From the NCBI RefSeq assembly GCF_016907675.1, contig NZ_JAFBCJ010000001.1, positions 4,960,001-5,024,000 on the forward strand: DNA of 64,000 nt, in the 5' to 3' direction. Below the pieces are notes generated by a model. That model saw only the letters and a list, made by a program, of their open reading frames with translations, was not told where the DNA came from and searched no databases. This DNA comes from Geodermatophilus bullaregiensis. Lineage in GTDB: Bacteria; Actinomycetota; Actinomycetes; Mycobacteriales; Geodermatophilaceae. The stretch's first letter is position 1. Each line of letters starts with the position of its first letter. Of the stretch, positions 1-64,000 are shown piece after piece. The position numbers were made by a program, and so were the translations under genes.

Positions 1-505
1 TCCGGCCGCGGAAGCGCTCCCGGCCCTCGAAGACCGGGGTGAAGCCCTCGTCGTAGCGGTAGTAGCCACCGGCGGCGAACACCCAGCCGGCGGTGAGCGT
101 GCTGCGCTCCCCGGTGTCGGTGCGCTCGACCTCGACCGTCCAGCGGGCGTCCTCCGACGACCAGGACGCCGCCAGCACCTTCGTGTGGAAGCGCACCTTC
201 TCGTCGATGCCGTGCTCGGCCGCGGTCTCGCGCAGGTAGGCGAGGATGCGGTCGGCGTCGGCGATCGAGCGGGCGTCGCGCCACGGCTTGAACTCGTAGC
301 CGAAGGTGTGCAGGTCGGAGTCCGACCGGATGCCCGGGTAGCGGAACAGGTCCCACGTGCCGCCGGTCGCGCCGCGGGCCTCGAGCAGCGCGACGGAGCG
401 CCGCGGGTGGTCGCGCTGCAGGTAGTACGCGGCGCCGATGCCGGAGATGCCGGCACCGACGATGACGACGTCGAGGTGCTCGACCGGCGTCGCGGGAGAG
501 GTCAC
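1..505 (-). CDS. Flavin-containing / Baeyer-Villiger-type monooxygenase, N-terminal part (cut by window edge)
   Basis: The GTG start at 505 is preceded by GGAG five bases upstream. The product begins with a hydrophobic beta strand and the FAD dinucleotide motif GAGISGIG near residue 15, then GTWDLFRYPGIRSDSD, a stretch typical of flavin-containing and Baeyer-Villiger monooxygenases that insert oxygen into ketones using NADPH. Only the first 168 codons lie in the window; the substrate-binding half is missing, so the substrate cannot be inferred. It is divergent from a PucR-type regulator at 623, which may control it. Confidence 0.88.
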   Translation of the reverse strand, partial: MTSPATPVEHLDVVIVGAGISGIGAAYYLQRDHPRRSVALLEARGATGGTWDLFRYPGIRSDSDLHTFGYEFKPWRDARSIADADRILAYLRETAAEHGIDEKVRFHTKVLAASWSSEDARWTVEVERTDTGERSTLTAGWVFAAGGYYRYDEGFTPVFEGRERFRGR

Positions 506-583
506 GGAGGCTCCAGGGTCGGGGACTGCAGGGGGGCGCTCCGTCCCACGATCCGTGCCCGTCGCGGTCGACACCAGGACGAC

Positions 584-613
584 GTGCACCAGGATCCTCC
601 GCAGGTGGTGCAC
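584..613. promoter_or_regulatory. Inverted repeat in the monooxygenase/PucR divergent promoter region
   Basis: GTGCACCA (584-591) and TGGTGCAC (606-613) form a perfect 8-bp inverted repeat with a 14-base spacer, ending nine bases before the GTG of the PucR-like gene. The position in a 117-base divergent gap fits an operator for autoregulation and for control of the monooxygenase. The binding protein is inferred, not shown. Confidence 0.5.
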
Positions 614-622
614 ACTGCCCGG

Positions 623-1852
623 GTGACCGACTGGCCGGCCGTCTCCCCGCGGGTGCGCGACCTGTTCCGGCGGGGCGCGGAGGTCGCGCTGGACCCGCGG
701 GCGGCCTGGGTGGAGGAGATGCACGCCGCGGCCCTGGGCGGCAGCCGCATGCGGCCGGTCGCCGAGGACCCCGTGCTCGCCGCGGCGACCCGGCGCTCCA
801 CGCTGGCCAACCTCCTGCACTGGGCCGCGGCCAACGTCCAGCACCCCGGGGCGCGGGTGCCGGTGGACCTCGGACCGGAGGTGCTCGAGGCCGCGCGGGA
901 CCTGGTGCGCCGCGGACTCGACCAGAGCGGCCTGGACGCCTACCGGACGGCGCAGGGCGTGGCCTGGCGCCGCTGGATGGAGATCTGCTTCGAGCTGACC
1001 GGCGACCCCGCCGAGCTGCGCGAGCTGCTCGACGTCTCGGCGCTGTCGATCACCACCTTCGTCGACGACACCGTGGCCGCGGTCTCGGAGCGGATGCTCG
1101 CCGAGCGGGCCGAGCTCACCCGCGGCGCGCACGCCGACCGGCGGGCCGCGGTGACCCTGCTGCTGGAGGGCGCGCCGCTCGGCCGGGCCCGCGCCGAGGC
1201 GCAGCTCGGCTACGGCCTGGCCGGACCGCACACCGCGGCCATCGTCTGGAGCGGCTCCGGCCGCGCGGCCCCCGAGCAGCTCGAGGCCGCGGCGGAGGCA
1301 GCGGTCCGGGCGAGTGGCGCCCCGCACCGGCTCACCGTCGTGGCCAGCGCCGCGGCGCTGTGGGTGTGGCTGCCGGTCGGCACCGCGCCCCGGACGGGCG
1401 ACCTCGCCGCCGAGCTGGCGGGCGCCCCCGACGTCCGCGTGGCCGTGGGCCGGCCGGGCCGCGGCGTCGAGGGCTTCCGGCGCAGCCACCTCGACGCCGC
1501 CACCACCCAGCGGATGCTCACCCGCCTCACCTCGCCGCAGCAGGTGGCCCGCTACGAGGACGTGCAGCTCGTCGCGCTGCTCACCAGCGAGCCCACCGCG
1601 GTCGACGAGTTCCTCGCCGACACCCTCGGCGGCCTGCTCACCGCGGACGCCGACACCCGCGGGACCGTCCTGACCTACGTGCGCGAGCTGGGCAACGCCT
1701 CGCGGACGGCCGCCCGGCTGTACACCCACCGCAACACCGTGCTGCGCCGGCTGGCCCGCGCCGACGAGCTGCTGCCGCGGCCCCTCGCCGACGACGTCCT
1801 CGGCGTCGCCGCGGCACTGGAGGTCCTGCGGTGGCGCGGAGCCGCCGGCTGA
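623..1852 (+). CDS. PucR-family transcriptional regulator (C-terminal helix-turn-helix)
   Basis: 409 aa. The C-terminal block (about residues 350-405) contains TYVRELGNASRTAARLYTHR followed by NTVLRRLARADELL, the PucR/CdaR-type helix-turn-helix (HTH_30). The N-terminal half is helical and resembles the RsbRD-like regulator segment of this family. Members usually activate neighbouring catabolic genes; the divergent monooxygenase is the natural candidate target. The GTG at 623 was chosen because upstream codons in frame would run across the neighbouring gene's promoter and read as low-complexity sequence. Confidence 0.85.
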   Translation: MTDWPAVSPRVRDLFRRGAEVALDPRAAWVEEMHAAALGGSRMRPVAEDPVLAAATRRSTLANLLHWAAANVQHPGARVPVDLGPEVLEAARDLVRRGLDQSGLDAYRTAQGVAWRRWMEICFELTGDPAELRELLDVSALSITTFVDDTVAAVSERMLAERAELTRGAHADRRAAVTLLLEGAPLGRARAEAQLGYGLAGPHTAAIVWSGSGRAAPEQLEAAAEAAVRASGAPHRLTVVASAAALWVWLPVGTAPRTGDLAAELAGAPDVRVAVGRPGRGVEGFRRSHLDAATTQRMLTRLTSPQQVARYEDVQLVALLTSEPTAVDEFLADTLGGLLTADADTRGTVLTYVRELGNASRTAARLYTHRNTVLRRLARADELLPRPLADDVLGVAAALEVLRWRGAAG

Positions 1853-1932
1853 CCGGAGCCGCGAGTCGGCACCGGGGTGCGGATCCGGACGATCCCGTCC
1901 ACGATGGGCGCAGGGGACGGTGGAGGTCGACG

Positions 1933-4900
1933 ATGGCGATGACCCTCCTGCCGCGCTACGGCGTGGCCCGTGCCGCGCTGACCGTCACGGCCCGCGTGGC
2001 CGTGACCGGCGCGAGCCTGGCCGCCGTGCCCGCCCTCGTCACCGCCGACCTGCTCGGGGCCTCGACGCGCACGTCGGCCCGTGCGGTGCGGGCGGCCGCC
2101 GGGCTCACCGACCGCTCCGTCGACCGGGCGCGGACGGCCGCGGTCTCCGGCGTCCGCGCGGTCGGCACGCTGGTGACCGGGGCCGACCCGCTGCCCACCG
2201 GCCGGGTCCGCGACCTCGCCGTCGCCGCCCGGGGCCTGTTCGAGCCGCCGGACCAGCGGCGCACGCCGCGCACGTGGGCCGACTCCGGCTTCGTGCAGGT
2301 CGAGGTCCCGGAGCCGGCGCCGGACGCCCCACCGGACGCCGGCCGTGTCCTGCGCGAACGGCTCGAGCGGCTCGAGGGCGTGCGGTGGGCGGCGGTCAAC
2401 GAGGTGGTCGGCCGGGTGCTGGTCGCCGTCGACCAGCGGCGGGTCGGCGTCGACGACGTGGTCGAGACGGTCGGCGCCCTGCACCGGACGGCGGCCGGCG
2501 ACGACGGGCTGCCCGAGCGCGAGGACCACCCCGCCGACCTCGAGCCGGTGCTGGCGGCGTTGGCCTCGGCGGCCGTCGACCTCCTCGCCGTCGGGGTGGC
2601 CGCCGCCGGCCGGGCGCTGCCGGTCCCGCCGCTGTCCCGGCACGTGACCCTGGCCCTGCCGCTGCTCGACTCGCAGGACTGGCTCACCCGCGCGCTGACC
2701 CGGCGGATCGGTGGCGTCGGCACCGGCCTGGCCTTCGACGGGCTCTCGGCACTCCTGCACTCGCTGACCCAGAGCCCGACGGTGCCGGCCCTCAACGCCA
2801 TCGGCTCGGTGCAGCAGGCGCTGGAGGCGCGCGCCCGCCGCCAGGTGTGGCGCCGTCGCGAGGAGGACCTGTGCCGCCCCCGGCCCGGCGACCGGGTGGG
2901 CGGTCCGGTGTCCGACGACGGCGGGCGGCCGGTGCCGCTGCCCCCGGGCACCGTCGAGCGCTACACCGCGCGGCTGGGGCCGGCGACCACCGCCGTCGCG
3001 CTGCTCGTGTTGGCGCTGACCCGCCGGCCCGGCCGCTCGGCCGACCTGGTCAAGGCGCTGAGCCCCAAGGCCGCGCTGCAGGGGCGGGAGTCCTTCGCCG
3101 CGACGCTGGACCTGCTGATGTGCCGGTCCGGCGTGGTGCCGATGGACGGGTCGGTCTACCGCCGCCTGGACCGCGTCGACTGCGTGGTCGTCGACGGCGC
3201 CGCGCTGTGCACCGGCCCGCCGGTGGTGCTGGAGGCCACCTCCGAAGGCGAGGCCGGTGGTCAGGACTGGGACGACGCCCGCGTGTGGACGGCGGCGTCG
3301 CGGCTGCTGGACGGCGACGCCGGCGCGGACGGGGGGCGGGGCCCGGACGGCACCCGTCTCGGGCCGCCGCGGGAGACGCCGGAGGCGCCGGGCGCGCAGG
3401 TGCGGACCCTGCTGCACGGCCGGCGCCGGGTCGGGACGGTCGTCGTCGCCCGGGAGCTCGACCCGCACGCGGAGGCACTGCTGGGCGCGGCCGGCTCGGC
3501 CGGGCACCTGGTCGTGCTCACCGCGCACGCCGGCGCCCGCGACGTCGCCGGCATGGCCGGGCAGGTCGCGCCGGCCGACGAGCCGCTCGCGCGGACCGTG
3601 CGCCGGCTGCAGGGCGAGGGGCACGGCGTCCTGCTGGTCACGGCCACCGACGCCGCCGCGCTGCTCGCCGCCGACGTCGGCGTGGCCCCGGTCGGGCCGG
3701 AGCACTCGCCGGCCTGGGGGGCCGACCTGCTCACCGGGCCCGGGCTGGCCCCGGTCTGCCGGGTGGTGTCCGCGACGGCCGACGCCCGGGCGGTGAGTCG
3801 CCGGTCGGTGCAGGGCGCCGTGACCGCCAACGTCCTCGGCGCGCTGCTCGCCGCGGTCGGCTCGGCGCTGTACGGGCAGCGGAAGGCGACCACGCCGGGC
3901 AAGACGGCCACCCTGGTGGCGATCGCCGACGGCGCGTGGACGGCGGTCCGGGTCGCCCGCCGTCCGGACCCCGCCGTGTCGGTGCACACGCCCTGGCACG
4001 CGCTCGACCCCGACGACGTCCTCCGCCGGCTGGCCGCGCTGCCCGACGCGCCCGGGCCGCGGTCCCGCCGGCGCGTCCCCGGCGCCGCGCTGCTGCGGGG
4101 GCCGCTCCGGTTCGGGCGGACCGTGGCCGCGGAGCTGGCCGACCCGCTGACCCCGGTCCTCGGCGCCGGCGCGGGCGCCACCGCGGTGCTCGGCGAGAGC
4201 GCCGACGCGATCCTGGTCGGCAGCGTGACGGTCGGCAACGCGCTGCTCGGCGCGCTGCAGCGGATGCGCGCGGAGACGGCGCTGGAGTCGCTGCTGCTCG
4301 AGCAGGACGTCCTCGCGCACCGCGAGACCGACGGCGGCCTGGAGGAGGTGCCGGCCGGGCAGCTGCGGGTCGGCGACGTCGTCGCGGTCTCCTCCGGCGA
4401 CGTGGTGGCCGCCGACGCCCGGCTGCTCGAGGTGGCCGACCTGGAGGTCGACGAGTCGAGCCTGACCGGCGAGTCGCTGGCCGTGGCCAAGTCGGTGGCG
4501 GCCACGCCGGGCGCGGAGGTGGCCGACCGCCGCTGCATGCTCCTCGACGGCACGACGGTGGTGGCCGGCACCGGCCGGGCCGTCGTCGTCGCGGTCGGGA
4601 CGGCGACGCAGGCCGGGCGGGCGGCGCGCGCGGCCGGCCGGGCGGCCCCGCCGGCGGGGGTGCAGGCCCGGCTGGCCGAGCTGACCCGGTCGGTGCTGCC
4701 GCTGACGCTGGCCGGCGGCACCGCGGTCACCGCGCTGGGCGTGCTGTGGCGCCGTCCGCTGCGCGAGGCGGTGGGGTCCGGGGTCGCCGTCGCGGTCGCC
4801 GCAGTGCCGGAGGGGCTGCCGCTCGTGGCCACCGTCGCCCAGCAGGCCGCGGCCCGGCGGCTGTCGACGCGGGGCGCCGTCGTGCGCAGCGCGCGGGTGC

Positions 4901-6498
4901 TGGAGGCGCTGGGCCGGGTCGACACGGTCTGCTTCGACAAGACCGGCACGCTCACCGAGAACCGGCTGCAGGTGGTCCGGCTGGTCCCGCTGGCGGCCGG
5001 CGACTCCGACGGACCCGCCGACGAGGAGCTGCTGCGGCTGGCCGCGGCGGCCGTCGGCGCCGGCGACGACGAGGCGCACGAGACCGACCGCGCCGTGGTG
5101 GCCGCCGCCGCCGACCGCGGCGTCGCGGCCGACGGGGAGGCCGAGGCGTCGGTGCCGTTCGCCACGGGCCGCGGCTTCTCCGCCGCGCTGCGCGACGGGC
5201 TGCTGGTGGTCAAGGGCGCGCCGGAGGTGGTGCTGCGCCGGTGCACCGATCCCGGGGACGCGGCCCGCCGGGTGCGGGAGCTGGCCTGCGAGGGACTGCG
5301 GGTGCTCGCCGTCGCCGACCGCGCCGTCGAGGGCCGGCCCGACGACCTCGAGGCGGCCGCCGACGGGCTCACCCTCCGCGGGCTGGTGGGGCTGGCCGAC
5401 ACGGTGCGGCCGTCGTCGGCGGCGGCGGTCGAGCAGCTGCGCGCGGCCGGGGTGCGGGTGCTGGTGGCCACCGGCGACCACCCGGAGACCGCCGCGGCGA
5501 TCGCCGCGCAGGCCGGGGTCCCCGGCGCCGACCGGGTGGTGACCGGCGCGCAGCTGGCGCGCGCCTCGACGGCGGAGCGGGCGCGGCTGGTGGCCGACGC
5601 GGCGGTGTTCGCGCGGCTCTCGCCGGAGCAGAAGGTGCTGCTGGTCGGCGCGCTGCGCCGCGCCGGGGCGACGCTGGCCATGACCGGCGACGGGGTCAAC
5701 GACGCCGCGGCGATCCGGCTGGCCGACGTCGGGGTGGGCGTGGCCGGCGCGGAGTCCCCCGCGGCCCGCAGCGCCGCGGACCTGGTGGTCACCGACTGCG
5801 ACCTCACCCGGCTGGTCGACGCCGTCGCCGAGGGGCGGGCGCTGTGGTCGCGGGTGCGCGACGCCGTCGCCATCCTCGTCGGCGGCAACGCGGGGGAGGT
5901 GGCCTTCACCGTGCTGGGCACCGCGTTCGGCGGGCGGGCGCCGCTGGGCACCCGTCAGCTGCTGCTGGTCAACCTGCTCACCGACATGTTCCCGGCGCTG
6001 GCCGTCGCCGTCGCCGCGCCGCGGGCCGCGGCTCCCTCGTCCGACGGCGGGCCGCTGGCCGGGCACCCGCTGGAGGCGGTGCTGCTCGCCGGTCCGCAGC
6101 GCGGGTTCACCGCCTCGGTGCGGGAGCTGGTCGCCGTCCGCGGGGTGGCGACGGCGGCCGGCGCCACCGGCGCCTGGGCGACGGGGCGGCCGACCGGCCC
6201 GCGGCGGGCCGGCACCATGGGGCTGGCCGCGCTCATCGCCACCCAGCTCGGGCAGACCGCGTGGTCCGGGCGGCGCAGCCCGCTGGTCCTGGCCACGGCA
6301 GCCGGGTCGCTGCTCGCGCTGGTCGCCGTCGTCCAGACGCCCGGGGTGAGCCGGTTCTTCGGCTGCACGCCGCTGGACCCGCTGTCGTGGCTGGTCGTCC
6401 TCGCCTGGGCCGCCGCCGGCACCGCCGGCGCCGAGGTGCTGCCGCGGGTCCTCAAGCGTGCGGCTGGGAACCGCGGGACGGCGTCCGGCCCGGGGTGA
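1933..6498 (+). CDS. Large CtpH/CtpI-like P-type cation ATPase
   Basis: 1,521 aa. GGAGG lies six bases before the ATG. Core P-type motifs are all present: TGES at 845-848 (actuator), PEGLP at 959-963 (transmembrane ion site), DKTGT with phosphorylated Asp1002, and TGDGVND from 1251. The PEGL motif points to the P2-like group rather than CPx heavy-metal pumps. Ahead of the pump core lie about 700 extra residues, including a ferredoxin-like stretch (about 115-185, with GVRWAAVNEVVGRVLVAV) resembling an HMA domain but without CxxC. Length and layout match mycobacterial CtpH/CtpI, whose ions are poorly defined. No metal regulator is adjacent. Confidence 0.87.
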   Translation: MAMTLLPRYGVARAALTVTARVAVTGASLAAVPALVTADLLGASTRTSARAVRAAAGLTDRSVDRARTAAVSGVRAVGTLVTGADPLPTGRVRDLAVAARGLFEPPDQRRTPRTWADSGFVQVEVPEPAPDAPPDAGRVLRERLERLEGVRWAAVNEVVGRVLVAVDQRRVGVDDVVETVGALHRTAAGDDGLPEREDHPADLEPVLAALASAAVDLLAVGVAAAGRALPVPPLSRHVTLALPLLDSQDWLTRALTRRIGGVGTGLAFDGLSALLHSLTQSPTVPALNAIGSVQQALEARARRQVWRRREEDLCRPRPGDRVGGPVSDDGGRPVPLPPGTVERYTARLGPATTAVALLVLALTRRPGRSADLVKALSPKAALQGRESFAATLDLLMCRSGVVPMDGSVYRRLDRVDCVVVDGAALCTGPPVVLEATSEGEAGGQDWDDARVWTAASRLLDGDAGADGGRGPDGTRLGPPRETPEAPGAQVRTLLHGRRRVGTVVVARELDPHAEALLGAAGSAGHLVVLTAHAGARDVAGMAGQVAPADEPLARTVRRLQGEGHGVLLVTATDAAALLAADVGVAPVGPEHSPAWGADLLTGPGLAPVCRVVSATADARAVSRRSVQGAVTANVLGALLAAVGSALYGQRKATTPGKTATLVAIADGAWTAVRVARRPDPAVSVHTPWHALDPDDVLRRLAALPDAPGPRSRRRVPGAALLRGPLRFGRTVAAELADPLTPVLGAGAGATAVLGESADAILVGSVTVGNALLGALQRMRAETALESLLLEQDVLAHRETDGGLEEVPAGQLRVGDVVAVSSGDVVAADARLLEVADLEVDESSLTGESLAVAKSVAATPGAEVADRRCMLLDGTTVVAGTGRAVVVAVGTATQAGRAARAAGRAAPPAGVQARLAELTRSVLPLTLAGGTAVTALGVLWRRPLREAVGSGVAVAVAAVPEGLPLVATVAQQAAARRLSTRGAVVRSARVLEALGRVDTVCFDKTGTLTENRLQVVRLVPLAAGDSDGPADEELLRLAAAAVGAGDDEAHETDRAVVAAAADRGVAADGEAEASVPFATGRGFSAALRDGLLVVKGAPEVVLRRCTDPGDAARRVRELACEGLRVLAVADRAVEGRPDDLEAAADGLTLRGLVGLADTVRPSSAAAVEQLRAAGVRVLVATGDHPETAAAIAAQAGVPGADRVVTGAQLARASTAERARLVADAAVFARLSPEQKVLLVGALRRAGATLAMTGDGVNDAAAIRLADVGVGVAGAESPAARSAADLVVTDCDLTRLVDAVAEGRALWSRVRDAVAILVGGNAGEVAFTVLGTAFGGRAPLGTRQLLLVNLLTDMFPALAVAVAAPRAAAPSSDGGPLAGHPLEAVLLAGPQRGFTASVRELVAVRGVATAAGATGAWATGRPTGPRRAGTMGLAALIATQLGQTAWSGRRSPLVLATAAGSLLALVAVVQTPGVSRFFGCTPLDPLSWLVVLAWAAAGTAGAEVLPRVLKRAAGNRGTASGPG

Positions 6499-6669
6499 TG
6501 TGCGTCTGCGGGGCGTTCGCGGCCGTGGACGCGCCGCCACCGCACACCACCGGGGTCGAGGTCCTGGGCGGTCGCACGGGTCGCGTGCGCCGTCGCTCGT
6601 GTCCCTCGAGGCGGCCTGTGGGACGCGTCGGGCCTTGTGACGATCGTGGTTGTGACGTCAGCGACGGGC

Positions 6670-6697
6670 GCGAACGCGCAGCAACGTCAGCGTTCGC
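6670..6697. terminator. Hairpin between convergent genes
   Basis: GCGAACGC (6670-6677) pairs perfectly with GCGTTCGC (6690-6697) across a 12-base loop. It lies in the 266-base gap between the ATPase and the convergent SnoaL-like gene, suiting a bidirectional terminator. There is no T-tract. The rest of the gap holds a tandem TTGTGACG (6635-6642 and 6650-6657) and no convincing gene. Confidence 0.6.
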
Positions 6698-6764
6698 TGG
6701 CGCCAGTCCTGCCCGGGCGTGCCCGTCCAGCAGCACACACGACGCAGCCCCTCGGGCTCGGTCA

Positions 6765-7157
6765 TCAGAACATCCCGTTGTCGTTGGCGGAGTGGTCGGG
6801 GATGACCTGCAGGACATCCCAGTGCTCGACGACCTTGCCGTTCGGGTCGAGGCGGAAGATGTCGATGCCGGCGTAGTCGTGGTCGCCGGGCCAGGTCTGG
6901 TGGCAGTGCAGGACGACGTGGTCGCCCTCGGCGATCACGCGGACGAACCGCACCTGCTTGCCCGGGTGGTCGCGGGCCATTCGCTCGAAGTACTCGACGA
7001 AGGCGCTCTTGCCGTCCCCGACGTGCGGGTTGTGCTGGATGTAGGTGTCCCCTGCAAAGCGCTCCAGGGCCTCGGCCGGACGGCACTGGTTGAACATGAG
7101 GTCGTAGAAGGACCGCACCGTGTCCTTGTTGCGCTGCATCTGGTCGGAGGTGGTCAC
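6765..7157 (-). CDS. SnoaL-like (NTF2-fold) protein
   Basis: 130 aa. The GTG at 7157 follows AAGGAG. The sequence has the NTF2-like layout: an N-terminal helix (VRSFYDLMF), [15 protein letters not shown], then [19 protein letters not shown] and [12 protein letters not shown]. It belongs to the SnoaL-like group annotated as predicted aldol-condensation or cyclase-like enzymes. Many such proteins have no known substrate, and no biosynthetic cluster surrounds it, so the role is unassigned. It converges on the ATPase gene. Confidence 0.85.
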
Positions 7158-7414
7158 GGTCGGCTCCTTCGACGAGACGGCAGGGGAGCTGAGACGGCGC
7201 GTTCGCCGAGACACTGCTGGCCGCGCCAACAGCGGGCAGGCGGGGTGGATTCCCCTCGCGGGGACCGTCCGGTGGAACGACCGTCCGAGGTCCTGGACGG
7301 ACGCCGACGAGGTGTCCCTCTGTGGGGGCTGCTCAGGGGCACCGCTGCCGGACGAGGATGGCGGCGTTCCACCGCACCCGCCGACGAACGCCCACCCGGG
7401 GACCGGACGAGATC

Positions 7415-7924
7415 ATGCATGCGCAGCACACCGTCGTCGAACCGCTGACGCGTGACCGCGCCGAGGCGCTGCTCGAGGGAGACGACGCCTTCACACGCCG
7501 GTTCGGCCACCGGGTGGCCGACGGCTACCTGGAGTTCCCGGAGGCCCTCCCCGCAACCGTCCAGGCGCTCCGGGACGGTGGGGAACCCGACTGGTCCAGT
7601 CACCTGATCATCGACCCCACGACGGCCACGGTCATCGGTCTCGGCGGCTTCAAGGGTCCACCGACCGACGGGTCCGTCGAGATCGGCTACAGCATCGCTC
7701 CGGCCCACCGGGGACGCGGCCACGCCACCGACGCCGCCCGCCGCCTGGTCGACATCGCGACCGCCCGTGGGGTGGCGCTGGTGTGTGCCCACACCCTCGC
7801 TGAGGAGAACCCCTCGACAGCGGTCCTCCGGCGTCTGGGCTTCCGACGCACCGGCGAGCTCGTCGACCCCGAGGTCGGCGCCGTCTGGCGCTGGGAGCGC
7901 ACGGCCGACACGAGGCACCCGTAG
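7415..7924 (+). CDS. GNAT-family N-acetyltransferase
   Basis: 169 aa. The acetyl-CoA-binding segment is VEIGYSIAPAHRGRGHATDA, containing the R-G-x-G-x-A pyrophosphate loop, and ENPSTAVLRRLGFRRTGE forms the typical last GNAT helix and strand. The fold resembles RimJ/RimL-type acetyltransferases acting on protein N termini or small amines; the substrate is unknown. The start is uncertain: ATG 7415 is taken because homology-like sequence begins there, but its ribosome site (GGACGA) is weak. Confidence 0.82.
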   Translation: MHAQHTVVEPLTRDRAEALLEGDDAFTRRFGHRVADGYLEFPEALPATVQALRDGGEPDWSSHLIIDPTTATVIGLGGFKGPPTDGSVEIGYSIAPAHRGRGHATDAARRLVDIATARGVALVCAHTLAEENPSTAVLRRLGFRRTGELVDPEVGAVWRWERTADTRHP

Positions 7925-7970
7925 CGCCGGGGAGCGGCGAGTTGTCGACGCAGCTGCTGCGGGAGCGCTC

Positions 7971-8006
7971 CTGCAGCGGCCACCCGAGCACACCGGGCGG
8001 CTGCAG
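7971..8006. terminator. Imperfect hairpin downstream of the GNAT gene
   Basis: CTGCAG occurs at 7971-7976 and 8001-8006, and the inner flanks (CCCG/CGGG) can extend pairing with small bulges. It sits between the convergent acetyltransferase and 47-aa genes. No T-tract is present. Confidence 0.4.
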
Positions 8007-8137
8007 GGGAACACGACCGCACCGCTACCCCGGAGGACGGACGACGACCGAGAACCTGCCGTCCGACGACGGCCGCGGGCCCGCCGTGGCGGGCCGCCCA
8101 GGGACCTGGGCAGTCCTGGCCTGCGCGAGACCGGACG

Positions 8138-8281
8138 TCAGGCGGTCGCGAGGATGCGCTGCAGCGCCGCCTCGACGTACTCCTCGTGCAGCTCCCGGAC
8201 GAGGTCCAGGCGGTCCTCGGCGACGGCGGCGTTGACCCGCCACACGTAGCTCTCGTGCAGCTCGGTCAGCTCTGCGTGCAC
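8138..8281 (-). CDS. Small uncharacterised protein (47 aa)
   Basis: The GTG start is preceded by the strong site GGAGGAG. The product begins VHAELTELHESYVWRVNAAV and continues with a second amphipathic stretch LDLVRELHEEYVEAALQRIL, giving two predicted helices rich in Glu, Leu and Arg and no membrane segment. Protein-like composition plus a good ribosome site support a real gene. I do not recognise a function. It lies 108 bases upstream of no other minus-strand gene and is transcribed after the quinone oxidoreductase, separated from it by a gap. Confidence 0.6.
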   Translation of the reverse strand: MHAELTELHESYVWRVNAAVAEDRLDLVRELHEEYVEAALQRILATA

Positions 8282-8389
8282 GGCTCCTCCTCCCGTCGGT
8301 GTCCCCTTCAGTGTCCTGCGGGGAGCAGCGCGGGAGCGGCAGGACGGGCTGCCGATCGAGTCACACCGGGGTGCGCCGGCCGCGGACGC

Positions 8390-9358
8390 TCAGCTCCGCA
8401 CCCGCAGCAGCACCTTGCCGGTGGCGCGGCGCTCGTCGAGCTCGGTGACCGCCGCCGCGGCGTCGGCCAGGTCGTGCACCGAGCCGATCACCGGCCGCAG
8501 CCGGCCCTGCTCGAGCAGTGGCAGCAGGTCGCGCCACTGCTCCTGCACGTAGCCGGGCTCGCCGCTCCAGAAGGCGCCCCAGCCGACGCCGACGACCGAG
8601 ACGTTGTTGAGCAGCAGCCGGTTGACCTTGACCGTGGGGATCTCGCCACCGGTGAAGCCGAGGACCAGCAGCCGCCCCTCGCGGGCGAGGCTCCGCACCG
8701 AGTCGGTGAACCGGTCGCCGCCCACCGGGTCGGCGACGACGTCGACGCCGCGGCCGCCGGTCAGCTCCTTCACGCGCTCGCGGAAGCCGTCGGCGAGCAC
8801 GACCTCGTCGGCGCCGGCGGCCCGGGCGGCCTCGCCCTTGGCCTCGCTGGACACCACCGCGAGCACGCGGGCGCCGTAGGCGCTCGCCAGCTGGATGCCT
8901 GCCGTCCCGAGACCACCCGCGGCACCGTGCACGAGCACCGTCTCGCCCTCCTGCAGCCGGCCGCGGCGGCGCAGCGCGAAGTGTATGGTCAGGTAGTTCA
9001 TCGGCAGCGCGGCGCCCTGCTCGAGGCTCACGCCGTCGGGGAGCGGGAAGACGAACCCCGGGTCGGCGGCGGCCACCTCGGCGAAGCCGCCGAACCCCGG
9101 GAAGGCGGCCACCCGCTGACCGGCGGTGAACCCGCTGCCCTCCGGGGCGCTGCGCACGACGCCGGCGACCTCGCTGCCGGGCACGAACGGCACCGGGGGC
9201 TTGAGCTGGTACTCGCCCCGGCTGAGCAGCACCTCGGGGAAGGTCACGCCGGCGACGTGGACGTCGACGACGACCTTCCCGCCGGCGTCGGGCTCGGGGA
9301 CGTCGACGACCGAGATGGCCGACGGGCCGTCGAGGGTGGCGATCTGGGCGGCGCGCAC
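8390..9358 (-). CDS. NADPH:quinone oxidoreductase family protein (zinc-independent MDR)
   Basis: 322 aa. GGAG precedes the GTG at 9358. The N-terminal GroES-like half includes VAGVTFPEVLLSRGEYQLKP and PFVPGSEVAGVV; the nucleotide-binding half has LVHGAAGGLGTAGIQLA (the AAGGVG-type NADPH loop of this family) and a conserved C-terminal GKVLLRV. The structural and catalytic zinc ligands of alcohol dehydrogenases are absent, which fits the quinone oxidoreductase/crotonyl-CoA reductase-like branch. It probably reduces quinones or enones. It is divergent from pyruvate carboxylase, with a 112-base shared gap. Confidence 0.9.
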   Translation of the reverse strand: MRAAQIATLDGPSAISVVDVPEPDAGGKVVVDVHVAGVTFPEVLLSRGEYQLKPPVPFVPGSEVAGVVRSAPEGSGFTAGQRVAAFPGFGGFAEVAAADPGFVFPLPDGVSLEQGAALPMNYLTIHFALRRRGRLQEGETVLVHGAAGGLGTAGIQLASAYGARVLAVVSSEAKGEAARAAGADEVVLADGFRERVKELTGGRGVDVVADPVGGDRFTDSVRSLAREGRLLVLGFTGGEIPTVKVNRLLLNNVSVVGVGWGAFWSGEPGYVQEQWRDLLPLLEQGRLRPVIGSVHDLADAAAAVTELDERRATGKVLLRVRS

Positions 9359-9470
9359 GGGGCCTCCTGCACGGGCGGTGGACCGGGACCGCGAGGATGT
9401 CAGACGCCCGACACACGGCTCTGGGAGAGTGCGCACCGGACGCCCACCCAGCCGACCCCGGAGGAGTCCC

Positions 9471-12400
9471 GTGTTCACCAAGGTCCTGGTCGCCAACCGC
9501 GGGGAGATCGCGGTGCGGGCCTTCCGCGCCGCCTACGAGCTCGGCATCGGCACGGTCGCCGTCTTCCCGTGGGAGGACCGCAACTCCGTGCACCGGCTGA
9601 AGGCCGACGAGAGCTACCAGATCGGCCAGGAGGGGCACCCGGTCCGCGCCTACCTGTCGGTCGAGGAGGTGGTCGGTGCCGCGCGGCGGGCCGGCGCGGA
9701 CGCCGTCTACCCCGGCTACGGCTTCCTGTCGGAGAACCCGGAGCTGGCCGAGTCGTGCGCCAACGCCGGCATCACCTTCGTCGGCCCGCCGTCGTCGGTG
9801 CTGGAGCTGACCGGCAACAAGGCGCGCGCCATCGCCGCCGCCCGGGACGCCGGGCTGCCGGTGCTCGCCTCCAGCGAGCCCAGCGACGACGTCGACACGC
9901 TGCTGGCCGCGGCCGACGACCTGCCGTTCCCGGTGTTCGTCAAGGCCGTCGCCGGCGGCGGCGGGCGCGGCATGCGCCGGGTCGAGCGGCCCGAGGAGCT
10001 CTCCGCCGCCGTGCAGGCGGCCATGCGGGAGGCGGAGTCGGCGTTCGGCGACGCGACGGTCTTCCTCGAGCAGGCCGTCGTCGACCCGCGGCACATCGAG
10101 GTGCAGGTCCTCGCCGACGGGCAGGGGAACGTCGTGCACCTCTTCGAGCGCGACTGCTCGGTGCAGCGCCGCCACCAGAAGGTGGTCGAGCTCGCCCCGG
10201 CGCCGAACCTGGACCCGGAGCTGCGGGAGCGGATCTGTGCCGACGCGGTCGCCTTCGCCCGGGCCATCGGCTACGTGAACGCCGGCACGGTGGAGTTCCT
10301 CCTCGACCGCGAGGGCCGGCACGTGTTCATCGAGATGAACCCGCGCATCCAGGTGGAGCACACGGTCACCGAGGAGGTCACCGACGTCGACCTGGTGCAG
10401 TCGCAGCTGCGGATCGCGGCGGGGGAGACGCTGGCCGACCTGGGGCTGAGCCAGGACACGATCGTGCTGCGCGGCGCGGCGCTGCAGTGCCGGATCACCA
10501 CCGAGGACCCGGCCAACGGCTTCCGCCCCGACACCGGCCGGATCACCGCCTACCGCTCGCCCGGCGGCGCGGGCATCCGGCTCGACGGCGGCTCGTCGCT
10601 GGGCGCGGAGGTGGGCGCGCACTTCGACTCGATGCTGGTCAAGCTCACCTGCCGCGGCCGCGACTTCGGCATCGCCGTGGCCCGCGCCCGCCGCGCCGTC
10701 GCCGAGTTCCGCATCCGCGGGGTGGCCACCAACATCCCGTTCCTGCAGGCGCTGCTCGACGACCCCGACTTCCAGGCCGGCCGGGTCACCACCTCCTTCA
10801 TCGAGGAGCGGCCGCACCTGCTCACCGCCCGCAGCTCCGCCGACCGCGGCACGCGCCTGCTCAGCTACCTCGCCGACGTGACGGTCAACAAGCCGCACGG
10901 CGAGCGGCCGCACCTGGTCGACCCGGTCACCAAGCTCCCCCCGGCCGACCTGCGCAGGCCCGCCCCCGACGGCTCCCGCCAGCGGCTGCAGGAGCTCGGC
11001 CCCGAGGCCTTCGCCGCCGACCTGCGGTCGCAGACGGCGCTGGCGGTCACCGACACGACCTTCCGCGACGCCCACCAGTCGCTGCTGGCCACCCGGGTGC
11101 GCACCAAGGACCTGCTCGCCGTCGCCGGGCACGTCGCCCGCACCACCCCGCAGCTGCTCTCGCTCGAGGCGTGGGGCGGGGCCACCTACGACGTCGCGCT
11201 GCGGTTCCTGCACGAGGACCCGTGGGAGCGGCTGGGGGAGCTGCGCGCGGCCGTCCCGAACATCTGCCTGCAGATGCTGCTGCGGGGCCGCAACACCGTC
11301 GGCTACACCGCCTACCCCGAGCAGGTCACCGAGGCCTTCGTCCGCGAGGCCGCGACCACCGGCATCGACGTCTTCCGGGTGTTCGACGCGCTCAACGACG
11401 TCGCGCAGATGCGCCCGGCGGTCGACGCCGTCCGCGGGACCGGGACGGCGGTCGCCGAGGTCGCGCTCTGCTACACCGGCGACCTCTCCGACCCCGGCGA
11501 GACGCTCTACACGCTCGACTACTACCTGCGTCTGGCCGAGCAGATCGTCGACGCCGGCGCGCACGTGCTGGCGATCAAGGACATGGCCGGCCTGCTGCGC
11601 CCGCCGGCGGCCGCCCGGCTGGTGACCGCGCTGAGGGAGCGCTTCGACCTGCCGGTGCACCTGCACACCCACGACACCGCCGGCGGGCAGCTGGCCACCC
11701 TGCTGGCGGCCTGGTCGGCCGGGGTGGACGCCGTCGACGGCGCGGTCGCCTCCATGGCCGGCACCACCAGCCAGCCGCCGCTGTCGGCGATCGTGGCCGC
11801 CACCGACGCGACCGAGCGGGCCACCGGCCTGGACCTGGCCGCGGTCAACGACCTGGAGCCCTACTGGGAGGCCGTCCGGCGGGTGTACGCGCCGTTCGAG
11901 TCCGGGCTGCCGGCACCGACCGGGCGGGTCTACACCCACGAGATCCCGGGCGGGCAGCTGTCCAACCTGCGCCAGCAGGCGATCGCGCTGGGGCTGGGAC
12001 AGCGGTTCGAGGAGGTCGAGGACGCCTACGCCGCCGCCGACCGGCTGCTCGGCCGGCTGGTGAAGGTGACGCCGTCGTCGAAGGTGGTCGGCGACCTCGC
12101 GCTGCAGCTGGTCGGCTCCGGCGTCTCGGTCGACGACTTCGCGACCGACCCCGGCAAGTACGACCTGCCCGACTCGGTCATCGGGTTCCTCCGCGGCGAG
12201 CTCGGCGACCCGCCCGGCGGCTGGCCCGAGCCGTTCCGCACCCAGGCGCTGGAGGGCCGCCGTCCCGCCGAGCCGCCGGCCGAGCTCTCCGACGACGACG
12301 TCCTGGGCCTGGCGCAGCAGCCGCGGGAGACGCTCAACCGGCTGTTGTTCCCCGGCCCCACGCGGGAGTACCTGGCGCACACGGAGACCTACGGCGACGT

Positions 12401-12845
12401 CTCGGTACTGCCGACCAAGGAGTTCCTCTACGGACTGCGGCCCGGCGACGAGCACGCCGTCGACCTCGAGCCCGGCGTCACCCTGCTCATGGGCGTGGAG
12501 GCCGTCTCCGACCCCGACGAGCGCGGCATGCGCACGGTGATGTGCGCGCTCAACGGGCAGCTGCGCCCGGTGTCGGTGCGCGACCGCTCCGTCGACGCGC
12601 AGGTCAAGGCGGCCGAGAAGGCCGACCGCAGCCAGCCCGGCCAGGTCGCCGCGCCGTTCGCCGGCGTCGTCACCCTCCAGGTCGGCGAGGGCGACGCCGT
12701 CGAGGCCGGGCAGCCGATCGCCACCATCGAGGCGATGAAGATGGAGGCCGCGATCACCGCCCCGGTCGGCGGGACCGTCGAGCGGCTGGCCATCGGCCCG
12801 GTGCAGCAGGTCGAGGGGGGCGACCTGCTCGTCGTCCTGGCCTGA
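9471..12845 (+). CDS. pyc: Pyruvate carboxylase
   Basis: 1,124 aa, the usual length for the single-chain actinobacterial enzyme. It carboxylates pyruvate to oxaloacetate with ATP and biotin, feeding the TCA cycle and gluconeogenesis. Domain order is biotin carboxylase (about 1-450, with the Gly-rich ATP-grasp loop AGGGGRGMRRV and EMNPRIQVEHTVTEEVT), carboxyltransferase (about 525-800, starting DTTFRDAHQSLLATR and holding FRVFDALND), PYC OADA-type linker, and biotinyl domain (about 1050-1124) with EAMKMEA and biotinylated Lys1090. GAGGAG lies five bases before the GTG. Confidence 0.97.
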   Translation: MFTKVLVANRGEIAVRAFRAAYELGIGTVAVFPWEDRNSVHRLKADESYQIGQEGHPVRAYLSVEEVVGAARRAGADAVYPGYGFLSENPELAESCANAGITFVGPPSSVLELTGNKARAIAAARDAGLPVLASSEPSDDVDTLLAAADDLPFPVFVKAVAGGGGRGMRRVERPEELSAAVQAAMREAESAFGDATVFLEQAVVDPRHIEVQVLADGQGNVVHLFERDCSVQRRHQKVVELAPAPNLDPELRERICADAVAFARAIGYVNAGTVEFLLDREGRHVFIEMNPRIQVEHTVTEEVTDVDLVQSQLRIAAGETLADLGLSQDTIVLRGAALQCRITTEDPANGFRPDTGRITAYRSPGGAGIRLDGGSSLGAEVGAHFDSMLVKLTCRGRDFGIAVARARRAVAEFRIRGVATNIPFLQALLDDPDFQAGRVTTSFIEERPHLLTARSSADRGTRLLSYLADVTVNKPHGERPHLVDPVTKLPPADLRRPAPDGSRQRLQELGPEAFAADLRSQTALAVTDTTFRDAHQSLLATRVRTKDLLAVAGHVARTTPQLLSLEAWGGATYDVALRFLHEDPWERLGELRAAVPNICLQMLLRGRNTVGYTAYPEQVTEAFVREAATTGIDVFRVFDALNDVAQMRPAVDAVRGTGTAVAEVALCYTGDLSDPGETLYTLDYYLRLAEQIVDAGAHVLAIKDMAGLLRPPAAARLVTALRERFDLPVHLHTHDTAGGQLATLLAAWSAGVDAVDGAVASMAGTTSQPPLSAIVAATDATERATGLDLAAVNDLEPYWEAVRRVYAPFESGLPAPTGRVYTHEIPGGQLSNLRQQAIALGLGQRFEEVEDAYAAADRLLGRLVKVTPSSKVVGDLALQLVGSGVSVDDFATDPGKYDLPDSVIGFLRGELGDPPGGWPEPFRTQALEGRRPAEPPAELSDDDVLGLAQQPRETLNRLLFPGPTREYLAHTETYGDVSVLPTKEFLYGLRPGDEHAVDLEPGVTLLMGVEAVSDPDERGMRTVMCALNGQLRPVSVRDRSVDAQVKAAEKADRSQPGQVAAPFAGVVTLQVGEGDAVEAGQPIATIEAMKMEAAITAPVGGTVERLAIGPVQQVEGGDLLVVLA

Positions 12846-12859
12846 GGAAGGACCCTCCT

Positions 12860-12879
12860 GCCCCGCCGCGTCGCGGGGC
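12860..12879 (+). terminator. Hairpin after pyruvate carboxylase
   Basis: GCCCCGC (12860-12866) pairs with GCGGGGC (12873-12879) over a six-base loop, starting 15 bases after the pyc stop. It lacks a T-tract. The remainder of the 277-base gap to the kinase gene shows no other gene. Confidence 0.55.
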
Positions 12880-13122
12880 CGCGACCCTGCGTGAGACCTG
12901 CGCCGGGGTGTCGCCGTCGTCCGGGACGCCGTGGTTCGGCCCGGTCGGTGACGGGCATGCCCTCCGGGCAGCCGCGCGGCGCCCGAGGGGTGCGGCCGCG
13001 CTGCGGAACCGCGAGGGCGGTACGTCGACGCTCCGCGCGCGTGCTGCCCGCGGTGTGCCCCGGACGGGGGGCGGCAGGCAGCGGGGAGCCCCCCCGCGCA
13101 GGAGCACGGGACGGAGCGCGGT

Positions 13123-15000
13123 GTGACCACGGTCGAGAGGGGTCGGCAGACCCTGGGGGGCCGCTACGAGCTGCAGGAGCTCATCGCCAGGGGCGGCATG
13201 GGGCAGGTCTGGCGGGGGCGGGACACGCTGCTCGACCGGTCCGTGGCGGTGAAGGTCCTGCGCAGCGAGTACGCCGACGACCCGACCTTCCTCGCCCGGT
13301 TCCGCGCCGAGGCCCGGCACGCCGCGGCGCTGAGCCACCCGAACATCGCCGCCGTCCTCGACTACGGCGAGGGCACGGCCGCCGACACCGGCGAGCACCT
13401 CGCCTACCTGGTGATGGAGCTGGTCGACGGCGCGCCGCTGTCGACGCTGCTCACCGAGGGCGGCCCGCTCGAGCCGGACGCCGCCCTGTCGGTGCTGCAG
13501 CAGGCCGCCGCGGGGCTGGCCGAGGCGCACCGCGCCGGGGTCGTCCACCGCGACGTCAAGCCCGGCAACATCCTGGTCCGCCCCGACGGCGGGGTGAAGC
13601 TGACCGACTTCGGCATCGCCTGGTCGGCCGAGAGCGTGCCGCTCACCGGCACCGGCCAGGTCATCGGCACCGCCCAGTACATGTCGCCCGAGCAGGCCGC
13701 CGGCGAGCGGGTCGGCCCGGCCAGCGACGTCTACGCCCTCGGCCTGGTCGGCTACGAGTCCCTCACCGGGCGGGCCGCCTTCACCGGCACCAACCCGGTG
13801 ACCGTGGCGCTCAAGCAGGTCCGCGAGGACCCCGAGCCCCTGCCCGAGGACGTGCCGCCGGACGTCCGGCACCTCATCGGCGCCGCCCTGACCAAGGACC
13901 CCGGGCAGCGCCCGGTCGACGGCGACGCCTTCCTCCACGCCATCGAGGACGCCGTCCACCCGCACCCGGCCACCTCGCCGCGGATGGCGGCCGTCCCGGC
14001 CACCCGGCCGGTCGCGCCGGCCGGGCAGCCACCCCTCCGGGCCGCGCCGCCCGCTGTCGCCGATCGGCCCGCCGCGGAGGACGGGCGCCGCCGGCGGCTG
14101 CTGCTCGCCCTCGCGGTGCTGGCCGTCGTGCTGCTCGGCGGCGGGGCGGCCGCACTCGTGGGCGGCCTGCCGGACGGCGACCGGCCGGCCGCCGCCGCGG
14201 CGTCGGAGGACGGCGCCGTCGAGGACGGCATCGTCCTGGCCTCCGACGACTACGTCGGCCGCCCGGTGGAGGAGGTCGTCCCCGAGCTCACCGACCTGGG
14301 TCTGACCGTGGGTCAGCAGACGACGGTGACCCCCGACGTCGTTCCCGGGACGGTGACCCGGCTCGACCCGGCCGGCACCGAGGTCGACGCCGGTGACCGC
14401 GTGCGCCTGTTCGTCGCGGCCGCCCCGCCGGCCGTCGCGGACGACGACCCGGCCCCCGCGCCCGCCGGGCAGGCCCCGTCCTCCGCCGCCGAGGACGCGG
14501 CGCCCGGGACGCCGGAGGGGACCGCACCCGAGCCGCCGGCGAGCGTCCCGGCTCCCGAGCCGACGACCGGGGGATCCGCCCCGGCAGGTGACGGGGGGAC
14601 GGTTCCCGACCCGACGACCGACCCGACCGGGGAGCCCGCGGCCGAGGCGACTCCCGAGCCCGCTCCCGAGGTGACTCCCGAGCCCGCTCCCGAGGTGACT
14701 CCCGAGCCCGCTCCCGAGGTGACTCCCGAGCCCTCGGCCGAGCCGTCCACGAGCGCGACGGCCGAGCCGTCCACGGGCGCGCCGAGCGAGCCGGCGGGTG
14801 ACACGGAGCCGTCGCCGTCGGCGGGGAGCGAGGCGGAGAGCACCGCCCCGAGCAGCACCGCCCCGAGCAGCACCCCCGCCACGGGGAGCGGGGACGCCGG
14901 CGCCGGGAACGGCGGCACGCCGGAGAGCCCGGCAGCTCCCGGGAGCGCGGGCGCCGGCGACCCGAGCGCCGCACCCGGGTCGGCCGGCGCCACCGGCTGA
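13123..15000 (+). CDS. Membrane Ser/Thr protein kinase with one PASTA domain
   Basis: 625 aa. The Hanks-type kinase domain (about 15-275) has the Gly loop ARGGMGQVW, Lys44, catalytic HRDVKPGN with Asp144, DFG with Asp162, and SPEQ in the activation segment after Thr-rich PLTGTGQ. A transmembrane helix follows at about 325-347. One PASTA domain (about 370-430, YVGRPVEEVVPELTDLGL) lies outside, and then about 190 residues of Pro/Glu/Thr/Ser-rich tail with a tandem repeat. PknB-type kinases sense muropeptides through PASTA repeats and control growth and wall synthesis; a single PASTA is at the low end. No phosphatase or FtsW/PBP genes are adjacent, so it is not the core pknB locus. Confidence 0.93.
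   Translation: MTTVERGRQTLGGRYELQELIARGGMGQVWRGRDTLLDRSVAVKVLRSEYADDPTFLARFRAEARHAAALSHPNIAAVLDYGEGTAADTGEHLAYLVMELVDGAPLSTLLTEGGPLEPDAALSVLQQAAAGLAEAHRAGVVHRDVKPGNILVRPDGGVKLTDFGIAWSAESVPLTGTGQVIGTAQYMSPEQAAGERVGPASDVYALGLVGYESLTGRAAFTGTNPVTVALKQVREDPEPLPEDVPPDVRHLIGAALTKDPGQRPVDGDAFLHAIEDAVHPHPATSPRMAAVPATRPVAPAGQPPLRAAPPAVADRPAAEDGRRRRLLLALAVLAVVLLGGGAAALVGGLPDGDRPAAAAASEDGAVEDGIVLASDDYVGRPVEEVVPELTDLGLTVGQQTTVTPDVVPGTVTRLDPAGTEVDAGDRVRLFVAAAPPAVADDDPAPAPAGQAPSSAAEDAAPGTPEGTAPEPPASVPAPEPTTGGSAPAGDGGTVPDPTTDPTGEPAAEATPEPAPEVTPEPAPEVTPEPAPEVTPEPSAEPSTSATAEPSTGAPSEPAGDTEPSPSAGSEAESTAPSSTAPSSTPATGSGDAGAGNGGTPESPAAPGSAGAGDPSAAPGSAGATG
14650..14733 (+). repeat. 24-base tandem repeat in the kinase tail, 3.5 copies
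   Basis: The unit ACTCCCGAGCCCGCTCCC followed by GAGGTG repeats exactly at 14650, 14674 and 14698, with a half copy at 14722. It encodes TPEPAPEV. It sits within the extracytoplasmic Pro-rich tail and is liable to slip, so copy number may vary between strains. Confidence 0.95.
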
Positions 15001-15002
15001 GC

Positions 15003-15044
15003 GACGCCCCGGGACGGAACCGGGCGCGGGGCCGTCCCGGCGTC
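15003..15044. terminator. Bidirectional hairpin between kinase and esterase
   Basis: 15003-15015 pairs with GTCCCGGCGTC (15034-15044): two six-bp blocks (GACGCC/GGCGTC and CGGGAC/GTCCCG) separated by a two-base bulge. It occupies nearly the entire 48-base gap between two convergent stop codons. Confidence 0.7.
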
Positions 15045-15048
15045 TGCG

Positions 15049-16056
15049 TCAGGCCGGGCGCGTGGTGGCCAGGCCCGCGGCGAGCGCGTCGAACACCCGC
15101 TGCTGGAAGGCGCGCATCGGCGCCACCGTCGCCTGCAGCTCCAGCTCGGCGGCGTGGTACATCCCCCGCTCGACGTGCAGCTCGACCGGGACCCCGGCCG
15201 CCTCGAGCCGGCGGGCGTAGGCGACGTCCTCGTCGTGGAAGAGGTCGAGGTCGCCGACGCCGATCCACGCCGGCGGCAGGCCTGCGAGGTCCAGCCGCCG
15301 GGCGGGTGCGGCGTACGGGCGGAGCTCGTCGGCGCGCGGCGGGTGGCCGAGGTAGGCCGTCCAGGCGTAGGCGTTCGACCGCGGCGTCCAGACCAGGTGG
15401 CCGCGCCCGGCGGGGGAGCGGCGCAGCACCGTGCGGTCGTCGAGCATCGGGTAGACGAGCAGCTGGAAGGCCACCGGCACGCCCTCGTCGTGCGCCCGCT
15501 GCACCACAGCGGCGGCCAGGCCGCCCCCGGCGCTGGCGCCGCCGACGGCGATCCGCGCCGGGTCCACGCCGAGCGCGCCGGCCTCGTCGCGCAGCCGGCG
15601 CAGCGCGGCCGTGAGGTCGTCGAGCGCGGCCGGGAACGGGTGCTCGGGCGCCAGCCGGTACCGGGCGCTGACCACGACGATGCCGAGGTCGCGGGCCATC
15701 CGGCTGCACAGGTCGTGGTCGCCCTCGGGCCGGCCGATGACCGTCCCCCCGCCGTGGACCCACAGCAGCGCCCCGGTCGGACGTGCCCGGCCGGCCGGCT
15801 CGTACACGAAGACGTCCTGCCCGCCGGGGACGTCGTGCCGCGTGACCTCGACGCCGGCGACCGGCTCGGTGGGCCGCGGGAACAGCCGCCGTCCGATCCG
15901 CAGCTCCGCGCCGCTGCCGATCGACAGCGGCAGCCACAGGTCCGGTGTCCGGAGCGCGGGCGGGACGGCCCGGACGTGCCGGGCGCGGCGGGCGAGCGCC
16001 CGTGCGGCGAGTGCCACCGTCCCGGCGAGTGCTGCCCTGCGGTACCTGCTGCCCAT
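15049..16056 (-). CDS. HSL-family alpha/beta hydrolase (esterase/lipase)
   Basis: 335 aa. The oxyanion-hole motif HGGGTVIGRPEGDHD and the nucleophile elbow GASAGGG identify the hormone-sensitive-lipase family (family IV esterases). The acid and His of the triad fit DLDLFHDEDVAYARRL and ERGMYHAAELELQ near the C terminus. A hydrophobic, Arg-rich N terminus (ALAGTVALAARALARRARH) may be a weak signal or membrane anchor. GGAGG precedes the ATG. The substrate is probably a short-chain ester; no neighbour narrows it. Confidence 0.9.
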   Translation of the reverse strand: MGSRYRRAALAGTVALAARALARRARHVRAVPPALRTPDLWLPLSIGSGAELRIGRRLFPRPTEPVAGVEVTRHDVPGGQDVFVYEPAGRARPTGALLWVHGGGTVIGRPEGDHDLCSRMARDLGIVVVSARYRLAPEHPFPAALDDLTAALRRLRDEAGALGVDPARIAVGGASAGGGLAAAVVQRAHDEGVPVAFQLLVYPMLDDRTVLRRSPAGRGHLVWTPRSNAYAWTAYLGHPPRADELRPYAAPARRLDLAGLPPAWIGVGDLDLFHDEDVAYARRLEAAGVPVELHVERGMYHAAELELQATVAPMRAFQQRVFDALAAGLATTRPA

Positions 16057-16240
16057 GGGTCCTCCGTCGTCGGTCGTCGACGCACCGGCCGGACCGGCGG
16101 CACGCGGACCGCCCCGACCGGGCGCCGACCACCCTCGCACCCCGGGACGGGTCGGCGGAGCGCCCACCCGGCTCGCCGGCGTCGTCCGCGGGACCTCGGC
16201 CGGCCGAGCGGGGCGACCGGACGGACTAGGGTCGGTGGCC

Positions 16241-16834
16241 ATGGCGATCAGGTCGCCGGGGAACCAGCCCGGCAAGAGCGTCGGTGAGCTGCGTCTGCCC
16301 GGGCGGGCGGTCGCCGCGCTGACCCGGGCCGGCATCACCGAGGTCGCCGACCTCGCGGTGCTCACCCGGCGGGAGCTCTCCGCCGTCCCCGGCCTGGGGC
16401 CCAGCACGATCGCCGCGATCCGGGCCGTCGTCCCCGAGCCGCCCGCGCGCCTGCCCCGTCCCGGCGGGACCGAGGGCGGGGACCGGCCGGTGACGCCGCC
16501 CGAGGCGGGCACGGCCCCGGCGGAGGAGGAGTCCCCGGCCGCGCCGTCGATCCCGTCGTTCGCCTCGCTGCGCGATCCGCGGCGGCGCACCCCGGTCGAC
16601 CTCCTGGTGCCGGGGGAGCCGCCCGCCGGGCCCCCGCCCGTGGAGCCGCCGACCCCGGCGGCACCGACCGTGGGGTCACCGCCCGTGGGACCGCCCGCCG
16701 CGCCGGCGACGTCCGCCGCCCCGGTCGGGGCACCGCGGCCGGCGGAGTGGGGGGACCTGTGGCGGTTCGGCCTGCGCGTCGCGTCGTGGTGGGTCCACCA
16801 GCCGCTCCGGACCCTGCGCCGCCTCCTCGGCTGA
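16241..16834 (+). CDS. Helix-hairpin-helix (RNA polymerase alpha-CTD-like) protein
   Basis: 197 aa. Residues about 13-65 read like an alpha-CTD/HhH fold: LRLPGRAVAALTRAGITEVA followed by DLAVLTRRELSAVPGLGPST. The remainder is a long Pro/Ala linker and a basic, Trp-containing C terminus (LRVASWWVHQPLRTLRRLLG). This suggests a nucleic-acid-binding head with a tail for membrane or protein contact, but the role is unknown. A TAGGGT -10-like hexamer (16227-16232) ends eight bases before the ATG and no ribosome site is seen, so a leaderless transcript is likely. The next gene is a DNA polymerase. Confidence 0.72.
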   Translation: MAIRSPGNQPGKSVGELRLPGRAVAALTRAGITEVADLAVLTRRELSAVPGLGPSTIAAIRAVVPEPPARLPRPGGTEGGDRPVTPPEAGTAPAEEESPAAPSIPSFASLRDPRRRTPVDLLVPGEPPAGPPPVEPPTPAAPTVGSPPVGPPAAPATSAAPVGAPRPAEWGDLWRFGLRVASWWVHQPLRTLRRLLG

Positions 16835-16899
16835 GGCCGCTCCCCGCGCGCCCGGCGCGGACGCACGGGGACGTCGTACCCGTCGGCGACACTGCAGGG

Positions 16900-18555
16900 G
16901 TGGAGCGGATCGTCCTCCGCCGCCGCGGGGACGTCGTCGAGGCGCGGCGGTGCACCGGCGACGCGGCGGCGGCCGAGGTGACCCGGCTGCCGTCCGACGA
17001 GCTGCCCGGCTGGGTGCGGGAGCGGGAGCGCACGCCGGTCCGCTGGGTGTGGGACGACACCACCCGCTGGTACCCGGCGCTGCTGGACGCCGGCGTCCGG
17101 GTCGAGCGCTGCACCGACCTGCGGCTGACCCACGCCGTCCTCCGCCGCTCGCCGTTCGCCGGCCAGCGGGCGCTCGCCGGTGAGGACACCCCGGGCTGGG
17201 ACGACCTGCAGCCGGTGACGACGGCCGAGCACGCGCTCTTCCCGCTCGCGGACCCGGCCGACCGGCTCGACCCGGTCGCCGAGCACGACCGGCAGCAGGC
17301 GGCGCTGGCCGCGTCGGCCGGGCGCGGCCGGCTCGCGCTGCTGCTGGCCGCGGAGTCCTCCGGCGCCCTGGTCGCCGCGGAGATGACCGCCGCCGGGATG
17401 CCGTGGCGGGCCGACGTCCACGAGCGGCTGCTCACCGACGCCCTCGGCCCGCGCCCGCCGGCCGGCGTCCGGCCGCCGGTGCTCGAGCGGCTGGCCGGCG
17501 AGGTCCGCACGGCCCTCGGCGCGCCCGGCCTCAACCCCGACTCGGCGGTCGAGCTGCTCCGGGCGCTGCAGGCCGCCGGGCTGCCGGTCGACGACACCCG
17601 CCAGTGGACGCTCGAGCAGGTCGACCACCCGGTCGTCGCACCGCTGCTCGAGTACAAGAAGCTCGCGCGGCTGCTGTCGGCGCACGGCTGGAGCTGGCTG
17701 GAGACCTGGGTGCGCGACGGCCGGTTCCGCTCGGCGTTCCTCCCCGGCGGGGTGGTGACCGGCCGGTGGTCGGCGCAGGGCGGGGGCGCGCTGTCGGTGC
17801 CGGTGCAGGTGCGCCCGGCCGCGGTCGCCGACGACGGCTGGCAGCTGGTGGTCGCCGACGTCGCGCAGCTCGAGCCGCGGGTGCTCGCCGGCATGAGCGG
17901 TGACGCGGCGATGGCCGAGGCGGCGCGGTCGGCCGACCTCTACCAGGGCATGGTGGCCGGCGGGGCCGTCGCGACCCGCGCCGAGGCCAAGCTCGGGATG
18001 CTCGGGGCGATGTACGGCGGTACCCGCGGGGAGAGTGGCCGGATGCTGCCGCGGCTGGCCCGCCGCTACCCCCGGGCGATCGGGCTGGTCGAGGAGGCCG
18101 CCCGGGCGGGGGAGCGCGGCGCCGTGGTGGCCACCCTGCTCGGCCGCGGGTCACCCCTGCCGGCCGGCGCGTGGGCGCAGCGCGGGGCCGACCTCGGCGA
18201 GCCGCCCGACGACGACGGCCCGCGCGAGGACCGCGACCGGGCCCGCCGCGCGTGGGGCCGGTTCACCCGCAACTTCGTCGTCCAGGGCACCGGCGCCGAG
18301 TGGGCGCTGTGCTGGCTGGCCGACCTGCGCAACCGGCTGTGGCGGCTGGGCGACGGGACGCCGGCGCAGCGGCCGCACCTGGTCTTCTTCCTGCACGACG
18401 AGGTCGTCGTGCACACGCCGGAGCACCTGGCCGCCGACGTCGCCCGCGAGGTCCGGGCCGCCGCGGTCACGGCCGGGCGGCTGCTGTTCGGCGCCTTCCC
18501 CGTCGACTTCCCGCTCGACGTCGCCGTCGTCCGCTCCTGGGCCGAGGCCGGCTGA
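16900..18555 (+). CDS. Family A DNA polymerase-like (bifunctional 3'-5' exonuclease/DNA polymerase type)
   Basis: 551 aa, much shorter than Pol I. The palm motifs are recognisable: motif A VADVAQLEPRVLAGMS with Asp320, motif B KLGMLGAMYGGTRGESGRM (the O-helix equivalent), and motif C FLHDEVVVHTP with Asp500. The 5' nuclease domain is absent and the exonuclease-like N-terminal region is degenerate. Such proteins are widespread in actinobacteria and annotated as bifunctional exonuclease/polymerase, but their cellular role is unclear; repair is a guess. It converges closely on the MFS gene. Confidence 0.88.
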   Translation: MERIVLRRRGDVVEARRCTGDAAAAEVTRLPSDELPGWVRERERTPVRWVWDDTTRWYPALLDAGVRVERCTDLRLTHAVLRRSPFAGQRALAGEDTPGWDDLQPVTTAEHALFPLADPADRLDPVAEHDRQQAALAASAGRGRLALLLAAESSGALVAAEMTAAGMPWRADVHERLLTDALGPRPPAGVRPPVLERLAGEVRTALGAPGLNPDSAVELLRALQAAGLPVDDTRQWTLEQVDHPVVAPLLEYKKLARLLSAHGWSWLETWVRDGRFRSAFLPGGVVTGRWSAQGGGALSVPVQVRPAAVADDGWQLVVADVAQLEPRVLAGMSGDAAMAEAARSADLYQGMVAGGAVATRAEAKLGMLGAMYGGTRGESGRMLPRLARRYPRAIGLVEEAARAGERGAVVATLLGRGSPLPAGAWAQRGADLGEPPDDDGPREDRDRARRAWGRFTRNFVVQGTGAEWALCWLADLRNRLWRLGDGTPAQRPHLVFFLHDEVVVHTPEHLAADVAREVRAAAVTAGRLLFGAFPVDFPLDVAVVRSWAEAG

Positions 18556-18564
18556 CCCGTCAGC
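18551..18564. terminator. Compact hairpin holding two convergent stop codons
   Basis: GCTGA and TCAGC pair over a CCCG loop. The stop codons of the polymerase (TGA) and the MFS gene (TCA on this strand) are both inside the hairpin. The stem is short, so termination is uncertain. Confidence 0.4.
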
Positions 18565-19966
18565 GGACGGCGGCGGGCGCGCGGGCGGGTGCCGCGGCCG
18601 GGCGGCCGGTCAGCCCGGTGACGACGGCGGTGAGCACGCAGACGCCGGCACCGACCACCGCGATCGTCGTGTAGCCGGCCGCACCCGGGGACCCGCCGGA
18701 GCCGGGCGTGGCCGCGGCGAGCAGCGTGGCGGTGAGCGCGCTGCCCACCGCGAAGCCCACGTAGCGCAGCACCTGGTTGAGGCTCGTCGCGCTGCCGGTC
18801 TCCGACGGCGGCACGGCGGAGACCAGCAGCGCCGGGAACGCCGCGAACGCCGCACCGACGCCGAGGCCGGCCACCGCCATGACGGCGAACAGCTGCCACA
18901 GGTCGGTGCGCAGGACGGCGAAGAGCACGAAGGCGACGCCCTGCACCACGGCCGCGACCGGCAGCACCCGGGCGTGTCCGGCGCGGTCGGCGAGCAGCCG
19001 CGCGAGCCGGCCGCCGGCCACGCTCGCCGCCGAGAAGGGCAGCAGGACCAGGCCCGCGACGACGATCGACGTGCCGAAGCCCGCGCCGTCGGCCGGCGGC
19101 GCCTGCGCGAGCACCGGCACCGCGGCGAGCAGCAGGTAGTTCGACAGCCCGACCAGCAGCGCCGCCGAGTGGGCGGTCAGCGCGGTCCGGCCGCGGGCCA
19201 GCCGCAGGTCGACCAGCGGCTCCGGCGTCCGCGACTCCCACAGCACCCAGAGCACCAGGGCCACCACCGCCGCGCCGGCCAGCCCCCACAGCAGCGGTGA
19301 GGTCCAGCCCCACGTCCCGGCCTCGCCCAGGGCGAGCAGCAGCCCGCCCACCCCGGCGCCGAGCAGCAGCGCACCGACGACGTCGAGACGGCGCCGCGGT
19401 GCCGCGGCCGGCGGCGGGAGGACCACGGCGGCGGCGACCAGCGCGGCGGCGCTGACCGCGGCGCCGGCCCAGAAGGCGGCGTGCACCCCGCCGAGCTCGG
19501 CCACCAGGCCGGCCAGCGGGTAGCCGAGGCCGACACCGGTGACGACGGTGACCGACAGCGCGGCGATCGTCGAGCGCGAGCGGTCCCCGGTCAGGGCCTC
19601 GCGGGCGGTGGCGATGGCCAGCGGGGTCAGCCCCAGCCCGAAGCCCTGCAGCGCCCGCCCGGCGACCAGCCACCCGAGCCCGAGCGGCAGGGCGGCCAGC
19701 GCGCCGCCGAGGGTCACCACGGCGAGCACGGCGAGGACCACGCGGCGCCGGTGCGGGCCGTCACCGAGCCGGCCGACCACCGGGGTGGCCACCGCGCCGA
19801 CCAGCAGCGTGGCCGTCAGCGACCACTGCGCGTCCGGCAGCGAGGCGCCGGTGGCCGACGCGACCGCCGGGACCAGCGGCGCGCCGAGGCTGCTGATGAC
19901 GGCCACGACCGTCCCGACGAAGACGAGCACCGCCACGAGGGCGCGGGGGGACCGGGGGACCGCCAT
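18560..19966 (-). CDS. MFS drug/metabolite exporter (DHA2-like, 14 helices)
   Basis: 468 aa, almost entirely membrane helices. The hallmark between helices 2 and 3 is GRLGDGPHRRRV, and motif C-like GLGLGYPLAG/GFGLGLTPLAI stretches follow. Residues about 200-260 look like the extra helix pair of 14-helix DHA2 proteins. Proton-driven export of a small hydrophobic compound is the likely role. No TetR or MarR regulator is adjacent. Confidence 0.88.
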   Translation of the reverse strand: MAVPRSPRALVAVLVFVGTVVAVISSLGAPLVPAVASATGASLPDAQWSLTATLLVGAVATPVVGRLGDGPHRRRVVLAVLAVVTLGGALAALPLGLGWLVAGRALQGFGLGLTPLAIATAREALTGDRSRSTIAALSVTVVTGVGLGYPLAGLVAELGGVHAAFWAGAAVSAAALVAAAVVLPPPAAAPRRRLDVVGALLLGAGVGGLLLALGEAGTWGWTSPLLWGLAGAAVVALVLWVLWESRTPEPLVDLRLARGRTALTAHSAALLVGLSNYLLLAAVPVLAQAPPADGAGFGTSIVVAGLVLLPFSAASVAGGRLARLLADRAGHARVLPVAAVVQGVAFVLFAVLRTDLWQLFAVMAVAGLGVGAAFAAFPALLVSAVPPSETGSATSLNQVLRYVGFAVGSALTATLLAAATPGSGGSPGAAGYTTIAVVGAGVCVLTAVVTGLTGRPAAAPARAPAAVR

Positions 19967-20030
19967 GACCCCCAGCGTCCCAGGTCGTTGCACACACCAA
20001 GCAGTGAGCCGCGTCGAACCGCTGCCGTGA

Positions 20031-21479
<1,449 letters not shown>

Positions 21480-21566
21480 GCGCCCGGACCACCGCCGCCT
21501 ACACCCTCCGGCCGTCGATCGGGAGGTCTGCGACGGCGATCACCCCACGAAACCGCTGTCGACTCG

Positions 21567-21595
21567 TTGTCACGACTTCACGACGCCGGTACCGT
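21567..21595 (+). promoter_or_regulatory. Candidate sigma-70-type promoter for the riboswitch transcript
   Basis: TTGTCA (21567-21572) and TACCGT (21590-21595) are 17 bases apart, close to the actinobacterial consensus. Transcription would start about 35 bases before the riboswitch aptamer. Confidence 0.65.
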
Positions 21596-21632
21596 GGCCG
21601 CGTCCGACCGGTCGTCGTGTCCCCCGTCGGGG

Positions 21633-21790
21633 GAGGCCGGACGGACGCCGCCGAGTCGCCCGCTGGGGCGAGCCGGGGACCCACCGCAGTACTGGGGTGA
21701 ATCCCGCACCGGGCATCCGTCCGGGCAGGTAGGGCTGCTTCCCGCCCGAACCCGTCAGCTAACTCGGCAGGCGGCTCACGGAAGAACGGA
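21633..21790 (+). promoter_or_regulatory. ydaO/yuaA (cyclic di-AMP) riboswitch
   Basis: The conserved core blocks appear in order: CCGGGGACCCA (21673-21683), GGGGTGAATCCC, GTAGGGC, CCCGAACCCGTCAGCTAAC (about 21746-21764) and GGCAGGCGGC. GCCGCC upstream (about 21648) can pair with GGCGGC at 21770 to close the aptamer. In actinobacteria this class sits before cell-wall hydrolase genes and turns expression off when c-di-AMP is high. The downstream gene encodes an M15-type peptidase, which fits. Confidence 0.94.
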
Positions 21791-21798
21791 GAGCCGCC
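21770..21798 (+). promoter_or_regulatory. Alternative hairpin of the riboswitch (probable expression platform)
   Basis: GGCGGCTC (21770-21777) pairs perfectly with GAGCCGCC (21791-21798) over a 13-base loop. The left arm is also the 3' strand of the aptamer closing stem, so the two structures exclude each other. It may act as terminator or by masking the GGAG at 21788. Confidence 0.6.
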
Positions 21799-21800
21799 GG

Positions 21801-21875
21801 ATGGCGTGCGCCTGCACCGCTGCACCACTCCCTCCACCCCGGCTCTCCCGGACCCCGGCGCGCCCGCGCACCTGA
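21801..21875 (+). CDS. Possible 24-codon upstream ORF after the riboswitch
   Basis: The ATG at 21801 is nine bases from GGAG (21788-21791), the best-placed start after the riboswitch. The peptide begins MACACTAAPLPPPRLSRT and stops at 21875, in a different frame from the peptidase gene. It may be a regulatory leader or simply chance in GC-rich DNA. Between it and 22067 I see nothing else. Confidence 0.3.
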   Translation: MACACTAAPLPPPRLSRTPARPRT

Positions 21876-22066
21876 CCGTCCGCGGCCGTCCGCCCCGGAC
21901 GCCGTCCGCGAGCCCACCAGCCCGAGCACCCTCCGCTCGACCGGCCCCGCGCCGCTTCTCCCTGGTGGGCCCGCGCCGGCCCGGCGCGCTGCCCGCGCAC
22001 CCGCCGTCCGCCCCGCCGCGGCCTCCCGCGCCGCTGCGCCCCCACACCTCCGGAGCACCCCGCCCC

Positions 22067-23074
22067 ATGGACCCCCGCACGACCACGTCCGGCCGATCCG
22101 CCGAGCGCCGCGCCCGCGCCGCCGGCTCCCGCCGCCGTCTGCTCCCCGCCCGCCGTCCCGGCCTGCTGCTCGGCGCCGCCGCCGCAGGCGCCCTGCTGGT
22201 CAACGTCGTCGTCGGCGCGGACCCTGCCGCGCAGGCCGGCGCCGGCAGCGCGGAGTCGGCCAGCGTCGCCCAGGAGCTGGGCCTGACCTCCGGGACCGCC
22301 GACGCCTCCGGGTCCGCCGACGCCGGCGGAGGCGACGTGGCCGCGGACCTCCAGCCGCTGGAGGACCTGGCCGCCAGCCGCGGCAGTCGCGAGGCCGAGG
22401 AGGCCAGCGCACAGCAGGCGCAGGCCGCCGCCGACCAGGCCGCGCTCGACCGGCAGCGCGCCGAGGCCGAGGCCGCCGCCGCTGCCCAGCGCGCCGCGGA
22501 GCAGGCCGCCGCCGAGGAGGCCGCCGCCCAGGCCGCCGCTGCCGAGGCAGCCGCGGAGGCGGCCGCCGACCAGGTCGCCGCCGAGGAGGCCGCCGCCGCC
22601 GAGGTCGCCGCGGAGGAGGCCGCCGAGGAGGCCGCCGAGGCCCCCGCCTCGTCGGCCGCGCCGTCGTCCGCGAGCTCGTCGGCCGCCGGCTCGGGGACGG
22701 CGACCACGGCGACCGCGCGCATCAGCAACACCGCGGGCCCGGTGCAGGCCGTGGTCCAGGCGGCGGCGAACGCCGTGGTCAGCAACGTGGCCGGCGCCGG
22801 CGGGATCACCCTCGGCGGCACCCGGGCCAGTGCCGCCGACCCGAACGGCCACCCGTCGGGCCTGGCGCTGGACTACATGGTCATGTCCAACACCGCGCTC
22901 GGGAACGCGATCGTGCAGTACCACGTCGCGCACTGGGACGAGCTCGGTGTCGACTACCTGATCTACCAGCAGAAGATGCTCAGCTCGCCGGGGGGCAGCT
23001 GGTCGCAGATGGCCGACCGCGGCAGCGCCACGGCCAACCACTTCGACCACGTGCACGTCAACTACGTGGGCTGA
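22067..23074 (+). CDS. Secreted M15/VanY-like cell-wall peptidase with coiled-coil stalk
   Basis: 335 aa. Basic N terminus, then a membrane helix or signal at 32-50 (PGLLLGAAAAGALLVNVVV). Residues about 110-210 are an Ala/Glu-rich coiled coil. The C-terminal domain (about 245-335) holds NGHPSGLALDYMV and ANHFDHVHVNYV: His262, Asp269 and His328 (or His330) fit the zinc ligands of M15 carboxypeptidase-like domains (ARB_07466-like). It probably trims peptidoglycan. It is controlled by the c-di-AMP riboswitch. The frame is open back to GTG 21806, but the 87-residue extension is low-complexity Pro/Arg, so ATG 22067 is preferred; its GGAG is 11 bases upstream. Confidence 0.85.
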   Translation: MDPRTTTSGRSAERRARAAGSRRRLLPARRPGLLLGAAAAGALLVNVVVGADPAAQAGAGSAESASVAQELGLTSGTADASGSADAGGGDVAADLQPLEDLAASRGSREAEEASAQQAQAAADQAALDRQRAEAEAAAAAQRAAEQAAAEEAAAQAAAAEAAAEAAADQVAAEEAAAAEVAAEEAAEEAAEAPASSAAPSSASSSAAGSGTATTATARISNTAGPVQAVVQAAANAVVSNVAGAGGITLGGTRASAADPNGHPSGLALDYMVMSNTALGNAIVQYHVAHWDELGVDYLIYQQKMLSSPGGSWSQMADRGSATANHFDHVHVNYVG

Positions 23075-23090
23075 CCCCACGGCGGGCCGG

Positions 23091-23119
23091 GCCCGACCGA
23101 CCCCCGGGACCGGTCGGGC
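23091..23119 (+). terminator. Strong hairpin after the M15 peptidase gene
   Basis: GCCCGACCG (23091-23099) pairs perfectly with CGGTCGGGC (23111-23119) over an 11-base loop; CGGCGG/CCGCCG outside can extend it past a five-base bulge. It begins 16 bases after the stop. Confidence 0.75.
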
Positions 23120-23186
23120 CGCCGCTGTCGGGTGGTCCGGCCGACGATACGGTCGACGTCCGGACCGACCCCAGGAGGACGCCGGC

Positions 23187-23351
23187 ATGGCGCCACCGAG
23201 CTCCGTCCCCACCGTGCCGACGGGCGTCCACGGCCGGTGGCACCCGGCCGGCACCTGCGCCCCGCGGCCGCTGACCGACGAGCAGCGCGCCCTGCCCCCG
23301 GGACCCGGCCTGCCGTGGGCGCGGGCGGGTGCCGCGGTCGTCCGTGGCTGA
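23187..23351 (+). CDS. Small ORF (54 aa) overlapping the PmoA-like gene
   Basis: AGGAGG lies eight bases before the ATG. The product starts MAPPSSVPTVPTGVHGRWHP and is Pro/Ala/Arg-rich without recognisable domains. Its TGA overlaps the start of the next gene by eight bases, and that gene has no ribosome site of its own, so translation of this ORF may serve to load ribosomes onto it. It could also be a remnant of a longer gene. Confidence 0.45.
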   Translation: MAPPSSVPTVPTGVHGRWHPAGTCAPRPLTDEQRALPPGPGLPWARAGAAVVRG

Positions 23352-24219
23352 GCCCGCGCTCACCCTGTTGCGGCTCGGCGGCGTGGTGGTGGCCGGGTAC
23401 GCCGACGGCGGGGGGCTCGACCCGGCGCTGGCGCCACGGCCGTACCTGCACCCGGTCCGCACCCTCGACGGCCGGACGGTGACCGACGCGCAGCCCCCCG
23501 ACCACCCCTGGCACCTCGGTGTCTCGATCGGGGTCCAGGACGTCGGCGGCGCGAACCTGTGGGGTGGCCCGACCTACGTGCGCGGCCACGGCTACACCGC
23601 GCGGGCCGACCACGGCCGGATCGAGCACGCCGGCTTCCCGGCCCGGGAGGACGACGGCTTCCACGAGGCGCTGCGGTGGCTGGGCCCCGACGGCCGGTTG
23701 CTGCTCGGTGAGCACCGCCGGGTGCGGGCGCGGCCGGTCCCCGCCGGCTGGGAGCTGGGGCTCACGACCGCGCTCACCAACGCGACCGGCGGGGAGCTGT
23801 CGCTCGGCAGCCCGGCCACCAACGGGCGGGCGGGCGCGGGCTACGGCGGGTTCTCCTGGCGGCTGCCGGCGGCGCCCGGGCCGTGGGTGCGCACGCCCGT
23901 GGCCGCGGGGGAGCAGCGCGCGCACGGCTCGGTGGCCCCCTGGCTGGCCTGGACCGACCGCGCGGCGGGGTTCACCGTGGCCCTCGCCGGAGCCGACGAC
24001 GCCACCCGCGCCGACCCGTGGTTCGTCCGGGTCGGGGACTACCCCGGCATCGGCTCGCAGCTGGCCGCGCGGCACCCGCTGGTGCTCTCGCCCGGCGGCA
24101 CCGTGACGCGGGGCTTCCGCGCCCTCGTCGCCGACGGCGTGCTCGGCGACGCCGCGGTGGGGGAGTGGGCGGGCGCGGGGCTCAGCAGCGGGCGAGCAGG
24201 TCGAGCACCCGGCCGATGA
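23344..24219 (+). CDS. PmoA-like family protein (DUF6807 type)
   Basis: 291 aa. The segment DHPWHLGVSIGVQDVGGANL followed by WGGPTYVRG and later ATNGRAGAGYGGFSWRLP is typical of the family annotated as methane oxygenase PmoA; despite the name these are beta-rich proteins found beside sugar-utilisation genes, not methane oxidation. No membrane helices. The usual partner, a Gfo/Idh sugar dehydrogenase, is absent. GTG 23344 is chosen because it overlaps the upstream small ORF; the 3' end overlaps the convergent hydrolase gene by 38 bases. Confidence 0.8.
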   Translation: MAEPALTLLRLGGVVVAGYADGGGLDPALAPRPYLHPVRTLDGRTVTDAQPPDHPWHLGVSIGVQDVGGANLWGGPTYVRGHGYTARADHGRIEHAGFPAREDDGFHEALRWLGPDGRLLLGEHRRVRARPVPAGWELGLTTALTNATGGELSLGSPATNGRAGAGYGGFSWRLPAAPGPWVRTPVAAGEQRAHGSVAPWLAWTDRAAGFTVALAGADDATRADPWFVRVGDYPGIGSQLAARHPLVLSPGGTVTRGFRALVADGVLGDAAVGEWAGAGLSSGRAGRAPGR

Positions 24220-24754
24220 GCAGCGCGGCAGCGGCCGGGTCGTGGGACGGCAGCGAGCTGTCGGCGAAGCAGTGCCGGTCGCCGGGGTAGAGGAACAGCT
24301 CCCCGTCGTCGGCCCCGGCGACCAGCGCCCGGGCGGCGTCGACGTCGCCCTCGCCGACGAAGTACGGGTCGGCGTCCATGCCGTGCACCTGCACGGGGAC
24401 GCCGGCCGGCCACGAGCCGAACACCGACGCCGGCACGCAGGCGTGGCACAGCACTGCCGCACGGGCGCCGGGACGGTTCTGCGCCAGGTCCTGCGCCGGC
24501 AGCACGCCGAGGGAGAAACCGGCGTAGACGAGTTCCGCGGGCAGGCCCTCGACCGCGCGGGTGCCGCGCTCGACCACCTCCCGGGTGCCGATCTGCTGCA
24601 CGTGCGCCGTGCCCTCGTCGATCGAGGCGAACGTGCGGCCCTCGAACAGGTCGGGTGTGTGCACGCGGTGCCCGGCGGCGCGCAGCTCGTCGGCGAGGGC
24701 GACGACGCCGGGCGTCAGGCCCTGCACGTGGTGGAAGACGACGACCTCGGCCAT
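24182..24754 (-). CDS. Dienelactone hydrolase-family protein
   Basis: 190 aa. The pattern starts with VVVFHHVQGLTPGVVALADE, then HTPDLFEGRTFASIDEGTAH, a GFSLG nucleophile elbow where the family usually has Cys or Ser (here Ser), and a C-terminal LYPGDRHCFADSSLPSHDP holding the catalytic His. GGAGGAG precedes the ATG. It may hydrolyse lactones or small esters. Its last 38 bases overlap the PmoA-like gene tail to tail. Confidence 0.88.
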   Translation of the reverse strand: MAEVVVFHHVQGLTPGVVALADELRAAGHRVHTPDLFEGRTFASIDEGTAHVQQIGTREVVERGTRAVEGLPAELVYAGFSLGVLPAQDLAQNRPGARAAVLCHACVPASVFGSWPAGVPVQVHGMDADPYFVGEGDVDAARALVAGADDGELFLYPGDRHCFADSSLPSHDPAAAALLIGRVLDLLARC

Positions 24755-24845
24755 CCCGGGCGGCTCCTCCCCGGCGGTGTGCGGACGGACGGGACGGTAG
24801 GGCCCGCCACCGACGGTCCTCGTGCCGGGGCGCGGACGGCGGGCG

Positions 24846-25235
24846 TCAGGCGCTGAGCGGGGACCGGCGCTGCAGGCGCACCCGGCGCCGCTCCCGCTCG
24901 GACAGGCCGCCCCAGATGCCGAAGCGCTCGTCGTTGGCGAGGGCGAACTCCAGGCACTCGGCGCGCACGGAGCAGCCGGAGCACACCCGCTTGGCCTCGC
25001 GGGTGGAGCCGCCCTTCTCCGGGAAGAACGCCTCGGGGTCGGTCTCGGCGCACAGCGCGTCGAGCCGCCAGCCCTCCTCGCCGACGGGGTTCCCGCCCAT
25101 GGCGATCTCCGACCAGGACATCTCGTTCCAGGACGTCGTGGGCTGGTAGGCCGGCGCGTAGGAGGGCTCGGGAGCGGGCTCGTAGGCGGCCGACGACTCG
25201 GTGAGCAGGCTGAGGTGGGGGCGGGAGGCGGACAC
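24846..25235 (-). CDS. whiB2: WhiB-family [4Fe-4S] transcriptional regulator, WhiB2/WhmD type
   Basis: 129 aa. Four cluster cysteines are Cys62, Cys85, Cys88 and Cys94 (CX22CX2CX5C), followed by the GIWGGLSERERRR turn and basic tail that bind sigma factor and DNA. FFPEKGGSTREAKRVCSGC closely matches the WhiB2/WhmD (Streptomyces WhiB) subgroup, which controls septation and cell division with WhiA. The N-terminal 45 residues are variable. GTG 25235 follows GGAG. A cluster of short repeats lies in the leader. Confidence 0.92.
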   Translation of the reverse strand: MSASRPHLSLLTESSAAYEPAPEPSYAPAYQPTTSWNEMSWSEIAMGGNPVGEEGWRLDALCAETDPEAFFPEKGGSTREAKRVCSGCSVRAECLEFALANDERFGIWGGLSERERRRVRLQRRSPLSA

Positions 25236-25272
25236 GGGAAGCTCCTCGGATCGGTGGGCGATCGCACCGGCA

Positions 25273-25322
25273 GTGACGGACCGGTACGGGCTGGCTGCTG
25301 TCCGTCACGTTACGGAGTCCGT
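25273..25322. promoter_or_regulatory. Repeat cluster in the whiB2 leader
   Basis: GTGACGGAC (25273-25281) and GTCCGTCAC (25300-25308) form a perfect 9-bp inverted repeat with an 18-base spacer; ACGGA-G-TCCGT (25312-25322) is an adjacent palindrome. Thus ACGGA/TCCGT occurs four times in 47 bases. It could be an operator for whiB2. The remainder of the 348-base gap to the YCII gene shows no gene. Confidence 0.5.
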
Positions 25323-25583
25323 GAGGCGTCGCGCACTGGCAGGAACTAGCCGAAACCACGCCGCCCGGTTGTCGAATCGTGACCTGGCGTCCGCCGGCTC
25401 CCGTGTCGGGTGGGCGGCGGTCGCGTGCGGCCGGTCCCCCGGTGGCGCGCGGGGGGCGGCACCACGACCCGCCGCTGGACGAGATCATCCCGATTCCTCG
25501 CCGGGAGCCTGTCGATCCGGCCCGGTGGTGCGTGTCGGACAGACGAGGGCCCGGGAGGCGGGCCCCGACCGAGAGGGAGCGAG

Positions 25584-25928
25584 ATGTCCCAGTACCTGAT
25601 CCTGATCTACGAGGACGAGACCCGCTACGAGACGGCGTCGCCCGAGGTGACGGCCGAGATCACGGCCGAGCACGAGGCCTTCGCGGCCGGGGTCGAGGCG
25701 CACGGCGCGAAGCTGCTCGGCGGCGAGGCCCTGCAGCCGACCGGGACGGCGACCAGCGTGCGCGGCGGGTCCGAGGTGACCGACGGCCCCTTCGTCGAGA
25801 CCAAGGAGGCGCTGGGCGGCTACTACCTGGTCGACGCGCCCGACCTCGACACCGCGCTCGCCGTCGCCCGGACCGTCCCGGCGCGCTTCGGCGGCGTCGA
25901 GGTCCGCCCGGTCATGACCTTCGACTGA
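25584..25928 (+). CDS. YCII/DGPF-domain protein (ECF42 partner)
   Basis: 114 aa, start MSQYLILIYEDETRYETASP. The signature EVTDGPFVETKEALGGYYLV is the DGPF motif of the small YCII-related proteins encoded beside ECF42 sigma factors. Its stop is three bases before the sigma factor start, so the two are co-translated. The biochemical role is unknown; such proteins are commonly the targets of the sigma factor. Confidence 0.93.
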   Translation: MSQYLILIYEDETRYETASPEVTAEITAEHEAFAAGVEAHGAKLLGGEALQPTGTATSVRGGSEVTDGPFVETKEALGGYYLVDAPDLDTALAVARTVPARFGGVEVRPVMTFD

Positions 25929-25931
25929 GCC

Positions 25932-27194
25932 GTGTCCGACCCGGCCGGCGCCTCCGCCGTCGCGGCCGCGGTCGCCGACGCGCACCGTCGCGAGTGGGCC
26001 TTCGTGCTCGCCGCGACGGTGCGCGTCACGCGCGACCTCGACGTCGCCGAGGAGTGCGTGCAGGAGGCGTTCGCGGCGGCGCTCACCGACTGGCGCAGGT
26101 CCGGCGTCCCCACCCGGCCCGGGGCCTGGCTGACGACGGCGGCCCGGCGCCGCGCGCTCAACGTCGTCCGCCACCGGGGCGTGGAGTCCCGGTACCTGCC
26201 GCTGCTCGTCGAGGAGGAGACCCTCCCGGGGCCCGGTGACGCACTCGACGACGAGGGCGCACCGATCCCCGACGACCGGCTCCGGCTGGTGGTGACCTGC
26301 TGCCACCCCGCGCTCGACCGGCCGGCCCAGGTGGCCCTGACGCTGCGGCTGCTGTGCGGCCTGTCCACGGCGGAGGTGGCCCGCGCCTTCCTCGTCAGCG
26401 AGCCGACGATGGCCGCGCGGATCACCCGGGCGAAGAAGAAGATCGCCGTGGCGCGCATCCCGTACCGGGTGCCGCCGGCCGCGGAGCTGCCCGAGCGGGT
26501 CGACGCCGTCCTGTCGGTGGTGCACCTGCTGTTCACCACCGGGCACACGACGCCGGTGGGGGACGAGCTGGTGCGCCGCGACCTGGTGGAGCGGTCGGTG
26601 GAGCTGTGCCGCATGCTGCGCCGGCTGCTGCCGCGGGACCCGGCCGTGGCGGGCCTGCTGGCGCTGCTGCTGCTCACCGACGCGCGGCGGGAGACCCGGA
26701 CGGCGCCCGACGGGCGGCTGCTGCTGCTCGAGGAGCAGGACCGGGCCCGGTGGGACCGCGCGGCGATCGCCGAGGGCGTGTCCCTCGTCCGCGAGGCGCT
26801 GCGCGCCCGGCCGCCCTCGCGGTACGCGCTGCAGGCCGCGATCGCCGCCGTCCACGCCGAGTCGCCGAGGTGGGAGGACACCGACTGGCGGGAGGTCGTC
26901 GCCCTCTACGACGTCCTCGTCCGGCTGTGGCCCTCGCCGGTGGTGGCGCTCAACCGGGCGGTGGCCGTCGGCTTCGCATCCGGGCCCGCCGCCGGGCTGG
27001 CCGCGCTCGACGCCCTGTCCGCCGAGCCCCAGCTCGCCGGGTACGGCTACCTGCCCGCGGCGCGGGCGGACCTGCTCCGGCGGCTGGGCCGGGTCGCCGA
27101 GGCGCGGGAGGCCTACACCGAGGCGCTGCTGCTCACGCAGAACGCCGTCGAGCGGGCCTTCCTCGAGGGCCGGCTGCGCGGGACCGGCGGCTGA
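25932..27194 (+). CDS. ECF42-group RNA polymerase sigma factor with long C-terminal extension
   Basis: 420 aa. Region 2 is near residues 15-80 (DLDVAEECVQEAFAAALTDW, with PTRPGAWLTTAARRRALN) and region 4 near 130-185 (LRLLCGLSTAEVARAFLVSE). The next 230 residues form the DUF6596/TPR-like extension, with RPPSRYALQAAIAAVHAESP and QLAGYGYLPAARADLLRRLG. No anti-sigma gene is present; in ECF42 the extension itself is reported to be needed for activity. The GTG starts four bases after the partner gene stop. Confidence 0.95.
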   Translation: MSDPAGASAVAAAVADAHRREWAFVLAATVRVTRDLDVAEECVQEAFAAALTDWRRSGVPTRPGAWLTTAARRRALNVVRHRGVESRYLPLLVEEETLPGPGDALDDEGAPIPDDRLRLVVTCCHPALDRPAQVALTLRLLCGLSTAEVARAFLVSEPTMAARITRAKKKIAVARIPYRVPPAAELPERVDAVLSVVHLLFTTGHTTPVGDELVRRDLVERSVELCRMLRRLLPRDPAVAGLLALLLLTDARRETRTAPDGRLLLLEEQDRARWDRAAIAEGVSLVREALRARPPSRYALQAAIAAVHAESPRWEDTDWREVVALYDVLVRLWPSPVVALNRAVAVGFASGPAAGLAALDALSAEPQLAGYGYLPAARADLLRRLGRVAEAREAYTEALLLTQNAVERAFLEGRLRGTGG

Positions 27195-27207
27195 CTACGG
27201 TCGCCGT

Positions 27208-27576
27208 GTGCGTGGCGACCGGCTGGTGAGGGACCTGTACGAGCACTTCCAGGCGCGGGACTGGGACGCGGCCGCCGCGCTCCTGCACCCCGACGTGCGG
27301 CTGCGCATGCCCGCCACCGACGAGCGGTTCGCCGGGCGCGAGCAGGTCATGGCCTTCCAGCGGGACTACCCCGAGCCGTGGGGTGAGCTCCGCGTGCTGC
27401 GCGTTCTGTCCGACGGCGCCGTCACGGCGGCCGAGAACGAGATCGTCGGCCCGGGCGAGGTCTTCCGCTGCGCGGCGTTCTGGACGGTCCGTGACGGACT
27501 GCTGCACGACGGCGTCGAGTACTGGGTGACCGTCGGCGGTGACCAGCCGCCGCCCGCGCGCGCGGGCGGCGGCTGA
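27208..27576 (+). CDS. SnoaL-like nuclear-transport-factor-2 fold protein
   Basis: 122 aa. VRDLYEHFQARDWDAAAALL followed by HPDVRLRMPATDERFAGREQ is the classic SnoaL-like start, and VRDGLLHDGVEYWVTV closes the sheet. TACGGT (27196-27201) ends six bases before the GTG, so a leaderless promoter inside the end of the sigma gene is likely. It may be a target or effector of the ECF42 module. The last codons and stop lie inside a 32-base palindrome. Confidence 0.8.
   Translation: MRGDRLVRDLYEHFQARDWDAAAALLHPDVRLRMPATDERFAGREQVMAFQRDYPEPWGELRVLRVLSDGAVTAAENEIVGPGEVFRCAAFWTVRDGLLHDGVEYWVTVGGDQPPPARAGGG
27544..27575. terminator. Perfect 32-base palindrome covering the SnoaL-like gene's stop
   Basis: The sequence from 27544 equals its own reverse complement through 27575, beginning CAGCCGCCGCCCGCG and ending in the matching arm. 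It can form a 14-bp stem with a four-base loop. It encodes PPPARAGGG and includes two bases of the TGA. The convergent gene ends at 27596, so it serves as a bidirectional terminator. Confidence 0.85.
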
Positions 27577-27595
27577 GCGCGGTCGCTGAGCACGG

Positions 27596-28246
27596 TCATC
27601 GACCGGGCGCGCAGCGGTCGCGCAGGGTGGCCACGCCGGGGCCGGTCAGGTCCTCGCAGTAGGCGCCGCGGCCGGCCATCGCCATGGTCAGCGCCACGGT
27701 CGTGCCGCGCACCGGGAGGCCCCGCCCCGCGGTGAAGGGGCCGTCGGTCGCCTCGAGGCGCAGCCCCTCGACCGCGCGGCGGCTGTGCACCGTGAAGTCG
27801 CGCCGGGCGAAGAAGCGGGCGACCTCGGTGGCGGCCTCCACCGAGGGCGTGCGCGCCAGCCCCAGCGGACGGCGGACGTCCTGGGCGTGCACGACGACCT
27901 CACCCAGCCAGGCCGCGGTGTGCCCGGACGGCGCCGTCGTGCTGCCGAGGACCCGGCGGAACCGGTCGAGCGTCTCCGCCGGCGTGGCGCCCCGGTGCTC
28001 GGCCAGGCGCCGCTCGTTGTGCACGGCGGGGTCGAACCGGGCGCCGGCCGTGCTGGCGATCCAGCGCGCGCGGCCGACGCTCGCCGCCGCGGTGAGGTGG
28101 GCGAGGACCTCCTCGACCGTCCACCGCCCGCACAGCGACGGCCGGGCCCACTGCGCGTCGTCCAGGCCGGCGAGGTCGTCGGCGAGGGCGGTGCGCTCGG
28201 CGTGGGCGAGCGACCAGAGGGTCCGGCGGGCAGGGGAGTGGGGCAC
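27596..28246 (-). CDS. DinB-like maleylpyruvate isomerase/mycothiol-dependent family protein
   Basis: 216 aa. The N-terminal helix bundle contains LAHAERTALADDLAGLDDAQ, SLCGRWTVEEVLAHLTAAA and a later WLGEVVVHAQDVRRPLG: the two conserved His (AHL and VHAQD) and an acidic residue form the metal site of the TIGR03083 family. Members act as mycothiol-dependent transferases or isomerases in actinobacteria. The GTG follows GGAGG. The substrate is unknown. Confidence 0.87.
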   Translation of the reverse strand: MPHSPARRTLWSLAHAERTALADDLAGLDDAQWARPSLCGRWTVEEVLAHLTAAASVGRARWIASTAGARFDPAVHNERRLAEHRGATPAETLDRFRRVLGSTTAPSGHTAAWLGEVVVHAQDVRRPLGLARTPSVEAATEVARFFARRDFTVHSRRAVEGLRLEATDGPFTAGRGLPVRGTTVALTMAMAGRGAYCEDLTGPGVATLRDRCAPGR

Positions 28247-28335
28247 GGGTACCTCCGGTCGGGTTGCGACTGACAGGAGGAGGACCGTGCGCGACCCGCG
28301 GGGTCATCGGTGCCCGGCGGTCCGCCCGGGGTGGC

Positions 28336-28818
28336 TCAGTCGCCGATGCCGCACTCGTCGCGGAGGTAGGCGTCCACGTTGTCGCCGGCCGTGGACAGCT
28401 GGCCCTCGACGTCCTCCAGCGCGGCGAGCGAGTCGGGATCGGTGACGTCGAGGTCGGCGAACGCGTCGGCCATCCGGTCCAGGCCGCCGGCCAGTGCCTC
28501 CCAGTCGGCGGCGATCGGCTCCGGCGCCTCCACCGCGCGCAGCTCCTCGGCGGTCTGGCGGAAGGCGTCGGTGACCGAGGGGTCGTCGTCCCCGACGCCG
28601 GACAGCGCCTCGTCGACCCGCTCGTCGAGCCCGGCGGCCTGGGCGCAGAAGTCCTCCTCGCCGGAGGCGGTGGCCGACCCCGCCGTCGTGGTCGCCGCGG
28701 CGCTCGCGGTCCCCGTCGCGTCGCCGGAGTCCCCGTCGTCCCCGCCGCAGGCGGCCAGCAGGACGACGGCGGCCGCTGCGGCCACCCCGGCTCGGCACGG
28801 GATCGGGCTTCGGGTCAC
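28336..28818 (-). CDS. Small lipoprotein of unknown function
   Basis: 160 aa. The signal peptide ends in a lipobox LLAAC-GGDD, so the Cys at about residue 24 would be lipidated and the protein anchored outside. A Gly/Ala/Thr-rich linker leads to a helical domain (about 55-160) with two Cys (DFCAQAAG and RDECGIGD) that could form a disulfide. No family recognised. Same strand as the HbpS-like gene but separated by 69 bases. Confidence 0.8.
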   Translation of the reverse strand: MTRSPIPCRAGVAAAAAVVLLAACGGDDGDSGDATGTASAAATTTAGSATASGEEDFCAQAAGLDERVDEALSGVGDDDPSVTDAFRQTAEELRAVEAPEPIAADWEALAGGLDRMADAFADLDVTDPDSLAALEDVEGQLSTAGDNVDAYLRDECGIGD

Positions 28819-28887
28819 GGCGGCCTCCCGGGGGCGGTGGGACTGACCGTCCCGAGGGTCCGCCGGGCCGGCCCCGCTGACCAGGGG

Positions 28888-29358
28888 TCAGCGCCCGAGG
28901 TGGGCCCGCAGCGCCGCGACGACCATCCGGTGGTCGTCGAGCTGGGGCAGCCCCGACACGACGACGACGCCGACCGGGCCCACGTCGCGGACGACGACCG
29001 GGAACGCGCCGCCGTGCGCGGCGTACACCTGCGGGTCCAGGCCCGATCCCTCCTCGAACGTCGTCCCGCGCTCGACCCACGACTGCCGGACGTACAGCGA
29101 GCTGTGCCCGAAGCGGTCCACCACCCGGGTCTTGCGCTCGATCCACGACGCGTTGTCCGGGGTCGCGCCCGCCAGGGCGACGTGGAAGAGCCGCTGCCCG
29201 TTGCGGCTGATCTCGATCGCGACCGGCGCGCCGGCCTCGCGGGCGGTGGCCACGAGCGCCGATCCGAGCGCCCAGGCGTCGTCGTTGGTGAACGAGGTGA
29301 CCTGCAGGTCGTCCTCCTCCGCGGCGAGCTCGGCCACGGAGGGGAAGGGGATGGCCAT
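28888..29358 (-). CDS. UPF0303 / heme-degrading-domain protein (HbpS/GlcG-like fold)
   Basis: 156 aa. NDDAWALGSALVATAREAGA, RLFHVALAGATPDNASWIER and GGAFPVVVRDVGPVGVVVVS match the UPF0303 family, whose members share the HbpS/GlcG fold and are often annotated as heme-degrading. The enzymatic role is not established for this subgroup. Cytosolic; no signal peptide. Confidence 0.87.
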   Translation of the reverse strand: MAIPFPSVAELAAEEDDLQVTSFTNDDAWALGSALVATAREAGAPVAIEISRNGQRLFHVALAGATPDNASWIERKTRVVDRFGHSSLYVRQSWVERGTTFEEGSGLDPQVYAAHGGAFPVVVRDVGPVGVVVVSGLPQLDDHRMVVAALRAHLGR

Positions 29359-29504
29359 GGGTCATCCTGGCGTCCCCGGTCGCCGCCGGGCACGCCCGGG
29401 CGGGGCGACCGCTGGGGAGGACCCGTCGCGACCGGACGCCGGGAGGGGCGCCGAAACCGGTTCCGCCCTCCCGGCGACTCTGGCACGGTGGGCGCCGCGT
29501 TCCA

Positions 29505-29523
29505 CCCCGGCCGCTGGCCGGGG
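29505..29523. repeat. GC hairpin upstream of the secreted-protein gene
   Basis: CCCCGGCC (29505-29512) and GGCCGGGG (29516-29523) form an 8-bp stem with a three-base loop, 44 bases before the ATG at 29568. The gap is divergent, so it may be an operator or leader structure. Confidence 0.45.
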
Positions 29524-29567
29524 CCGCGGGGGAGAACACAGCGGTGACGTGGACCGGACGGTGACCC

Positions 29568-30278
29568 ATGAGCGCACGATCCAGGCGTGCAGCCAGTCCT
29601 CTGGCCACGCTGGGGGCCGTCGTCCTGCTGACCGTGGTGCTCTTCGCGGCCAACAGCCGCGTCGACCCCGCGGCGAGCACGGCGCCGGCGTACCCGGGGA
29701 CCGGCGGTGCGGAGACGTCGACGGCGCCCCCGTCCGCCGAGCCGACCCCGGAGCCGCCCGCGGAGCCGACACCGGCGCCGAGCCCGCCGGCGGCGCTGCA
29801 GGCCGTGTACGCCGGCGTGACCAGCGGCGGGGAGGCGACCATCGCGATGGCCGTCGACGACGACCAGGTCGCGGCCTACCTCTGCGACGGCGCCGCCATC
29901 GAGGCGTGGCTGCAGGGCACCGTGGACGGCGACACCGTCACGCTGACCGGCCGCAACGGCGCCGGGCTCTCCGGGTCGGTCACCGACGGGGCCGTCTTCG
30001 GCACCGTCACCACGAGCTCCGGGCTGACGCTGCCGTTCTCCGCGGCGGAGTCCCAGCCGCCCGCGGGCGTGTACGAGTCCCGCACGACCCTCGACGGGCT
30101 GGCGACGCGGATCGGCTGGGCGGTGCTGCCCGACGGGACGCAGGTCGGCGTCGCGACCGTCGGCGACACCAAGCGCGAGGCGCCGCCCCTGGACCTGACC
30201 GACGGCAGCTTCGAGATCGACGGGTCCCCGGGCACCGCCGAGCCCGTCGACGGCTCCGACACCGTCGTCGGCGGCTGA
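29568..30278 (+). CDS. Membrane-anchored extracytoplasmic protein of unknown function
   Basis: 236 aa. An N-terminal helix (ATLGAVVLLTVVLFAANS) anchors or exports it, followed by a Pro/Glu/Thr linker (about 35-70) and a beta-rich domain with DDDQVAAYLCDGAAIEAWLQ, GTVDGDTVTLTGRNGAGLSG and RIGWAVLPDGTQVGVATVG. I have seen this arrangement in uncharacterised actinobacterial secreted proteins but know no function. It heads the redox operon: 89 bases to the DUF6529-like gene. Confidence 0.75.
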   Translation: MSARSRRAASPLATLGAVVLLTVVLFAANSRVDPAASTAPAYPGTGGAETSTAPPSAEPTPEPPAEPTPAPSPPAALQAVYAGVTSGGEATIAMAVDDDQVAAYLCDGAAIEAWLQGTVDGDTVTLTGRNGAGLSGSVTDGAVFGTVTTSSGLTLPFSAAESQPPAGVYESRTTLDGLATRIGWAVLPDGTQVGVATVGDTKREAPPLDLTDGSFEIDGSPGTAEPVDGSDTVVGG

Positions 30279-30367
30279 GACCGCGCCCCGACGACCGCCC
30301 CGACGCCCGACCGTCCCGACACCCTGCTGGTCCCACCGGCCGTCGCGCACGCGAGGAGACCACCGTC

Positions 30368-31003
30368 ATGACCCACACCCGACCGCCGGTCGACACCCCG
30401 GCACCGCCTCCGGGGGCTCCGGCTCCCGAGCCTCCGGCCGGGGCGGTCGCCCCGCGTCCCCGGCTGCGCGCCGAGCCGCGCGACGCGTTCCGGCTGCCCC
30501 TGCTGACCTTCCTGCTCGCCGGCTGCGCCGTCGCGCTCGTGCTGGGCGTCTACGCCGCCGAGCACGAGCCGGCCGGCTACTCGCTCGACGTCCCGGGGTT
30601 CTCCTCGCCGCTCTACGTCAAGGCGTGGCTCACCACCGCGGCCGCCGTGGCCGGCGTGGTGCAGCTGCTCACGGCGGCCCGCATGCACGACGCCGGGGCC
30701 CCGCCCTGGACGCGCACCGCGCACCGGTGGTCGGGCCGGCTGGCCGTGGTGCTCACCGTCCCGGTCGTCGTGCACTGCGTGTACGCGCTCGGCTTCCAGG
30801 CCGGCTCGACGCGGGCCCTGGTCCACTCCGCCCTGGGGTGCTTCTTCTACGGCGTCTTCGTCACCAAGATGCTGGCGCTCACCCGCCGCGGCCTGCCGCG
30901 CTGGGTCGTCCCGGTGCTCGGCGGGGCGGTCTTCACCGGCCTGATCGGGCTGTGGCTCACCTCGTCGCTGTGGGTCTTCACCAGCAGCGGCTTCCGCCTC
31001 TGA
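30368..31003 (+). CDS. Four-helix membrane protein, DUF6529-like, possible b-type heme protein
   Basis: 211 aa. Pro-rich cytosolic N terminus (1-38), then four helices at about 42-62, 84-104, 123-143 and 153-172, with a fifth hydrophobic stretch at 180-203. His119, His136 and His153 sit at helix ends or inside helices, as in cytochrome b561-like proteins, so heme binding is plausible but inferred. Its place directly before an Fe-S/FAD oxidoreductase supports a role in transmembrane electron transfer. GAGGAG precedes the ATG by about ten bases. Confidence 0.8.
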   Translation: MTHTRPPVDTPAPPPGAPAPEPPAGAVAPRPRLRAEPRDAFRLPLLTFLLAGCAVALVLGVYAAEHEPAGYSLDVPGFSSPLYVKAWLTTAAAVAGVVQLLTAARMHDAGAPPWTRTAHRWSGRLAVVLTVPVVVHCVYALGFQAGSTRALVHSALGCFFYGVFVTKMLALTRRGLPRWVVPVLGGAVFTGLIGLWLTSSLWVFTSSGFRL

Positions 31004-31047
31004 CGCGCCGCCCGACGGCGGCGCGACCCTCCCGGAGGGAGCGACCC

Positions 31048-31089
31048 ATGCCCGCGTCCACCACCCCGACCCGGCGGGCCGAGCGGTGA
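31048..31089 (+). CDS. 13-codon mini-ORF coupled to the oxidoreductase
   Basis: GGAGGGA (31034-31040) is ideally spaced from the ATG at 31048. The peptide is MPASTTPTRRAER; its TGA overlaps the next gene's GTG as GTGA. The oxidoreductase start lacks a ribosome site, so this mini-ORF probably delivers ribosomes to it. The peptide could also be functional or the remnant of a lost gene. Confidence 0.55.
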   Translation: MPASTTPTRRAER

Positions 31090-34000
31090 GCAGCCCGCCG
31101 GTCATCGAGCTCCGGGAGCGCGGCCGCGAGCCGCGCCGGATCGCGCTGACCCGCGCGCTGGAGGTCGGCCGCGACCCCGAGGGGCTCGCCCTCGCCGACG
31201 ACCGGGTCTCGCGCCGCCACCTGCGGCTGGTGCCCAGCCCGGTCGCCCTGTCGCTGGTCGACCTCGGCAGCCGCAACGGCACCCTGGTCAACGGGCTGCC
31301 GGTCACCGGCCGGGTCACCCTGGAGGCCGGCGACGTCGTCCGCCTCGGCGACACCGAGATCGTCGTCATCGGCCGGCCCGAGCGCATCCCGGTGCCCGCG
31401 GGCTCGCGGGAGACGGTGCTCGCCGGCGGCGCCGGGGTGGCCCTGCCGCCCCCGCCGCCCCCGCCGGCGCCCCCGGCCGCCCCGTCGCGCGTGGCGGCGA
31501 CCTGGGACCGGGTCCTGGGCCGCACCAACCGGCCGGGCGAGGACCTCTTCCCCGTCTACACCGAGATGCGCACCCGCGTCCCGCTGTGGGTGTGGCGGGC
31601 GATCAGGGTGGTCAGCGTGCTGGCCTACGTCGCGCTGTGCGTGGCGCTGTTCGTGCGGCCGGCGGGCGGGTTGTTCGTCTTCTTCGGGATCGTCGTGCCG
31701 CTGCTGCCGCTGCTGTTCTTCGTGGCGCCCGGCGTGTGGCGGAACGTCTGCCCGCTGGCGTCGGCCAACCAGACGCCGCGCGTCCTCGGGTTCAGCCTGG
31801 GGCGCACCCTGCCCGAGGGCTTCCGCCGCCGTGCCTTCGTCGTCGCGATGGTGCTGTTCTTCGGCCTCGCCGGCGCCCGGCTGGCGGTGTTCAACGACAG
31901 CGGGACGGCGACCGGCGTCCTGCTCTCCGTCGTCATCACCGCGGCCTTCCTCGGCGGCCTGCTGTTCAAGGGCAAGAGCGGCTGGTGCAGCCAGATCTGC
32001 CCGCTGCTGCCGCTGCAGCGCGTGTACGGGCAGACGCCGTTCGTCCGGGTGCCCAACAGCCACTGCCGGCCCTGCGTCGCCTGCACCACCAACTGCTACG
32101 ACTTCGCCCCGATCGGCGCCTACCAGGCCGACCTGCACGAGGACGACCCCGTGTGGACCGGACCGCGCAGGCTCTTCGTCGGCGCGCTGCCCGGTTTCGT
32201 GCTCGGCTTCTTCGTCCTCGCCGGCGCCGGCGACCGGGCACTGACGACGACCTACGGCGAGCTGGCCCTGTTCTTCCTCGGCAGCGTCGGGCTGTTCTAC
32301 GCCGTGCAGGCGCTGCTGCCGCTGAGCGCGTCGGTGGTCGTCGCCCTGTGGGCCGCCGCCGCGATCAACCTCTTCTACTGGTTCGCCGGCCCGGTCCTCG
32401 CGGACTCCTTCGCCACGGTCACCGGCGTCGAGGCGCCGTGGCTGCGGTGGCCGGTCTCGGCGCTGGTGCTCGTGCTGTCGCTGCTGTGGATCGCGCGCAC
32501 CGCGGTCAAGGAGCGCCAGTACCTGCAGCAGTTCCACCCGGAGCTGCTGCCGGTGGTCCCGGTCAGCCGGCCGGCGCCGGAGGCGGCTGCGCAGGCGCCC
32601 GCGGAGGAGGAGGCGGACACCGCCGAGGTGCGCTTCCCCGGCAGCGACACCGTCGTCGAGGGCGAGGTCGGGACCAGCCTGCTGGAGACCGCGGAGAAGG
32701 CGGGCCTGCCGATCGAGGCCGGCTGCCGGATGGGCGTGTGCGGCTCCGACCCGGTCGCCGTCCTCGAGGGGGCCTCCTGCCTGTCCGAGCCGGAGGACGA
32801 GGAGCTGTCCACGCTGCGCCGGCTGGGACTGGCCCCGAACACCCGCATGGCCTGCTCGGCGCGGATCCGGTCGGGGCCGGTGACGGTCTCGCTGACCCCC
32901 GAGCCCGGCGGCCCGGTCGACGGCGACGTCCCCCTCGAGTTCGACCGGTCGATCGTCAGCTGCGTCGTCCTCGGCAACGGCATCGCCGGGGTGACCGCCG
33001 CGGACTTCCTCCGGCGCGGCCACCCCGAGTGCGAGATCCACGTGGTCGGGCAGGAGCCGCACGCGCTCTACAACCGGATGGGCATCTCCCGGCTGGTCTA
33101 CGGCCGGTCGGCCATGCAGGGTCTCTACCTGCTGCCCGACACCTGGTACGACGACCACCAGGTCACCGCCTGGCTCAACACCGTCGCCACCCGGATCGAC
33201 CTGGAGACCCGGCGGGTGTTCCTCGGCACCGGCGACGTGCTGCCCTACGACCGGCTGATCCTGGCCATGGGCAGCAGGAGCGTCGAGCCGCCCGTCGAGG
33301 GGTTCGGCCTGCCCGGCAGCAGCGTGCTGCGCTCGGCGGCCGACGCCGCCGCGCTGCGCAGCCACGTCCAGCGCCACGGCGGCCGCGACGCCGTCGTCGC
33401 CGGCGGCGGGCTGCTGGGCCTGGAGGCCGCGCACGCGCTGCTCGAGCTGGGCCTGCGGGTCACCGTCCTGGAGCGCGGGTCCCGACTGCTCTCGCGTCAG
33501 ATCGACCCGCGCGCCAGCGAGCTGGTCGACGCCTGGTTCCGCCGGATCGGGCTGCAGGTGCTCTACCGCGCCGAGGCCCAGGCGCTCACCGGCGAGTCCC
33601 GGGTCACCGGCGTCCGGCTCGCCGACCGCCGGGCGCTGCGCTGCGACGTCTTCCTGGCCGCCGTCGGCATCCGCCCGGACGTCGACCTGGCCCGTGCGGC
33701 CGGCATCCCGGTGGGCAAGGGGGTGCTGGTCGACGACCGGATGGCCACCGCGGTGCCGGGCGTCTTCGCGGCCGGCGACGTCGCCGAGCAGGCCGGGCGA
33801 GTCTGGGGCCTGTGGCCCGTCGCGGCCAAGCAGGGCGAGGTCGCCGCGGTCAACGCGCTCGGCGGCAACGAGACGCTGAGCTCCGAGGTGCCCCCCACCC
33901 TGCTCAAGGGCGTCGGGCTCGACCTGTTCGCGGTCGGCCGCGTGGAGCCGCAACCGGGCGAGGAGGTGGTGGTCGACGAGGACGCGTCGCTGCCCTCCTA

Positions 34001-34205
34001 CCGGCGGCTGGTCCTCGCCGGGCGGACGGTCGCCGGCGGCGTCGTCCTCGGGCACCACCCCGAGGACGTCACCGCGGTGACCGCGGCGGTCAAGCGGCGG
34101 CTGGAGCTCGACGACGCCGTCCTCGCCGGGCTGCGGGCCGGCGACTGGCGGGCGCTGCGCGACGCCGGCCGGCGCCGGCCGCAGTCGCAGCCGGCGCCGG
34201 CCTGA
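31086..34205 (+). CDS. Fusion protein: FHA domain, NosR/NapH-like Fe-S membrane core, 2Fe-2S domain, FAD/NAD oxidoreductase
   Basis: 1,039 aa. (1) FHA domain about 20-95 with VGRD, Ser42/Arg44/His45 and SRNGT at 62-66, which binds phosphothreonine. (2) Poly-Pro linker 120-131. (3) Membrane core about 165-470 with some seven helices and NosR/NapH-like cysteines: Cys222 (NVCPL), Cys301/Cys305 (WCSQICP) and Cys327/330/333/337 (HCRPCVACTTNC), enough for 4Fe-4S clusters. (4) 2Fe-2S domain about 514-605 with Cys547, Cys552, Asp555, Cys565, Cys590. (5) Pyridine nucleotide-disulfide-type reductase about 622-1039 with LGNGIAGVTAADFL, VVAGGGLLGLEAAHALLELG and FAAGDVAEQ. It should pass electrons from NAD(P)H via FAD and Fe-S centres to the membrane. 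Start GTG overlaps the mini-ORF. Confidence 0.88.
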   Translation: MSSPPVIELRERGREPRRIALTRALEVGRDPEGLALADDRVSRRHLRLVPSPVALSLVDLGSRNGTLVNGLPVTGRVTLEAGDVVRLGDTEIVVIGRPERIPVPAGSRETVLAGGAGVALPPPPPPPAPPAAPSRVAATWDRVLGRTNRPGEDLFPVYTEMRTRVPLWVWRAIRVVSVLAYVALCVALFVRPAGGLFVFFGIVVPLLPLLFFVAPGVWRNVCPLASANQTPRVLGFSLGRTLPEGFRRRAFVVAMVLFFGLAGARLAVFNDSGTATGVLLSVVITAAFLGGLLFKGKSGWCSQICPLLPLQRVYGQTPFVRVPNSHCRPCVACTTNCYDFAPIGAYQADLHEDDPVWTGPRRLFVGALPGFVLGFFVLAGAGDRALTTTYGELALFFLGSVGLFYAVQALLPLSASVVVALWAAAAINLFYWFAGPVLADSFATVTGVEAPWLRWPVSALVLVLSLLWIARTAVKERQYLQQFHPELLPVVPVSRPAPEAAAQAPAEEEADTAEVRFPGSDTVVEGEVGTSLLETAEKAGLPIEAGCRMGVCGSDPVAVLEGASCLSEPEDEELSTLRRLGLAPNTRMACSARIRSGPVTVSLTPEPGGPVDGDVPLEFDRSIVSCVVLGNGIAGVTAADFLRRGHPECEIHVVGQEPHALYNRMGISRLVYGRSAMQGLYLLPDTWYDDHQVTAWLNTVATRIDLETRRVFLGTGDVLPYDRLILAMGSRSVEPPVEGFGLPGSSVLRSAADAAALRSHVQRHGGRDAVVAGGGLLGLEAAHALLELGLRVTVLERGSRLLSRQIDPRASELVDAWFRRIGLQVLYRAEAQALTGESRVTGVRLADRRALRCDVFLAAVGIRPDVDLARAAGIPVGKGVLVDDRMATAVPGVFAAGDVAEQAGRVWGLWPVAAKQGEVAAVNALGGNETLSSEVPPTLLKGVGLDLFAVGRVEPQPGEEVVVDEDASLPSYRRLVLAGRTVAGGVVLGHHPEDVTAVTAAVKRRLELDDAVLAGLRAGDWRALRDAGRRRPQSQPAPA

Positions 34206-34214
34206 TCCCCGGGG

Positions 34215-35300
34215 TCAGCCGGCGTCGGCCGCCTTCGTCGCGCGGAAGGTGAACACCTGCGTGCCGACGCGCAGGCTCCCGTCGGGCGGCAGCGGGGTGG
34301 GCTCGGTACCGATGCGGGTCCACTCCCGCGCTCCCGGGTCGGCGACGTAGGTGCCGCTGACCGAGGGCGCGTCCCGGACGTAGACCCGTCCGCCGTCGAC
34401 CGAGACGCGGGCGTGCACGCGGGAGACGAGGTTGCCCGGGTCGCGGATCACGACCGGGGAGGCCACCGCGCTGCGCACGTCCGGGTCGTTGTGCGGCTCG
34501 CGGCCGAGGACGTAGTCCCGGTCGAGCAGGACCGTGGGACCGCCGTCGCAGACCAGCGCGCCCACCGGCGCCGGCGCCAGCATCGTCTCCTGCAGCTGCG
34601 CCGGTTCCTGCGGGTGCACCGGGTCCTGCGACTCCGGCGCCTCGTGCCGGTGCGCCGTCAGGGCCGGCTCGGTCCTCCGGTCGGCGGGGACGTCCGGGGG
34701 CCGGGCGTCGGTGAGGGTGTCCCGCAGCGGCGCGGGCCCCGGGAGCGGGTCCCCGCCGGGTGGTGCGGCGCCCGCTGCGGCTCCGGCCGGTGCCGCGGCC
34801 GGGGGACCGTCGGCCTCCGCCGGGCTGAGCACGAACCCGCGCGCGGGCACCACGCCGTCCCGCAGCGCCGACCGGGGGTGCACCGCGGCCGGTGCCCCGG
34901 CCCCGTCCTCGACGGTCACCCGCGCGAAGGGCCGCACGACGACGTGGTCGACCCAGGTCAGCGCCTGCCGCCCGGAGAGCCGCGTGGTCCCCGAGGGGCC
35001 CTCCACCTGCGCCGACACCGCGCCCCGCAGCAGCACGACCACGCCGTCGGGGACCGGGGCGACCACTCCGAACGCGGTGCCGTCGGCGGCCGGCCGGCCG
35101 CCCACCCAGCCGCTCAGCCGCGCGGCGACCGCGCTGCCCGGCGGGTCCTCCGCCGCGGCGGCCTCGACCAGGCCGAGCAGCTCCTCGGTGGCGGCGCCGC
35201 CGTCCGCGCCGTCGTCGCGGACCAGGAGGACGACGTCGCCGAAGCGCGCCACCAGGCCGTCCCCCGGGGCCAGCCCGACCCGTGTCGTGCCGTCTGGCAT
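34215..35300 (-). CDS. C-terminal FHA-domain protein
   Basis: 361 aa. Residues about 265-350 are an FHA domain: DYVLGREPHNDPDVRSAV, NLVSRVHARVSVDGGRVYVR and SVSGTYV. The N-terminal half (about 1-150, DGLVARFGDVVLLVRDDGAD, DGTAFGVVAPVPDGVVVLLR) is not a recognised enzyme; a Pro/Ala-rich linker joins them. It probably binds phosphoproteins made by the adjacent kinase at 35603. It ends nine bases from the fusion gene's stop, tail to tail, and shares a 302-base gap with the kinase that also holds a TAGCCT -10-like site for this gene (35364-35369). Confidence 0.83.
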   Translation of the reverse strand: MPDGTTRVGLAPGDGLVARFGDVVLLVRDDGADGGAATEELLGLVEAAAAEDPPGSAVAARLSGWVGGRPAADGTAFGVVAPVPDGVVVLLRGAVSAQVEGPSGTTRLSGRQALTWVDHVVVRPFARVTVEDGAGAPAAVHPRSALRDGVVPARGFVLSPAEADGPPAAAPAGAAAGAAPPGGDPLPGPAPLRDTLTDARPPDVPADRRTEPALTAHRHEAPESQDPVHPQEPAQLQETMLAPAPVGALVCDGGPTVLLDRDYVLGREPHNDPDVRSAVASPVVIRDPGNLVSRVHARVSVDGGRVYVRDAPSVSGTYVADPGAREWTRIGTEPTPLPPDGSLRVGTQVFTFRATKAADAG

Positions 35301-35536
35301 GGCAGTTCCTCTCGACCGTGTGGACCGTGCCGCGCCTCCGCGCCCCCGTGGTCGGCGCGCCCAGGCTAGGGCCGGACGGCGCCGCGGAACAGGACGCCGG
35401 ACCCGCCGACGGAGGGCGCGCGAGACACCCCGTGGAGGGGCCGGCGGCCAGTACGATCCCGGTGCCAGCGATGCCGGAGTCATGGCCAGCCCGACCCGTC
35501 GGAGGCACCGCCGGCCGGGGTGGTCCGAGGAGTCCC

Positions 35537-35599
35537 GTGGCCCACAGACAGCCCGTGCCCACCCCGCGCGGTGGCCCGCCCGGCCGCGCGGTGCACTGA
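35537..35599 (+). CDS. 20-codon mini-ORF before the membrane kinase
   Basis: GAGGAG precedes the GTG by four bases; the peptide begins VAHRQPVPTPRGGPPG and its TGA is three bases before the kinase ATG, which has no ribosome site of its own. The same frame is open from ATG 35474, so a 42-residue form is possible. Probably a translational coupling leader. A TACGAT -10-like element lies at 35452-35457. Confidence 0.4.
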   Translation: MAHRQPVPTPRGGPPGRAVH

Positions 35600-35602
35600 C
35601 CG

Positions 35603-36916
35603 ATGCAGGCCGAACGACAGCGGATCGCCGACGCGCTCCCGGCGTACGACATCGGCGAGGTGCTCGGGCAGGGCGGCTGGGGCGTGGTGCTCGCCGGCCA
35701 CCACCGCCAGCTCGACCGCAGCGTGGCGATCAAGCAGCTGCCCACGGCCACCGCCGCCGACGTCGCGGTCCGCAAGCGGTTCACCGCGGAGGCGCGGGTG
35801 CTCGCCTCGCTCGACCACCCGCACGTCGTCCCGGTCTACGACTTCGTCGAGCGGGAGGACCTCTGCCTGCTGGTGATGGAGCAGCTGCCCGGGGGGACGG
35901 TGCGCGACCGCGCCACCACCACCGGCTTCCCGGCCACGGGGGCGGTGGCGGTGTGCCTGGCCTGCGCGGCGGGGCTCAACGCCGCCCACGTGCGCGGTGT
36001 GCTGCACCGCGACGTCAAGCCGGAGAACATGCTCTTCGCCGCGAGCGGGACGGTGAAGGTGACCGACTTCGGCATCGCGAAGGTCCTCGGCGGGCCCGAC
36101 ACCATGCTCACCCGCGCCGGCGACGTCGTCGGCACGCCGTCCTACGTCGCGCCCGAGCAGGTGCGGGGCGGGGAGCTGTCGCCGGCGACCGACGTGTACG
36201 GGCTGGCGACGATGCTCTACGAGCTGCTGGCCGGCCGGCTGCCGTTCACCGCCGACGGCGACGTCATGTCCCTGCTGTTCAAGCACGCCTACGAGGCGCC
36301 GATCCCGCTGCCCGACGTGGCCCCGGACGTCCCGGCCGGGGTCGCCGCGGTCGTGATGCGCGGCCTGGCCACCGACCCCGCGGAGCGCTACGGGACGGCG
36401 GAGGCCTTCGGGGTGGCGCTGGCCGAGGCCGGCACCCGGGCCTGGGGCGCCCACTGGCTGTCCGCGGACGGCATGCCGGTCGTGCTGGGCGCCGAGCGCA
36501 TCGTCGCCCCGACCCGCGGGACCGGGCTGACGCCGGGCGGGGCGCGGGCGACGGCGGCCGGCCGGCCGGCCGGCGGTACGCCGCTGCCCGCGGCCACGCT
36601 GGGTCCCGGTCCCGGTCCCGGTCCCGCGACGCCGTCCCCGGCCGGCCCGGCGACGCCCGTCCCCGCGACGGCCGGCGACCAGGGGGACCCCGGGCACGAC
36701 GACCGCTTTGACGACGAGGACGACGACGCGGTCCTGCCACGCCGCCGTCCCGCGGTGGTCGCCGTCGTCGTCCTGCTGGTCCTGCTGCTGGCGGTGCTCG
36801 CGGTGTGGCTGCTGCCGCGGGTGCTCACCGTCTACGGCGCGCCGGCCGACGGGGCGGCGTGCGGTCAGCCGACCGCGACGGTCTGCGGGGGGAGCCCCAC
36901 GGGCAGCTCCTCGTAG
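35603..36916 (+). CDS. Membrane Ser/Thr protein kinase (no PASTA)
   Basis: 437 aa. Hanks kinase domain about 15-275: LGQGGWGVV, Lys44, HRDVKPEN with Asp137, DFGIAK with Asp155, and VGTPSYVAPEQ. A Gly/Pro linker contains (GP)4, then an acidic patch (DDRFDDEDDD) and a transmembrane helix about 384-405. Only about 30 residues follow outside, and the last 17 (GQPTATVCGGSPTGSSS) are encoded antisense to a P450 gene relic, so the original sensor end has probably been replaced. Together with two FHA proteins next door it suggests a phospho-signalling unit. Confidence 0.9.
   Translation: MQAERQRIADALPAYDIGEVLGQGGWGVVLAGHHRQLDRSVAIKQLPTATAADVAVRKRFTAEARVLASLDHPHVVPVYDFVEREDLCLLVMEQLPGGTVRDRATTTGFPATGAVAVCLACAAGLNAAHVRGVLHRDVKPENMLFAASGTVKVTDFGIAKVLGGPDTMLTRAGDVVGTPSYVAPEQVRGGELSPATDVYGLATMLYELLAGRLPFTADGDVMSLLFKHAYEAPIPLPDVAPDVPAGVAAVVMRGLATDPAERYGTAEAFGVALAEAGTRAWGAHWLSADGMPVVLGAERIVAPTRGTGLTPGGARATAAGRPAGGTPLPAATLGPGPGPGPATPSPAGPATPVPATAGDQGDPGHDDRFDDEDDDAVLPRRRPAVVAVVVLLVLLLAVLAVWLLPRVLTVYGAPADGAACGQPTATVCGGSPTGSSS
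36602..36625 (+). repeat. Hexanucleotide tandem repeat (GGTCCC)4 in the kinase linker
   Basis: Four exact copies of GGTCCC encode the Gly-Pro run between the kinase domain and the membrane helix. Prone to length change without frameshift. Confidence 0.9.
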
Positions 36917-37000
36917 CCGCGCGAGACCGTAGCCGCACGGGACGACCGCACGGCGGCGGTGCCCGGCGCCCGCGGCGGACCCCCGACCCGGTCGGGGACG
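36865..37000 (-). pseudogene. Relic of a cytochrome P450 3' end
   Basis: Read on the minus strand, 36865-36922 encodes RGYEELPVGLPPQTVAVG then stop, against RGYESLPVVLPPQTAAVG then stop in the intact P450 at 59976. In DNA, 51 of 57 bases match (36866-36922 vs 59977-60033). Similarity continues, interrupted by an about 16-base duplication (GCGGCTACG twice) and other indels, to about 36998. The heme-binding region and the rest are missing. Confidence 0.85.
36981..36997. terminator. Hairpin between kinase and histidine-phosphatase genes
   Basis: CCCCGAC and GTCGGGG pair over a three-base loop (36981-36997), between convergent stops. It lies at the far edge of the P450 relic. Confidence 0.6.
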
Positions 37001-37007
37001 TCGGCCG

Positions 37008-37673
37008 CTAGTCGACGTCGTCGCCCGTGGGCAGCTCGGCGAGCGAGATCTCGCCGTCGCGGACGTGGAAGCGGGTCAGCGATCCGCGGCCGACCGGGAT
37101 CCGCCAGTCCTCGCCCTCCACACCGGTCAGCCGGGCGACCGCCAGCCGGATCATGACCGCGTGGGTGACCGCGACGACCGCCTCCCCGGGGTGGCGGCTG
37201 CCGATCAGCTGCAGCGCCTGCACCATGCGGGTCTGGGCGTCGCTGAGCCGCTCGCCCATCGGGCAGGCGGCGCGACTCGGCGAGGTGCGGTAGAGCTCGA
37301 AGGCCTCCGGGTCGTACACCGCGGCCTCGGTCGAGGTCATCGCCTCCCAGGCGCCGTAGTCGACGTTGTTCAGCCCGTGCACGATGCGCAGGTCGGGCAC
37401 CCTGGCCTCGTCGGCGATGATCTGCGCGGTCGCGATGGTGCGCCGCAGCGGTCCGCAGTAGACCGCCGTGAGCCCGACCCCGGAGAGCAGACGGGCGGCG
37501 TCCACGGCGTCCTGGTAGCCCTGCGCGTCGAGCGGCACGTCGCAGCGACCGCGGTACCTGTTCTCGACGTTCATGGTGGTGGTGCCGTGCCGGACGACGA
37601 ACAGCCGGCAGGTCTGGGACGACACGGTCTCCGTCCGGTGCAGGACCGGCGCGGTGACGGGCAACGTGTCCAC
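37008..37673 (-). CDS. Histidine-phosphatase (phosphoglycerate-mutase-like) family protein
   Basis: 221 aa. The catalytic RHGTTTMNVENRYRGR motif holds His29; the partner His is in VAVTHAVMIRLAVARL. YCGPLRRTIATAQIIADEAR and VHGLNNVDYGAWEAMT are standard for the family. GAGGAG precedes GTG 37673. It could dephosphorylate sugar phosphates, cofactors or nucleotides. It is divergent from the antiporter operon. Confidence 0.9.
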   Translation of the reverse strand: MDTLPVTAPVLHRTETVSSQTCRLFVVRHGTTTMNVENRYRGRCDVPLDAQGYQDAVDAARLLSGVGLTAVYCGPLRRTIATAQIIADEARVPDLRIVHGLNNVDYGAWEAMTSTEAAVYDPEAFELYRTSPSRAACPMGERLSDAQTRMVQALQLIGSRHPGEAVVAVTHAVMIRLAVARLTGVEGEDWRIPVGRGSLTRFHVRDGEISLAELPTGDDVD

Positions 37674-38082
37674 GGCTCTCCTCGGGTGGTGCGAGCGGGA
37701 CCGGCAGCCCGGCCGGGACGGAGCCGTGGCCGGGGGCGGCTGGTCCGGCGACCGTAGGACCCCGCGGGCGCCGTCGGGCGGTGTCCGGCCGGTCGTCCCC
37801 GCGCCTTTCCCGGTATCGTCGGAATGGCGGGACAACGCGCGTCGACGTCCTTTCCGTGAGTGATCGGTCCGGTGGTCGGCGTCATTTCGGACAATGGTCG
37901 TCTCCACCAGGAGGACGAGGACGTCTCGTGCAGACGCCGGTTGTCCCGTGCGGCTTCCCCGACCATTTCGGCGCCTTTCCGGGAACAATGGCGCACCCCC
38001 TGCCCGGAATCCTCCGACGTCGCTATGTTGACCGCCGCCCGCACCGTCGGGAGCGCGCCACGTCACAGCCAGTGGGGGTCCC
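37674..38082. other. 409-base intergenic region with lower GC
   Basis: No gene recognised. The region is noticeably less GC-rich than its surroundings and holds direct repeats CATTTCGG (near 37883 and 37963) and ACAATGG (near 37893 and 37985). It must contain divergent promoters for the phosphatase and antiporter genes. Confidence 0.6.
38006..38029 (+). promoter_or_regulatory. Candidate ECF-type promoter for the antiporter/ATP-sulfurylase operon
   Basis: GGAAT (38006-38010) and GTT (38027-38029) are 16 bases apart, resembling the GGAAY-N16-18-GTT promoters of SigE/SigR-type factors. TATGTT (38024-38029) could alternatively be a sigma-70 -10 element. The start would be about 45 bases before the ATG. 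Confidence 0.4.
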
Positions 38083-39426
38083 ATGTCGACCGAGAGCCTG
38101 GGACGGCTGGCGCTGGCACTGTTGTTGCTGGTCGTCGGTGCGAACCTCCTCGGGCAGGTCGCCGTGCGGCTCCGGCAGCCGAGGGTGGTCGGCGAGATCC
38201 TCGCCGGCGTGCTGCTCGGGCCGTCCGTGCTCGGCCTGCTGGCTCCCGACGTCGTCGCCCGGGTCTTCGGGAGCGGGGGCGCGGACCCGACCTCGGTGGT
38301 CCTGGAGTTCCTCTACCAGCTCGGACTGCTGCTGTTGATGTTCCTGTCCGGGACGGGCGTGCGGAACGTCCTCGGCCGCGAGAACCGCAGGCCGACCGCC
38401 TGGCTCCTGGGTGTGGGCACGGCGCTGCCGTTCTGTGCGGCGCTGGGGATCGCCCCGTTCCTCCCGCTGGGCGCGTTCCTGGGCCCGGCGCGCAGCGAGG
38501 CCGCGGTCGTGCTCGTGCTCGCCATCGCGGCAGCGGTCACCTCGATCCCGGTGATCAGCAAGATCTTCGCCGATCTGGGCATCCTGCACACGCGCTTCGC
38601 GAGCCTGATGCTCGGCGTCGCCGTGCTCGAGGACATCGTGCTGTGGGGGTTCCTGGCGCTCGCCACGGCCATCGCGTCGGCGACCGTCGCCGCGGGAGGT
38701 GGCGCGGTGGCGGGGACGGTCGCCGTCCACGTGACCGTGAACACGGCGTTCGTCGTCCTCGGCATGACCGTGCTCCCGGGAGCCCTCCGCCGGCTGGGCC
38801 GGGCCCGGTGGAACGTCGTGGCCAGCCAGTCACCGGTCGCGTGGGTGGTGGCCGTCCTCCTCGGCTACGTGAGCATCGCCGCCGCGCTCGACGTCACGCT
38901 GGCGTTCGCGGCGTTCCTGGCCGGCTTCGGCCTCGTCGGGGGCGTCGACACCGGCCGGGACCACCCCCTCCGGGTGCCGATCGAGGCGATCGGGCACGTG
39001 TCGGGCGCGGTGTTCATCCCGCTCTACTTCGCCGTGGTGGGCTACCGCCTGGACCTCACCCGGGGTTTCTCGCTCGCGATGCTCGTCGGGTTCCTCGTCG
39101 GCTCGACGCTGGTGGTCCTCGTCTCGATCGGGCTCGCCGCGTGGCTGGCGGGCTTCCGCGGGCTCGACGTCGTCAATCTGGCGCTGACCCACAACGCGCG
39201 CGGCGGTCCGGGGATCGTGCTGGCCAGCGTGGCGTTCGACGCGGGGATCATCAGCGCCCCCTTCTTCACGACGCTGGTGCTGACGGCCGTGCTGACGTCC
39301 CAGGCCTGCGGCTTCTGGCTCGACCTCGTGATCCGCCGGGGCTGGCCGCTGCTGGCGGCCGAGGGGCCCGTGCAACGGCGCCCGGTGGCGCTCGGGTCGG
39401 CAGCCGTCCCGGCGGGCCCGAAGTGA
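38083..39426 (+). CDS. CPA2-family cation:proton antiporter
   Basis: 447 aa, about 12 helices. RQPRVVGEILAGVLLGPSVL, VAVLEDIVLW and FLAGFGLVGGV are typical of the KefB/Na+:H+ exchanger (Pfam Na_H_Exchanger) domain; LALTHNARGGPGIVLASVAF is the usual penultimate helix. No TrkA-N or other regulatory tail. It likely exchanges Na+ or K+ for protons. Its TGA overlaps the GTG of the ATP sulfurylase gene, so both are made together, an unusual pairing. Confidence 0.9.
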   Translation: MSTESLGRLALALLLLVVGANLLGQVAVRLRQPRVVGEILAGVLLGPSVLGLLAPDVVARVFGSGGADPTSVVLEFLYQLGLLLLMFLSGTGVRNVLGRENRRPTAWLLGVGTALPFCAALGIAPFLPLGAFLGPARSEAAVVLVLAIAAAVTSIPVISKIFADLGILHTRFASLMLGVAVLEDIVLWGFLALATAIASATVAAGGGAVAGTVAVHVTVNTAFVVLGMTVLPGALRRLGRARWNVVASQSPVAWVVAVLLGYVSIAAALDVTLAFAAFLAGFGLVGGVDTGRDHPLRVPIEAIGHVSGAVFIPLYFAVVGYRLDLTRGFSLAMLVGFLVGSTLVVLVSIGLAAWLAGFRGLDVVNLALTHNARGGPGIVLASVAFDAGIISAPFFTTLVLTAVLTSQACGFWLDLVIRRGWPLLAAEGPVQRRPVALGSAAVPAGPK

Positions 39427-41138
39427 TCGCGCGCGCCGGCTGGACGGCGGGGACGGAGGCGACGGTGACCGACGTCCCCGGACCTCCGGCGCACGGCGGC
39501 ACCCTGGTGGACCTCCGGGTCACCGGCGGCCGCGCCGCGGAGGTCGCCACCGCCGCGCGGTTCCTGCCCGGGTGGGAGCTCACCCGTCGCCAGCGCTGCG
39601 ACCTGGAGCTGCTGGCCACCGGGGGGTTCTCGCCGCTGCGCACCTTCATGGGGCCGGCCGACCACGCCGCGGTCTGCGCCTCCATGCGGCTGACCTCCGG
39701 CGAGCTGTGGCCGGTCCCCGTGACGCTCGACCTGCCCGAGCACGTCGTCGAGGCAGCCACCGCCGCCGGCGGGCTGACGCTGCGGGCCCGCGGGGCCGAC
39801 CTCGCCGTCCTGTGGCTGCAGACGGCCTGGCGACCCGACCGGCCGGCCGAGGCGGCGGCCGTCCTCGGCACCACCGACCCGTCGCACCCCGGCGTCCGCG
39901 CCCTGCTGTCGGAGACGAACCCCTGGTGTGTCAGCGGCCCGCTGGAGGTCCTGGCGCTGCCGGTCCACGCGGCGTTCCGCTCGCTGCGCCACACGCCGGC
40001 CGAGGTGCGGCGGGAGATCGCCGACCGCGGGTGGGACAGGGTGGTGGCCTTCCAGACCCGCAACCCGATGCACCGGGCCCACCAGCAGCTCACGGTCCGG
40101 GCGGCCCGCGACCTCGACGCCGACCTGCTCCTGCACCCGGTCGTGGGGGTGACCAAGCCGGGGGACGTCGACCCGTACGTGCGGGTCCGCTGCTACCGCG
40201 CCCTCCTGCCGACCTATCCGCCGGGGACCGCCATGCTGTCCCTGCTCCCGCTGGCGATGCGGATGGCCGGGCCCCGCGAGGCCCTCTGGCACGCGATCGT
40301 GCGGAAGAACCACGGCGCCACCCACTTCATCGTCGGGCGGGACCACGCCGGCCCCGGCCCGGACGCGCAGGGCCGGCCGTTCTACGACCCCTACGCCGCC
40401 CAGGACCTGGTGCGCCGTCACGAGCGGGAGCTCGGGATCGGCGTGGTCCCGTTCCGGCAGATGGTCTACGTCCGGGAGCTGCAGGAGTACGTCCCCGAGG
40501 ACGAGGTCCGCCCGGGCCAGCACTGCCTGCGGATCTCCGGCACCGAGCAGCGGCGGCGGCTGGCGCGCGGGGAGGAGCTCCCCGCCTGGTTCACCCCGCC
40601 GGAGGTCGCGGCCGAGTTGCGACGGGCGTTCCCGCCCAGGTCGGCGCGCGGGCTGGGCGTCCTGGTCGGCCCCGGCCTGGAGCACGGGGACCGGATCGCC
40701 GCCGCCGTGGCCGCGCAGCTGCGCGAGGCGGGCCGCACGGTCACCGTGCTCGACAGCCTCGTCTGGACCGGAGGCGGAGCGACGGCCCGGCTCGTGGCGC
40801 GACTCGTCGGGGAGATCATGCTCAACGGCGGCGCGGTGGTGTGCTCGGGTGAGCTGGCGCGACAGCTCACCGGCCGCACCGCCGACGCCCCGGACGTGGC
40901 GCCGGCCCCCGGGTTCCTGCTCGACGTCCGTCCCGGGGAGACGGCCCCCGAGGCCGGCGACGAGGCCTTCCCGGACGGCGACCGGGACTCGCTGACCGTC
41001 CCACCGGAGGCGTCGGCCGAGCTGGTCGCCGAGCTGGTGTGCCGTCGGCTCGGCGCACTGGGGCACCCGGCCCAGCCGCCTGCGACGGACCGGGGTCCGC
41101 GCCCGGTCGACCGCGCCGCGCTCGTGGGCTCGGGGTGA
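39423..41138 (+). CDS. sat: ATP sulfurylase with degenerate C-terminal APS-kinase-like domain
   Basis: 571 aa. ATP sulfurylase makes adenylyl sulfate from ATP and sulfate. PUA-like N-terminal domain to about 160, then catalytic domain to about 390: QTRNPMHRAH with Gln211, His217 and His220, and GRDHAG at 305-310. Residues about 409-571 align with APS kinase, but the P-loop GLSGSGKST is replaced by GPGLEHGDR (416-424), so phosphorylation of APS is improbable; it may be allosteric, as in fungal sulfurylases. Expected use: PAPS supply for the sulfotransferase next door. Confidence 0.88.
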   Translation: MIARAGWTAGTEATVTDVPGPPAHGGTLVDLRVTGGRAAEVATAARFLPGWELTRRQRCDLELLATGGFSPLRTFMGPADHAAVCASMRLTSGELWPVPVTLDLPEHVVEAATAAGGLTLRARGADLAVLWLQTAWRPDRPAEAAAVLGTTDPSHPGVRALLSETNPWCVSGPLEVLALPVHAAFRSLRHTPAEVRREIADRGWDRVVAFQTRNPMHRAHQQLTVRAARDLDADLLLHPVVGVTKPGDVDPYVRVRCYRALLPTYPPGTAMLSLLPLAMRMAGPREALWHAIVRKNHGATHFIVGRDHAGPGPDAQGRPFYDPYAAQDLVRRHERELGIGVVPFRQMVYVRELQEYVPEDEVRPGQHCLRISGTEQRRRLARGEELPAWFTPPEVAAELRRAFPPRSARGLGVLVGPGLEHGDRIAAAVAAQLREAGRTVTVLDSLVWTGGGATARLVARLVGEIMLNGGAVVCSGELARQLTGRTADAPDVAPAPGFLLDVRPGETAPEAGDEAFPDGDRDSLTVPPEASAELVAELVCRRLGALGHPAQPPATDRGPRPVDRAALVGSG

Positions 41139-41155
41139 CCTCCGTGCGCCCGGTC

Positions 41156-41177
41156 GCCCGCTGGGCCCGCCGCGGGC
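41156..41177. terminator. Hairpin between ATP sulfurylase and sulfotransferase
   Basis: GCCCGC (41156-41161) pairs with GCGGGC (41172-41177) over ten bases, in the 53-base gap between convergent stops. Confidence 0.45.
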
Positions 41178-41191
41178 ACCGGCGGAGCGGC

Positions 41192-42085
41192 TCAGGCGAT
41201 GCCCCACCCGTCGAAGTCCGCGCCGAGGTGGCCGCGGAGCCGGCGGACGTCGTCGGCCAGCTCGACGGCGATCCTGGCCCGGACGTCGTCGGGGACGGTC
41301 ACGGCCGGCCTGGCCGGCGCGTCGGTCCGGCCGGTCACCCGCCGCAGCGCGCCGAGCGTGTTGGTCTCGAGCTCCTTGAACCGCCGCGTCGACGGGAAGC
41401 GGTGCTTCAGGAACTTCCGCAGTGCCAGCGGCACGGGGGAGCGGGCGGCGCGGTCACTGGTGCGGTAGAAGTCGCGGTCCAGCTCGGCCGGTGCGTGGTC
41501 GGGGTCGACGCCGATGAAGTCGTAGACCCGTCTCATCGTCGCCTCGCGGGAGCGCCGGAGGGACTCGGACGTGATCACCAGCAGCTGCTCGCGGGGGAAG
41601 TGCTCGAGGTACTGGTCGATCTGCAGGGCGTAGCGGCTGTAGTCCAGGTAGATGGGATCGGCGAACACCGCCTCGGCGAGCGGCGCCCGCTCGCTGCCCT
41701 CCGCGGCCCGGGTCTCGTAGTGCGAGCGGATCCGGGCGACCGGGTCCCGGACGACGTACAGCAACCGGACGTCGGGCAGGTGCGCGGCGATCCTCGCCGG
41801 GACGCCCCGGTAGCGGGGGTGCTTCGCGTAGGAGTTGGACGCCTCGCCGACGGCCAGGACCTCCGGACCGGTGACCGGGAACTGCCTGCGGTACCAGTCG
41901 ATGCCGCGGTGCCAGTTCGACTCCTCGACGAAGAACTCCGGTGCCTTGTACTGCGGGACGGCGACCTGGGGGTGGGCCCCGAGGTAGTGGTAGAGGCTGG
42001 TCGTCCCGGCCTTCATCGCACCGATGAGCAGGAAGGTCGGCAGCCGGCGGCCGTGGTCGGTGCCGTCCCCGTCGTCGTCGGTCAC
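41192..42085 (-). CDS. PAPS-dependent sulfotransferase
   Basis: 297 aa. The 5'-phosphosulfate loop is KAGTTSL (25-31) and the 3'-phosphate motif is VVRDPVARIRSHYETRA (112-128, with Arg113 and Ser121). The family moves sulfate from PAPS to hydroxyls of sugars or small molecules. WYRRQFPVTGPEVLAVGEAS is typical of heparan-sulfate-sulfotransferase-like bacterial proteins. No signal peptide, so it acts on cytosolic precursors. Its neighbours suggest sulfation of an exopolysaccharide unit. Confidence 0.92.
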   Translation of the reverse strand: MTDDDGDGTDHGRRLPTFLLIGAMKAGTTSLYHYLGAHPQVAVPQYKAPEFFVEESNWHRGIDWYRRQFPVTGPEVLAVGEASNSYAKHPRYRGVPARIAAHLPDVRLLYVVRDPVARIRSHYETRAAEGSERAPLAEAVFADPIYLDYSRYALQIDQYLEHFPREQLLVITSESLRRSREATMRRVYDFIGVDPDHAPAELDRDFYRTSDRAARSPVPLALRKFLKHRFPSTRRFKELETNTLGALRRVTGRTDAPARPAVTVPDDVRARIAVELADDVRRLRGHLGADFDGWGIA

Positions 42086-42282
42086 CGCTGCGGCCTCCTC
42101 GGTCCGGCCCTGGACAGTGCCGCAGATGATGGCCGAGCGGCCGGGCGGGTGGAAGGGACCCGCTCCCGCGGTCGTCCGGCGACCCGGGACCGGGCGCCCC
42201 GGCCGCGGTGCCGTGCCGTTCCGGCGTCACCCGGGACGGCTGCCGTCCCGGACCGCCGGCTGATCCGAAGGGGAGCGACAGC

Positions 42283-43602
42283 ATGAGGATCTCGGTCGTC
42301 GGGTGCGGTTACCTGGGTGCGGTGCACGCGGCCTCGATGGTGGAGCTGGGTCATGAGGTGGTCGGGATCGACGTCGACGAGCGGCGGGTCGCGGCGCTGC
42401 GGGCGGGGCGGGCGCCGTTCTACGAGCCGGGGTTCGAGGAGTTGCTCGGTCGGACCCTGGCCTCGGGGCGGTTGAGGTTCAGCGCCGACGTCGCCGAGGC
42501 GGCCGGCGCCCGGGTGCACTTCGTGTGCGTGGGCACGCCGCAGCGGCACGGGGAGTACGCCGCGGACCTGCGGTTCGTGCAGGCGGCGGTGGAGTCGTTG
42601 CTGGGTGTGCTGGAGCCCGGGCAGCTGGTGGTGGGCAAGTCCACCGTGCCGGTGGGAACGGCGGCGCGGCTGGCGGGGCTGGTGGCCGAGAAGGTGCCCG
42701 GGGCGCTGCTGGCGTGGAATCCGGAGTTCCTGCGCGAGGGGTTCGCGGTGGCCGACACGCTGCACCCCGACCGGCTGGTCTACGGCCTGCCCGGTGGTGT
42801 CGACGGCGCGCCGGCCGAGCGGCTGCTCGATGCGGTGTACGCCCCGATCCTGGCCCGCGGCACGCCGAAGGTGCGCACCGACCACGCGACCGCGGAGATG
42901 GTGAAGACCGCGGCCAACTCCTTCCTGGCCACCAAGATCTCCTTCATCAACGCGATGGCGGAGTTGTGCGAGGCCACCGGCGCCGACGTCGCCCAGCTGG
43001 CCGACGCGATCGGCTACGACGAGCGGATCGGGCGGCGGTTCCTCAACGCCGGGCTGGGGTTCGGCGGAGGGTGTCTGCCCAAGGACATCCGGGCGTTCAT
43101 GGCCCGGGCCGGGGAGCTGGGCGCCGATCAGGCGCTGACGTTCCTGCGCGAGGTGGACAACATCAACATGCGCCGGCGGATCCGGATGGTGGAGCTGGCC
43201 CGGGAGGTGCTCGACGGGTCGCTGCTGGGCAAGCACGTGGCGGTGCTGGGCGCGGCGTTCAAACCCGACAGCGACGACATCCGGGACTCCCCGGCGCTCA
43301 ACGTCGCCGCCCAGCTGCAGCTGCAGGGCGCGGTGGTGTGCGTGACCGATCCCGCCGCGATCGACAACTCCCGCCGCCAGTGGCCGCAGCTGGACTACGC
43401 CGCCACCGCGGAGGAGGCCGCGGCCGGCGCCGACGCGGTGCTGGTGCTCACCGAGTGGCGGGCCTACCGCGAGCTCGACCCGGTCGCCTTCGGGCGGGTG
43501 GTGGCGCAGCGGCGGGTGCTCGACGGGCGCAACGCCCTGGACCGGGAGGCGTGGACCGCGGCGGGCTGGACCTACCGCGCCCTCGGCCGCCGCGCCGGCT
43601 GA
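42283..43602 (+). CDS. ugd: UDP-glucose 6-dehydrogenase
   Basis: 439 aa. Oxidises UDP-glucose to UDP-glucuronate with two NAD+. N-terminal Rossmann motif VVGCGYLGAVHAASM; STVPVGT; WNPEFLREGFAVADTLHPDR; Lys208 and Asn212 in EMVKTAANSF; catalytic Cys264 in GFGGGCLPKD; C-terminal FKPDSDDIRDSPAL. GGGGAG precedes the ATG. The coding style has more TTG and GGT/GGG than its neighbours, which may hint at a different history. It would supply acidic sugar for the exopolysaccharide. Confidence 0.96.
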   Translation: MRISVVGCGYLGAVHAASMVELGHEVVGIDVDERRVAALRAGRAPFYEPGFEELLGRTLASGRLRFSADVAEAAGARVHFVCVGTPQRHGEYAADLRFVQAAVESLLGVLEPGQLVVGKSTVPVGTAARLAGLVAEKVPGALLAWNPEFLREGFAVADTLHPDRLVYGLPGGVDGAPAERLLDAVYAPILARGTPKVRTDHATAEMVKTAANSFLATKISFINAMAELCEATGADVAQLADAIGYDERIGRRFLNAGLGFGGGCLPKDIRAFMARAGELGADQALTFLREVDNINMRRRIRMVELAREVLDGSLLGKHVAVLGAAFKPDSDDIRDSPALNVAAQLQLQGAVVCVTDPAAIDNSRRQWPQLDYAATAEEAAAGADAVLVLTEWRAYRELDPVAFGRVVAQRRVLDGRNALDREAWTAAGWTYRALGRRAG

Positions 43603-43762
43603 GGCCGTCGGCGCCGTCCGGGGGCCGTTCCCCGCACCATGAGTGGCTGCATATGCGCAGGTAGTGAGGGTGAACGCCGGGCGAACGGAATGTTGACGGC
43701 AAGGTGGGGAGACCCCTGTCCCGCAATCTTCAACTGCTCTACGGTCCGGTCACGCCCCGTCC

Positions 43763-43793
43763 CCACCGGTGTATCGCGTGAGCGAACCGGTGG
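43763..43793. promoter_or_regulatory. Inverted repeat before the histidine kinase gene
   Basis: CCACCGGT (43763-43770) and ACCGGTGG (43786-43793) form a perfect 8-bp inverted repeat with a 15-base spacer, centred about 61 bases before the GTG at 43839. Candidate operator or leader hairpin. The 236-base gap also contains TTGACG (43693-43698) but no clear -10. Confidence 0.5.
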
Positions 43794-43838
43794 CGGCGGA
43801 GCGCAACGGGGACATGTGCGTCGAGCAGGGGGGCACCA

Positions 43839-44552
43839 GTGGGTGAGGCTTGCGCGAGAGGGCTCGGCGACCTGGAGGACTGGGTCGGCCGTGAGATCGA
43901 GGACCGGCTGAGGGTCCTGATGCACGAGATCCGCCAGCCGGTCGCGGTGGTGCTGGCCCTGGCGGAGGCCGCACGGGGGCTGCCGGGCACACCGGACGAG
44001 ACACACGAGTACCTCGACCGGATCGTCGACCAGGTGCAGGAGGTGTCGGCCGCGGCGTTCAGCGTGCTCGTCGAGCAGGCCGACGACCACCTGGACGGGG
44101 CGGCGCCGCTGGACCTTGAGGAGGTCCTGGAGTCGGTCCTGGACGCCTACACGGTCACCTGGGCCGGGACGCTGACCCGGTCGGGCCCCCGGGGGCCGTT
44201 GTGGACGGCGGGCTGCCGGGCGACCGTCCGGCGTTGCGTGGTGAACGTGCTCGACAACGCCGTGCGGGCCGCGGGACCGACCGGGCGGGTGGTGGTCACG
44301 ACCGTGCCGGGCGAGGACGCGATCCGGGTGGTCGTCGAGGACGACGGGCCGGGGTTCGGGCTGGGGCCGCCCGGCACCGGCATCGGGCTGCCCGCCACCC
44401 GTCGAGCGCTGCGCCTGCACGGAGGCCGCCTCGCGACCGGCCGGTCGCGGACCCTGAGCGGGGCACGGGTGACCCTGTCCCTGCCGACCGTCCCCGTCCG
44501 TGGGCAGCCACCGCGGGTCGACCTCCACCGGATGACCGGCCGGGCCTCGTAG
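43839..44552 (+). CDS. Minimal soluble histidine kinase
   Basis: 237 aa with no membrane helix and no sensor domain. DHp helix with His29 in LMHEIRQPVAVVLALAEA; ATPase domain with N box VVNVLDNAVRAA (Asn136, Asn140), G1 DDGPGFG (168-174) and G2 GTGIGLPATRRAL (179-191). It must take its signal from a partner or respond to a cytosolic cue. It is seven bases upstream of a response regulator. Confidence 0.9.
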   Translation: MGEACARGLGDLEDWVGREIEDRLRVLMHEIRQPVAVVLALAEAARGLPGTPDETHEYLDRIVDQVQEVSAAAFSVLVEQADDHLDGAAPLDLEEVLESVLDAYTVTWAGTLTRSGPRGPLWTAGCRATVRRCVVNVLDNAVRAAGPTGRVVVTTVPGEDAIRVVVEDDGPGFGLGPPGTGIGLPATRRALRLHGGRLATGRSRTLSGARVTLSLPTVPVRGQPPRVDLHRMTGRAS

Positions 44553-44559
44553 CACCGCG

Positions 44560-45300
44560 ATGCGCCTGGTCATCTGCGACGACCACCGGCTCTTCGTCGA
44601 GCCGCTCGCCGCCGCCCTCGCCCGCAACGGCCACGACGTGGTCGTCGCCACCACTCCGCTGCGCGCCCTCGAGGCGGTCGCCGAACACCAGCCCGACCTG
44701 GTGGTCCTCGACCTCCGCTACCCGGACGGCGACGGCATCGAGACCCTGGTCGAGCTCCGCGACCGGCGACCGGCGTGCCCCGTCGTCATCCTGTCGGGGT
44801 CCGTGGACTCCACCGACCTCACCGCTGCCGCCGCGGCCGGTGCGGCGGCGTTCCTCCGCAAGGACCAACCCGTGGCGGCGATCATCGACGCCCTCGACCG
44901 GGTGGCCAGCGGACGGGCCGTGTCCACGCCACCGATGGCCCGCAGGCGCGGCGCGACGGACGCCCACGAGCGGGTGCGGTGGCTGGTCGACCACCTCACC
45001 GACCGGGAGCGGGAGGTGCTCCAGGCGCTGATCCGGGCCGAGGACACCGTCGAGATCGCCCGATCGCTGGGGGTCGAGGCGAGCACCGCGCGCACCCACG
45101 TGCAGAACGTGCTGTTCAAGCTCGGGGTGCACACCCGTCTGCAGGCCGTGGCCCTCGCCGTCTCCTCGGGGCTCGACGCGGACCTGCCGACCCCGTCTAC
45201 TGCAAAGGGCGTAGGCGACCGTGCGACATCTGCAGGTCGACCGCCTCGTCTGGTCGCCGGAGCATCGGGACGTGCACGAGATCCGCGTGGTCCTCGGTGA
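44560..45300 (+). CDS. NarL/LuxR-family response regulator
   Basis: 246 aa. Receiver domain with acidic pair Asp7-Asp8 (VICDDHRLF), phospho-acceptor Asp51 (VVLDLRYPDGDG), Ser79 and Lys101. LuxR helix-turn-helix about 148-205 (LTDREREVLQALIRAEDTVE, STARTHVQNVLFKLGVHTR). The C-terminal 35 residues are disordered and overlap the next gene. Expected to be phosphorylated by the kinase just upstream. Confidence 0.93.
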   Translation: MRLVICDDHRLFVEPLAAALARNGHDVVVATTPLRALEAVAEHQPDLVVLDLRYPDGDGIETLVELRDRRPACPVVILSGSVDSTDLTAAAAAGAAAFLRKDQPVAAIIDALDRVASGRAVSTPPMARRRGATDAHERVRWLVDHLTDREREVLQALIRAEDTVEIARSLGVEASTARTHVQNVLFKLGVHTRLQAVALAVSSGLDADLPTPSTAKGVGDRATSAGRPPRLVAGASGRARDPRGPR

Positions 45301-45919
45301 CGAGCAGCGGTCCTTCGTCGAGGCACTGGCGATGCGGCTCGAGCAGGAGCCCTTCATCCGGGTCGTCGCGGCGGTCACGCGGCCCGAGGAGGTGCTGCGC
45401 GTCGTCCGTGCGCAGCCGGTGGACCTCGCCGTCCTGACCGTCGACAGGCACGGCGGCCTCCTCGACCTCGGCCCACGGCTGAGCGCGGCCCGCCCCGAGC
45501 TGAAGCTCGTCGGGGTCGCCGGGACCGACGACACCGCCACGATGGCCCGTGCGGTGCAGGCCGGCTTCCGCGCCTGGATCCCTAAGGACGTCGGCATCTG
45601 CGTCCTGCTCGACGTGCTGCAGGCCGTCTGCCGCGGCGAGACGTGGATCCCACCCGGGCTGCTGACCCTGCTGCTGGAGCACCTGCTCACCGAGCAGGAG
45701 CAGAAGCGCCGTGCCGAGGAGCCGCTGGCGGCCCTCACGGCCCGCGAGCAGCAGGTCCTGCGCGCGATGTCCAGCGGAGCCACGCGCGACGAGATCGCCC
45801 GCCAGCTGTGCATCTCCGGCAACACCGTCCGCACGCACACCCAGAGCATCCTCACCAAGCTGGGCGTGCACACGTCGCTGGCGGCCGTCACGCTCGCCCG
45901 CCGCGCCGGGGTCGGCTGA
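45272..45919 (+). CDS. Atypical NarL/LuxR-family regulator with a pseudo-receiver
   Basis: 215 aa from GTG 45272, which has GGAG nine bases upstream; GTG 45221 is an alternative. The receiver keeps one acid (Asp10-Glu11 in VVLGDEQRSF) and Lys105 (WIPKDVG), but the phospho-acceptor position in DLAVLTVDRHGG is Thr56 rather than Asp, so normal phosphorylation is unlikely (Asp58 is two residues away). Intact LuxR DNA-binding domain: LTAREQQVLRAMSSGATRDE, GNTVRTHTQSILTKLGVHT. Overlaps the preceding regulator gene by 29 bases. Probably controls the downstream polysaccharide genes. Confidence 0.85.
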   Translation: MHEIRVVLGDEQRSFVEALAMRLEQEPFIRVVAAVTRPEEVLRVVRAQPVDLAVLTVDRHGGLLDLGPRLSAARPELKLVGVAGTDDTATMARAVQAGFRAWIPKDVGICVLLDVLQAVCRGETWIPPGLLTLLLEHLLTEQEQKRRAEEPLAALTAREQQVLRAMSSGATRDEIARQLCISGNTVRTHTQSILTKLGVHTSLAAVTLARRAGVG

Positions 45920-45946
45920 CCCCGCGCCCCCCGCTGCACCCGGCCC

Positions 45947-45978
45947 CCGGCCGGACCCGGGTCCCACGGGTCGGCCGG
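45947..45978 (+). terminator. Hairpin between regulator and polysaccharide operons
   Basis: 45947-45958 (CCGGCC-G-GACCC) pairs with GGGTCGGCCGG (45968-45978): 11 bp with one bulged G. It starts 28 bases after the regulator stop. A TAGCGT element further on (46083-46088) may belong to the next operon's promoter. Confidence 0.65.
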
Positions 45979-46129
45979 CGCGCCCGCGTGCGGACCCGTC
46001 CGGACGGGCAGGGCCGGCCCTCCGGTGCCCTGCGTAGTCCCTCTCGTCTCCGTGACGGATCCGGACGGGTGGTCGTCGCACCTAGCGTCGCCGCCGTCGA
46101 CGAGTGCGACGGAAGAGGGGGATCCGACG

Positions 46130-47104
46130 ATGAGGTGCGTCGTCACGGGGGCAGCGGGGTTCGTGGGCTCCCATCTGTGCGAACTCCTGCTCGCGCGGGG
46201 GGACGAGGTGACCGGCATCGACTGCCTCACCGACTACTACGACCCGCGCCTCAAGGAGGCCCACCTGTCCGGTGCGCTCGCCCACGAGCGGTTCCGGCTG
46301 CACCGGGTCGATCTGCTGGAGGCGCCCCTGGAGCAGGTGCTCGACGGCGCCGAGGTGGTCTACCACCTCGCCGGGCAGCCGGGTGTGCGGCCGTCCTGGG
46401 GAGCGGAGTTCGCCACCTACGTGTCCCGCAACGTCCTGGCCACCCAGGCGGTCCTCGAGGCGGCGCGGAGGGTCGGTCCGGCCAAGCTCGTCTACGCCTC
46501 CAGCTCCAGCGTGTACGGCGACGCGGAGTCCTACCCGACCGCCGAGACGGTGCGGCCGCGGCCGGTCTCGCCCTACGGCGTGACGAAGCTCGCCGCCGAG
46601 CACCTGTGCGAGCTCTACCGCAGCGGGTTCGGGGTGCCGACGGTGTCCCTGCGGCTGTTCACCGTCTACGGACCGCGTCAGCGGCCGGACATGGCCTTCT
46701 CACGACTCGTCTCCGCCGCCGTGCGCGGCGGCGAGTTCGAGCTCTACGGCACCGGCACCCAGACCAGGGACTTCACGTTCGTCGGGGACGTCGTCCGGGC
46801 GATGGCCGATGCCGCCGCATCGGAGTTCACCGGGGTGGCCAACGTCGGCGGGGGCAGCCGGACGTCCATGACGGAGGTCCTCGACCTCGTCACGGAACTG
46901 GCCGGAGCTCCCGTGGTCCGCCGGCTGCCGACCCAGCGGGGCGACGTCCGGGACACCGCGGCCGACACCCGGGTGGCGTTCCAGGGCTTCGGCTACGTCC
47001 CGTCCACGGGACTGCGCGAGGGGCTCGCGCTCATGGTCGAGGCCGAGCGCTCGACGGTCCCGGCTGCCGCCGGCCTGCTGGCCGCGGCGGGTGCGCGGTC
47101 GTGA
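46130..47104 (+). CDS. NAD-dependent sugar-nucleotide epimerase/dehydratase
   Basis: 324 aa extended SDR. TGAAGFVG (6-13) binds NAD, catalytic Tyr149-x3-Lys153 in SPYGVTK, plus SSSSVYGDAE and RLFTVYGPRQRPDMA. The layout resembles UDP-glucuronate 4-epimerase and GalE-like enzymes, which fits a substrate made by the nearby UDP-glucose dehydrogenase, but exact specificity cannot be read. GTGA overlap with the next gene. Confidence 0.9.
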   Translation: MRCVVTGAAGFVGSHLCELLLARGDEVTGIDCLTDYYDPRLKEAHLSGALAHERFRLHRVDLLEAPLEQVLDGAEVVYHLAGQPGVRPSWGAEFATYVSRNVLATQAVLEAARRVGPAKLVYASSSSVYGDAESYPTAETVRPRPVSPYGVTKLAAEHLCELYRSGFGVPTVSLRLFTVYGPRQRPDMAFSRLVSAAVRGGEFELYGTGTQTRDFTFVGDVVRAMADAAASEFTGVANVGGGSRTSMTEVLDLVTELAGAPVVRRLPTQRGDVRDTAADTRVAFQGFGYVPSTGLREGLALMVEAERSTVPAAAGLLAAAGARS

Positions 47105-48576
47105 CCACCGCCCGGCTGCGGCCGCACCTGCTGCGTCCGCGGACCGCCCAGACGCCGACGCTGGGCGAGGCGGTGCCCCCCTGCCCGCCCCGTCCGGCGC
47201 CGGCCCCCGGCCCGGCGGTGGCGCAGCCCGCGGGCCCGCCACGGCCGCACCGGTCCGGTCCGTGGCTGCCCAGGGCCGTGCTGCTCGCCGTCGACGTGGC
47301 CACCTTCGGGGTGGCGATGGTCGTGACGGGGACGACCAGCGTCAAGACGCTCACCGTCCTGGTGCTGGCCGTCCTGCTCTTCTCCACCGCGGACCTCTAC
47401 CGCCCCGGCCTGTCGCTGTCGGTGCTCGACGACGCTCCCGCGCTGGTCGTGCGGTCGCTCGCGGCGGGGGCCGGCGCGATGGTGCTCGGCGGGCTCGGGG
47501 ACGGCCTGGCGGGCACGGCCCGACTGGCGACGGCGGCCCTCTTCGCCGGTCTGTGCGTCGGCGGGCGCGCCGTCGCCTACGCGGGCATCCGGCACGCGCG
47601 CCGCCACCGCCGGTTGCAGCAGCGGGTGCTGCTGCTCGGGGCCGGCGCGGTCGCGGGGACCCTGGGGCGCAACCTGCTCGACCACCCCGAGTACGGGCTG
47701 ACGCCCGTGGGCCTGCTCGACGACGAGCCGCTGCTGTGCCTGGAGGAGCGGCCGGTGCCGGTGCTCGGCGGCTACGCCGACCTGAGCCGGGTGCTGGTCG
47801 AGCACTCCATCGACGTCGTCATCGTGTCCTACGGCCGGGTCCGCGAGCCCCTGATGGTGGACATGCTGCGCGCCTGCGACCACCTGGCGTGCGACATCTA
47901 CTTCGTCCCGCGGCTGTACGAGCTGCACGTGGTGACCAAGGACACCGAGGTCCTCTGGGGCGTGCCGCTGGTGCGCCTGCGCCGGGCCCCGTTCCGCAGC
48001 CCGACCTGGGCGCTCAAGCGGGTGACCGACGTGGTGCTCGCGGCCGTCGCGATGGTGCTGCTCCTGCCGGTGCTGCTGCTGTGCGCGCTGCTCGCGCGCT
48101 GGGAGACGGGGACGGTGCTGTTCCGGCAGACCCGGATCGGGCTCGACGGCCGGCCGTTCACCCTGCTGAAGATCTGCTCGATGCGGCCGGTCGGGGAGAC
48201 GGAGTCCGGGACCCGCTGGACCATCGCCGACGACGAGCGGCTGGGCCCGGTCGGCCGGTTCCTGCGCCGGACCTCCCTCGACGAGATCCCGCAGCTGTGG
48301 AACGTCCTGCGGGGGGACATGAGCCTGGTGGGACCCCGGCCGGAGCGCCCGTTCTTCGTCGGCGAGTTCACCCGCCAGTTCCCCTGGTACATGGCCCGGC
48401 ACCGGGTGCCCGCGGGGCTGACCGGCTGGGCGCAGATCCACGGGCTGCGCGGCAACACGTCGATCGCGGACCGGGCGCGCTTCGACAACTTCTACATCGA
48501 GAACTGGTCGATCTGGGGCGACGTCAAGATCATGATCCGCACCCTCGGCCAGGTGCTGTCGGCGGGTGGCCGGTGA
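47101..48576 (+). CDS. Initiating sugar transferase (polyprenyl-phosphate glycosylphosphotransferase)
   Basis: 491 aa. Pro-rich N terminus, four or five helices (about 60-165), a CoA-binding-like Rossmann segment (VLLLGAGAVAGTLGRNLLDH), then a membrane helix at about 310-330 and the bacterial sugar transferase domain: GTVLFRQTRIGLDGRPFTLL, RRTSLDEIPQLWNVLRGDMS and VGPRPERP. It transfers the first sugar phosphate to undecaprenyl phosphate, as WbaP/CpsE-type enzymes do. Confidence 0.95.
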   Translation: MTTARLRPHLLRPRTAQTPTLGEAVPPCPPRPAPAPGPAVAQPAGPPRPHRSGPWLPRAVLLAVDVATFGVAMVVTGTTSVKTLTVLVLAVLLFSTADLYRPGLSLSVLDDAPALVVRSLAAGAGAMVLGGLGDGLAGTARLATAALFAGLCVGGRAVAYAGIRHARRHRRLQQRVLLLGAGAVAGTLGRNLLDHPEYGLTPVGLLDDEPLLCLEERPVPVLGGYADLSRVLVEHSIDVVIVSYGRVREPLMVDMLRACDHLACDIYFVPRLYELHVVTKDTEVLWGVPLVRLRRAPFRSPTWALKRVTDVVLAAVAMVLLLPVLLLCALLARWETGTVLFRQTRIGLDGRPFTLLKICSMRPVGETESGTRWTIADDERLGPVGRFLRRTSLDEIPQLWNVLRGDMSLVGPRPERPFFVGEFTRQFPWYMARHRVPAGLTGWAQIHGLRGNTSIADRARFDNFYIENWSIWGDVKIMIRTLGQVLSAGGR

Positions 48577-48607
48577 AGGCCGGACGCCGGCGGGCGGTGT
48601 GCAGCAC

Positions 48608-48629
48608 CCGGGTCGCAGACGCGACCCGG
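48608..48629 (+). terminator. Strong intra-operon hairpin, possible attenuator
   Basis: CCGGGTCGC (48608-48616) pairs perfectly with GCGACCCGG (48621-48629) over an AGAC loop. It lies between the sugar transferase and wzz-like genes, 24 bases before the GTG of the latter. It could reduce downstream transcription or protect an mRNA end. Confidence 0.6.
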
Positions 48630-48652
48630 CACGGAGGGACGGGACGACGGAC

Positions 48653-49927
48653 GTGGACCTGAACCTGGTCGCACAGCGGATCCTCCGGCGGCACTGGGCG
48701 GTGATCCTGCTGCTCGTGCTGCTCGGGGTCTCCGTACCGGTGGCGCTGCACCGGATGCAGGAGCCGAGCTACGAGGCGAGCGCCCGCTTCACCATCGGTT
48801 CCTGGGACACCCGGGACGCGCAGGAGTCGAGCGGGCTGGCCGACACGGCCCTGGCGCTGGCCACCAGCCCCGAGGCGGTGGGCCGGGCCCTCGGGCAGGC
48901 CGGCATCGCCCGCGACCCGGTCGCCGTCATCGAGGTGGTGCAGGTCGCCCCGGTGGGGACCTCCGGCGTGCTCGAGCTGACCGCGACCGACCCCGACCCG
49001 ACCGCGGCCGCGACGATCACCAACGCCCTCGCCGCCGAGGTCGTCCGCGCCCGGGACGAGGCGATCCTCGGGGACACCCGGGCGGCGATCGCCGGGATCG
49101 ACGGGCAGATCGCGGCGCTGTCGCAGGAGATCACCCGGATCGAGGACACGGCGGACGCGACCGTGGCGAGGTTGCGCAGCGTCGAGGCCCTCGCCCTGCG
49201 GCACGCGGAGGCGGTCGAGCAGCGGACCCGCCTGGAGAACCAGCGCCAGCAGCTGGTCACGATCCTGTCGACGACCGAGGCGCCGCGGATCATCGACGGC
49301 TCGGCGACCAGCGGGCTGCCCGTGCCCACGGCCCTGGTCACCCGGCTGGCGATCGGCGGGCTGCTGGGGTTGGTCCTCGGTGTCGCACTCGCCGCGACGC
49401 TCGAGTCGTGGCGCCCGACGCTCACCGGTCCGGGGATCGCGCACCACCTCGGCGCGCCCCTGCTCGACCGGCTGCCGCGGCCTCCCAAGCACGACACCGA
49501 GCTGCAGGACCCCTGGCTGACCAACTACCTGACCCTCGCCGCCGACGCCGCGGGCGTCCGGTCGGTGAAGCTGGTGCCGGTCGGTCCCGAGGTGGACGTC
49601 TCGGGCCTGGCCGGCCAGCTCGACGGCCACGACGACGGCGGACTGCGCGTCACGTCGTTCTACCTCGAGGGCGATGCCTCCCGGGACGCCGCGCGCTCGT
49701 CCCGTCCGGGCACGGGCATCGTCGCGGTCGTGCCCGACGTGGTGAAGGGGACGTCGGTGTTCGAGCGCCTCGAACGGCACGTGGAGCTGGCCCGTCAGCC
49801 CGTCATCGGCGTCCTGACCTACCGGGGCCGGTGGCGGCGGGGGATCACCCGGTCCGCCCCGCGTCACCTGGCCCTGACCGCGGACGAGGCCGCCGCCGAC
49901 CGGGTGCCCGCCGACCCGGCGCCCTGA
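48653..49927 (+). CDS. Wzz-type polysaccharide chain-length determinant
   Basis: 424 aa. N-terminal helix about 15-32, periplasm-like domain with coiled coil (about 130-205) and second helix about 224-245, the Wzz layout. The C-terminal region (about 260-400: VKLVPVGPEVDVSGLAGQL, GIVAVVPDVVKGTSVFERLE, QPVIGVLTYRGR) echoes the tyrosine kinase (CpsD-like) fold of actinobacterial Wzz proteins but has no Walker A, so it is likely catalytically dead. Governs chain length together with the Wzy-like protein, nine bases downstream. Confidence 0.88.
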   Translation: MDLNLVAQRILRRHWAVILLLVLLGVSVPVALHRMQEPSYEASARFTIGSWDTRDAQESSGLADTALALATSPEAVGRALGQAGIARDPVAVIEVVQVAPVGTSGVLELTATDPDPTAAATITNALAAEVVRARDEAILGDTRAAIAGIDGQIAALSQEITRIEDTADATVARLRSVEALALRHAEAVEQRTRLENQRQQLVTILSTTEAPRIIDGSATSGLPVPTALVTRLAIGGLLGLVLGVALAATLESWRPTLTGPGIAHHLGAPLLDRLPRPPKHDTELQDPWLTNYLTLAADAAGVRSVKLVPVGPEVDVSGLAGQLDGHDDGGLRVTSFYLEGDASRDAARSSRPGTGIVAVVPDVVKGTSVFERLERHVELARQPVIGVLTYRGRWRRGITRSAPRHLALTADEAAADRVPADPAP

Positions 49928-49936
49928 TCCGCGGCC

Positions 49937-51274
49937 ATGTCGAGCGACCGGGGGACCGCACCCGCTCCACGACCGGCCGAGGCCTGGCGGGGGCTGTCGG
50001 AGGCCTACCCCTGGGAGACGGGACCGCACGAGCCGGGGCGGGCGGTCCTCGCGGTGGTCGCGCTGTGCATCGGGCTCACCCCGCTGGTGAGCCCGAAGGG
50101 GCCGGGCAACGGCGCCCCGATCGACCTGTTCGTCGCCATCGGGGTCGCCACCGCGATGCTGTGGGCGATCCGGCGCCGGGCCAGGTTGAACTTCCCCTAC
50201 TTCGTGCCCATGACCGCCTACGTGGTCGCCGGCCTCGTCGCGGCCATGCTGTCGGCCGTCCCGTTCCGCGGCGGGATCGCGGCAGGTCAGGAGATCTTCC
50301 TGTTCCTCTGGTGCGCGGCGCTGGCCACCATCTGCCGGACGCCCCGGGCACTGGCCGTCGCGATCCGCGCCTGGGCCGTCAGCGCGACCCTCTGGGCGGG
50401 GGTGATGGTGGCCGGGGTGGTGGGCGGGATCCCCGCGCTGTCCGGGGCCAGCGAGTGGGGGCGGCGGGCGCAGCTGTTCTTCGACCACCCCAACATGGCC
50501 GGTAACTACTTCATGATCGCGATCTTCGTCGTCGTGGCGTCCGGCTTCCCGCGCCGGCGCTGGGTGCGGGCCGGCGCCTGCCTCCTGCTGCTCACCGCCA
50601 TGTTCTTCACCGGCTCGAACGCGGCGCTGCTGTCCCTCGTCGGCGGGACGCTCGTGATGGTGTTCCTCAACCTGCGGCTGCGCAGGGGGCTGATGCCGGC
50701 GATAGCGACGCTCACCTCGCTGGTCCTCGTGCTCGGTGTCGGCTGGACCACCGTCGTGCCGCCGCTGGTCGCTGCCGCCGAGCAGAGCGACGACCCCCTG
50801 CTGCGGTACACCGTCGGGCGCAGCCCGGAGAGCGCGGACAAGCGGGAGGAGCTCTTCATCCAGCAGTACGAGCTCTTCGAGGGCGGCCGCCTGCTCGGGA
50901 TCGGTCCGGCCGCGACCAAGCACGAGCTCGGCACCGGGTTCTCCCGCCTGGACAAGGAGGCCCACAACGACTACCTCGCGACGCTGGTCGAGCGTGGCCC
51001 CCTGGGCCTGCTCGCCGTGCTCGCACTGATCGCTGCCGTCGGTGCACGGCTCATGGAGGTGACGCGGCACCGGCTCCTGCCGCAGCTGGCCGCCGCGGTC
51101 CCCGTCCCCGCGGCGCTGGCCGGGGCGTGCGCGGCGTTCGCGCTCACCGCGGTGACCCACGAGGTGCTGCACTACCGCTGGTTCTGGGCGCTGCTGGGGT
51201 TCGTGGCCGCCACCCACCTGCTCGCCCGGTCGGCGGACCAGGCGGGTGCCCGGTCCCGGTGGCCGGCCCGATGA
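49937..51274 (+). CDS. O-antigen ligase/polymerase (Wzy-like)
   Basis: 445 aa with about ten to twelve helices. The large loop contains FFDHPNMAGNYFMI, FTGSNAALLSLVGG and a later KEAHNDYLATLVERGPLGLL, which is the Wzy_C/RfaL signature with the conserved H-N-x-Y. It polymerises or ligates lipid-linked repeat units outside the membrane. Confidence 0.92.
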   Translation: MSSDRGTAPAPRPAEAWRGLSEAYPWETGPHEPGRAVLAVVALCIGLTPLVSPKGPGNGAPIDLFVAIGVATAMLWAIRRRARLNFPYFVPMTAYVVAGLVAAMLSAVPFRGGIAAGQEIFLFLWCAALATICRTPRALAVAIRAWAVSATLWAGVMVAGVVGGIPALSGASEWGRRAQLFFDHPNMAGNYFMIAIFVVVASGFPRRRWVRAGACLLLLTAMFFTGSNAALLSLVGGTLVMVFLNLRLRRGLMPAIATLTSLVLVLGVGWTTVVPPLVAAAEQSDDPLLRYTVGRSPESADKREELFIQQYELFEGGRLLGIGPAATKHELGTGFSRLDKEAHNDYLATLVERGPLGLLAVLALIAAVGARLMEVTRHRLLPQLAAAVPVPAALAGACAAFALTAVTHEVLHYRWFWALLGFVAATHLLARSADQAGARSRWPAR

Positions 51275-51317
51275 CCCGCCCGGCGGGCCACGACCCGGTC
51301 GTCCGGACGCCGATGCC

Positions 51318-52796
51318 GTGACCAGCCAGGTGCGGACGGCCGGGGAGCGGGTGGACCGTCCCCCGCGGCGTCGGAGGGTCGCGGCCAACTCGACGGCCCA
51401 GCTGCTCACCTTCGCCGCGCGTGCCGTCGCCTCGGTCGGGGTCGTCGTGCTGCTGGCCCGTTCGGGGGGACCCGTCGCCCTGGGCGTCGTGCAGTTCGCG
51501 CTCACCCTCAGCGGCCTGCTGCCCTTCTACTACGGCATCCCCACGCTGCTGGCCCGGGAGGTCGCCCGCCGGCCGGAGGACGGACGGCAGTGGGTGGAGA
51601 CCGGACTGCTGCTGGCCGTGGTCCTCGGGGTGGTGTTCACCGCGCTGCTCCCGGGCGCGGCGCTGGCGGCCGGCGCATCCCCGGAGACGGCCCTGTCCCT
51701 GGCCGTCGCGTCGGCCGGGATGGCGTTCGACGGCGTTGCGCGGGTGCTGTTCGCCGCGTTCTGGGCATGGGAGCGGCTGGACCTCGAGACCGGGGTCACC
51801 GCTGCGCAGGAGACCGTGTACCTCGTCGGCACCGCGGTCGCCCTGTGGCAGGGCGGGGGGCCGCTCGCCGCGCTCGCGGCCTTCGCCGGGTCACGGGCGC
51901 TGGGGGCCGGGTGCGCGTGGCTGCTCGCCGGGCGCCACCTGGGCGGGGTGCCGCTCCCGCGGTCCGGCGGGCGGACCCTGTGGTCGACCGTCCGGCGGTG
52001 CACGCCCTTCGCCGTCAGCGACACCTGGATGCTGACCTACGCGCGCGTCGACGCGGTGCTCCTCGGTGTCTGGAAGGGCCCGGCAGCGGTGGGCCTCTAC
52101 CAGGCCGCCACCAACCTCGTCCTCTACTTCACCGTGGTCCCGCGCAGCATCAACCGGGCGCTGTTCCCCCGCATGGGGCGGGCCTGGCCGGCCCACCCGG
52201 AGGAGTTCAGCCGGCTGCGGGACGTCTCCCTGCGGCTGGTCGCACTCGTCGGTGTGCCCGTGACCGTCGCGTCGCTGCTGCTGGCGCCGCGCACCATCGC
52301 CTTCCTGTACGGCCCCGACTTCGCCCCGGTCGTCCTCACCTACCAGCTGCTCGTCCTGGTCATCCCGCTGCGGATGCTGGGCCACACGCTGAGCCTCTCG
52401 CTCGCGGCGGTCGACCGGCAGAACGGGCGCACGCTCGCCGTGACCGTGGTGGCCGTGCTCAACGTCGGGATGAACTGCTGGGCCATCCCGCGCTGGTCCC
52501 ACCTCGGCGCCGCGGTCACCTCGGTGGTCTGCGAGGTGCTGCTGCTGGGGGCCTTCGCCGTCCTGCTCCGCCGGGCCACCGGCCCCTCGGAGATACTGCG
52601 CTCGAACGGCTGGCCCCTGCTGGCCAGCGTGCCGATGGCCGCGGTGCTGGTGTGGACGTCGGGACAGCCGCTCCTGGTGTCCGCCGCCGCCGGCGCCGCG
52701 GTCTACGCGGGCGCCGTCCTGGTCCTCGCCGTGCTCCGGGCGCGTGACCGCCGACCGGCCCGCGCGCTGGCCGGGCTGGTCACGCCGGCCCGCTGA
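51318..52796 (+). CDS. Wzx-type polysaccharide flippase (MATE/MVF superfamily)
   Basis: 492 aa, about 14 helices. N-terminal RRVAANSTAQLLTFAARAVA and LGVVQFALTLSGLLPFYYGI are typical of the polysaccharide-biosynthesis flippase family; FLYGPDFAPVVLTYQLLVLV is the usual second-half marker. It moves lipid-linked units across the membrane. GTG 51318 was chosen; earlier in-frame codons are Pro/Gly filler. Ends 17 bases inside the convergent glycosyltransferase gene. Confidence 0.9.
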   Translation: MTSQVRTAGERVDRPPRRRRVAANSTAQLLTFAARAVASVGVVVLLARSGGPVALGVVQFALTLSGLLPFYYGIPTLLAREVARRPEDGRQWVETGLLLAVVLGVVFTALLPGAALAAGASPETALSLAVASAGMAFDGVARVLFAAFWAWERLDLETGVTAAQETVYLVGTAVALWQGGGPLAALAAFAGSRALGAGCAWLLAGRHLGGVPLPRSGGRTLWSTVRRCTPFAVSDTWMLTYARVDAVLLGVWKGPAAVGLYQAATNLVLYFTVVPRSINRALFPRMGRAWPAHPEEFSRLRDVSLRLVALVGVPVTVASLLLAPRTIAFLYGPDFAPVVLTYQLLVLVIPLRMLGHTLSLSLAAVDRQNGRTLAVTVVAVLNVGMNCWAIPRWSHLGAAVTSVVCEVLLLGAFAVLLRRATGPSEILRSNGWPLLASVPMAAVLVWTSGQPLLVSAAAGAAVYAGAVLVLAVLRARDRRPARALAGLVTPAR

Positions 52797-53994
52797 CCAC
52801 GCCGGCGGACGGCCGGTCCGCCGGGACCGCACCGAGCACCTGCTCGAACACCGACCGCCAGGACGCGGCGATCGACCCGGCCGACCAGCTCGACAGGTCG
52901 GCCACCGGCTCCAGGTCACCCGCCGGGGACTGCGCCAGCCAGCGCGCCACGGCCGCCACGACGTCGTCGAGACGCCCCGGCGGGACGGCGGAACCGCGGG
53001 CGCCCAGCGCGAGCACCTCGCGGACGCCCTCCACGTCGTGGGCGACGAACGGCGTTCCCGCCGCGGCGGCCTGCACGAGCACCTGGGGGAGGCCCTCGGC
53101 CACGCTGAGCAGGACGACCAGGTCGGCACCGCGGAGGGCGTCGACGACGTCGTCCGGGTCCGGGAGGTGCCCGGTGAGCACCGCGTGCCGGGCCACCCCC
53201 AGGTCCTCGAGCCGCGCCCCGAGCCGCTCCCGCTCCGGGCCGTCGCCCACCACCAGGAGGTCCGGGGCGTCACCGGCCGCGCGGTCGTGCAGCCCCCGGA
53301 GCAGGTCGGCCAGCAGCAGCGGGTTCTTCCGGGGCTCCAGACTGCCGACGTAGCAGACCAGCCGCCGGCCCGGCGTGGTGCCGTGACGGGCGTCCAGGAG
53401 GCGCCGCGCCTCGTCCCGCCGGCGCAGCCGGGAGGGCAGCGGGATCCCGGACCGGACGACGTGCAGCCGCTCCGGCGGGACACCGACGGCGGCGAAGCGC
53501 CGGGCGAGGTCGTGCCCGACCACGCAGTAGGCGGAGGTCCGGGGACCCAGGGCGCGTTCCAGCCGGGGGAACAGGACGTTCTCCACCGTGCCGTAGCCGG
53601 GGCCGAAGCTGGCCATGGACAGCGAGTGGACGGTGGGGAGCCCGCCGGCGGCGCCCGCCGCCAGCCGGGCCAGCACCCCCGCCTTGGACTGGTGGGAGAC
53701 GACGACCGAGTAGGCGGACCGGCGCAGCAGCCGCCACAACGAGACCAGCGCGGCAGCGTCCCGGGCCGGGGCGACCTCGCGGACCAGCGTGGGCAGCAGC
53801 GCCACCCGGTCGGCGCCGGTCTGCTCGCGGGCGAGGTCCGGGTCCGACTCCGCGCCGAGCAGCACGTGGTGCCGCAGCTCCGGCAGGGCCCGGATGCTGT
53901 CGCGCAGCCGGCGCTCGGACCCACCGCGCTGGTAGCGCGTGCACACGTGCAGGACGACCTCGCCAGCCGTCCGCTGCTGCCCCGTGCCGTCCAC
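52780..53994 (-). CDS. GT4-family (GT-B) glycosyltransferase
   Basis: 404 aa. VLHVCTRYQRGGSERRLRD is the N-terminal acceptor-loop region of GT4 enzymes; YVGSLEPRKNPLLLADLLRG, LLVVGDGPERERLG and SVAEGLPQVLVQAAAAGTPFVA (the EX7E-like nucleotide-sugar site) complete the fold. AGGAGGGG precedes GTG 53994. It adds a sugar to the growing repeat unit; donor unknown. Confidence 0.93.
   Translation of the reverse strand: MDGTGQQRTAGEVVLHVCTRYQRGGSERRLRDSIRALPELRHHVLLGAESDPDLAREQTGADRVALLPTLVREVAPARDAAALVSLWRLLRRSAYSVVVSHQSKAGVLARLAAGAAGGLPTVHSLSMASFGPGYGTVENVLFPRLERALGPRTSAYCVVGHDLARRFAAVGVPPERLHVVRSGIPLPSRLRRRDEARRLLDARHGTTPGRRLVCYVGSLEPRKNPLLLADLLRGLHDRAAGDAPDLLVVGDGPERERLGARLEDLGVARHAVLTGHLPDPDDVVDALRGADLVVLLSVAEGLPQVLVQAAAAGTPFVAHDVEGVREVLALGARGSAVPPGRLDDVVAAVARWLAQSPAGDLEPVADLSSWSAGSIAASWRSVFEQVLGAVPADRPSAGVVSGPA
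52783..52807. terminator. Hairpin spanning convergent stops of flippase and glycosyltransferase
   Basis: CGCCGGC (52783-52789) pairs with GCCGGCG (52801-52807) over an 11-base loop. The TGA of the flippase is in the loop. Confidence 0.55.
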
Positions 53995-54218
53995 GCGCCC
54001 CTCCTGCTGCTGGCCCGGCCGGCATCGGTGGTCCGCCGGCACCGTCGGAGTGTGCGGTACCGCGGCACCCGTGCGACGACCATTCCGCACGGCCACGGGA
54101 ATGGCGTCGGACGTCTCCGTCGTGTGCACGGGACGACCTCGTGCAGGTGAGGTGCCGTCGCCATTCCCGACGAGTTCGCCGGCGGACAGCGTGACGCCTC
54201 CCGTGCACGTTCCGTCAA

Positions 54219-54270
54219 TTCTTCAAGAACTCCCGCGGAATGGTTGACAGCCCACCGGGGTGCGTATTGC
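54219..54270 (+). promoter_or_regulatory. Promoter region of the secreted propeller gene
   Basis: TTGACA (54244-54249) is a perfect -35 hexamer; TATTGC (54265-54270) is 15 bases later, slightly short spacing. TTCTT-C-AAGAA (54219-54229) just upstream is an 11-base palindrome and possible operator. The 309-base gap (53995-54303) is lower in GC and has no gene. Confidence 0.5.
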
Positions 54271-54303
54271 CTGTGCACGTCCTCCAGCCGAAGGGAGACC
54301 GTC

Positions 54304-56082
54304 ATGCCGGTACCGCGCCGTCTGGGTCTCGTCGTCACAGCGGTCCTCGTGGGTGGCGGGGTCGTGGCCCTGCCCGCCGAGGAGGCCGAGGCGGCCACGG
54401 TCTCGGCCACGCTGGTCGCGACCCGGCCCACCCACACCTGGGGGCGGCCGAGCCCGGATCCGGCGGGGATCACCTACGACCCCGCGGCCGGCCGGCTGGT
54501 CATCAGCGACTGCGAGGTCGAGGAGACACCCCTCTACGCGGGGACGAACCTGTTCCGCTCCACGCTGGACGGCACCCAGTCGGCCGACGACCCCGGTGGC
54601 ACCACGCTGCCCTGGTCGCGGGAGCCGACCGGGGTGGGCTACCGGGCCTCCGACGGCCGCCTGTTCGTCTCCGACGACGACGCCGACCGGATCTTCGAGG
54701 TCCGCGCGGGGGCGGACGGCCGGCACGGGACCCCGGACGACGCGGTCACGTCCTTCTCCATGCGCTCACTGGCCAGCGGTGACGCGGAGGACGTGGCCAT
54801 CGACATGGAGCTGACGTCCGACAACCACCTGCTGGTCATCGACGGCGGCACCAAGAAGATCTACGACATCGGCCCGGGCCCCAACGGGGTCTTCGACGGC
54901 CAGCCCGCCGACGGTGGGGACGACACGTCCACGGCGATCGACGTCGGCCGGCACGGCGCCCTCGACCCGGAGGGGGTCGCCTTCCACGCCGGCCGCAACA
55001 CCATCCTGGCCCTCGACGGCCCCAGCAAGCGCGTCTTCGAGCTGAACCGGCAGGGACAGCTGCTCAACACCATCGACATCCGGGCGGCCCAGCCGAGGAA
55101 GGCGGCCGGGATCACGCTCGCGCCGGCGAGCAACGGCTCCGGTGCGCTGAACTGGTACATCGTCGACCGCGGGGTCGACAACGACAGCAACCCGCAGGAG
55201 AACGACGGGCGCTTCTACGAGATGGCGGTCACCCTGCCGCCGGTCGGCGAGGCGCCCACGAACGCCGCTCCGCGGGTGTCCGCGGGGCCGGACCGGAGGG
55301 TCCCCCTCGCCACGCCGGCGTCGCTCGCCGGGACTGCTGACGACGACGGCCTGCCCGACCCGCCGGCGGCGGTGTCGCTGACCTGGTCGACGGTCAGCGG
55401 GCCGGGGACGGTGACCTTCGCGGACGCCAGCGCCGCGACGACGACCGCGTCCTTCTCCGCGCCGGGCACCTACGTGCTCCGGCTCACGGGCGACGACGGC
55501 GGGCTCCAGGCGTCCGACGACGTCTCGGTCGTGGTGGACCCGGCGGGATCCGGGGTCCAGGACGTGCCGGTGGCGTCCGGTTCCGACGACGCGGAGGAGC
55601 GCTCGGCGAGCGTCTCGCTCACCGGCACGGACCTGGAGCTGGTGGTCGACGGCACGACGACGCAGACCGTCGGGCTGCGGTTCACCGGCCTGCTGGTGCC
55701 GCCGGGGGCCACGATCACCGCCGCCTACGTCCAGTTCTCGGTGGACGAGGCGACGACGGCGGCGGCGAGCCTGGTGGTGGCCGGGCAGGCCGCCGACAAC
55801 CCGCCGACCTTCGCCACGGCGTCGAGGAACGTCTCCTCCCGGCCCCGGACGACCGCGCAGGTGTCCTGGGCGCCCGCGGCGTGGCCCACGACCGGTGCCC
55901 GCGGGGTCGAGCAGCGCACCCCGGGCCTGGTCCCGGTGCTCCAGGAGATCGTCGCCCGGCCGGGCTGGGCCAGCGGCAACGCGGTCGTCCTGGTGGTCAC
56001 CGGGAGCGGCACCCGCACCGCCTCGGCGAGCGAGCGCGGTGCGGCCAGGGCACCGGTCCTGCACGTCGAGTGGACCGTCTGA
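54304..56082 (+). CDS. Secreted multi-domain protein: propeller-like, PKD/Ig-like and C-terminal beta-sandwich
   Basis: 592 aa. Signal peptide 1-30 ending EAEA. Residues about 30-320 contain repeated propeller-like strands (GITYDPAAGRLVISDCE, GVGYRASDGRLFVSDDDADR, DVAIDMELTSDNHLLVIDGG), resembling SdiA-regulated/phytase-like folds. An Ig/PKD-like domain follows (about 335-425, TWSTVSGPGTVTFADASAAT and GTYVLRLTGDDG), then a beta-sandwich (about 430-592) with SLTGTDLELVVDGTTTQTVG, as in secreted multi-domain hydrolases. Likely extracellular, perhaps binding or acting on the polymer. Confidence 0.85.
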   Translation: MPVPRRLGLVVTAVLVGGGVVALPAEEAEAATVSATLVATRPTHTWGRPSPDPAGITYDPAAGRLVISDCEVEETPLYAGTNLFRSTLDGTQSADDPGGTTLPWSREPTGVGYRASDGRLFVSDDDADRIFEVRAGADGRHGTPDDAVTSFSMRSLASGDAEDVAIDMELTSDNHLLVIDGGTKKIYDIGPGPNGVFDGQPADGGDDTSTAIDVGRHGALDPEGVAFHAGRNTILALDGPSKRVFELNRQGQLLNTIDIRAAQPRKAAGITLAPASNGSGALNWYIVDRGVDNDSNPQENDGRFYEMAVTLPPVGEAPTNAAPRVSAGPDRRVPLATPASLAGTADDDGLPDPPAAVSLTWSTVSGPGTVTFADASAATTTASFSAPGTYVLRLTGDDGGLQASDDVSVVVDPAGSGVQDVPVASGSDDAEERSASVSLTGTDLELVVDGTTTQTVGLRFTGLLVPPGATITAAYVQFSVDEATTAAASLVVAGQAADNPPTFATASRNVSSRPRTTAQVSWAPAAWPTTGARGVEQRTPGLVPVLQEIVARPGWASGNAVVLVVTGSGTRTASASERGAARAPVLHVEWTV

Positions 56083-56097
56083 CCCAGGTGGCCGACC

Positions 56098-56136
56098 GCC
56101 GGCCGGGCAGCCCCGTCGCGAGGCGGCCCGGCCGGC
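56098..56136. terminator. Strong 11-bp bidirectional hairpin
   Basis: GCCGGCCGGGC (56098-56108) pairs perfectly with GCCCGGCCGGC (56126-56136) over a 17-base loop, filling the 57-base gap between convergent stops. Confidence 0.8.
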
Positions 56137-56139
56137 TCC

Positions 56140-56883
56140 TCACCCCGGGGTGCCGGCGGTGGTGCGGTCGCAGATCCGGTCGACGAGCGCCGCGTGGTCG
56201 GCGCCGTCGTCGGCGCTCCCGTCGAGGGTCAGCACCTCGCAGGAGCCGGGCGCACGCCCGGACCACCACTCGACCAGGCGGTCGAGCAGCCGCGCACCGC
56301 GCGCCAGCTCGGCCAGCCGCTCGCGCTCGTCGAGCAGTTGGGTCCGGCTGTGCCGGGACGACCGGTGCGCCAGCCGGTCCAGCGCGAGCTCCGGGGGGAC
56401 GCGCACGACGACGAGCAGGTCCGCCGTCGGGCGTCGCGGGCCCGCGTCGAGGGCGGCGAGGACCGGCTCCACGTCGCCCCGCAGGCCGATCGACCACAGG
56501 GCCTGGACCAGTCCCTCGTCGACCAGGGCGACCCCCGTCTCACCGGCGGCGCGCGCCGCCACCCGCTGAGCGACGGTCACCTGGACGACCCGGCCGGCGA
56601 GGTCGCCGGGCCCGGGCTGGGCGGAGCGGAGGACGCCACCGACCAGCCGTGCGGTCGCCACGGGCGCCCCGGCCGCGGCGCCCGCCACGGCGCGGACCTT
56701 GCGGGCCACCCGGCGGGCGGTCGGCACGGACGGGGCGAACCGCGCCTGGGGCTGGGTGACCACGACCCCGCGCTCGGTGAGCCGCGTGGCCAGGGCCCGC
56801 GCCCGGCGACTCTTCCCGGAGCCGGGGATCCCGGCCAGCTCCACGCCGAGCCCCCGCCCGCCGCCCCCGACGGGGACCGTCAC
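56140..56883 (-). CDS. P-loop kinase-like protein
   Basis: 247 aa. Walker A is GIPGSGKS near residue 18, followed by a kinase-like helix; later GVALVDEGLVQALWSIGLRG and TADLLVVVRVPPELALDRLA resemble the Walker B and base-binding parts of deoxynucleoside/thymidylate-kinase folds. Substrate unknown. GTGA overlap with the upstream gene shows tight co-translation, suggesting the two act together in polysaccharide or cell-surface biosynthesis. Confidence 0.82.
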   Translation of the reverse strand: MTVPVGGGGRGLGVELAGIPGSGKSRRARALATRLTERGVVVTQPQARFAPSVPTARRVARKVRAVAGAAAGAPVATARLVGGVLRSAQPGPGDLAGRVVQVTVAQRVAARAAGETGVALVDEGLVQALWSIGLRGDVEPVLAALDAGPRRPTADLLVVVRVPPELALDRLAHRSSRHSRTQLLDERERLAELARGARLLDRLVEWWSGRAPGSCEVLTLDGSADDGADHAALVDRICDRTTAGTPG

Positions 56884-58409
56884 AGCCGCGCCCACACGGC
56901 GGCCCGCGCCTCGGCGAGCACGTCGGCGGCCGGCTGCGCCGCGTCGAGCACCAGCGCGCCGGAGCCGGTCCAGTCCGCGGCGAAGACCTCCGCCGACCGT
57001 GGCCGGACGAACTCCGCCGGATCGACGCCGTGCTTGCGCAGCACCGCGGTGTCCGGGTCGACGCGCAGCACCAGCAGCACGTCGGGCGGGGCGATCGCGG
57101 CGTAGGCCCGCTGCTCGGCGGCGACCAGCCGGCGGGCCAGCGGGGAGGCCGCCTCGAGCGGCACCCACCGGGTGCGGGCGCCGTCCATGAGCGTCACCTG
57201 CTCGAGCGGGAAGCGGTCGCAGACGACCAGCACGCCGCGACCGGCCAGCCGGCGGACCCGCCGGTGCAGCCGCCGGCGGTCGGTGGCCGTGACCAGCTGC
57301 CAGAGCAACCACGCCGTCCCGGGCACCGCGTCCCGGTGCTCCGCGGCGGTGGGGTGGTTGGGCAGCCACCCCGGCAGCAGGCCCGCGCGGCGGGCCACCG
57401 TGACACCCCCCTTGACGACCACGTTCGCGACGGATCGCGGGGGCTTGCCCAGGTGCACGACGCGGGTGTCGAAGGGGCCCTGCAGCCAGTCGGCCAGGCC
57501 GCTCACGACGGTGGACTTGCCGGCGCCGTCCCCGCCGACGACGGCGACGACGGCCCCGCCACCGACCGGGCGCTTGACGCTGTGCTGACGCAGGACGACC
57601 TGGCGGAACCCCCACTGCACGCGTCGCCCGCAGCGCAGCGCGGTGTCCACCGCCGGCCGGTGGCGCGCGAGGTCGGCGACCGCGGCGACGACCCGCCGTC
57701 CGGCTGCCAGCCGGGTGGCCAGCGGCGCGTCGTCGAGCAGCGCGCGGTGGTGGCGCGACCAGTCCGCCCAACCGACCCACGGCAGCCAGGTGTCGACGAC
57801 CCGGCGCAGCTCGGCGGGGTCGGCCCGGGCGGTGAGGTACTCCAGCTCGCGCCGCTCGCCGGGGCCCAGCGCGGCCAGGCCGAAGACGGCGGCGTCCCAC
57901 GTGCCGTGCTTGAGGGCGAGGCGCACGCCGAGGACGGCGAGCTCGAACTCCGGCGCCGGGACGGGGAAGAGCGCCCCGTGCCGGCAGGAGTCCAGGTAGG
58001 CCTCCTCGACCGGCAGGCGGACGTTCTTGGTGGTGTCGTCCCCCAGCACCAGCTGGGCCTGGGCGTCGACGTGCACGAGCGTGCCCGTGGCGGCGTCCCG
58101 GCCGTAGAGGTGCAGGACGCCGGGCACCCGGCGGCCGCGCCGGGTGGGCAGGGCCTGCCGGAAGCCGCAGTCGGCGAGGACGCCGAGGAACACCGGCAGG
58201 TGCCGGCGGTGCACGAGCAGGTCGAGGTCGTTCACGCCCGACGCGGACAGGTCGATCGCATCGGTGCTCTTCCAGTGGCAGTAGGCCACACCCGCCTCCC
58301 GGAGCCGGGCGCACAGCTGCTCCACGAGCGCCAGCGGGGGTCGGTGCTCACCGTCCGGCGGGTCGGCGTGCGGGGGCGGCGTCGTGGGCGTGGGCGTGGG
58401 CACCGGCAC
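56880..58409 (-). CDS. Fusion of nucleotidyltransferase-like and thymidylate-kinase-like domains
   Basis: 509 aa. Residues about 30-240 resemble the nucleotidyltransferase-fold proteins of surface-polysaccharide clusters: YCHWKSTDAIDLSASGVNDL with DLDLLV (Asp61, Asp63). Residues about 285-509 are P-loop kinase: VGGDGAGKST (291-300), CDRFPLEQV (DR-x motif) and DVLLVLRVDP. It could phosphorylate a sugar or lipid head group or control assembly; the actual reaction is unknown. AGGAGG precedes GTG 58409. Confidence 0.85.
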   Translation of the reverse strand: MPVPTPTPTTPPPHADPPDGEHRPPLALVEQLCARLREAGVAYCHWKSTDAIDLSASGVNDLDLLVHRRHLPVFLGVLADCGFRQALPTRRGRRVPGVLHLYGRDAATGTLVHVDAQAQLVLGDDTTKNVRLPVEEAYLDSCRHGALFPVPAPEFELAVLGVRLALKHGTWDAAVFGLAALGPGERRELEYLTARADPAELRRVVDTWLPWVGWADWSRHHRALLDDAPLATRLAAGRRVVAAVADLARHRPAVDTALRCGRRVQWGFRQVVLRQHSVKRPVGGGAVVAVVGGDGAGKSTVVSGLADWLQGPFDTRVVHLGKPPRSVANVVVKGGVTVARRAGLLPGWLPNHPTAAEHRDAVPGTAWLLWQLVTATDRRRLHRRVRRLAGRGVLVVCDRFPLEQVTLMDGARTRWVPLEAASPLARRLVAAEQRAYAAIAPPDVLLVLRVDPDTAVLRKHGVDPAEFVRPRSAEVFAADWTGSGALVLDAAQPAADVLAEARAAVWARL

Positions 58410-58428
58410 TGGTCCTCCTGGTTGCGGC

Positions 58429-59715
58429 CTAGCGCGAGACGGGCTCCGGCCAGAGCACGCGGTCCATCTGCACGTCGCCGGCGGGACCGACGCCGTGGCG
58501 GGCCTTCCAGTCCTCGACGGCGCGCTCGTAGACGGCCCGGTCGGTCGTGACGTGGCACCCGGGGGGCACGTTGCCGGGATAGCGACCGGAGCCGAGCCAG
58601 ACCAGGGTGACGTCCTCGTAGCGGTCGACCACGTCGCCGCGGCGCTCGGGGAGCTGCGGGCCGTCGCCCTCCGGGTCCCGGAACCGCTCGGAGGCGATCA
58701 CCACGTTCCGCAGCACCAGCGCGGGGGCGTTGTCCTGGCTCTTGTAGATCTGTCCGTGGACGGCGTCGGCCGAGTGCGTCTTGTACCCGCCGGGGAAGGG
58801 ACGCAGCCGGATGACGCTGTCCTGCACGGTGACGGTGGAGACGGGCCGGACGTCGTTGAGCCCGTGGTTCTGGCAGGACAGGAAGGTGTAGGTCCCCTCG
58901 ACGAGGGTGTCGAGGACGTCGAGCTCGTGCCAGTCGTCGTTCTCGATCGCGTCGTCGTGGACGTCGCGCAGCCAGCAGTTGCGGATGTAGCAGGCGCCGG
59001 GGCCCTGCGTGTGGTCGCCGTAGACCCCGATGCCGTCGTGGGTGTTGCGGACCTGCACCCCGTCCCACACCGCCCAGCCACCGGGCCGGACGTACACCCG
59101 GGGGTCGCCGTCCTGGTTGCGGTTGTCGACCTGACCGCGCAGCGGGTCGACGTCCTCCGGCCGCCCCGCCTCCACCCAGCGGTCGGTGTCGTCCTGGACG
59201 TGCTGGCCGTACTTCATCCGCTCCCAGGTGAGCGTCTCGGGCTGGGCGCCCTCGACGACGCCGCCGATGATCGCGGCCCCGCCCACCGGCTGCCGGTGGC
59301 CGATCCGGATCGGCCGGTTGTTCTTCTGCTCCTCGCTGGAGCCCCCCGCGTACTCGCCCGTCTCGTACAGGGCGTCGGCGTCGAACCAGCCGACGAAGCG
59401 CGCCCCCCGCATGTCCCAGGTCGTGTCCTCCCGCGGGCGGGGGTCCTCGAACGGCGTGGAGAACACCCCGGTGGGCGCCACGAGGGAGGTGCCGGTCCGT
59501 GCCAGCAGGTCCCGCGTCGGAGCCCCCAGCGTGTAGTCGGCCGCGGGGAGGCCGCCGCCGGCCGGCGAGGGAGCGGCCGGCGAGGGAGCGGCCGGCGAGG
59601 GGGCGGCCGGCGACCCCGTGCCGGGGTCGTCGGTCAGCGCGTCGACGCCGAGCCAGACCGCGAACGGAGCGGCCACCGCGGCCCCCGCGATGACCAGGAA
59701 CTGACGTCGGTCCAT
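58429..59715 (-). CDS. Tat-exported right-handed beta-helix protein
   Basis: 428 aa. MDRRQFLVIAGAAVAAPFAV is a Tat signal (twin Arg before FLV). After a Ser/Pro/Ala repeat linker come parallel-beta-helix-like turns: GVQVRNTHDGIGVYGDHTQG, CYIRNCWLRDVHDDAIENDD, FLSCQNHGLNDV, SVIRLRPFPGGYKTHSADAV. The repeated Asp/His face is typical of polysaccharide lyases or hydrolases and epimerases, so trimming or modification of the polymer is plausible. ATG 59715 is chosen over GTG 59718. 19 bases separate it from the kinase-fusion gene, so they form one operon. Confidence 0.85.
   Translation of the reverse strand: MDRRQFLVIAGAAVAAPFAVWLGVDALTDDPGTGSPAAPSPAAPSPAAPSPAGGGLPAADYTLGAPTRDLLARTGTSLVAPTGVFSTPFEDPRPREDTTWDMRGARFVGWFDADALYETGEYAGGSSEEQKNNRPIRIGHRQPVGGAAIIGGVVEGAQPETLTWERMKYGQHVQDDTDRWVEAGRPEDVDPLRGQVDNRNQDGDPRVYVRPGGWAVWDGVQVRNTHDGIGVYGDHTQGPGACYIRNCWLRDVHDDAIENDDWHELDVLDTLVEGTYTFLSCQNHGLNDVRPVSTVTVQDSVIRLRPFPGGYKTHSADAVHGQIYKSQDNAPALVLRNVVIASERFRDPEGDGPQLPERRGDVVDRYEDVTLVWLGSGRYPGNVPPGCHVTTDRAVYERAVEDWKARHGVGPAGDVQMDRVLWPEPVSR
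59561..59613 (-). repeat. 15-base tandem repeat encoding a Ser-Pro-Ala-Ala-Pro linker
   Basis: GCCGGCGAGGGAGCG repeats at 59561, 59576 and 59591 (one mismatch), with a partial fourth copy. It encodes (SPAAP)n after the Tat signal. Copy number may vary. Confidence 0.9.
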
Positions 59716-59975
59716 CACAGCGTCCCCCGTCGTGCCGGCGCGCGCTGCCTGCGTGCCGGCGACCCTAGGTGCTCGACGCGGCCGGGGGGAAGGAGGTCAC
59801 CGACGGCCGGCCGGGAGAGCACGGGACCGTGGTCCCACCACGCCCCGGACCGGCGTCCGAGGGGATCGTCCCCCTCCGATGTGCGTAGCCGGCCTCGTGC
59901 AGGAGGGGGAGGCGCCGGCCCGTTCCGCGTGCGCCGCGGCCGCGCGCCGGGACGGCGACGGGGTCGGCGTGCCGA

Positions 59976-61310
59976 TCAGCCGACGGCGGCGGTCTGCGGG
60001 GGGAGCACCACCGGCAGCGACTCGTAGCCGCGCAGGACGACCGTGCGGCGGCGCCGCCCGGCGCCGGCGGCGGCCAGGTCGGGGAACCGCTCGAACAGCG
60101 CCCGCAGCGCGACCTCGCCCTCCATCCGGGCGAGCGCGGCGCCCAGGCAGAAGTGGATGCCGCTGGAGAAGGCGACGTGCTCGCGGGCGTTGGCCCGGGT
60201 GACGTCGAAGACGTGCGGGTCGCGGAAGACCCGCGGGTCCCGGTTGGCCGCGGCGAGCACGAGCAGCACCAGGTCGCCCTCCCGGAGGGGGACGCCGTGC
60301 ACGGTGGTGTCCCGCCTGACCCGCCGTCCGGTCCGCTGCACCGGGGAGTCGACGCGGAGCACCTCGTCGACGGCGTTGGGCCACAGCGACGGGTCCTCGG
60401 CGAGCAGCCGGCGCTGGTCGGGGTGGGCGAACAGCTGGGCTGCGCCGTTGCCGACGAGGTTGACCGTGGTCTCGAAGCCGGCGCCGAAGACGAGCAGCGC
60501 CGTGGACAGCAGCTCCTGCTCGGTCAGCCCGCTGCCGTCGTCGTCGGCCGTGGCGACCAGCGCGGACAGCAGGTCCTCACCGGGGGAGCGGCGCAGCCGC
60601 TGCACGTGCCCGCGGAACCAGGTGTCGAGCTCGCCCAGGTTGCGCTCGACGCTGCGGTGGGTGCGCCAGTCCACGCCCATGTCCAGGCTCGGCGAGGCGC
60701 CGTCGCCCCAGGCGAGGAACCGCTCGCGCATCGCCACGGGGACGCCGAGCACCTCGGAGATGACCGTGACCGGCAGCAGGCTGGCGTAGCGGGCGACGAG
60801 GTCGGCGTGCCCGCCGTCGGCCGCCGCCTCGCGCTCCAGCCCGTCGAGGAGTTCGTCGGCGATCTGCCGGGTGCGCTCGCGCAGCCGGGCCACGGCCCGC
60901 GCGCTGAAGGCGCGGCTGACCAGTCGCCGGTAGCGGGTGTGCTCCGGCGGGTCGACGGCGAGCATCGACGGCGGGTCGATCGGGCCGGTGCTCCGCCGCG
61001 GCCCGGCCAGCCGCAGCGCCGTCCGCAGCAGGGGCGGCATCCCCTCGGTCCGGTTCCCGCCGATCTGGCCGAAGTCGTCGCTGCGCAGGACGTCGGTGCA
61101 CACGTCGTGGTGGACGCTGACCCGCGCGAACGCCCCGCCGGCGAACGGCGCGGCGGTCCGCAGCCGCTCGTAGTGGGCGAAGGGGTCCTCGCGCACCGCG
61201 GGGTCGCGCAGCACCTCGGCGTCGGGGTTCCCGGCCCGCGCCCGCGCCCGGATCGCCAGCCGCATCGCGCCGTGCGTCGCGGCCCAGCGGACCGCACTGC
61301 GCACCGTCAC
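59976..61310 (-). CDS. Cytochrome P450
   Basis: 444 aa. Heme ligand Cys388 in FSSGIHFCLGAALARME; ExxR Glu316-Arg319; I-helix AGFET (277-281); and PPEHTRYRRLVSRAF of class I bacterial P450s. It oxidises a small hydrophobic molecule with electrons from ferredoxin; no ferredoxin gene is near. GGAGG precedes GTG 61310. Its 3' end matches the relic at 36865-37000. Confidence 0.96.
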   Translation of the reverse strand: MTVRSAVRWAATHGAMRLAIRARARAGNPDAEVLRDPAVREDPFAHYERLRTAAPFAGGAFARVSVHHDVCTDVLRSDDFGQIGGNRTEGMPPLLRTALRLAGPRRSTGPIDPPSMLAVDPPEHTRYRRLVSRAFSARAVARLRERTRQIADELLDGLEREAAADGGHADLVARYASLLPVTVISEVLGVPVAMRERFLAWGDGASPSLDMGVDWRTHRSVERNLGELDTWFRGHVQRLRRSPGEDLLSALVATADDDGSGLTEQELLSTALLVFGAGFETTVNLVGNGAAQLFAHPDQRRLLAEDPSLWPNAVDEVLRVDSPVQRTGRRVRRDTTVHGVPLREGDLVLLVLAAANRDPRVFRDPHVFDVTRANAREHVAFSSGIHFCLGAALARMEGEVALRALFERFPDLAAAGAGRRRRTVVLRGYESLPVVLPPQTAAVG

Positions 61311-61426
61311 GTCGTCCTCCCCGTCCTCCCGGCGGCACCGGCTGCTGCCGCCGGGACCCATCCTCCGGCCTCCGTGCAGGGGCCCGCCGCGAGCCTGCGA
61401 GTGGCGGGGGGCACGGGGGTCCTCTC

Positions 61427-62332
61427 TCAGCCGCTGACCCGCTTGTAGACGTCCGGGGGCGCCGCGCCGCCGGCCACGATCGCCGCCGACCAGTCGTCCA
61501 GCCGGCGGGTGAGCTCGGGCAGCTCGGGGCCGATGGCGTCGAGGACGGGCCCGAGGGCGGCCTCGGTCTGCGCCTCGATGCGGTCCCGCAGGCGGCGTCC
61601 CTCGTCGGTGAGCCGGCCGTCGGCGACCAGCCCGCGGCCGGCCAGGCCGGCGTCGGCCGCGGCCATCGCCTCGGGCGACCAGCCGCGGGTGCCGGCGTAG
61701 GCGGTGTGCTCCCAGCCCACCCAGTACTCGGTCAGCAGGTTCATCTGCACGCCGGTGACGCCGGCGGTGACGTTGGCGGCCACGTGCACGTCGCCGCGGT
61801 ACTCGCGCAGCAGCGTGGTGGCGTGCCAGAGCTGCCCGAGCGGGTCCTCGGGCCAGGGCAGCGACAGCTGGCCGGCGAACAGCGGCCGGCCGGCCAGGTC
61901 CCGCGCCGCGACGTCGGTGCCCCGGCGCAGCGCGGCGACCGCGCCGGTGACGTCGGCGCCGGGCAGCAGGTCGTGCAGCGCCGCCACCACGCCCTGCTCG
62001 CGGGCGGCGAGCACGTCGGCGCGGGACGCCGTGGCCCGCGCCTGCTCGTAGAGGCCGGTGACCAGGCCCGGCTCGAAGACGCCGAACGCGGCGACGACGA
62101 CCAGCGGGGCCGGCTCGCCCATCGGCGCGGCGCGGCCCCACACGTAGCCGGTCAGGAAGTCCAGGCCCAGGGCGGCGAGGCGGTCGTTCACCGGCCGGCC
62201 CCACCAGCTGACGGTCGCGATCGGCTCGGCGGCGTCGCGCAGCCGGCGGGAGGGGGAGTCGGGCACGCCGGACGGCGGGCGCTCGGCGTCCGGTGGCGAG
62301 AGGAAGATCTGCTGGGCCTGGGCGAAGTCCAC
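61427..62332 (-). CDS. SCO6745-like family protein
   Basis: 301 aa from GTG 62332. SRRLRDAAEPIATVSWWGRP, LGLDFLTGYVWGRAAPMGEP and LLTEYWVGWEHTAYAGTRGW match a helical actinobacterial family annotated after SCO6745. The function is unknown; some members carry a winged-helix-like C terminus (here GRLTDEGRRLRDRIEAQTE). GTG 62389 is an alternative start but would overlap the MFS gene. Confidence 0.8.
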   Translation of the reverse strand: MDFAQAQQIFLSPPDAERPPSGVPDSPSRRLRDAAEPIATVSWWGRPVNDRLAALGLDFLTGYVWGRAAPMGEPAPLVVVAAFGVFEPGLVTGLYEQARATASRADVLAAREQGVVAALHDLLPGADVTGAVAALRRGTDVAARDLAGRPLFAGQLSLPWPEDPLGQLWHATTLLREYRGDVHVAANVTAGVTGVQMNLLTEYWVGWEHTAYAGTRGWSPEAMAAADAGLAGRGLVADGRLTDEGRRLRDRIEAQTEAALGPVLDAIGPELPELTRRLDDWSAAIVAGGAAPPDVYKRVSG

Positions 62333-62372
62333 GACCGCATCGTGGCCCTCCGGGTGCCGCGGTACCAACGGC

Positions 62373-63554
62373 TCAGCCCCGCGGGCCACCGCGGCGCAGC
62401 TCGAACCACAGCCAGGCGGCGATCGCGGCCGGGACGGCGACGAACGCCGACACCGCCGGCACCGCGCCGACCCGCGAGCCCAGCCAGGCCAGCAGCAGCG
62501 GGGTGCCGAAGCCGGCGTAGGCGAAGGCGTAGAACGCGCTGTTCATCGCGCCCCGGGCGTGCGGCGGCGCGAGGCGGGCGGTGAGGGTCAGTCCCGCGGT
62601 GAGGCACAGCCCGCCGCCCGCGCCCATCAGCGCCGACGACGGCAGCAGCAGCGGCTCGGACCCGGCCACGATCGCAACCACGGCCAGGGCGAGGCCTCCC
62701 GCGCCGAGGACCATCCCGAGCGGGCCGGCACCCCGCTCGGCGCCGCGGCCGACGCGGGCCGCCACCGCACTGGCCCCGAGCGCCAGCCCGGCGATGACGC
62801 CGGCATAGGCCACCCCGACGCCGCCGGGCACCACGAGCAGCGGCAGCAGGGTCGCCGCGACCGTCGGGAAGGCGAAGACGCCCACGGCGGTGGGCGCCAG
62901 CACCGCCCAGAACGGCCGGCGCGCCTCCGGGGGCAGCCCCAGGGTCATCAGCCGGCCGGGTCGCCGGACGTGCACGGTCTCCGGGACGGTCACGAGCAGC
63001 CCGAGCCCGACGACCAGCACCGCGACGTGCACGAGGTAGGGCAGCGTCGTCGGCGCGGGGCCGTACTGGGCGAGCACCCCGCTCATGGCCGGCGCGACCG
63101 CGAACCCCAGAGACGTCGACACCGCCCCGCGGGTGGCCGCCGACCGCTGCCCGTCGGGACCGGCGAGGTCCTGCAGCCACGCGTTGGCCACCGAGAACAC
63201 CACCCCGGACACGACGCCCTGCAGCAGCCGGCACGCGTAGAGCAGCGGCAGGGAGTTCACGGCGGGCACGAACAGCAGCGAGACCAGGCCGGCGACCACC
63301 GCGAAGGGCAGCACCAGCGCCCGCCGGCCGAAGCGGTCCGAGGCCGCACCGGAGACGGTCAGCGCCGCGACGAGGCCGACCGCGTAGCAGCCGAAGACGG
63401 CGGTGAGGTCGGCGTCGGACAGGTCCAGGGTGCGCCGGTAGACCAGCAGCAGCGGCGTCGGGATGTTGGTGCCCAGGGCCACGGTGAACAGGCCGAGGGT
63501 GAGGGCGTCGAGTCGACGGCGGGTGACCCGCTGCTCGGCTGCGGCCCTGGTCAC
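62373..63554 (-). CDS. MFS transporter (12 helices)
   Basis: 393 aa. AASDRFGRRALVLPF is the motif between helices 2 and 3, and RLLQGVVSGVVFSVANAWLQ follows. Probably exports a small molecule. It is upstream of the SCO6745-like gene, 40 bases apart, and downstream of the methyltransferase gene, so they may be one transcript. Confidence 0.88.
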   Translation of the reverse strand: MTRAAAEQRVTRRRLDALTLGLFTVALGTNIPTPLLLVYRRTLDLSDADLTAVFGCYAVGLVAALTVSGAASDRFGRRALVLPFAVVAGLVSLLFVPAVNSLPLLYACRLLQGVVSGVVFSVANAWLQDLAGPDGQRSAATRGAVSTSLGFAVAPAMSGVLAQYGPAPTTLPYLVHVAVLVVGLGLLVTVPETVHVRRPGRLMTLGLPPEARRPFWAVLAPTAVGVFAFPTVAATLLPLLVVPGGVGVAYAGVIAGLALGASAVAARVGRGAERGAGPLGMVLGAGGLALAVVAIVAGSEPLLLPSSALMGAGGGLCLTAGLTLTARLAPPHARGAMNSAFYAFAYAGFGTPLLLAWLGSRVGAVPAVSAFVAVPAAIAAWLWFELRRGGPRG

Positions 63555-63599
63555 CCGCCGGAGGCTACCGCCCGCGCCGACCCGGGACCGGGAGCCGAC

Positions 63600-64000
63600 C
63601 TAGAACCGGTAGTGCAGGACCAGCGTGCCCTTGCGGGACCACGACGTGCTGCGCGCCGACAGCCAGTAGTAGGCGCGGAGGACGGGTGGGAACCGGGCGA
63701 TCTCGGGTTGCCGGCTGAGCAGCACCTCCTGGACCAGGTGCAGCCGGGGGTCCCAGCGTTCGGGTCGGCGCGGGTCGTCCATGCCGGGGAACCGCACCTG
63801 GCCGGCGACCGACTTCGTGCCCCGGGAGTGGCGTGCCACCCAGATCGTGAACCGCGTGTACCCGTTGAAGACCAGTTCCCCGCTCGGGAAGTGGTCGACC
63901 AGCCGGCGGAGCAGGGAGACCAGCTCGTCCTCGGTGAGGAACCCCATCAGGCCGTCGGCGGTGATCACGGCGGGCCGGTCGCGGGGCAGGGCGTCGAGCC
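63600..64000 (-). CDS. LCMT-type class I SAM-dependent methyltransferase, C-terminal part (cut by window edge)
   Basis: The frame continues beyond the window, so the 5' part is missing. The visible part starts with the segment LPRDRPAVITADGLMGFLTE, matching the AEGLLMYL block after the SAM-binding domain in leucine-carboxyl-methyltransferase-like/PPM1 enzymes, then LVDHFPSGELVFNGYTRFT. The target is unknown; such enzymes methylate polyketide-like acids or other small molecules. Confidence 0.85.
   Translation of the reverse strand, partial: LDALPRDRPAVITADGLMGFLTEDELVSLLRRLVDHFPSGELVFNGYTRFTIWVARHSRGTKSVAGQVRFPGMDDPRRPERWDPRLHLVQEVLLSRQPEIARFPPVLRAYYWLSARSTSWSRKGTLVLHYRF

Follow-up and report, generated by a model that had tools for sequence, protein, structure and literature searches.

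According to the accessible text of one study, the kinase-like domain of the Penicillium ATP sulfurylase binds PAPS (PMC3734648). In Actinoplanes missouriensis, a gene of the sulfurylase/APS-kinase family, AMIS_7390, is located beside wps-1, a predicted sulfated exopolysaccharide cluster, and its deletion caused a severe sporangium defect, as described in the main text of a 2026 paper that also states that sulfated polysaccharides in actinomycetes await experimental proof (PMC13390465). Likewise, the accessible text on the CPS cluster of Cobetia marina places cysNC, cysD, cysQ, a sulfate permease and a sulfotransferase in one polysaccharide locus (PMC11766843). Our search of the open-access literature found no description of a cassette that combines a sulfurylase, a histidine phosphatase and exopolysaccharide genes, nor of a dead kinase tail on a bacterial sulfurylase.

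The window, which is the whole 64,000-nucleotide stretch of Geodermatophilus bullaregiensis DNA analysed here, contains an open reading frame with exactly the boundaries given in an earlier note on this DNA, and its product combines a sulfurylase (Pfam) with an APS-kinase-like fold behind it (predicted fold). Its immediate surroundings are as follows.

37008-37673, minus strand: histidine phosphatase (His_Phos_1; PF00300, 2.3e-45), divergent to the antiporter gene, with an RHG motif at residue 28; the start used, GTG at 37673, is guessed
38022-38032, plus strand: GCTATGTTGAC, a conserved element upstream of the antiporter gene, present in 4/4 cassette loci
38083-39426, plus strand: CPA2-type cation:proton antiporter-like transporter (PF00999, 2.3e-36)
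39423-41138, plus strand: ATP sulfurylase (Sat) with a predicted dead APS-kinase-like tail, 571 amino acids, GTG start (Pfam, NCBIfam, model)

The transporter matches PF00999 and scores 105.1 bits against TIGR00932, below the cut-off of 238.3, and is hence called antiporter-like. Its gene overlaps sat by GTGA, which the earlier note had considered odd. The overlap is real, but it is ordinary operon coupling: among the relatives, one has a window-like overlap, and in two others the genes lie 26 and 37 bp apart. What did stand out, in the survey of antiporter-sulfurylase pairs that the earlier note had proposed, was the pairing itself, in that Sat, phosphatase and antiporter are adjacent at all four family loci, and the same three family genomes carry Sat (3/112), the phosphatase (3/108, counted at a cut-off of 1e-30) and the antiporter (3/108). 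The pairing of antiporter and Sat in the family is not accidental. Furthermore, purifying selection acts on the cassette genes, as shown by the dN/dS values across the four loci compared (Sat, 0.15-0.27; antiporter, 0.19-0.29; phosphatase, 0.16-0.27). Strict co-occurrence of Sat and phosphatase depends on the cut-off, because two family genomes that have no Sat do carry weaker matches to the phosphatase (37-39%). The phosphatase was also found in G147, which has no Sat match and whose contig stops near the expected place of Sat, and G054 has an intact Sat-kinase fusion and no phosphatase match. In the 80 loci taken from genome contigs the phosphatase never exceeded 28% identity, and the pairing is thus local to the lineage. 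In a genome of another family, G143, Sat, the phosphatase (74%), a TauE-like permease and a glycosyltransferase stand in line, with ends that overlap or nearly do so.

Downstream of Sat, the window continues with a sulfotransferase and a series of polysaccharide genes.

41192-42085, minus strand: sulfotransferase, convergent with sat (PF00685, 5e-16; PF13469, 4e-15)
42283-43602, plus strand: UDP-glucose/GDP-mannose dehydrogenase (PF03721, PF00984, PF03720)
43839-45919, plus strand: histidine kinase and two LuxR-type response regulators (PF02518/PF00512, PF00072/PF00196)
46118-47104, plus strand: NAD-dependent sugar epimerase/dehydratase (PF01370, 6e-57)
47101-48576, plus strand: exopolysaccharide sugar transferase of the initiating type (PF02397, 2e-61, on a longer ORF, 45643-48576)
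48566-49927, plus strand: chain-length-determinant-like protein, assigned by eye (no Pfam match; weak TIGR03017 match, 0.0011)
49937-51274, plus strand: Wzy-type polymerase/ligase (PF04932, 7.6e-14)
51318-52796, plus strand: Wzx-type flippase (PF01943, 1.8e-15)
52780-54129, minus strand: family 4 glycosyltransferase (PF00534, 3e-27)

Histidine phosphatase, CPA2-type transporter and sulfurylase make up the cassette, and in the window the sulfotransferase lies alongside. Sulfate activation, a sulfotransferase and Wzx/Wzy-type genes are thereby united between 39423 and 54129, which is the gene content of a sulfated-polysaccharide cluster, with the histidine phosphatase, a candidate PAP phosphatase, in place of CysQ. 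Polysaccharide genes are found near Sat in the window and at L118, L119 (there by eye) and L123. At L117 (G240 C7), one of the four family loci, no exopolysaccharide genes were found within the 20 kb read, and a Pfam-type sulfotransferase adjoins Sat in only two of the four.

We favor, with moderate confidence, the interpretation that a sulfurylase with a relic kinase is part of a co-inherited sulfate-activation cassette that serves the sulfation of the neighboring Wzx/Wzy-type exopolysaccharide. The earlier note had suggested ion balance during sulfate activation, for which no support was found, or a specialised role, which fits, with exopolysaccharide sulfation as the better supported version. 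One scenario is that the transporter might perhaps help to bring in sulfate or to balance its uptake, and that Sat would produce APS and pyrophosphate, as expected for its family. Judging from the gene inventory, PAPS would then be made in trans by CysC, the single intact APS kinase in the genome, which is encoded outside the cassette; an intact CysC is also present in 5/5 other genomes searched whose Sat has no active kinase. The sulfotransferase may put the sulfate on the glycan or its precursor, and the phosphatase could clear the by-product PAP, by analogy with CysQ in the Cobetia cluster. If true, the cassette would provide a concrete genetic entry point to the sulfated polysaccharides of actinomycetes, and a new type of PAP phosphatase is predicted.

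The phosphatase step has a rival explanation. His_Phos proteins have many substrates, and here all NCBIfam matches, of which the cobC-like is best, fall under their cut-offs. The phosphatase could instead serve the glycan pathway, acting on sugar- or lipid-phosphates, or process another product of Sat, a reading to which we give a little less than an even chance. Its location among polysaccharide genes in G159, G147 and G143 is consistent with such a role, whereas at the 1e-30 cut-off it tracks Sat rather than polysaccharide genes generally, and L117 pairs it with Sat without polysaccharide genes in the DNA read.

The sulfurylase itself consists of three segments.

39489-39953, plus strand: PUA_2 domain, residues 23-177 (PF14306, 4.5e-39, 134 bits)
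39981-40625, plus strand: ATP-sulfurylase catalytic domain, residues 187-401 (PF01747, 3.5e-84, 281.9 bits)
40638-41081, plus strand: degenerate APS-kinase-like domain, residues 406-553 (alignment, HMM, model and fold match)

With both Pfam domains and a TIGR00339 score of 422.4 bits, above the cut-off of 322.95, the protein belongs to the Sat family. It keeps QTRNPMHRAH from residue 211 and GRDHAG from residue 305, corresponding to QxRNPxHxxH and GRDHAG, which we take to be the active-site motifs of ATP sulfurylases, and most columns of the two motifs are invariant among 50 aligned proteins. The best sequence match in the PDB is the ATP sulfurylase of Penicillium chrysogenum (429.7 bits). The window Sat is probably functional as an ATP sulfurylase and probably goes back to a bacterial fusion of sulfurylase and APS kinase.

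The tail of about 150 residues is a different matter. The earlier note had proposed that its P-loop is lost and its kinase dead, and this is borne out by alignment with intact APS kinases: GPGLEHGDR, which is not a P-loop, occupies the P-loop position, with DGD, APS-binding loop, lid and PYE segment missing as well. Pfam gave no APS_kinase match in the ORF even at E <= 1, and NF004040, the model for bifunctional SAT/APS kinases, covers residues 25-445 only and scores 512.1 bits where its cut-off is 669, so that neither score nor kinase motifs place the protein among the bifunctional enzymes. The kinship to APS kinase assumed in the earlier note holds by position and predicted fold, but not by sequence alone, since an APS-kinase HMM scored the tail at 4.6 bits (E = 0.28), and the highest-scoring of 200 shuffled sequences reached 3.3 bits. 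An unrelated domain fused to Sat is less likely, given this position and fold, a matter that sequence by itself does not decide. Nor is the tail likely to result from a recent frameshift or from an error of assembly, because it retains the codon-position signature of its frame (GC at positions 1/2/3 of 0.85/0.59/0.93, compared with 0.79/0.54/0.98 in the sulfurylase part).

The history of the tail is seen most clearly among the closest relatives. The three closest sulfurylases (L113, L114 and L115), which are 76-84% identical to the window Sat, end 32-39 amino acids past the ISGTEQR motif, before the tail. The window protein is nested among these tail-less relatives in the tree, (((window, L113), L115) 96, L114) 99, and repeated loss of the tail would therefore be the simplest history. 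Behind the truncated Sat of L118 (G240:C30) lies an out-of-frame match (first tblastn E 6e-4; 25.4 bits, reached or beaten by 3/1000 shuffles), which is suggestive only of a tail remnant. In the broader sample, 152 loci had a Sat match at E 1e-20, and 129 of them keep the P-loop intact (27 named loci were excluded as duplicate places or for having no Sat, and at least two pairs of the 152 are near-identical sequences). Another 18 are short, 14 of which fall in a separate, old clade of stand-alone Sat. Of the loci listed as having no P-loop, the third, L007, encodes a remote protein (32% identity) that we left out of the degraded fusions. Of the 30 Chloroflexota matches turned into loci, 29 have the P-loop and the other is L089 itself (L170, a duplicate, was dropped). 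Sat matches also came from 30 plasmid records, all at 60% identity or less, and the top 12 of these carry a bifunctional-enzyme annotation. A conserved pseudokinase family was considered and not found; the degraded tails of the window, L089 and G143 differ from one another, and a tail-to-tail BLASTP between the window and L089 gave E 3e-4 with only five sequences searched.

Yet the tail may still have a structural purpose. As in yeast, a ligand-free, trimmed kinase fold might hold the oligomer, a hexamer in the yeast type, together or steady the sulfurylase active site, an explanation that we regard as possible and somewhat doubtful. The yeast enzyme is the best Foldseek match of the full model (1j70_A, E 6.4e-57, TM 0.89 by target length) and ties for best in structure alignment (1j70_C, Z 55.7, rmsd 2.4, 501 residues aligned), the tail region of the model aligns with 1m7g_B (Z 12.9 over 127 residues), and the coding signature has survived in the tail despite extreme divergence. 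However, the close relatives manage without the domain, and intact kinases were part of the alignment behind the model. When the tail was folded alone, pLDDT was 54.3 and Foldseek gave no match at E <= 0.001; the top four rows for this low-confidence model were ATP sulfurylases or APS kinases (E 0.03-0.1), and VIA-align (Z <= 5.2) placed a helicase first, followed by APS kinases mixed with thymidylate kinases. The kinase half is probably a catalytically dead remnant that the enzyme can spare and that keeps something of an APS-kinase-like fold.

We also considered the possibility that Sat provides a second, redundant APS route for cysteine synthesis and that its polysaccharide neighbors are incidental. 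Its chemistry would be identical, and the genome groups CysC, a sulfite/nitrite-reductase-family protein and CysH together. However, Sat occurs in 3 of 112 family genomes, whereas 106 of 108 have CysD anyway, including this one, where it lies away from the cassette. Sat also recurs near polysaccharide genes at the loci named above, and we consider this explanation improbable. Finally, the earlier note's analogy with a fungal PAPS sensor, in which PAPS bound by the tail inhibits the sulfurylase, would matter more. The order of the domains agrees with it, as does the predicted fold, which resembles that of Penicillium (1i2d, Z 55.4 over 514 residues), but the evidence speaks against it (the APS/PAPS-binding segments are gone along with P-loop, lid and PYE segment, the three closest homologs have no such domain, and the nearby G143 tail is degraded differently), and we consider it highly improbable.

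The sulfation cassette can be taken one step further, if only tentatively and as a somewhat unlikely extension. The histidine phosphatase would be a PAP phosphatase unrelated to CysQ and, with Sat and a transporter (CPA2 in one family, TauE in others), would form a cassette, portable among actinomycetes, that provides supply and clean-up for sulfated exopolysaccharides. With CysC providing the kinase step, the kinase half of Sat would no longer be needed in it and would have been lost by decay or deletion more than once.

Several known systems come close to the locus. Cobetia uses CysNC/CysD and CysQ, as far as its published locus is described, whereas Sat and a histidine phosphatase take their place in the window set. 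AMIS_7390 likewise adjoins an exopolysaccharide cluster, a likeness that comes from the published description rather than from sequence, and the main text names no phosphatase or permease beside it. The bacterial bifunctional sulfurylase-APS kinases (NF004040; Aquifex 2gks) share architecture and ancestry with the window Sat, which lies under their cut-off and has no kinase motif. The Penicillium chrysogenum enzyme (1i2d, 1m8p) has the same domain order and a non-catalytic kinase-like domain, and the window protein has such a C-terminal fold by prediction, inactive as judged from its motifs, but without the APS/PAPS-binding segments when aligned to intact APS kinases. The best structural match is the enzyme of Saccharomyces cerevisiae (1j70, 1g8f), a sulfurylase with a shortened APS-kinase-like C-terminal domain, and the predicted model of the window Sat has such a trimmed fourth domain; it differs in being bacterial, in a tail that is trimmed differently and missing in close relatives, and in the location of its gene in a putative sulfation cassette. 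We suggest that a bacterial sulfurylase has here been shedding its fused kinase stepwise, from intact to degraded to absent among its relatives, as a bacterial counterpart to the dead kinase domains of yeast and other fungi.

The single ATP sulfurylase of the strain, Sat, is a bacterial case of a dead APS-kinase tail, in a lineage that contains intact, degraded and absent states of this domain. The 5.2 Mb genome is assembled as a single contig, and a PF01747 profile search of it found Sat in one place only. It belongs to the Actinomycetota; in G931 and G897, of the same phylum, Sat is identical or almost identical to that of named Actinomycetota records. The gene and its neighbours are arranged as follows.

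37008 to about 37673, divergent: histidine phosphatase
38083-39426: antiporter-like gene, its end sharing GTGA with the Sat start
39423-41138: Sat, with PUA_2 and ATP-sulfurylase domains, then a tail of about 165 residues
41192-42085, convergent: sulfotransferase
from 42283: UDP-sugar dehydrogenase, first of a series after the sulfotransferase
then: histidine kinase and two regulators
then: epimerase, followed by sugar transferase
then: chain-length-like protein, followed by Wzy-type polymerase
then: flippase, followed by glycosyltransferase

Past this polysaccharide cluster, the predicted proteins at 56880-58409 and 58429-59718 had no Pfam match at E 0.001; a P-loop-like GGDGAGKS was seen by eye in the former.

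The earlier note had described the tail as a P-loop-less APS-kinase domain resembling the PAPS sensor of fungi. An alignment of the tail with the CysC of the same genome and 13 fused kinase domains that are intact shows what it has kept: strand 1 and helix 1, the strand that carries “TVLD”, the “NGG” helix and the final helix at the C terminus. It lacks the P-loop, DGD-R, FSxEHRxxNxRR, KGLY lid and FTGI-DPYE segments. In a search with a profile built from 92 intact kinase domains, the tail scored 4.6 bits (E 0.28; best of 200 shuffles 3.3), and the genome's CysC 250.7 bits.

The AlphaFold model of Sat, built on a 50-sequence alignment, had a mean pLDDT of 88.5 and a pTM of 0.86, and its top structural matches (Foldseek, VIA-align) were the yeast and Penicillium ATP sulfurylases (1j70_C, Z 55.7, rmsd 2.4 over 501 residues; 1i2d_A, Z 55.4, rmsd 2.6 over 514 residues). 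Strands and helices alternate in the modelled tail, with block pLDDT falling from about 90 to 46, and the tail region alone matched APS kinases (1m7g_B, Z 12.9, rmsd 2.8 over 127 residues, 14% identity). This fold was partly steered by the intact kinases, because these were in the alignment; modelled without an alignment, the tail again alternated strands and helices in that order, though at low confidence, and drew no Foldseek match at E <= 0.001. The reading frame of the tail retains a strong codon-position signature, and the tail thus looks like translated protein rather than freely drifting DNA.

A P-loop was present in 129 of the 152 loci with a Sat match; the others were short (18), off contig ends (2) or long-tailed without a P-loop (3), and the window protein is an additional case of the last kind. 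One of these three, from Chloroflexi bacterium SB0664_bin_6 (L089, 9956-11533), has a degraded domain with a faint match to the kinase profile (26.9 bits), and its genome also encodes a separate intact APS kinase. Another, in genome G143 (L123, 2472-3983), has a third, differently degraded tail, unrecognisable as kinase; its neighbours are a TauE-like permease and the phosphatase also seen in the window. The distant protein at L007 was not counted as the same type. A tree built from 146 Sat sequences groups the window protein with three short relatives, first L113 (support 85), then L115 (96), then L114 (99), which stop 32-39 residues past the ISGTEQR motif. Nearest outside this group, with support 91 and in no fixed order, are the proteins of G159 (intact kinase) and G143 (degraded). 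If losing a tail is easier than gaining one, the tree would imply about three losses around the window protein. An intact APS kinase is encoded elsewhere in the window genome, and the same holds for each of the five further genomes searched in which Sat has no active kinase (G240, G279, G143, G620 and G1001).

The window genome also encodes CysD, as do 106 of 108 Geodermatophilaceae genomes, and its CysC adjoins a sulfite/nitrite-family reductase and CysH; the reductive route can therefore do without Sat. The adjoining sulfotransferase and the polysaccharide cluster further on point to a role in sulfation, and by analogy the histidine phosphatase may be a remover of PAP.

Within the family, Sat (3/112 genomes, E 1e-20), the phosphatase (3/108, 1e-30) and the CPA2-type antiporter (3/108, 1e-60) occur in the same three genomes, at four loci, adjacent at every one. 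One genome, G240, holds two diverged copies of this cassette on separate contigs (L117 on C7 and L118 on C30), and all three genes are present in both copies. Across the four loci, dN/dS was 0.15-0.29, indicating purifying selection on all three genes. The sequence GCTATNTTGAC lies upstream of the antiporter in 4/4 loci (window 38022-38032; 7933 in L117; on the reverse strand in L118; 8377 in L119, the remaining locus). It occurs once in the window, about 50 bp before the antiporter start, and is a possible promoter or regulator site.

Among 200 genomes sampled from the order, matches at E < 1e-100 were found in four each for the phosphatase (window genome, G159, G147, G143) and Sat (window genome, G159, G143, G054), the exceptions to pairing being G147 (phosphatase only, on a contig that stops near the expected place of Sat) and G054 (Sat only, as an intact kinase fusion). 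A TauE-like permease immediately follows the phosphatase in G143, G159 and G147; of the two scanned, its PF01925 match was above cut-off in G159 and under it in G143. The set therefore includes a transporter, though not of constant type. In G620, one gene separates a kinase-less Sat from a CPA2-type gene (38% identical), and no phosphatase match was found within the DNA read around that Sat. A GH5 glycosidase adjoins kinase-less Sat in two different families (L119, 11030-12211; L129, 8337-10019). A sulfotransferase-like protein, recognized by eye and with no Pfam match whatever, recurs beside the phosphatase or Sat (L119, 6662-7402; L004, 2-595; L214, 8250-8750).

Fungal and yeast sulfurylases with dead APS-kinase domains are already known (PMC3779200, PMC3734648). 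No description of a cassette of this make-up was found in the open-access literature searched. In the published gene list of the ascamycin cluster (PMC4257720), a sulfate adenylyltransferase subunit has a phosphatase of 220 aa and a sodium/hydrogen antiporter nearby, a looser likeness by gene listing. In Actinoplanes missouriensis, a gene of the sulfurylase/APS-kinase family next to a predicted sulfated exopolysaccharide cluster is required for sporangium formation (PMC13390465). The functional set of the Cobetia capsule cluster matches that of the window, and its members include CysQ and a sulfate permease (PMC11766843).
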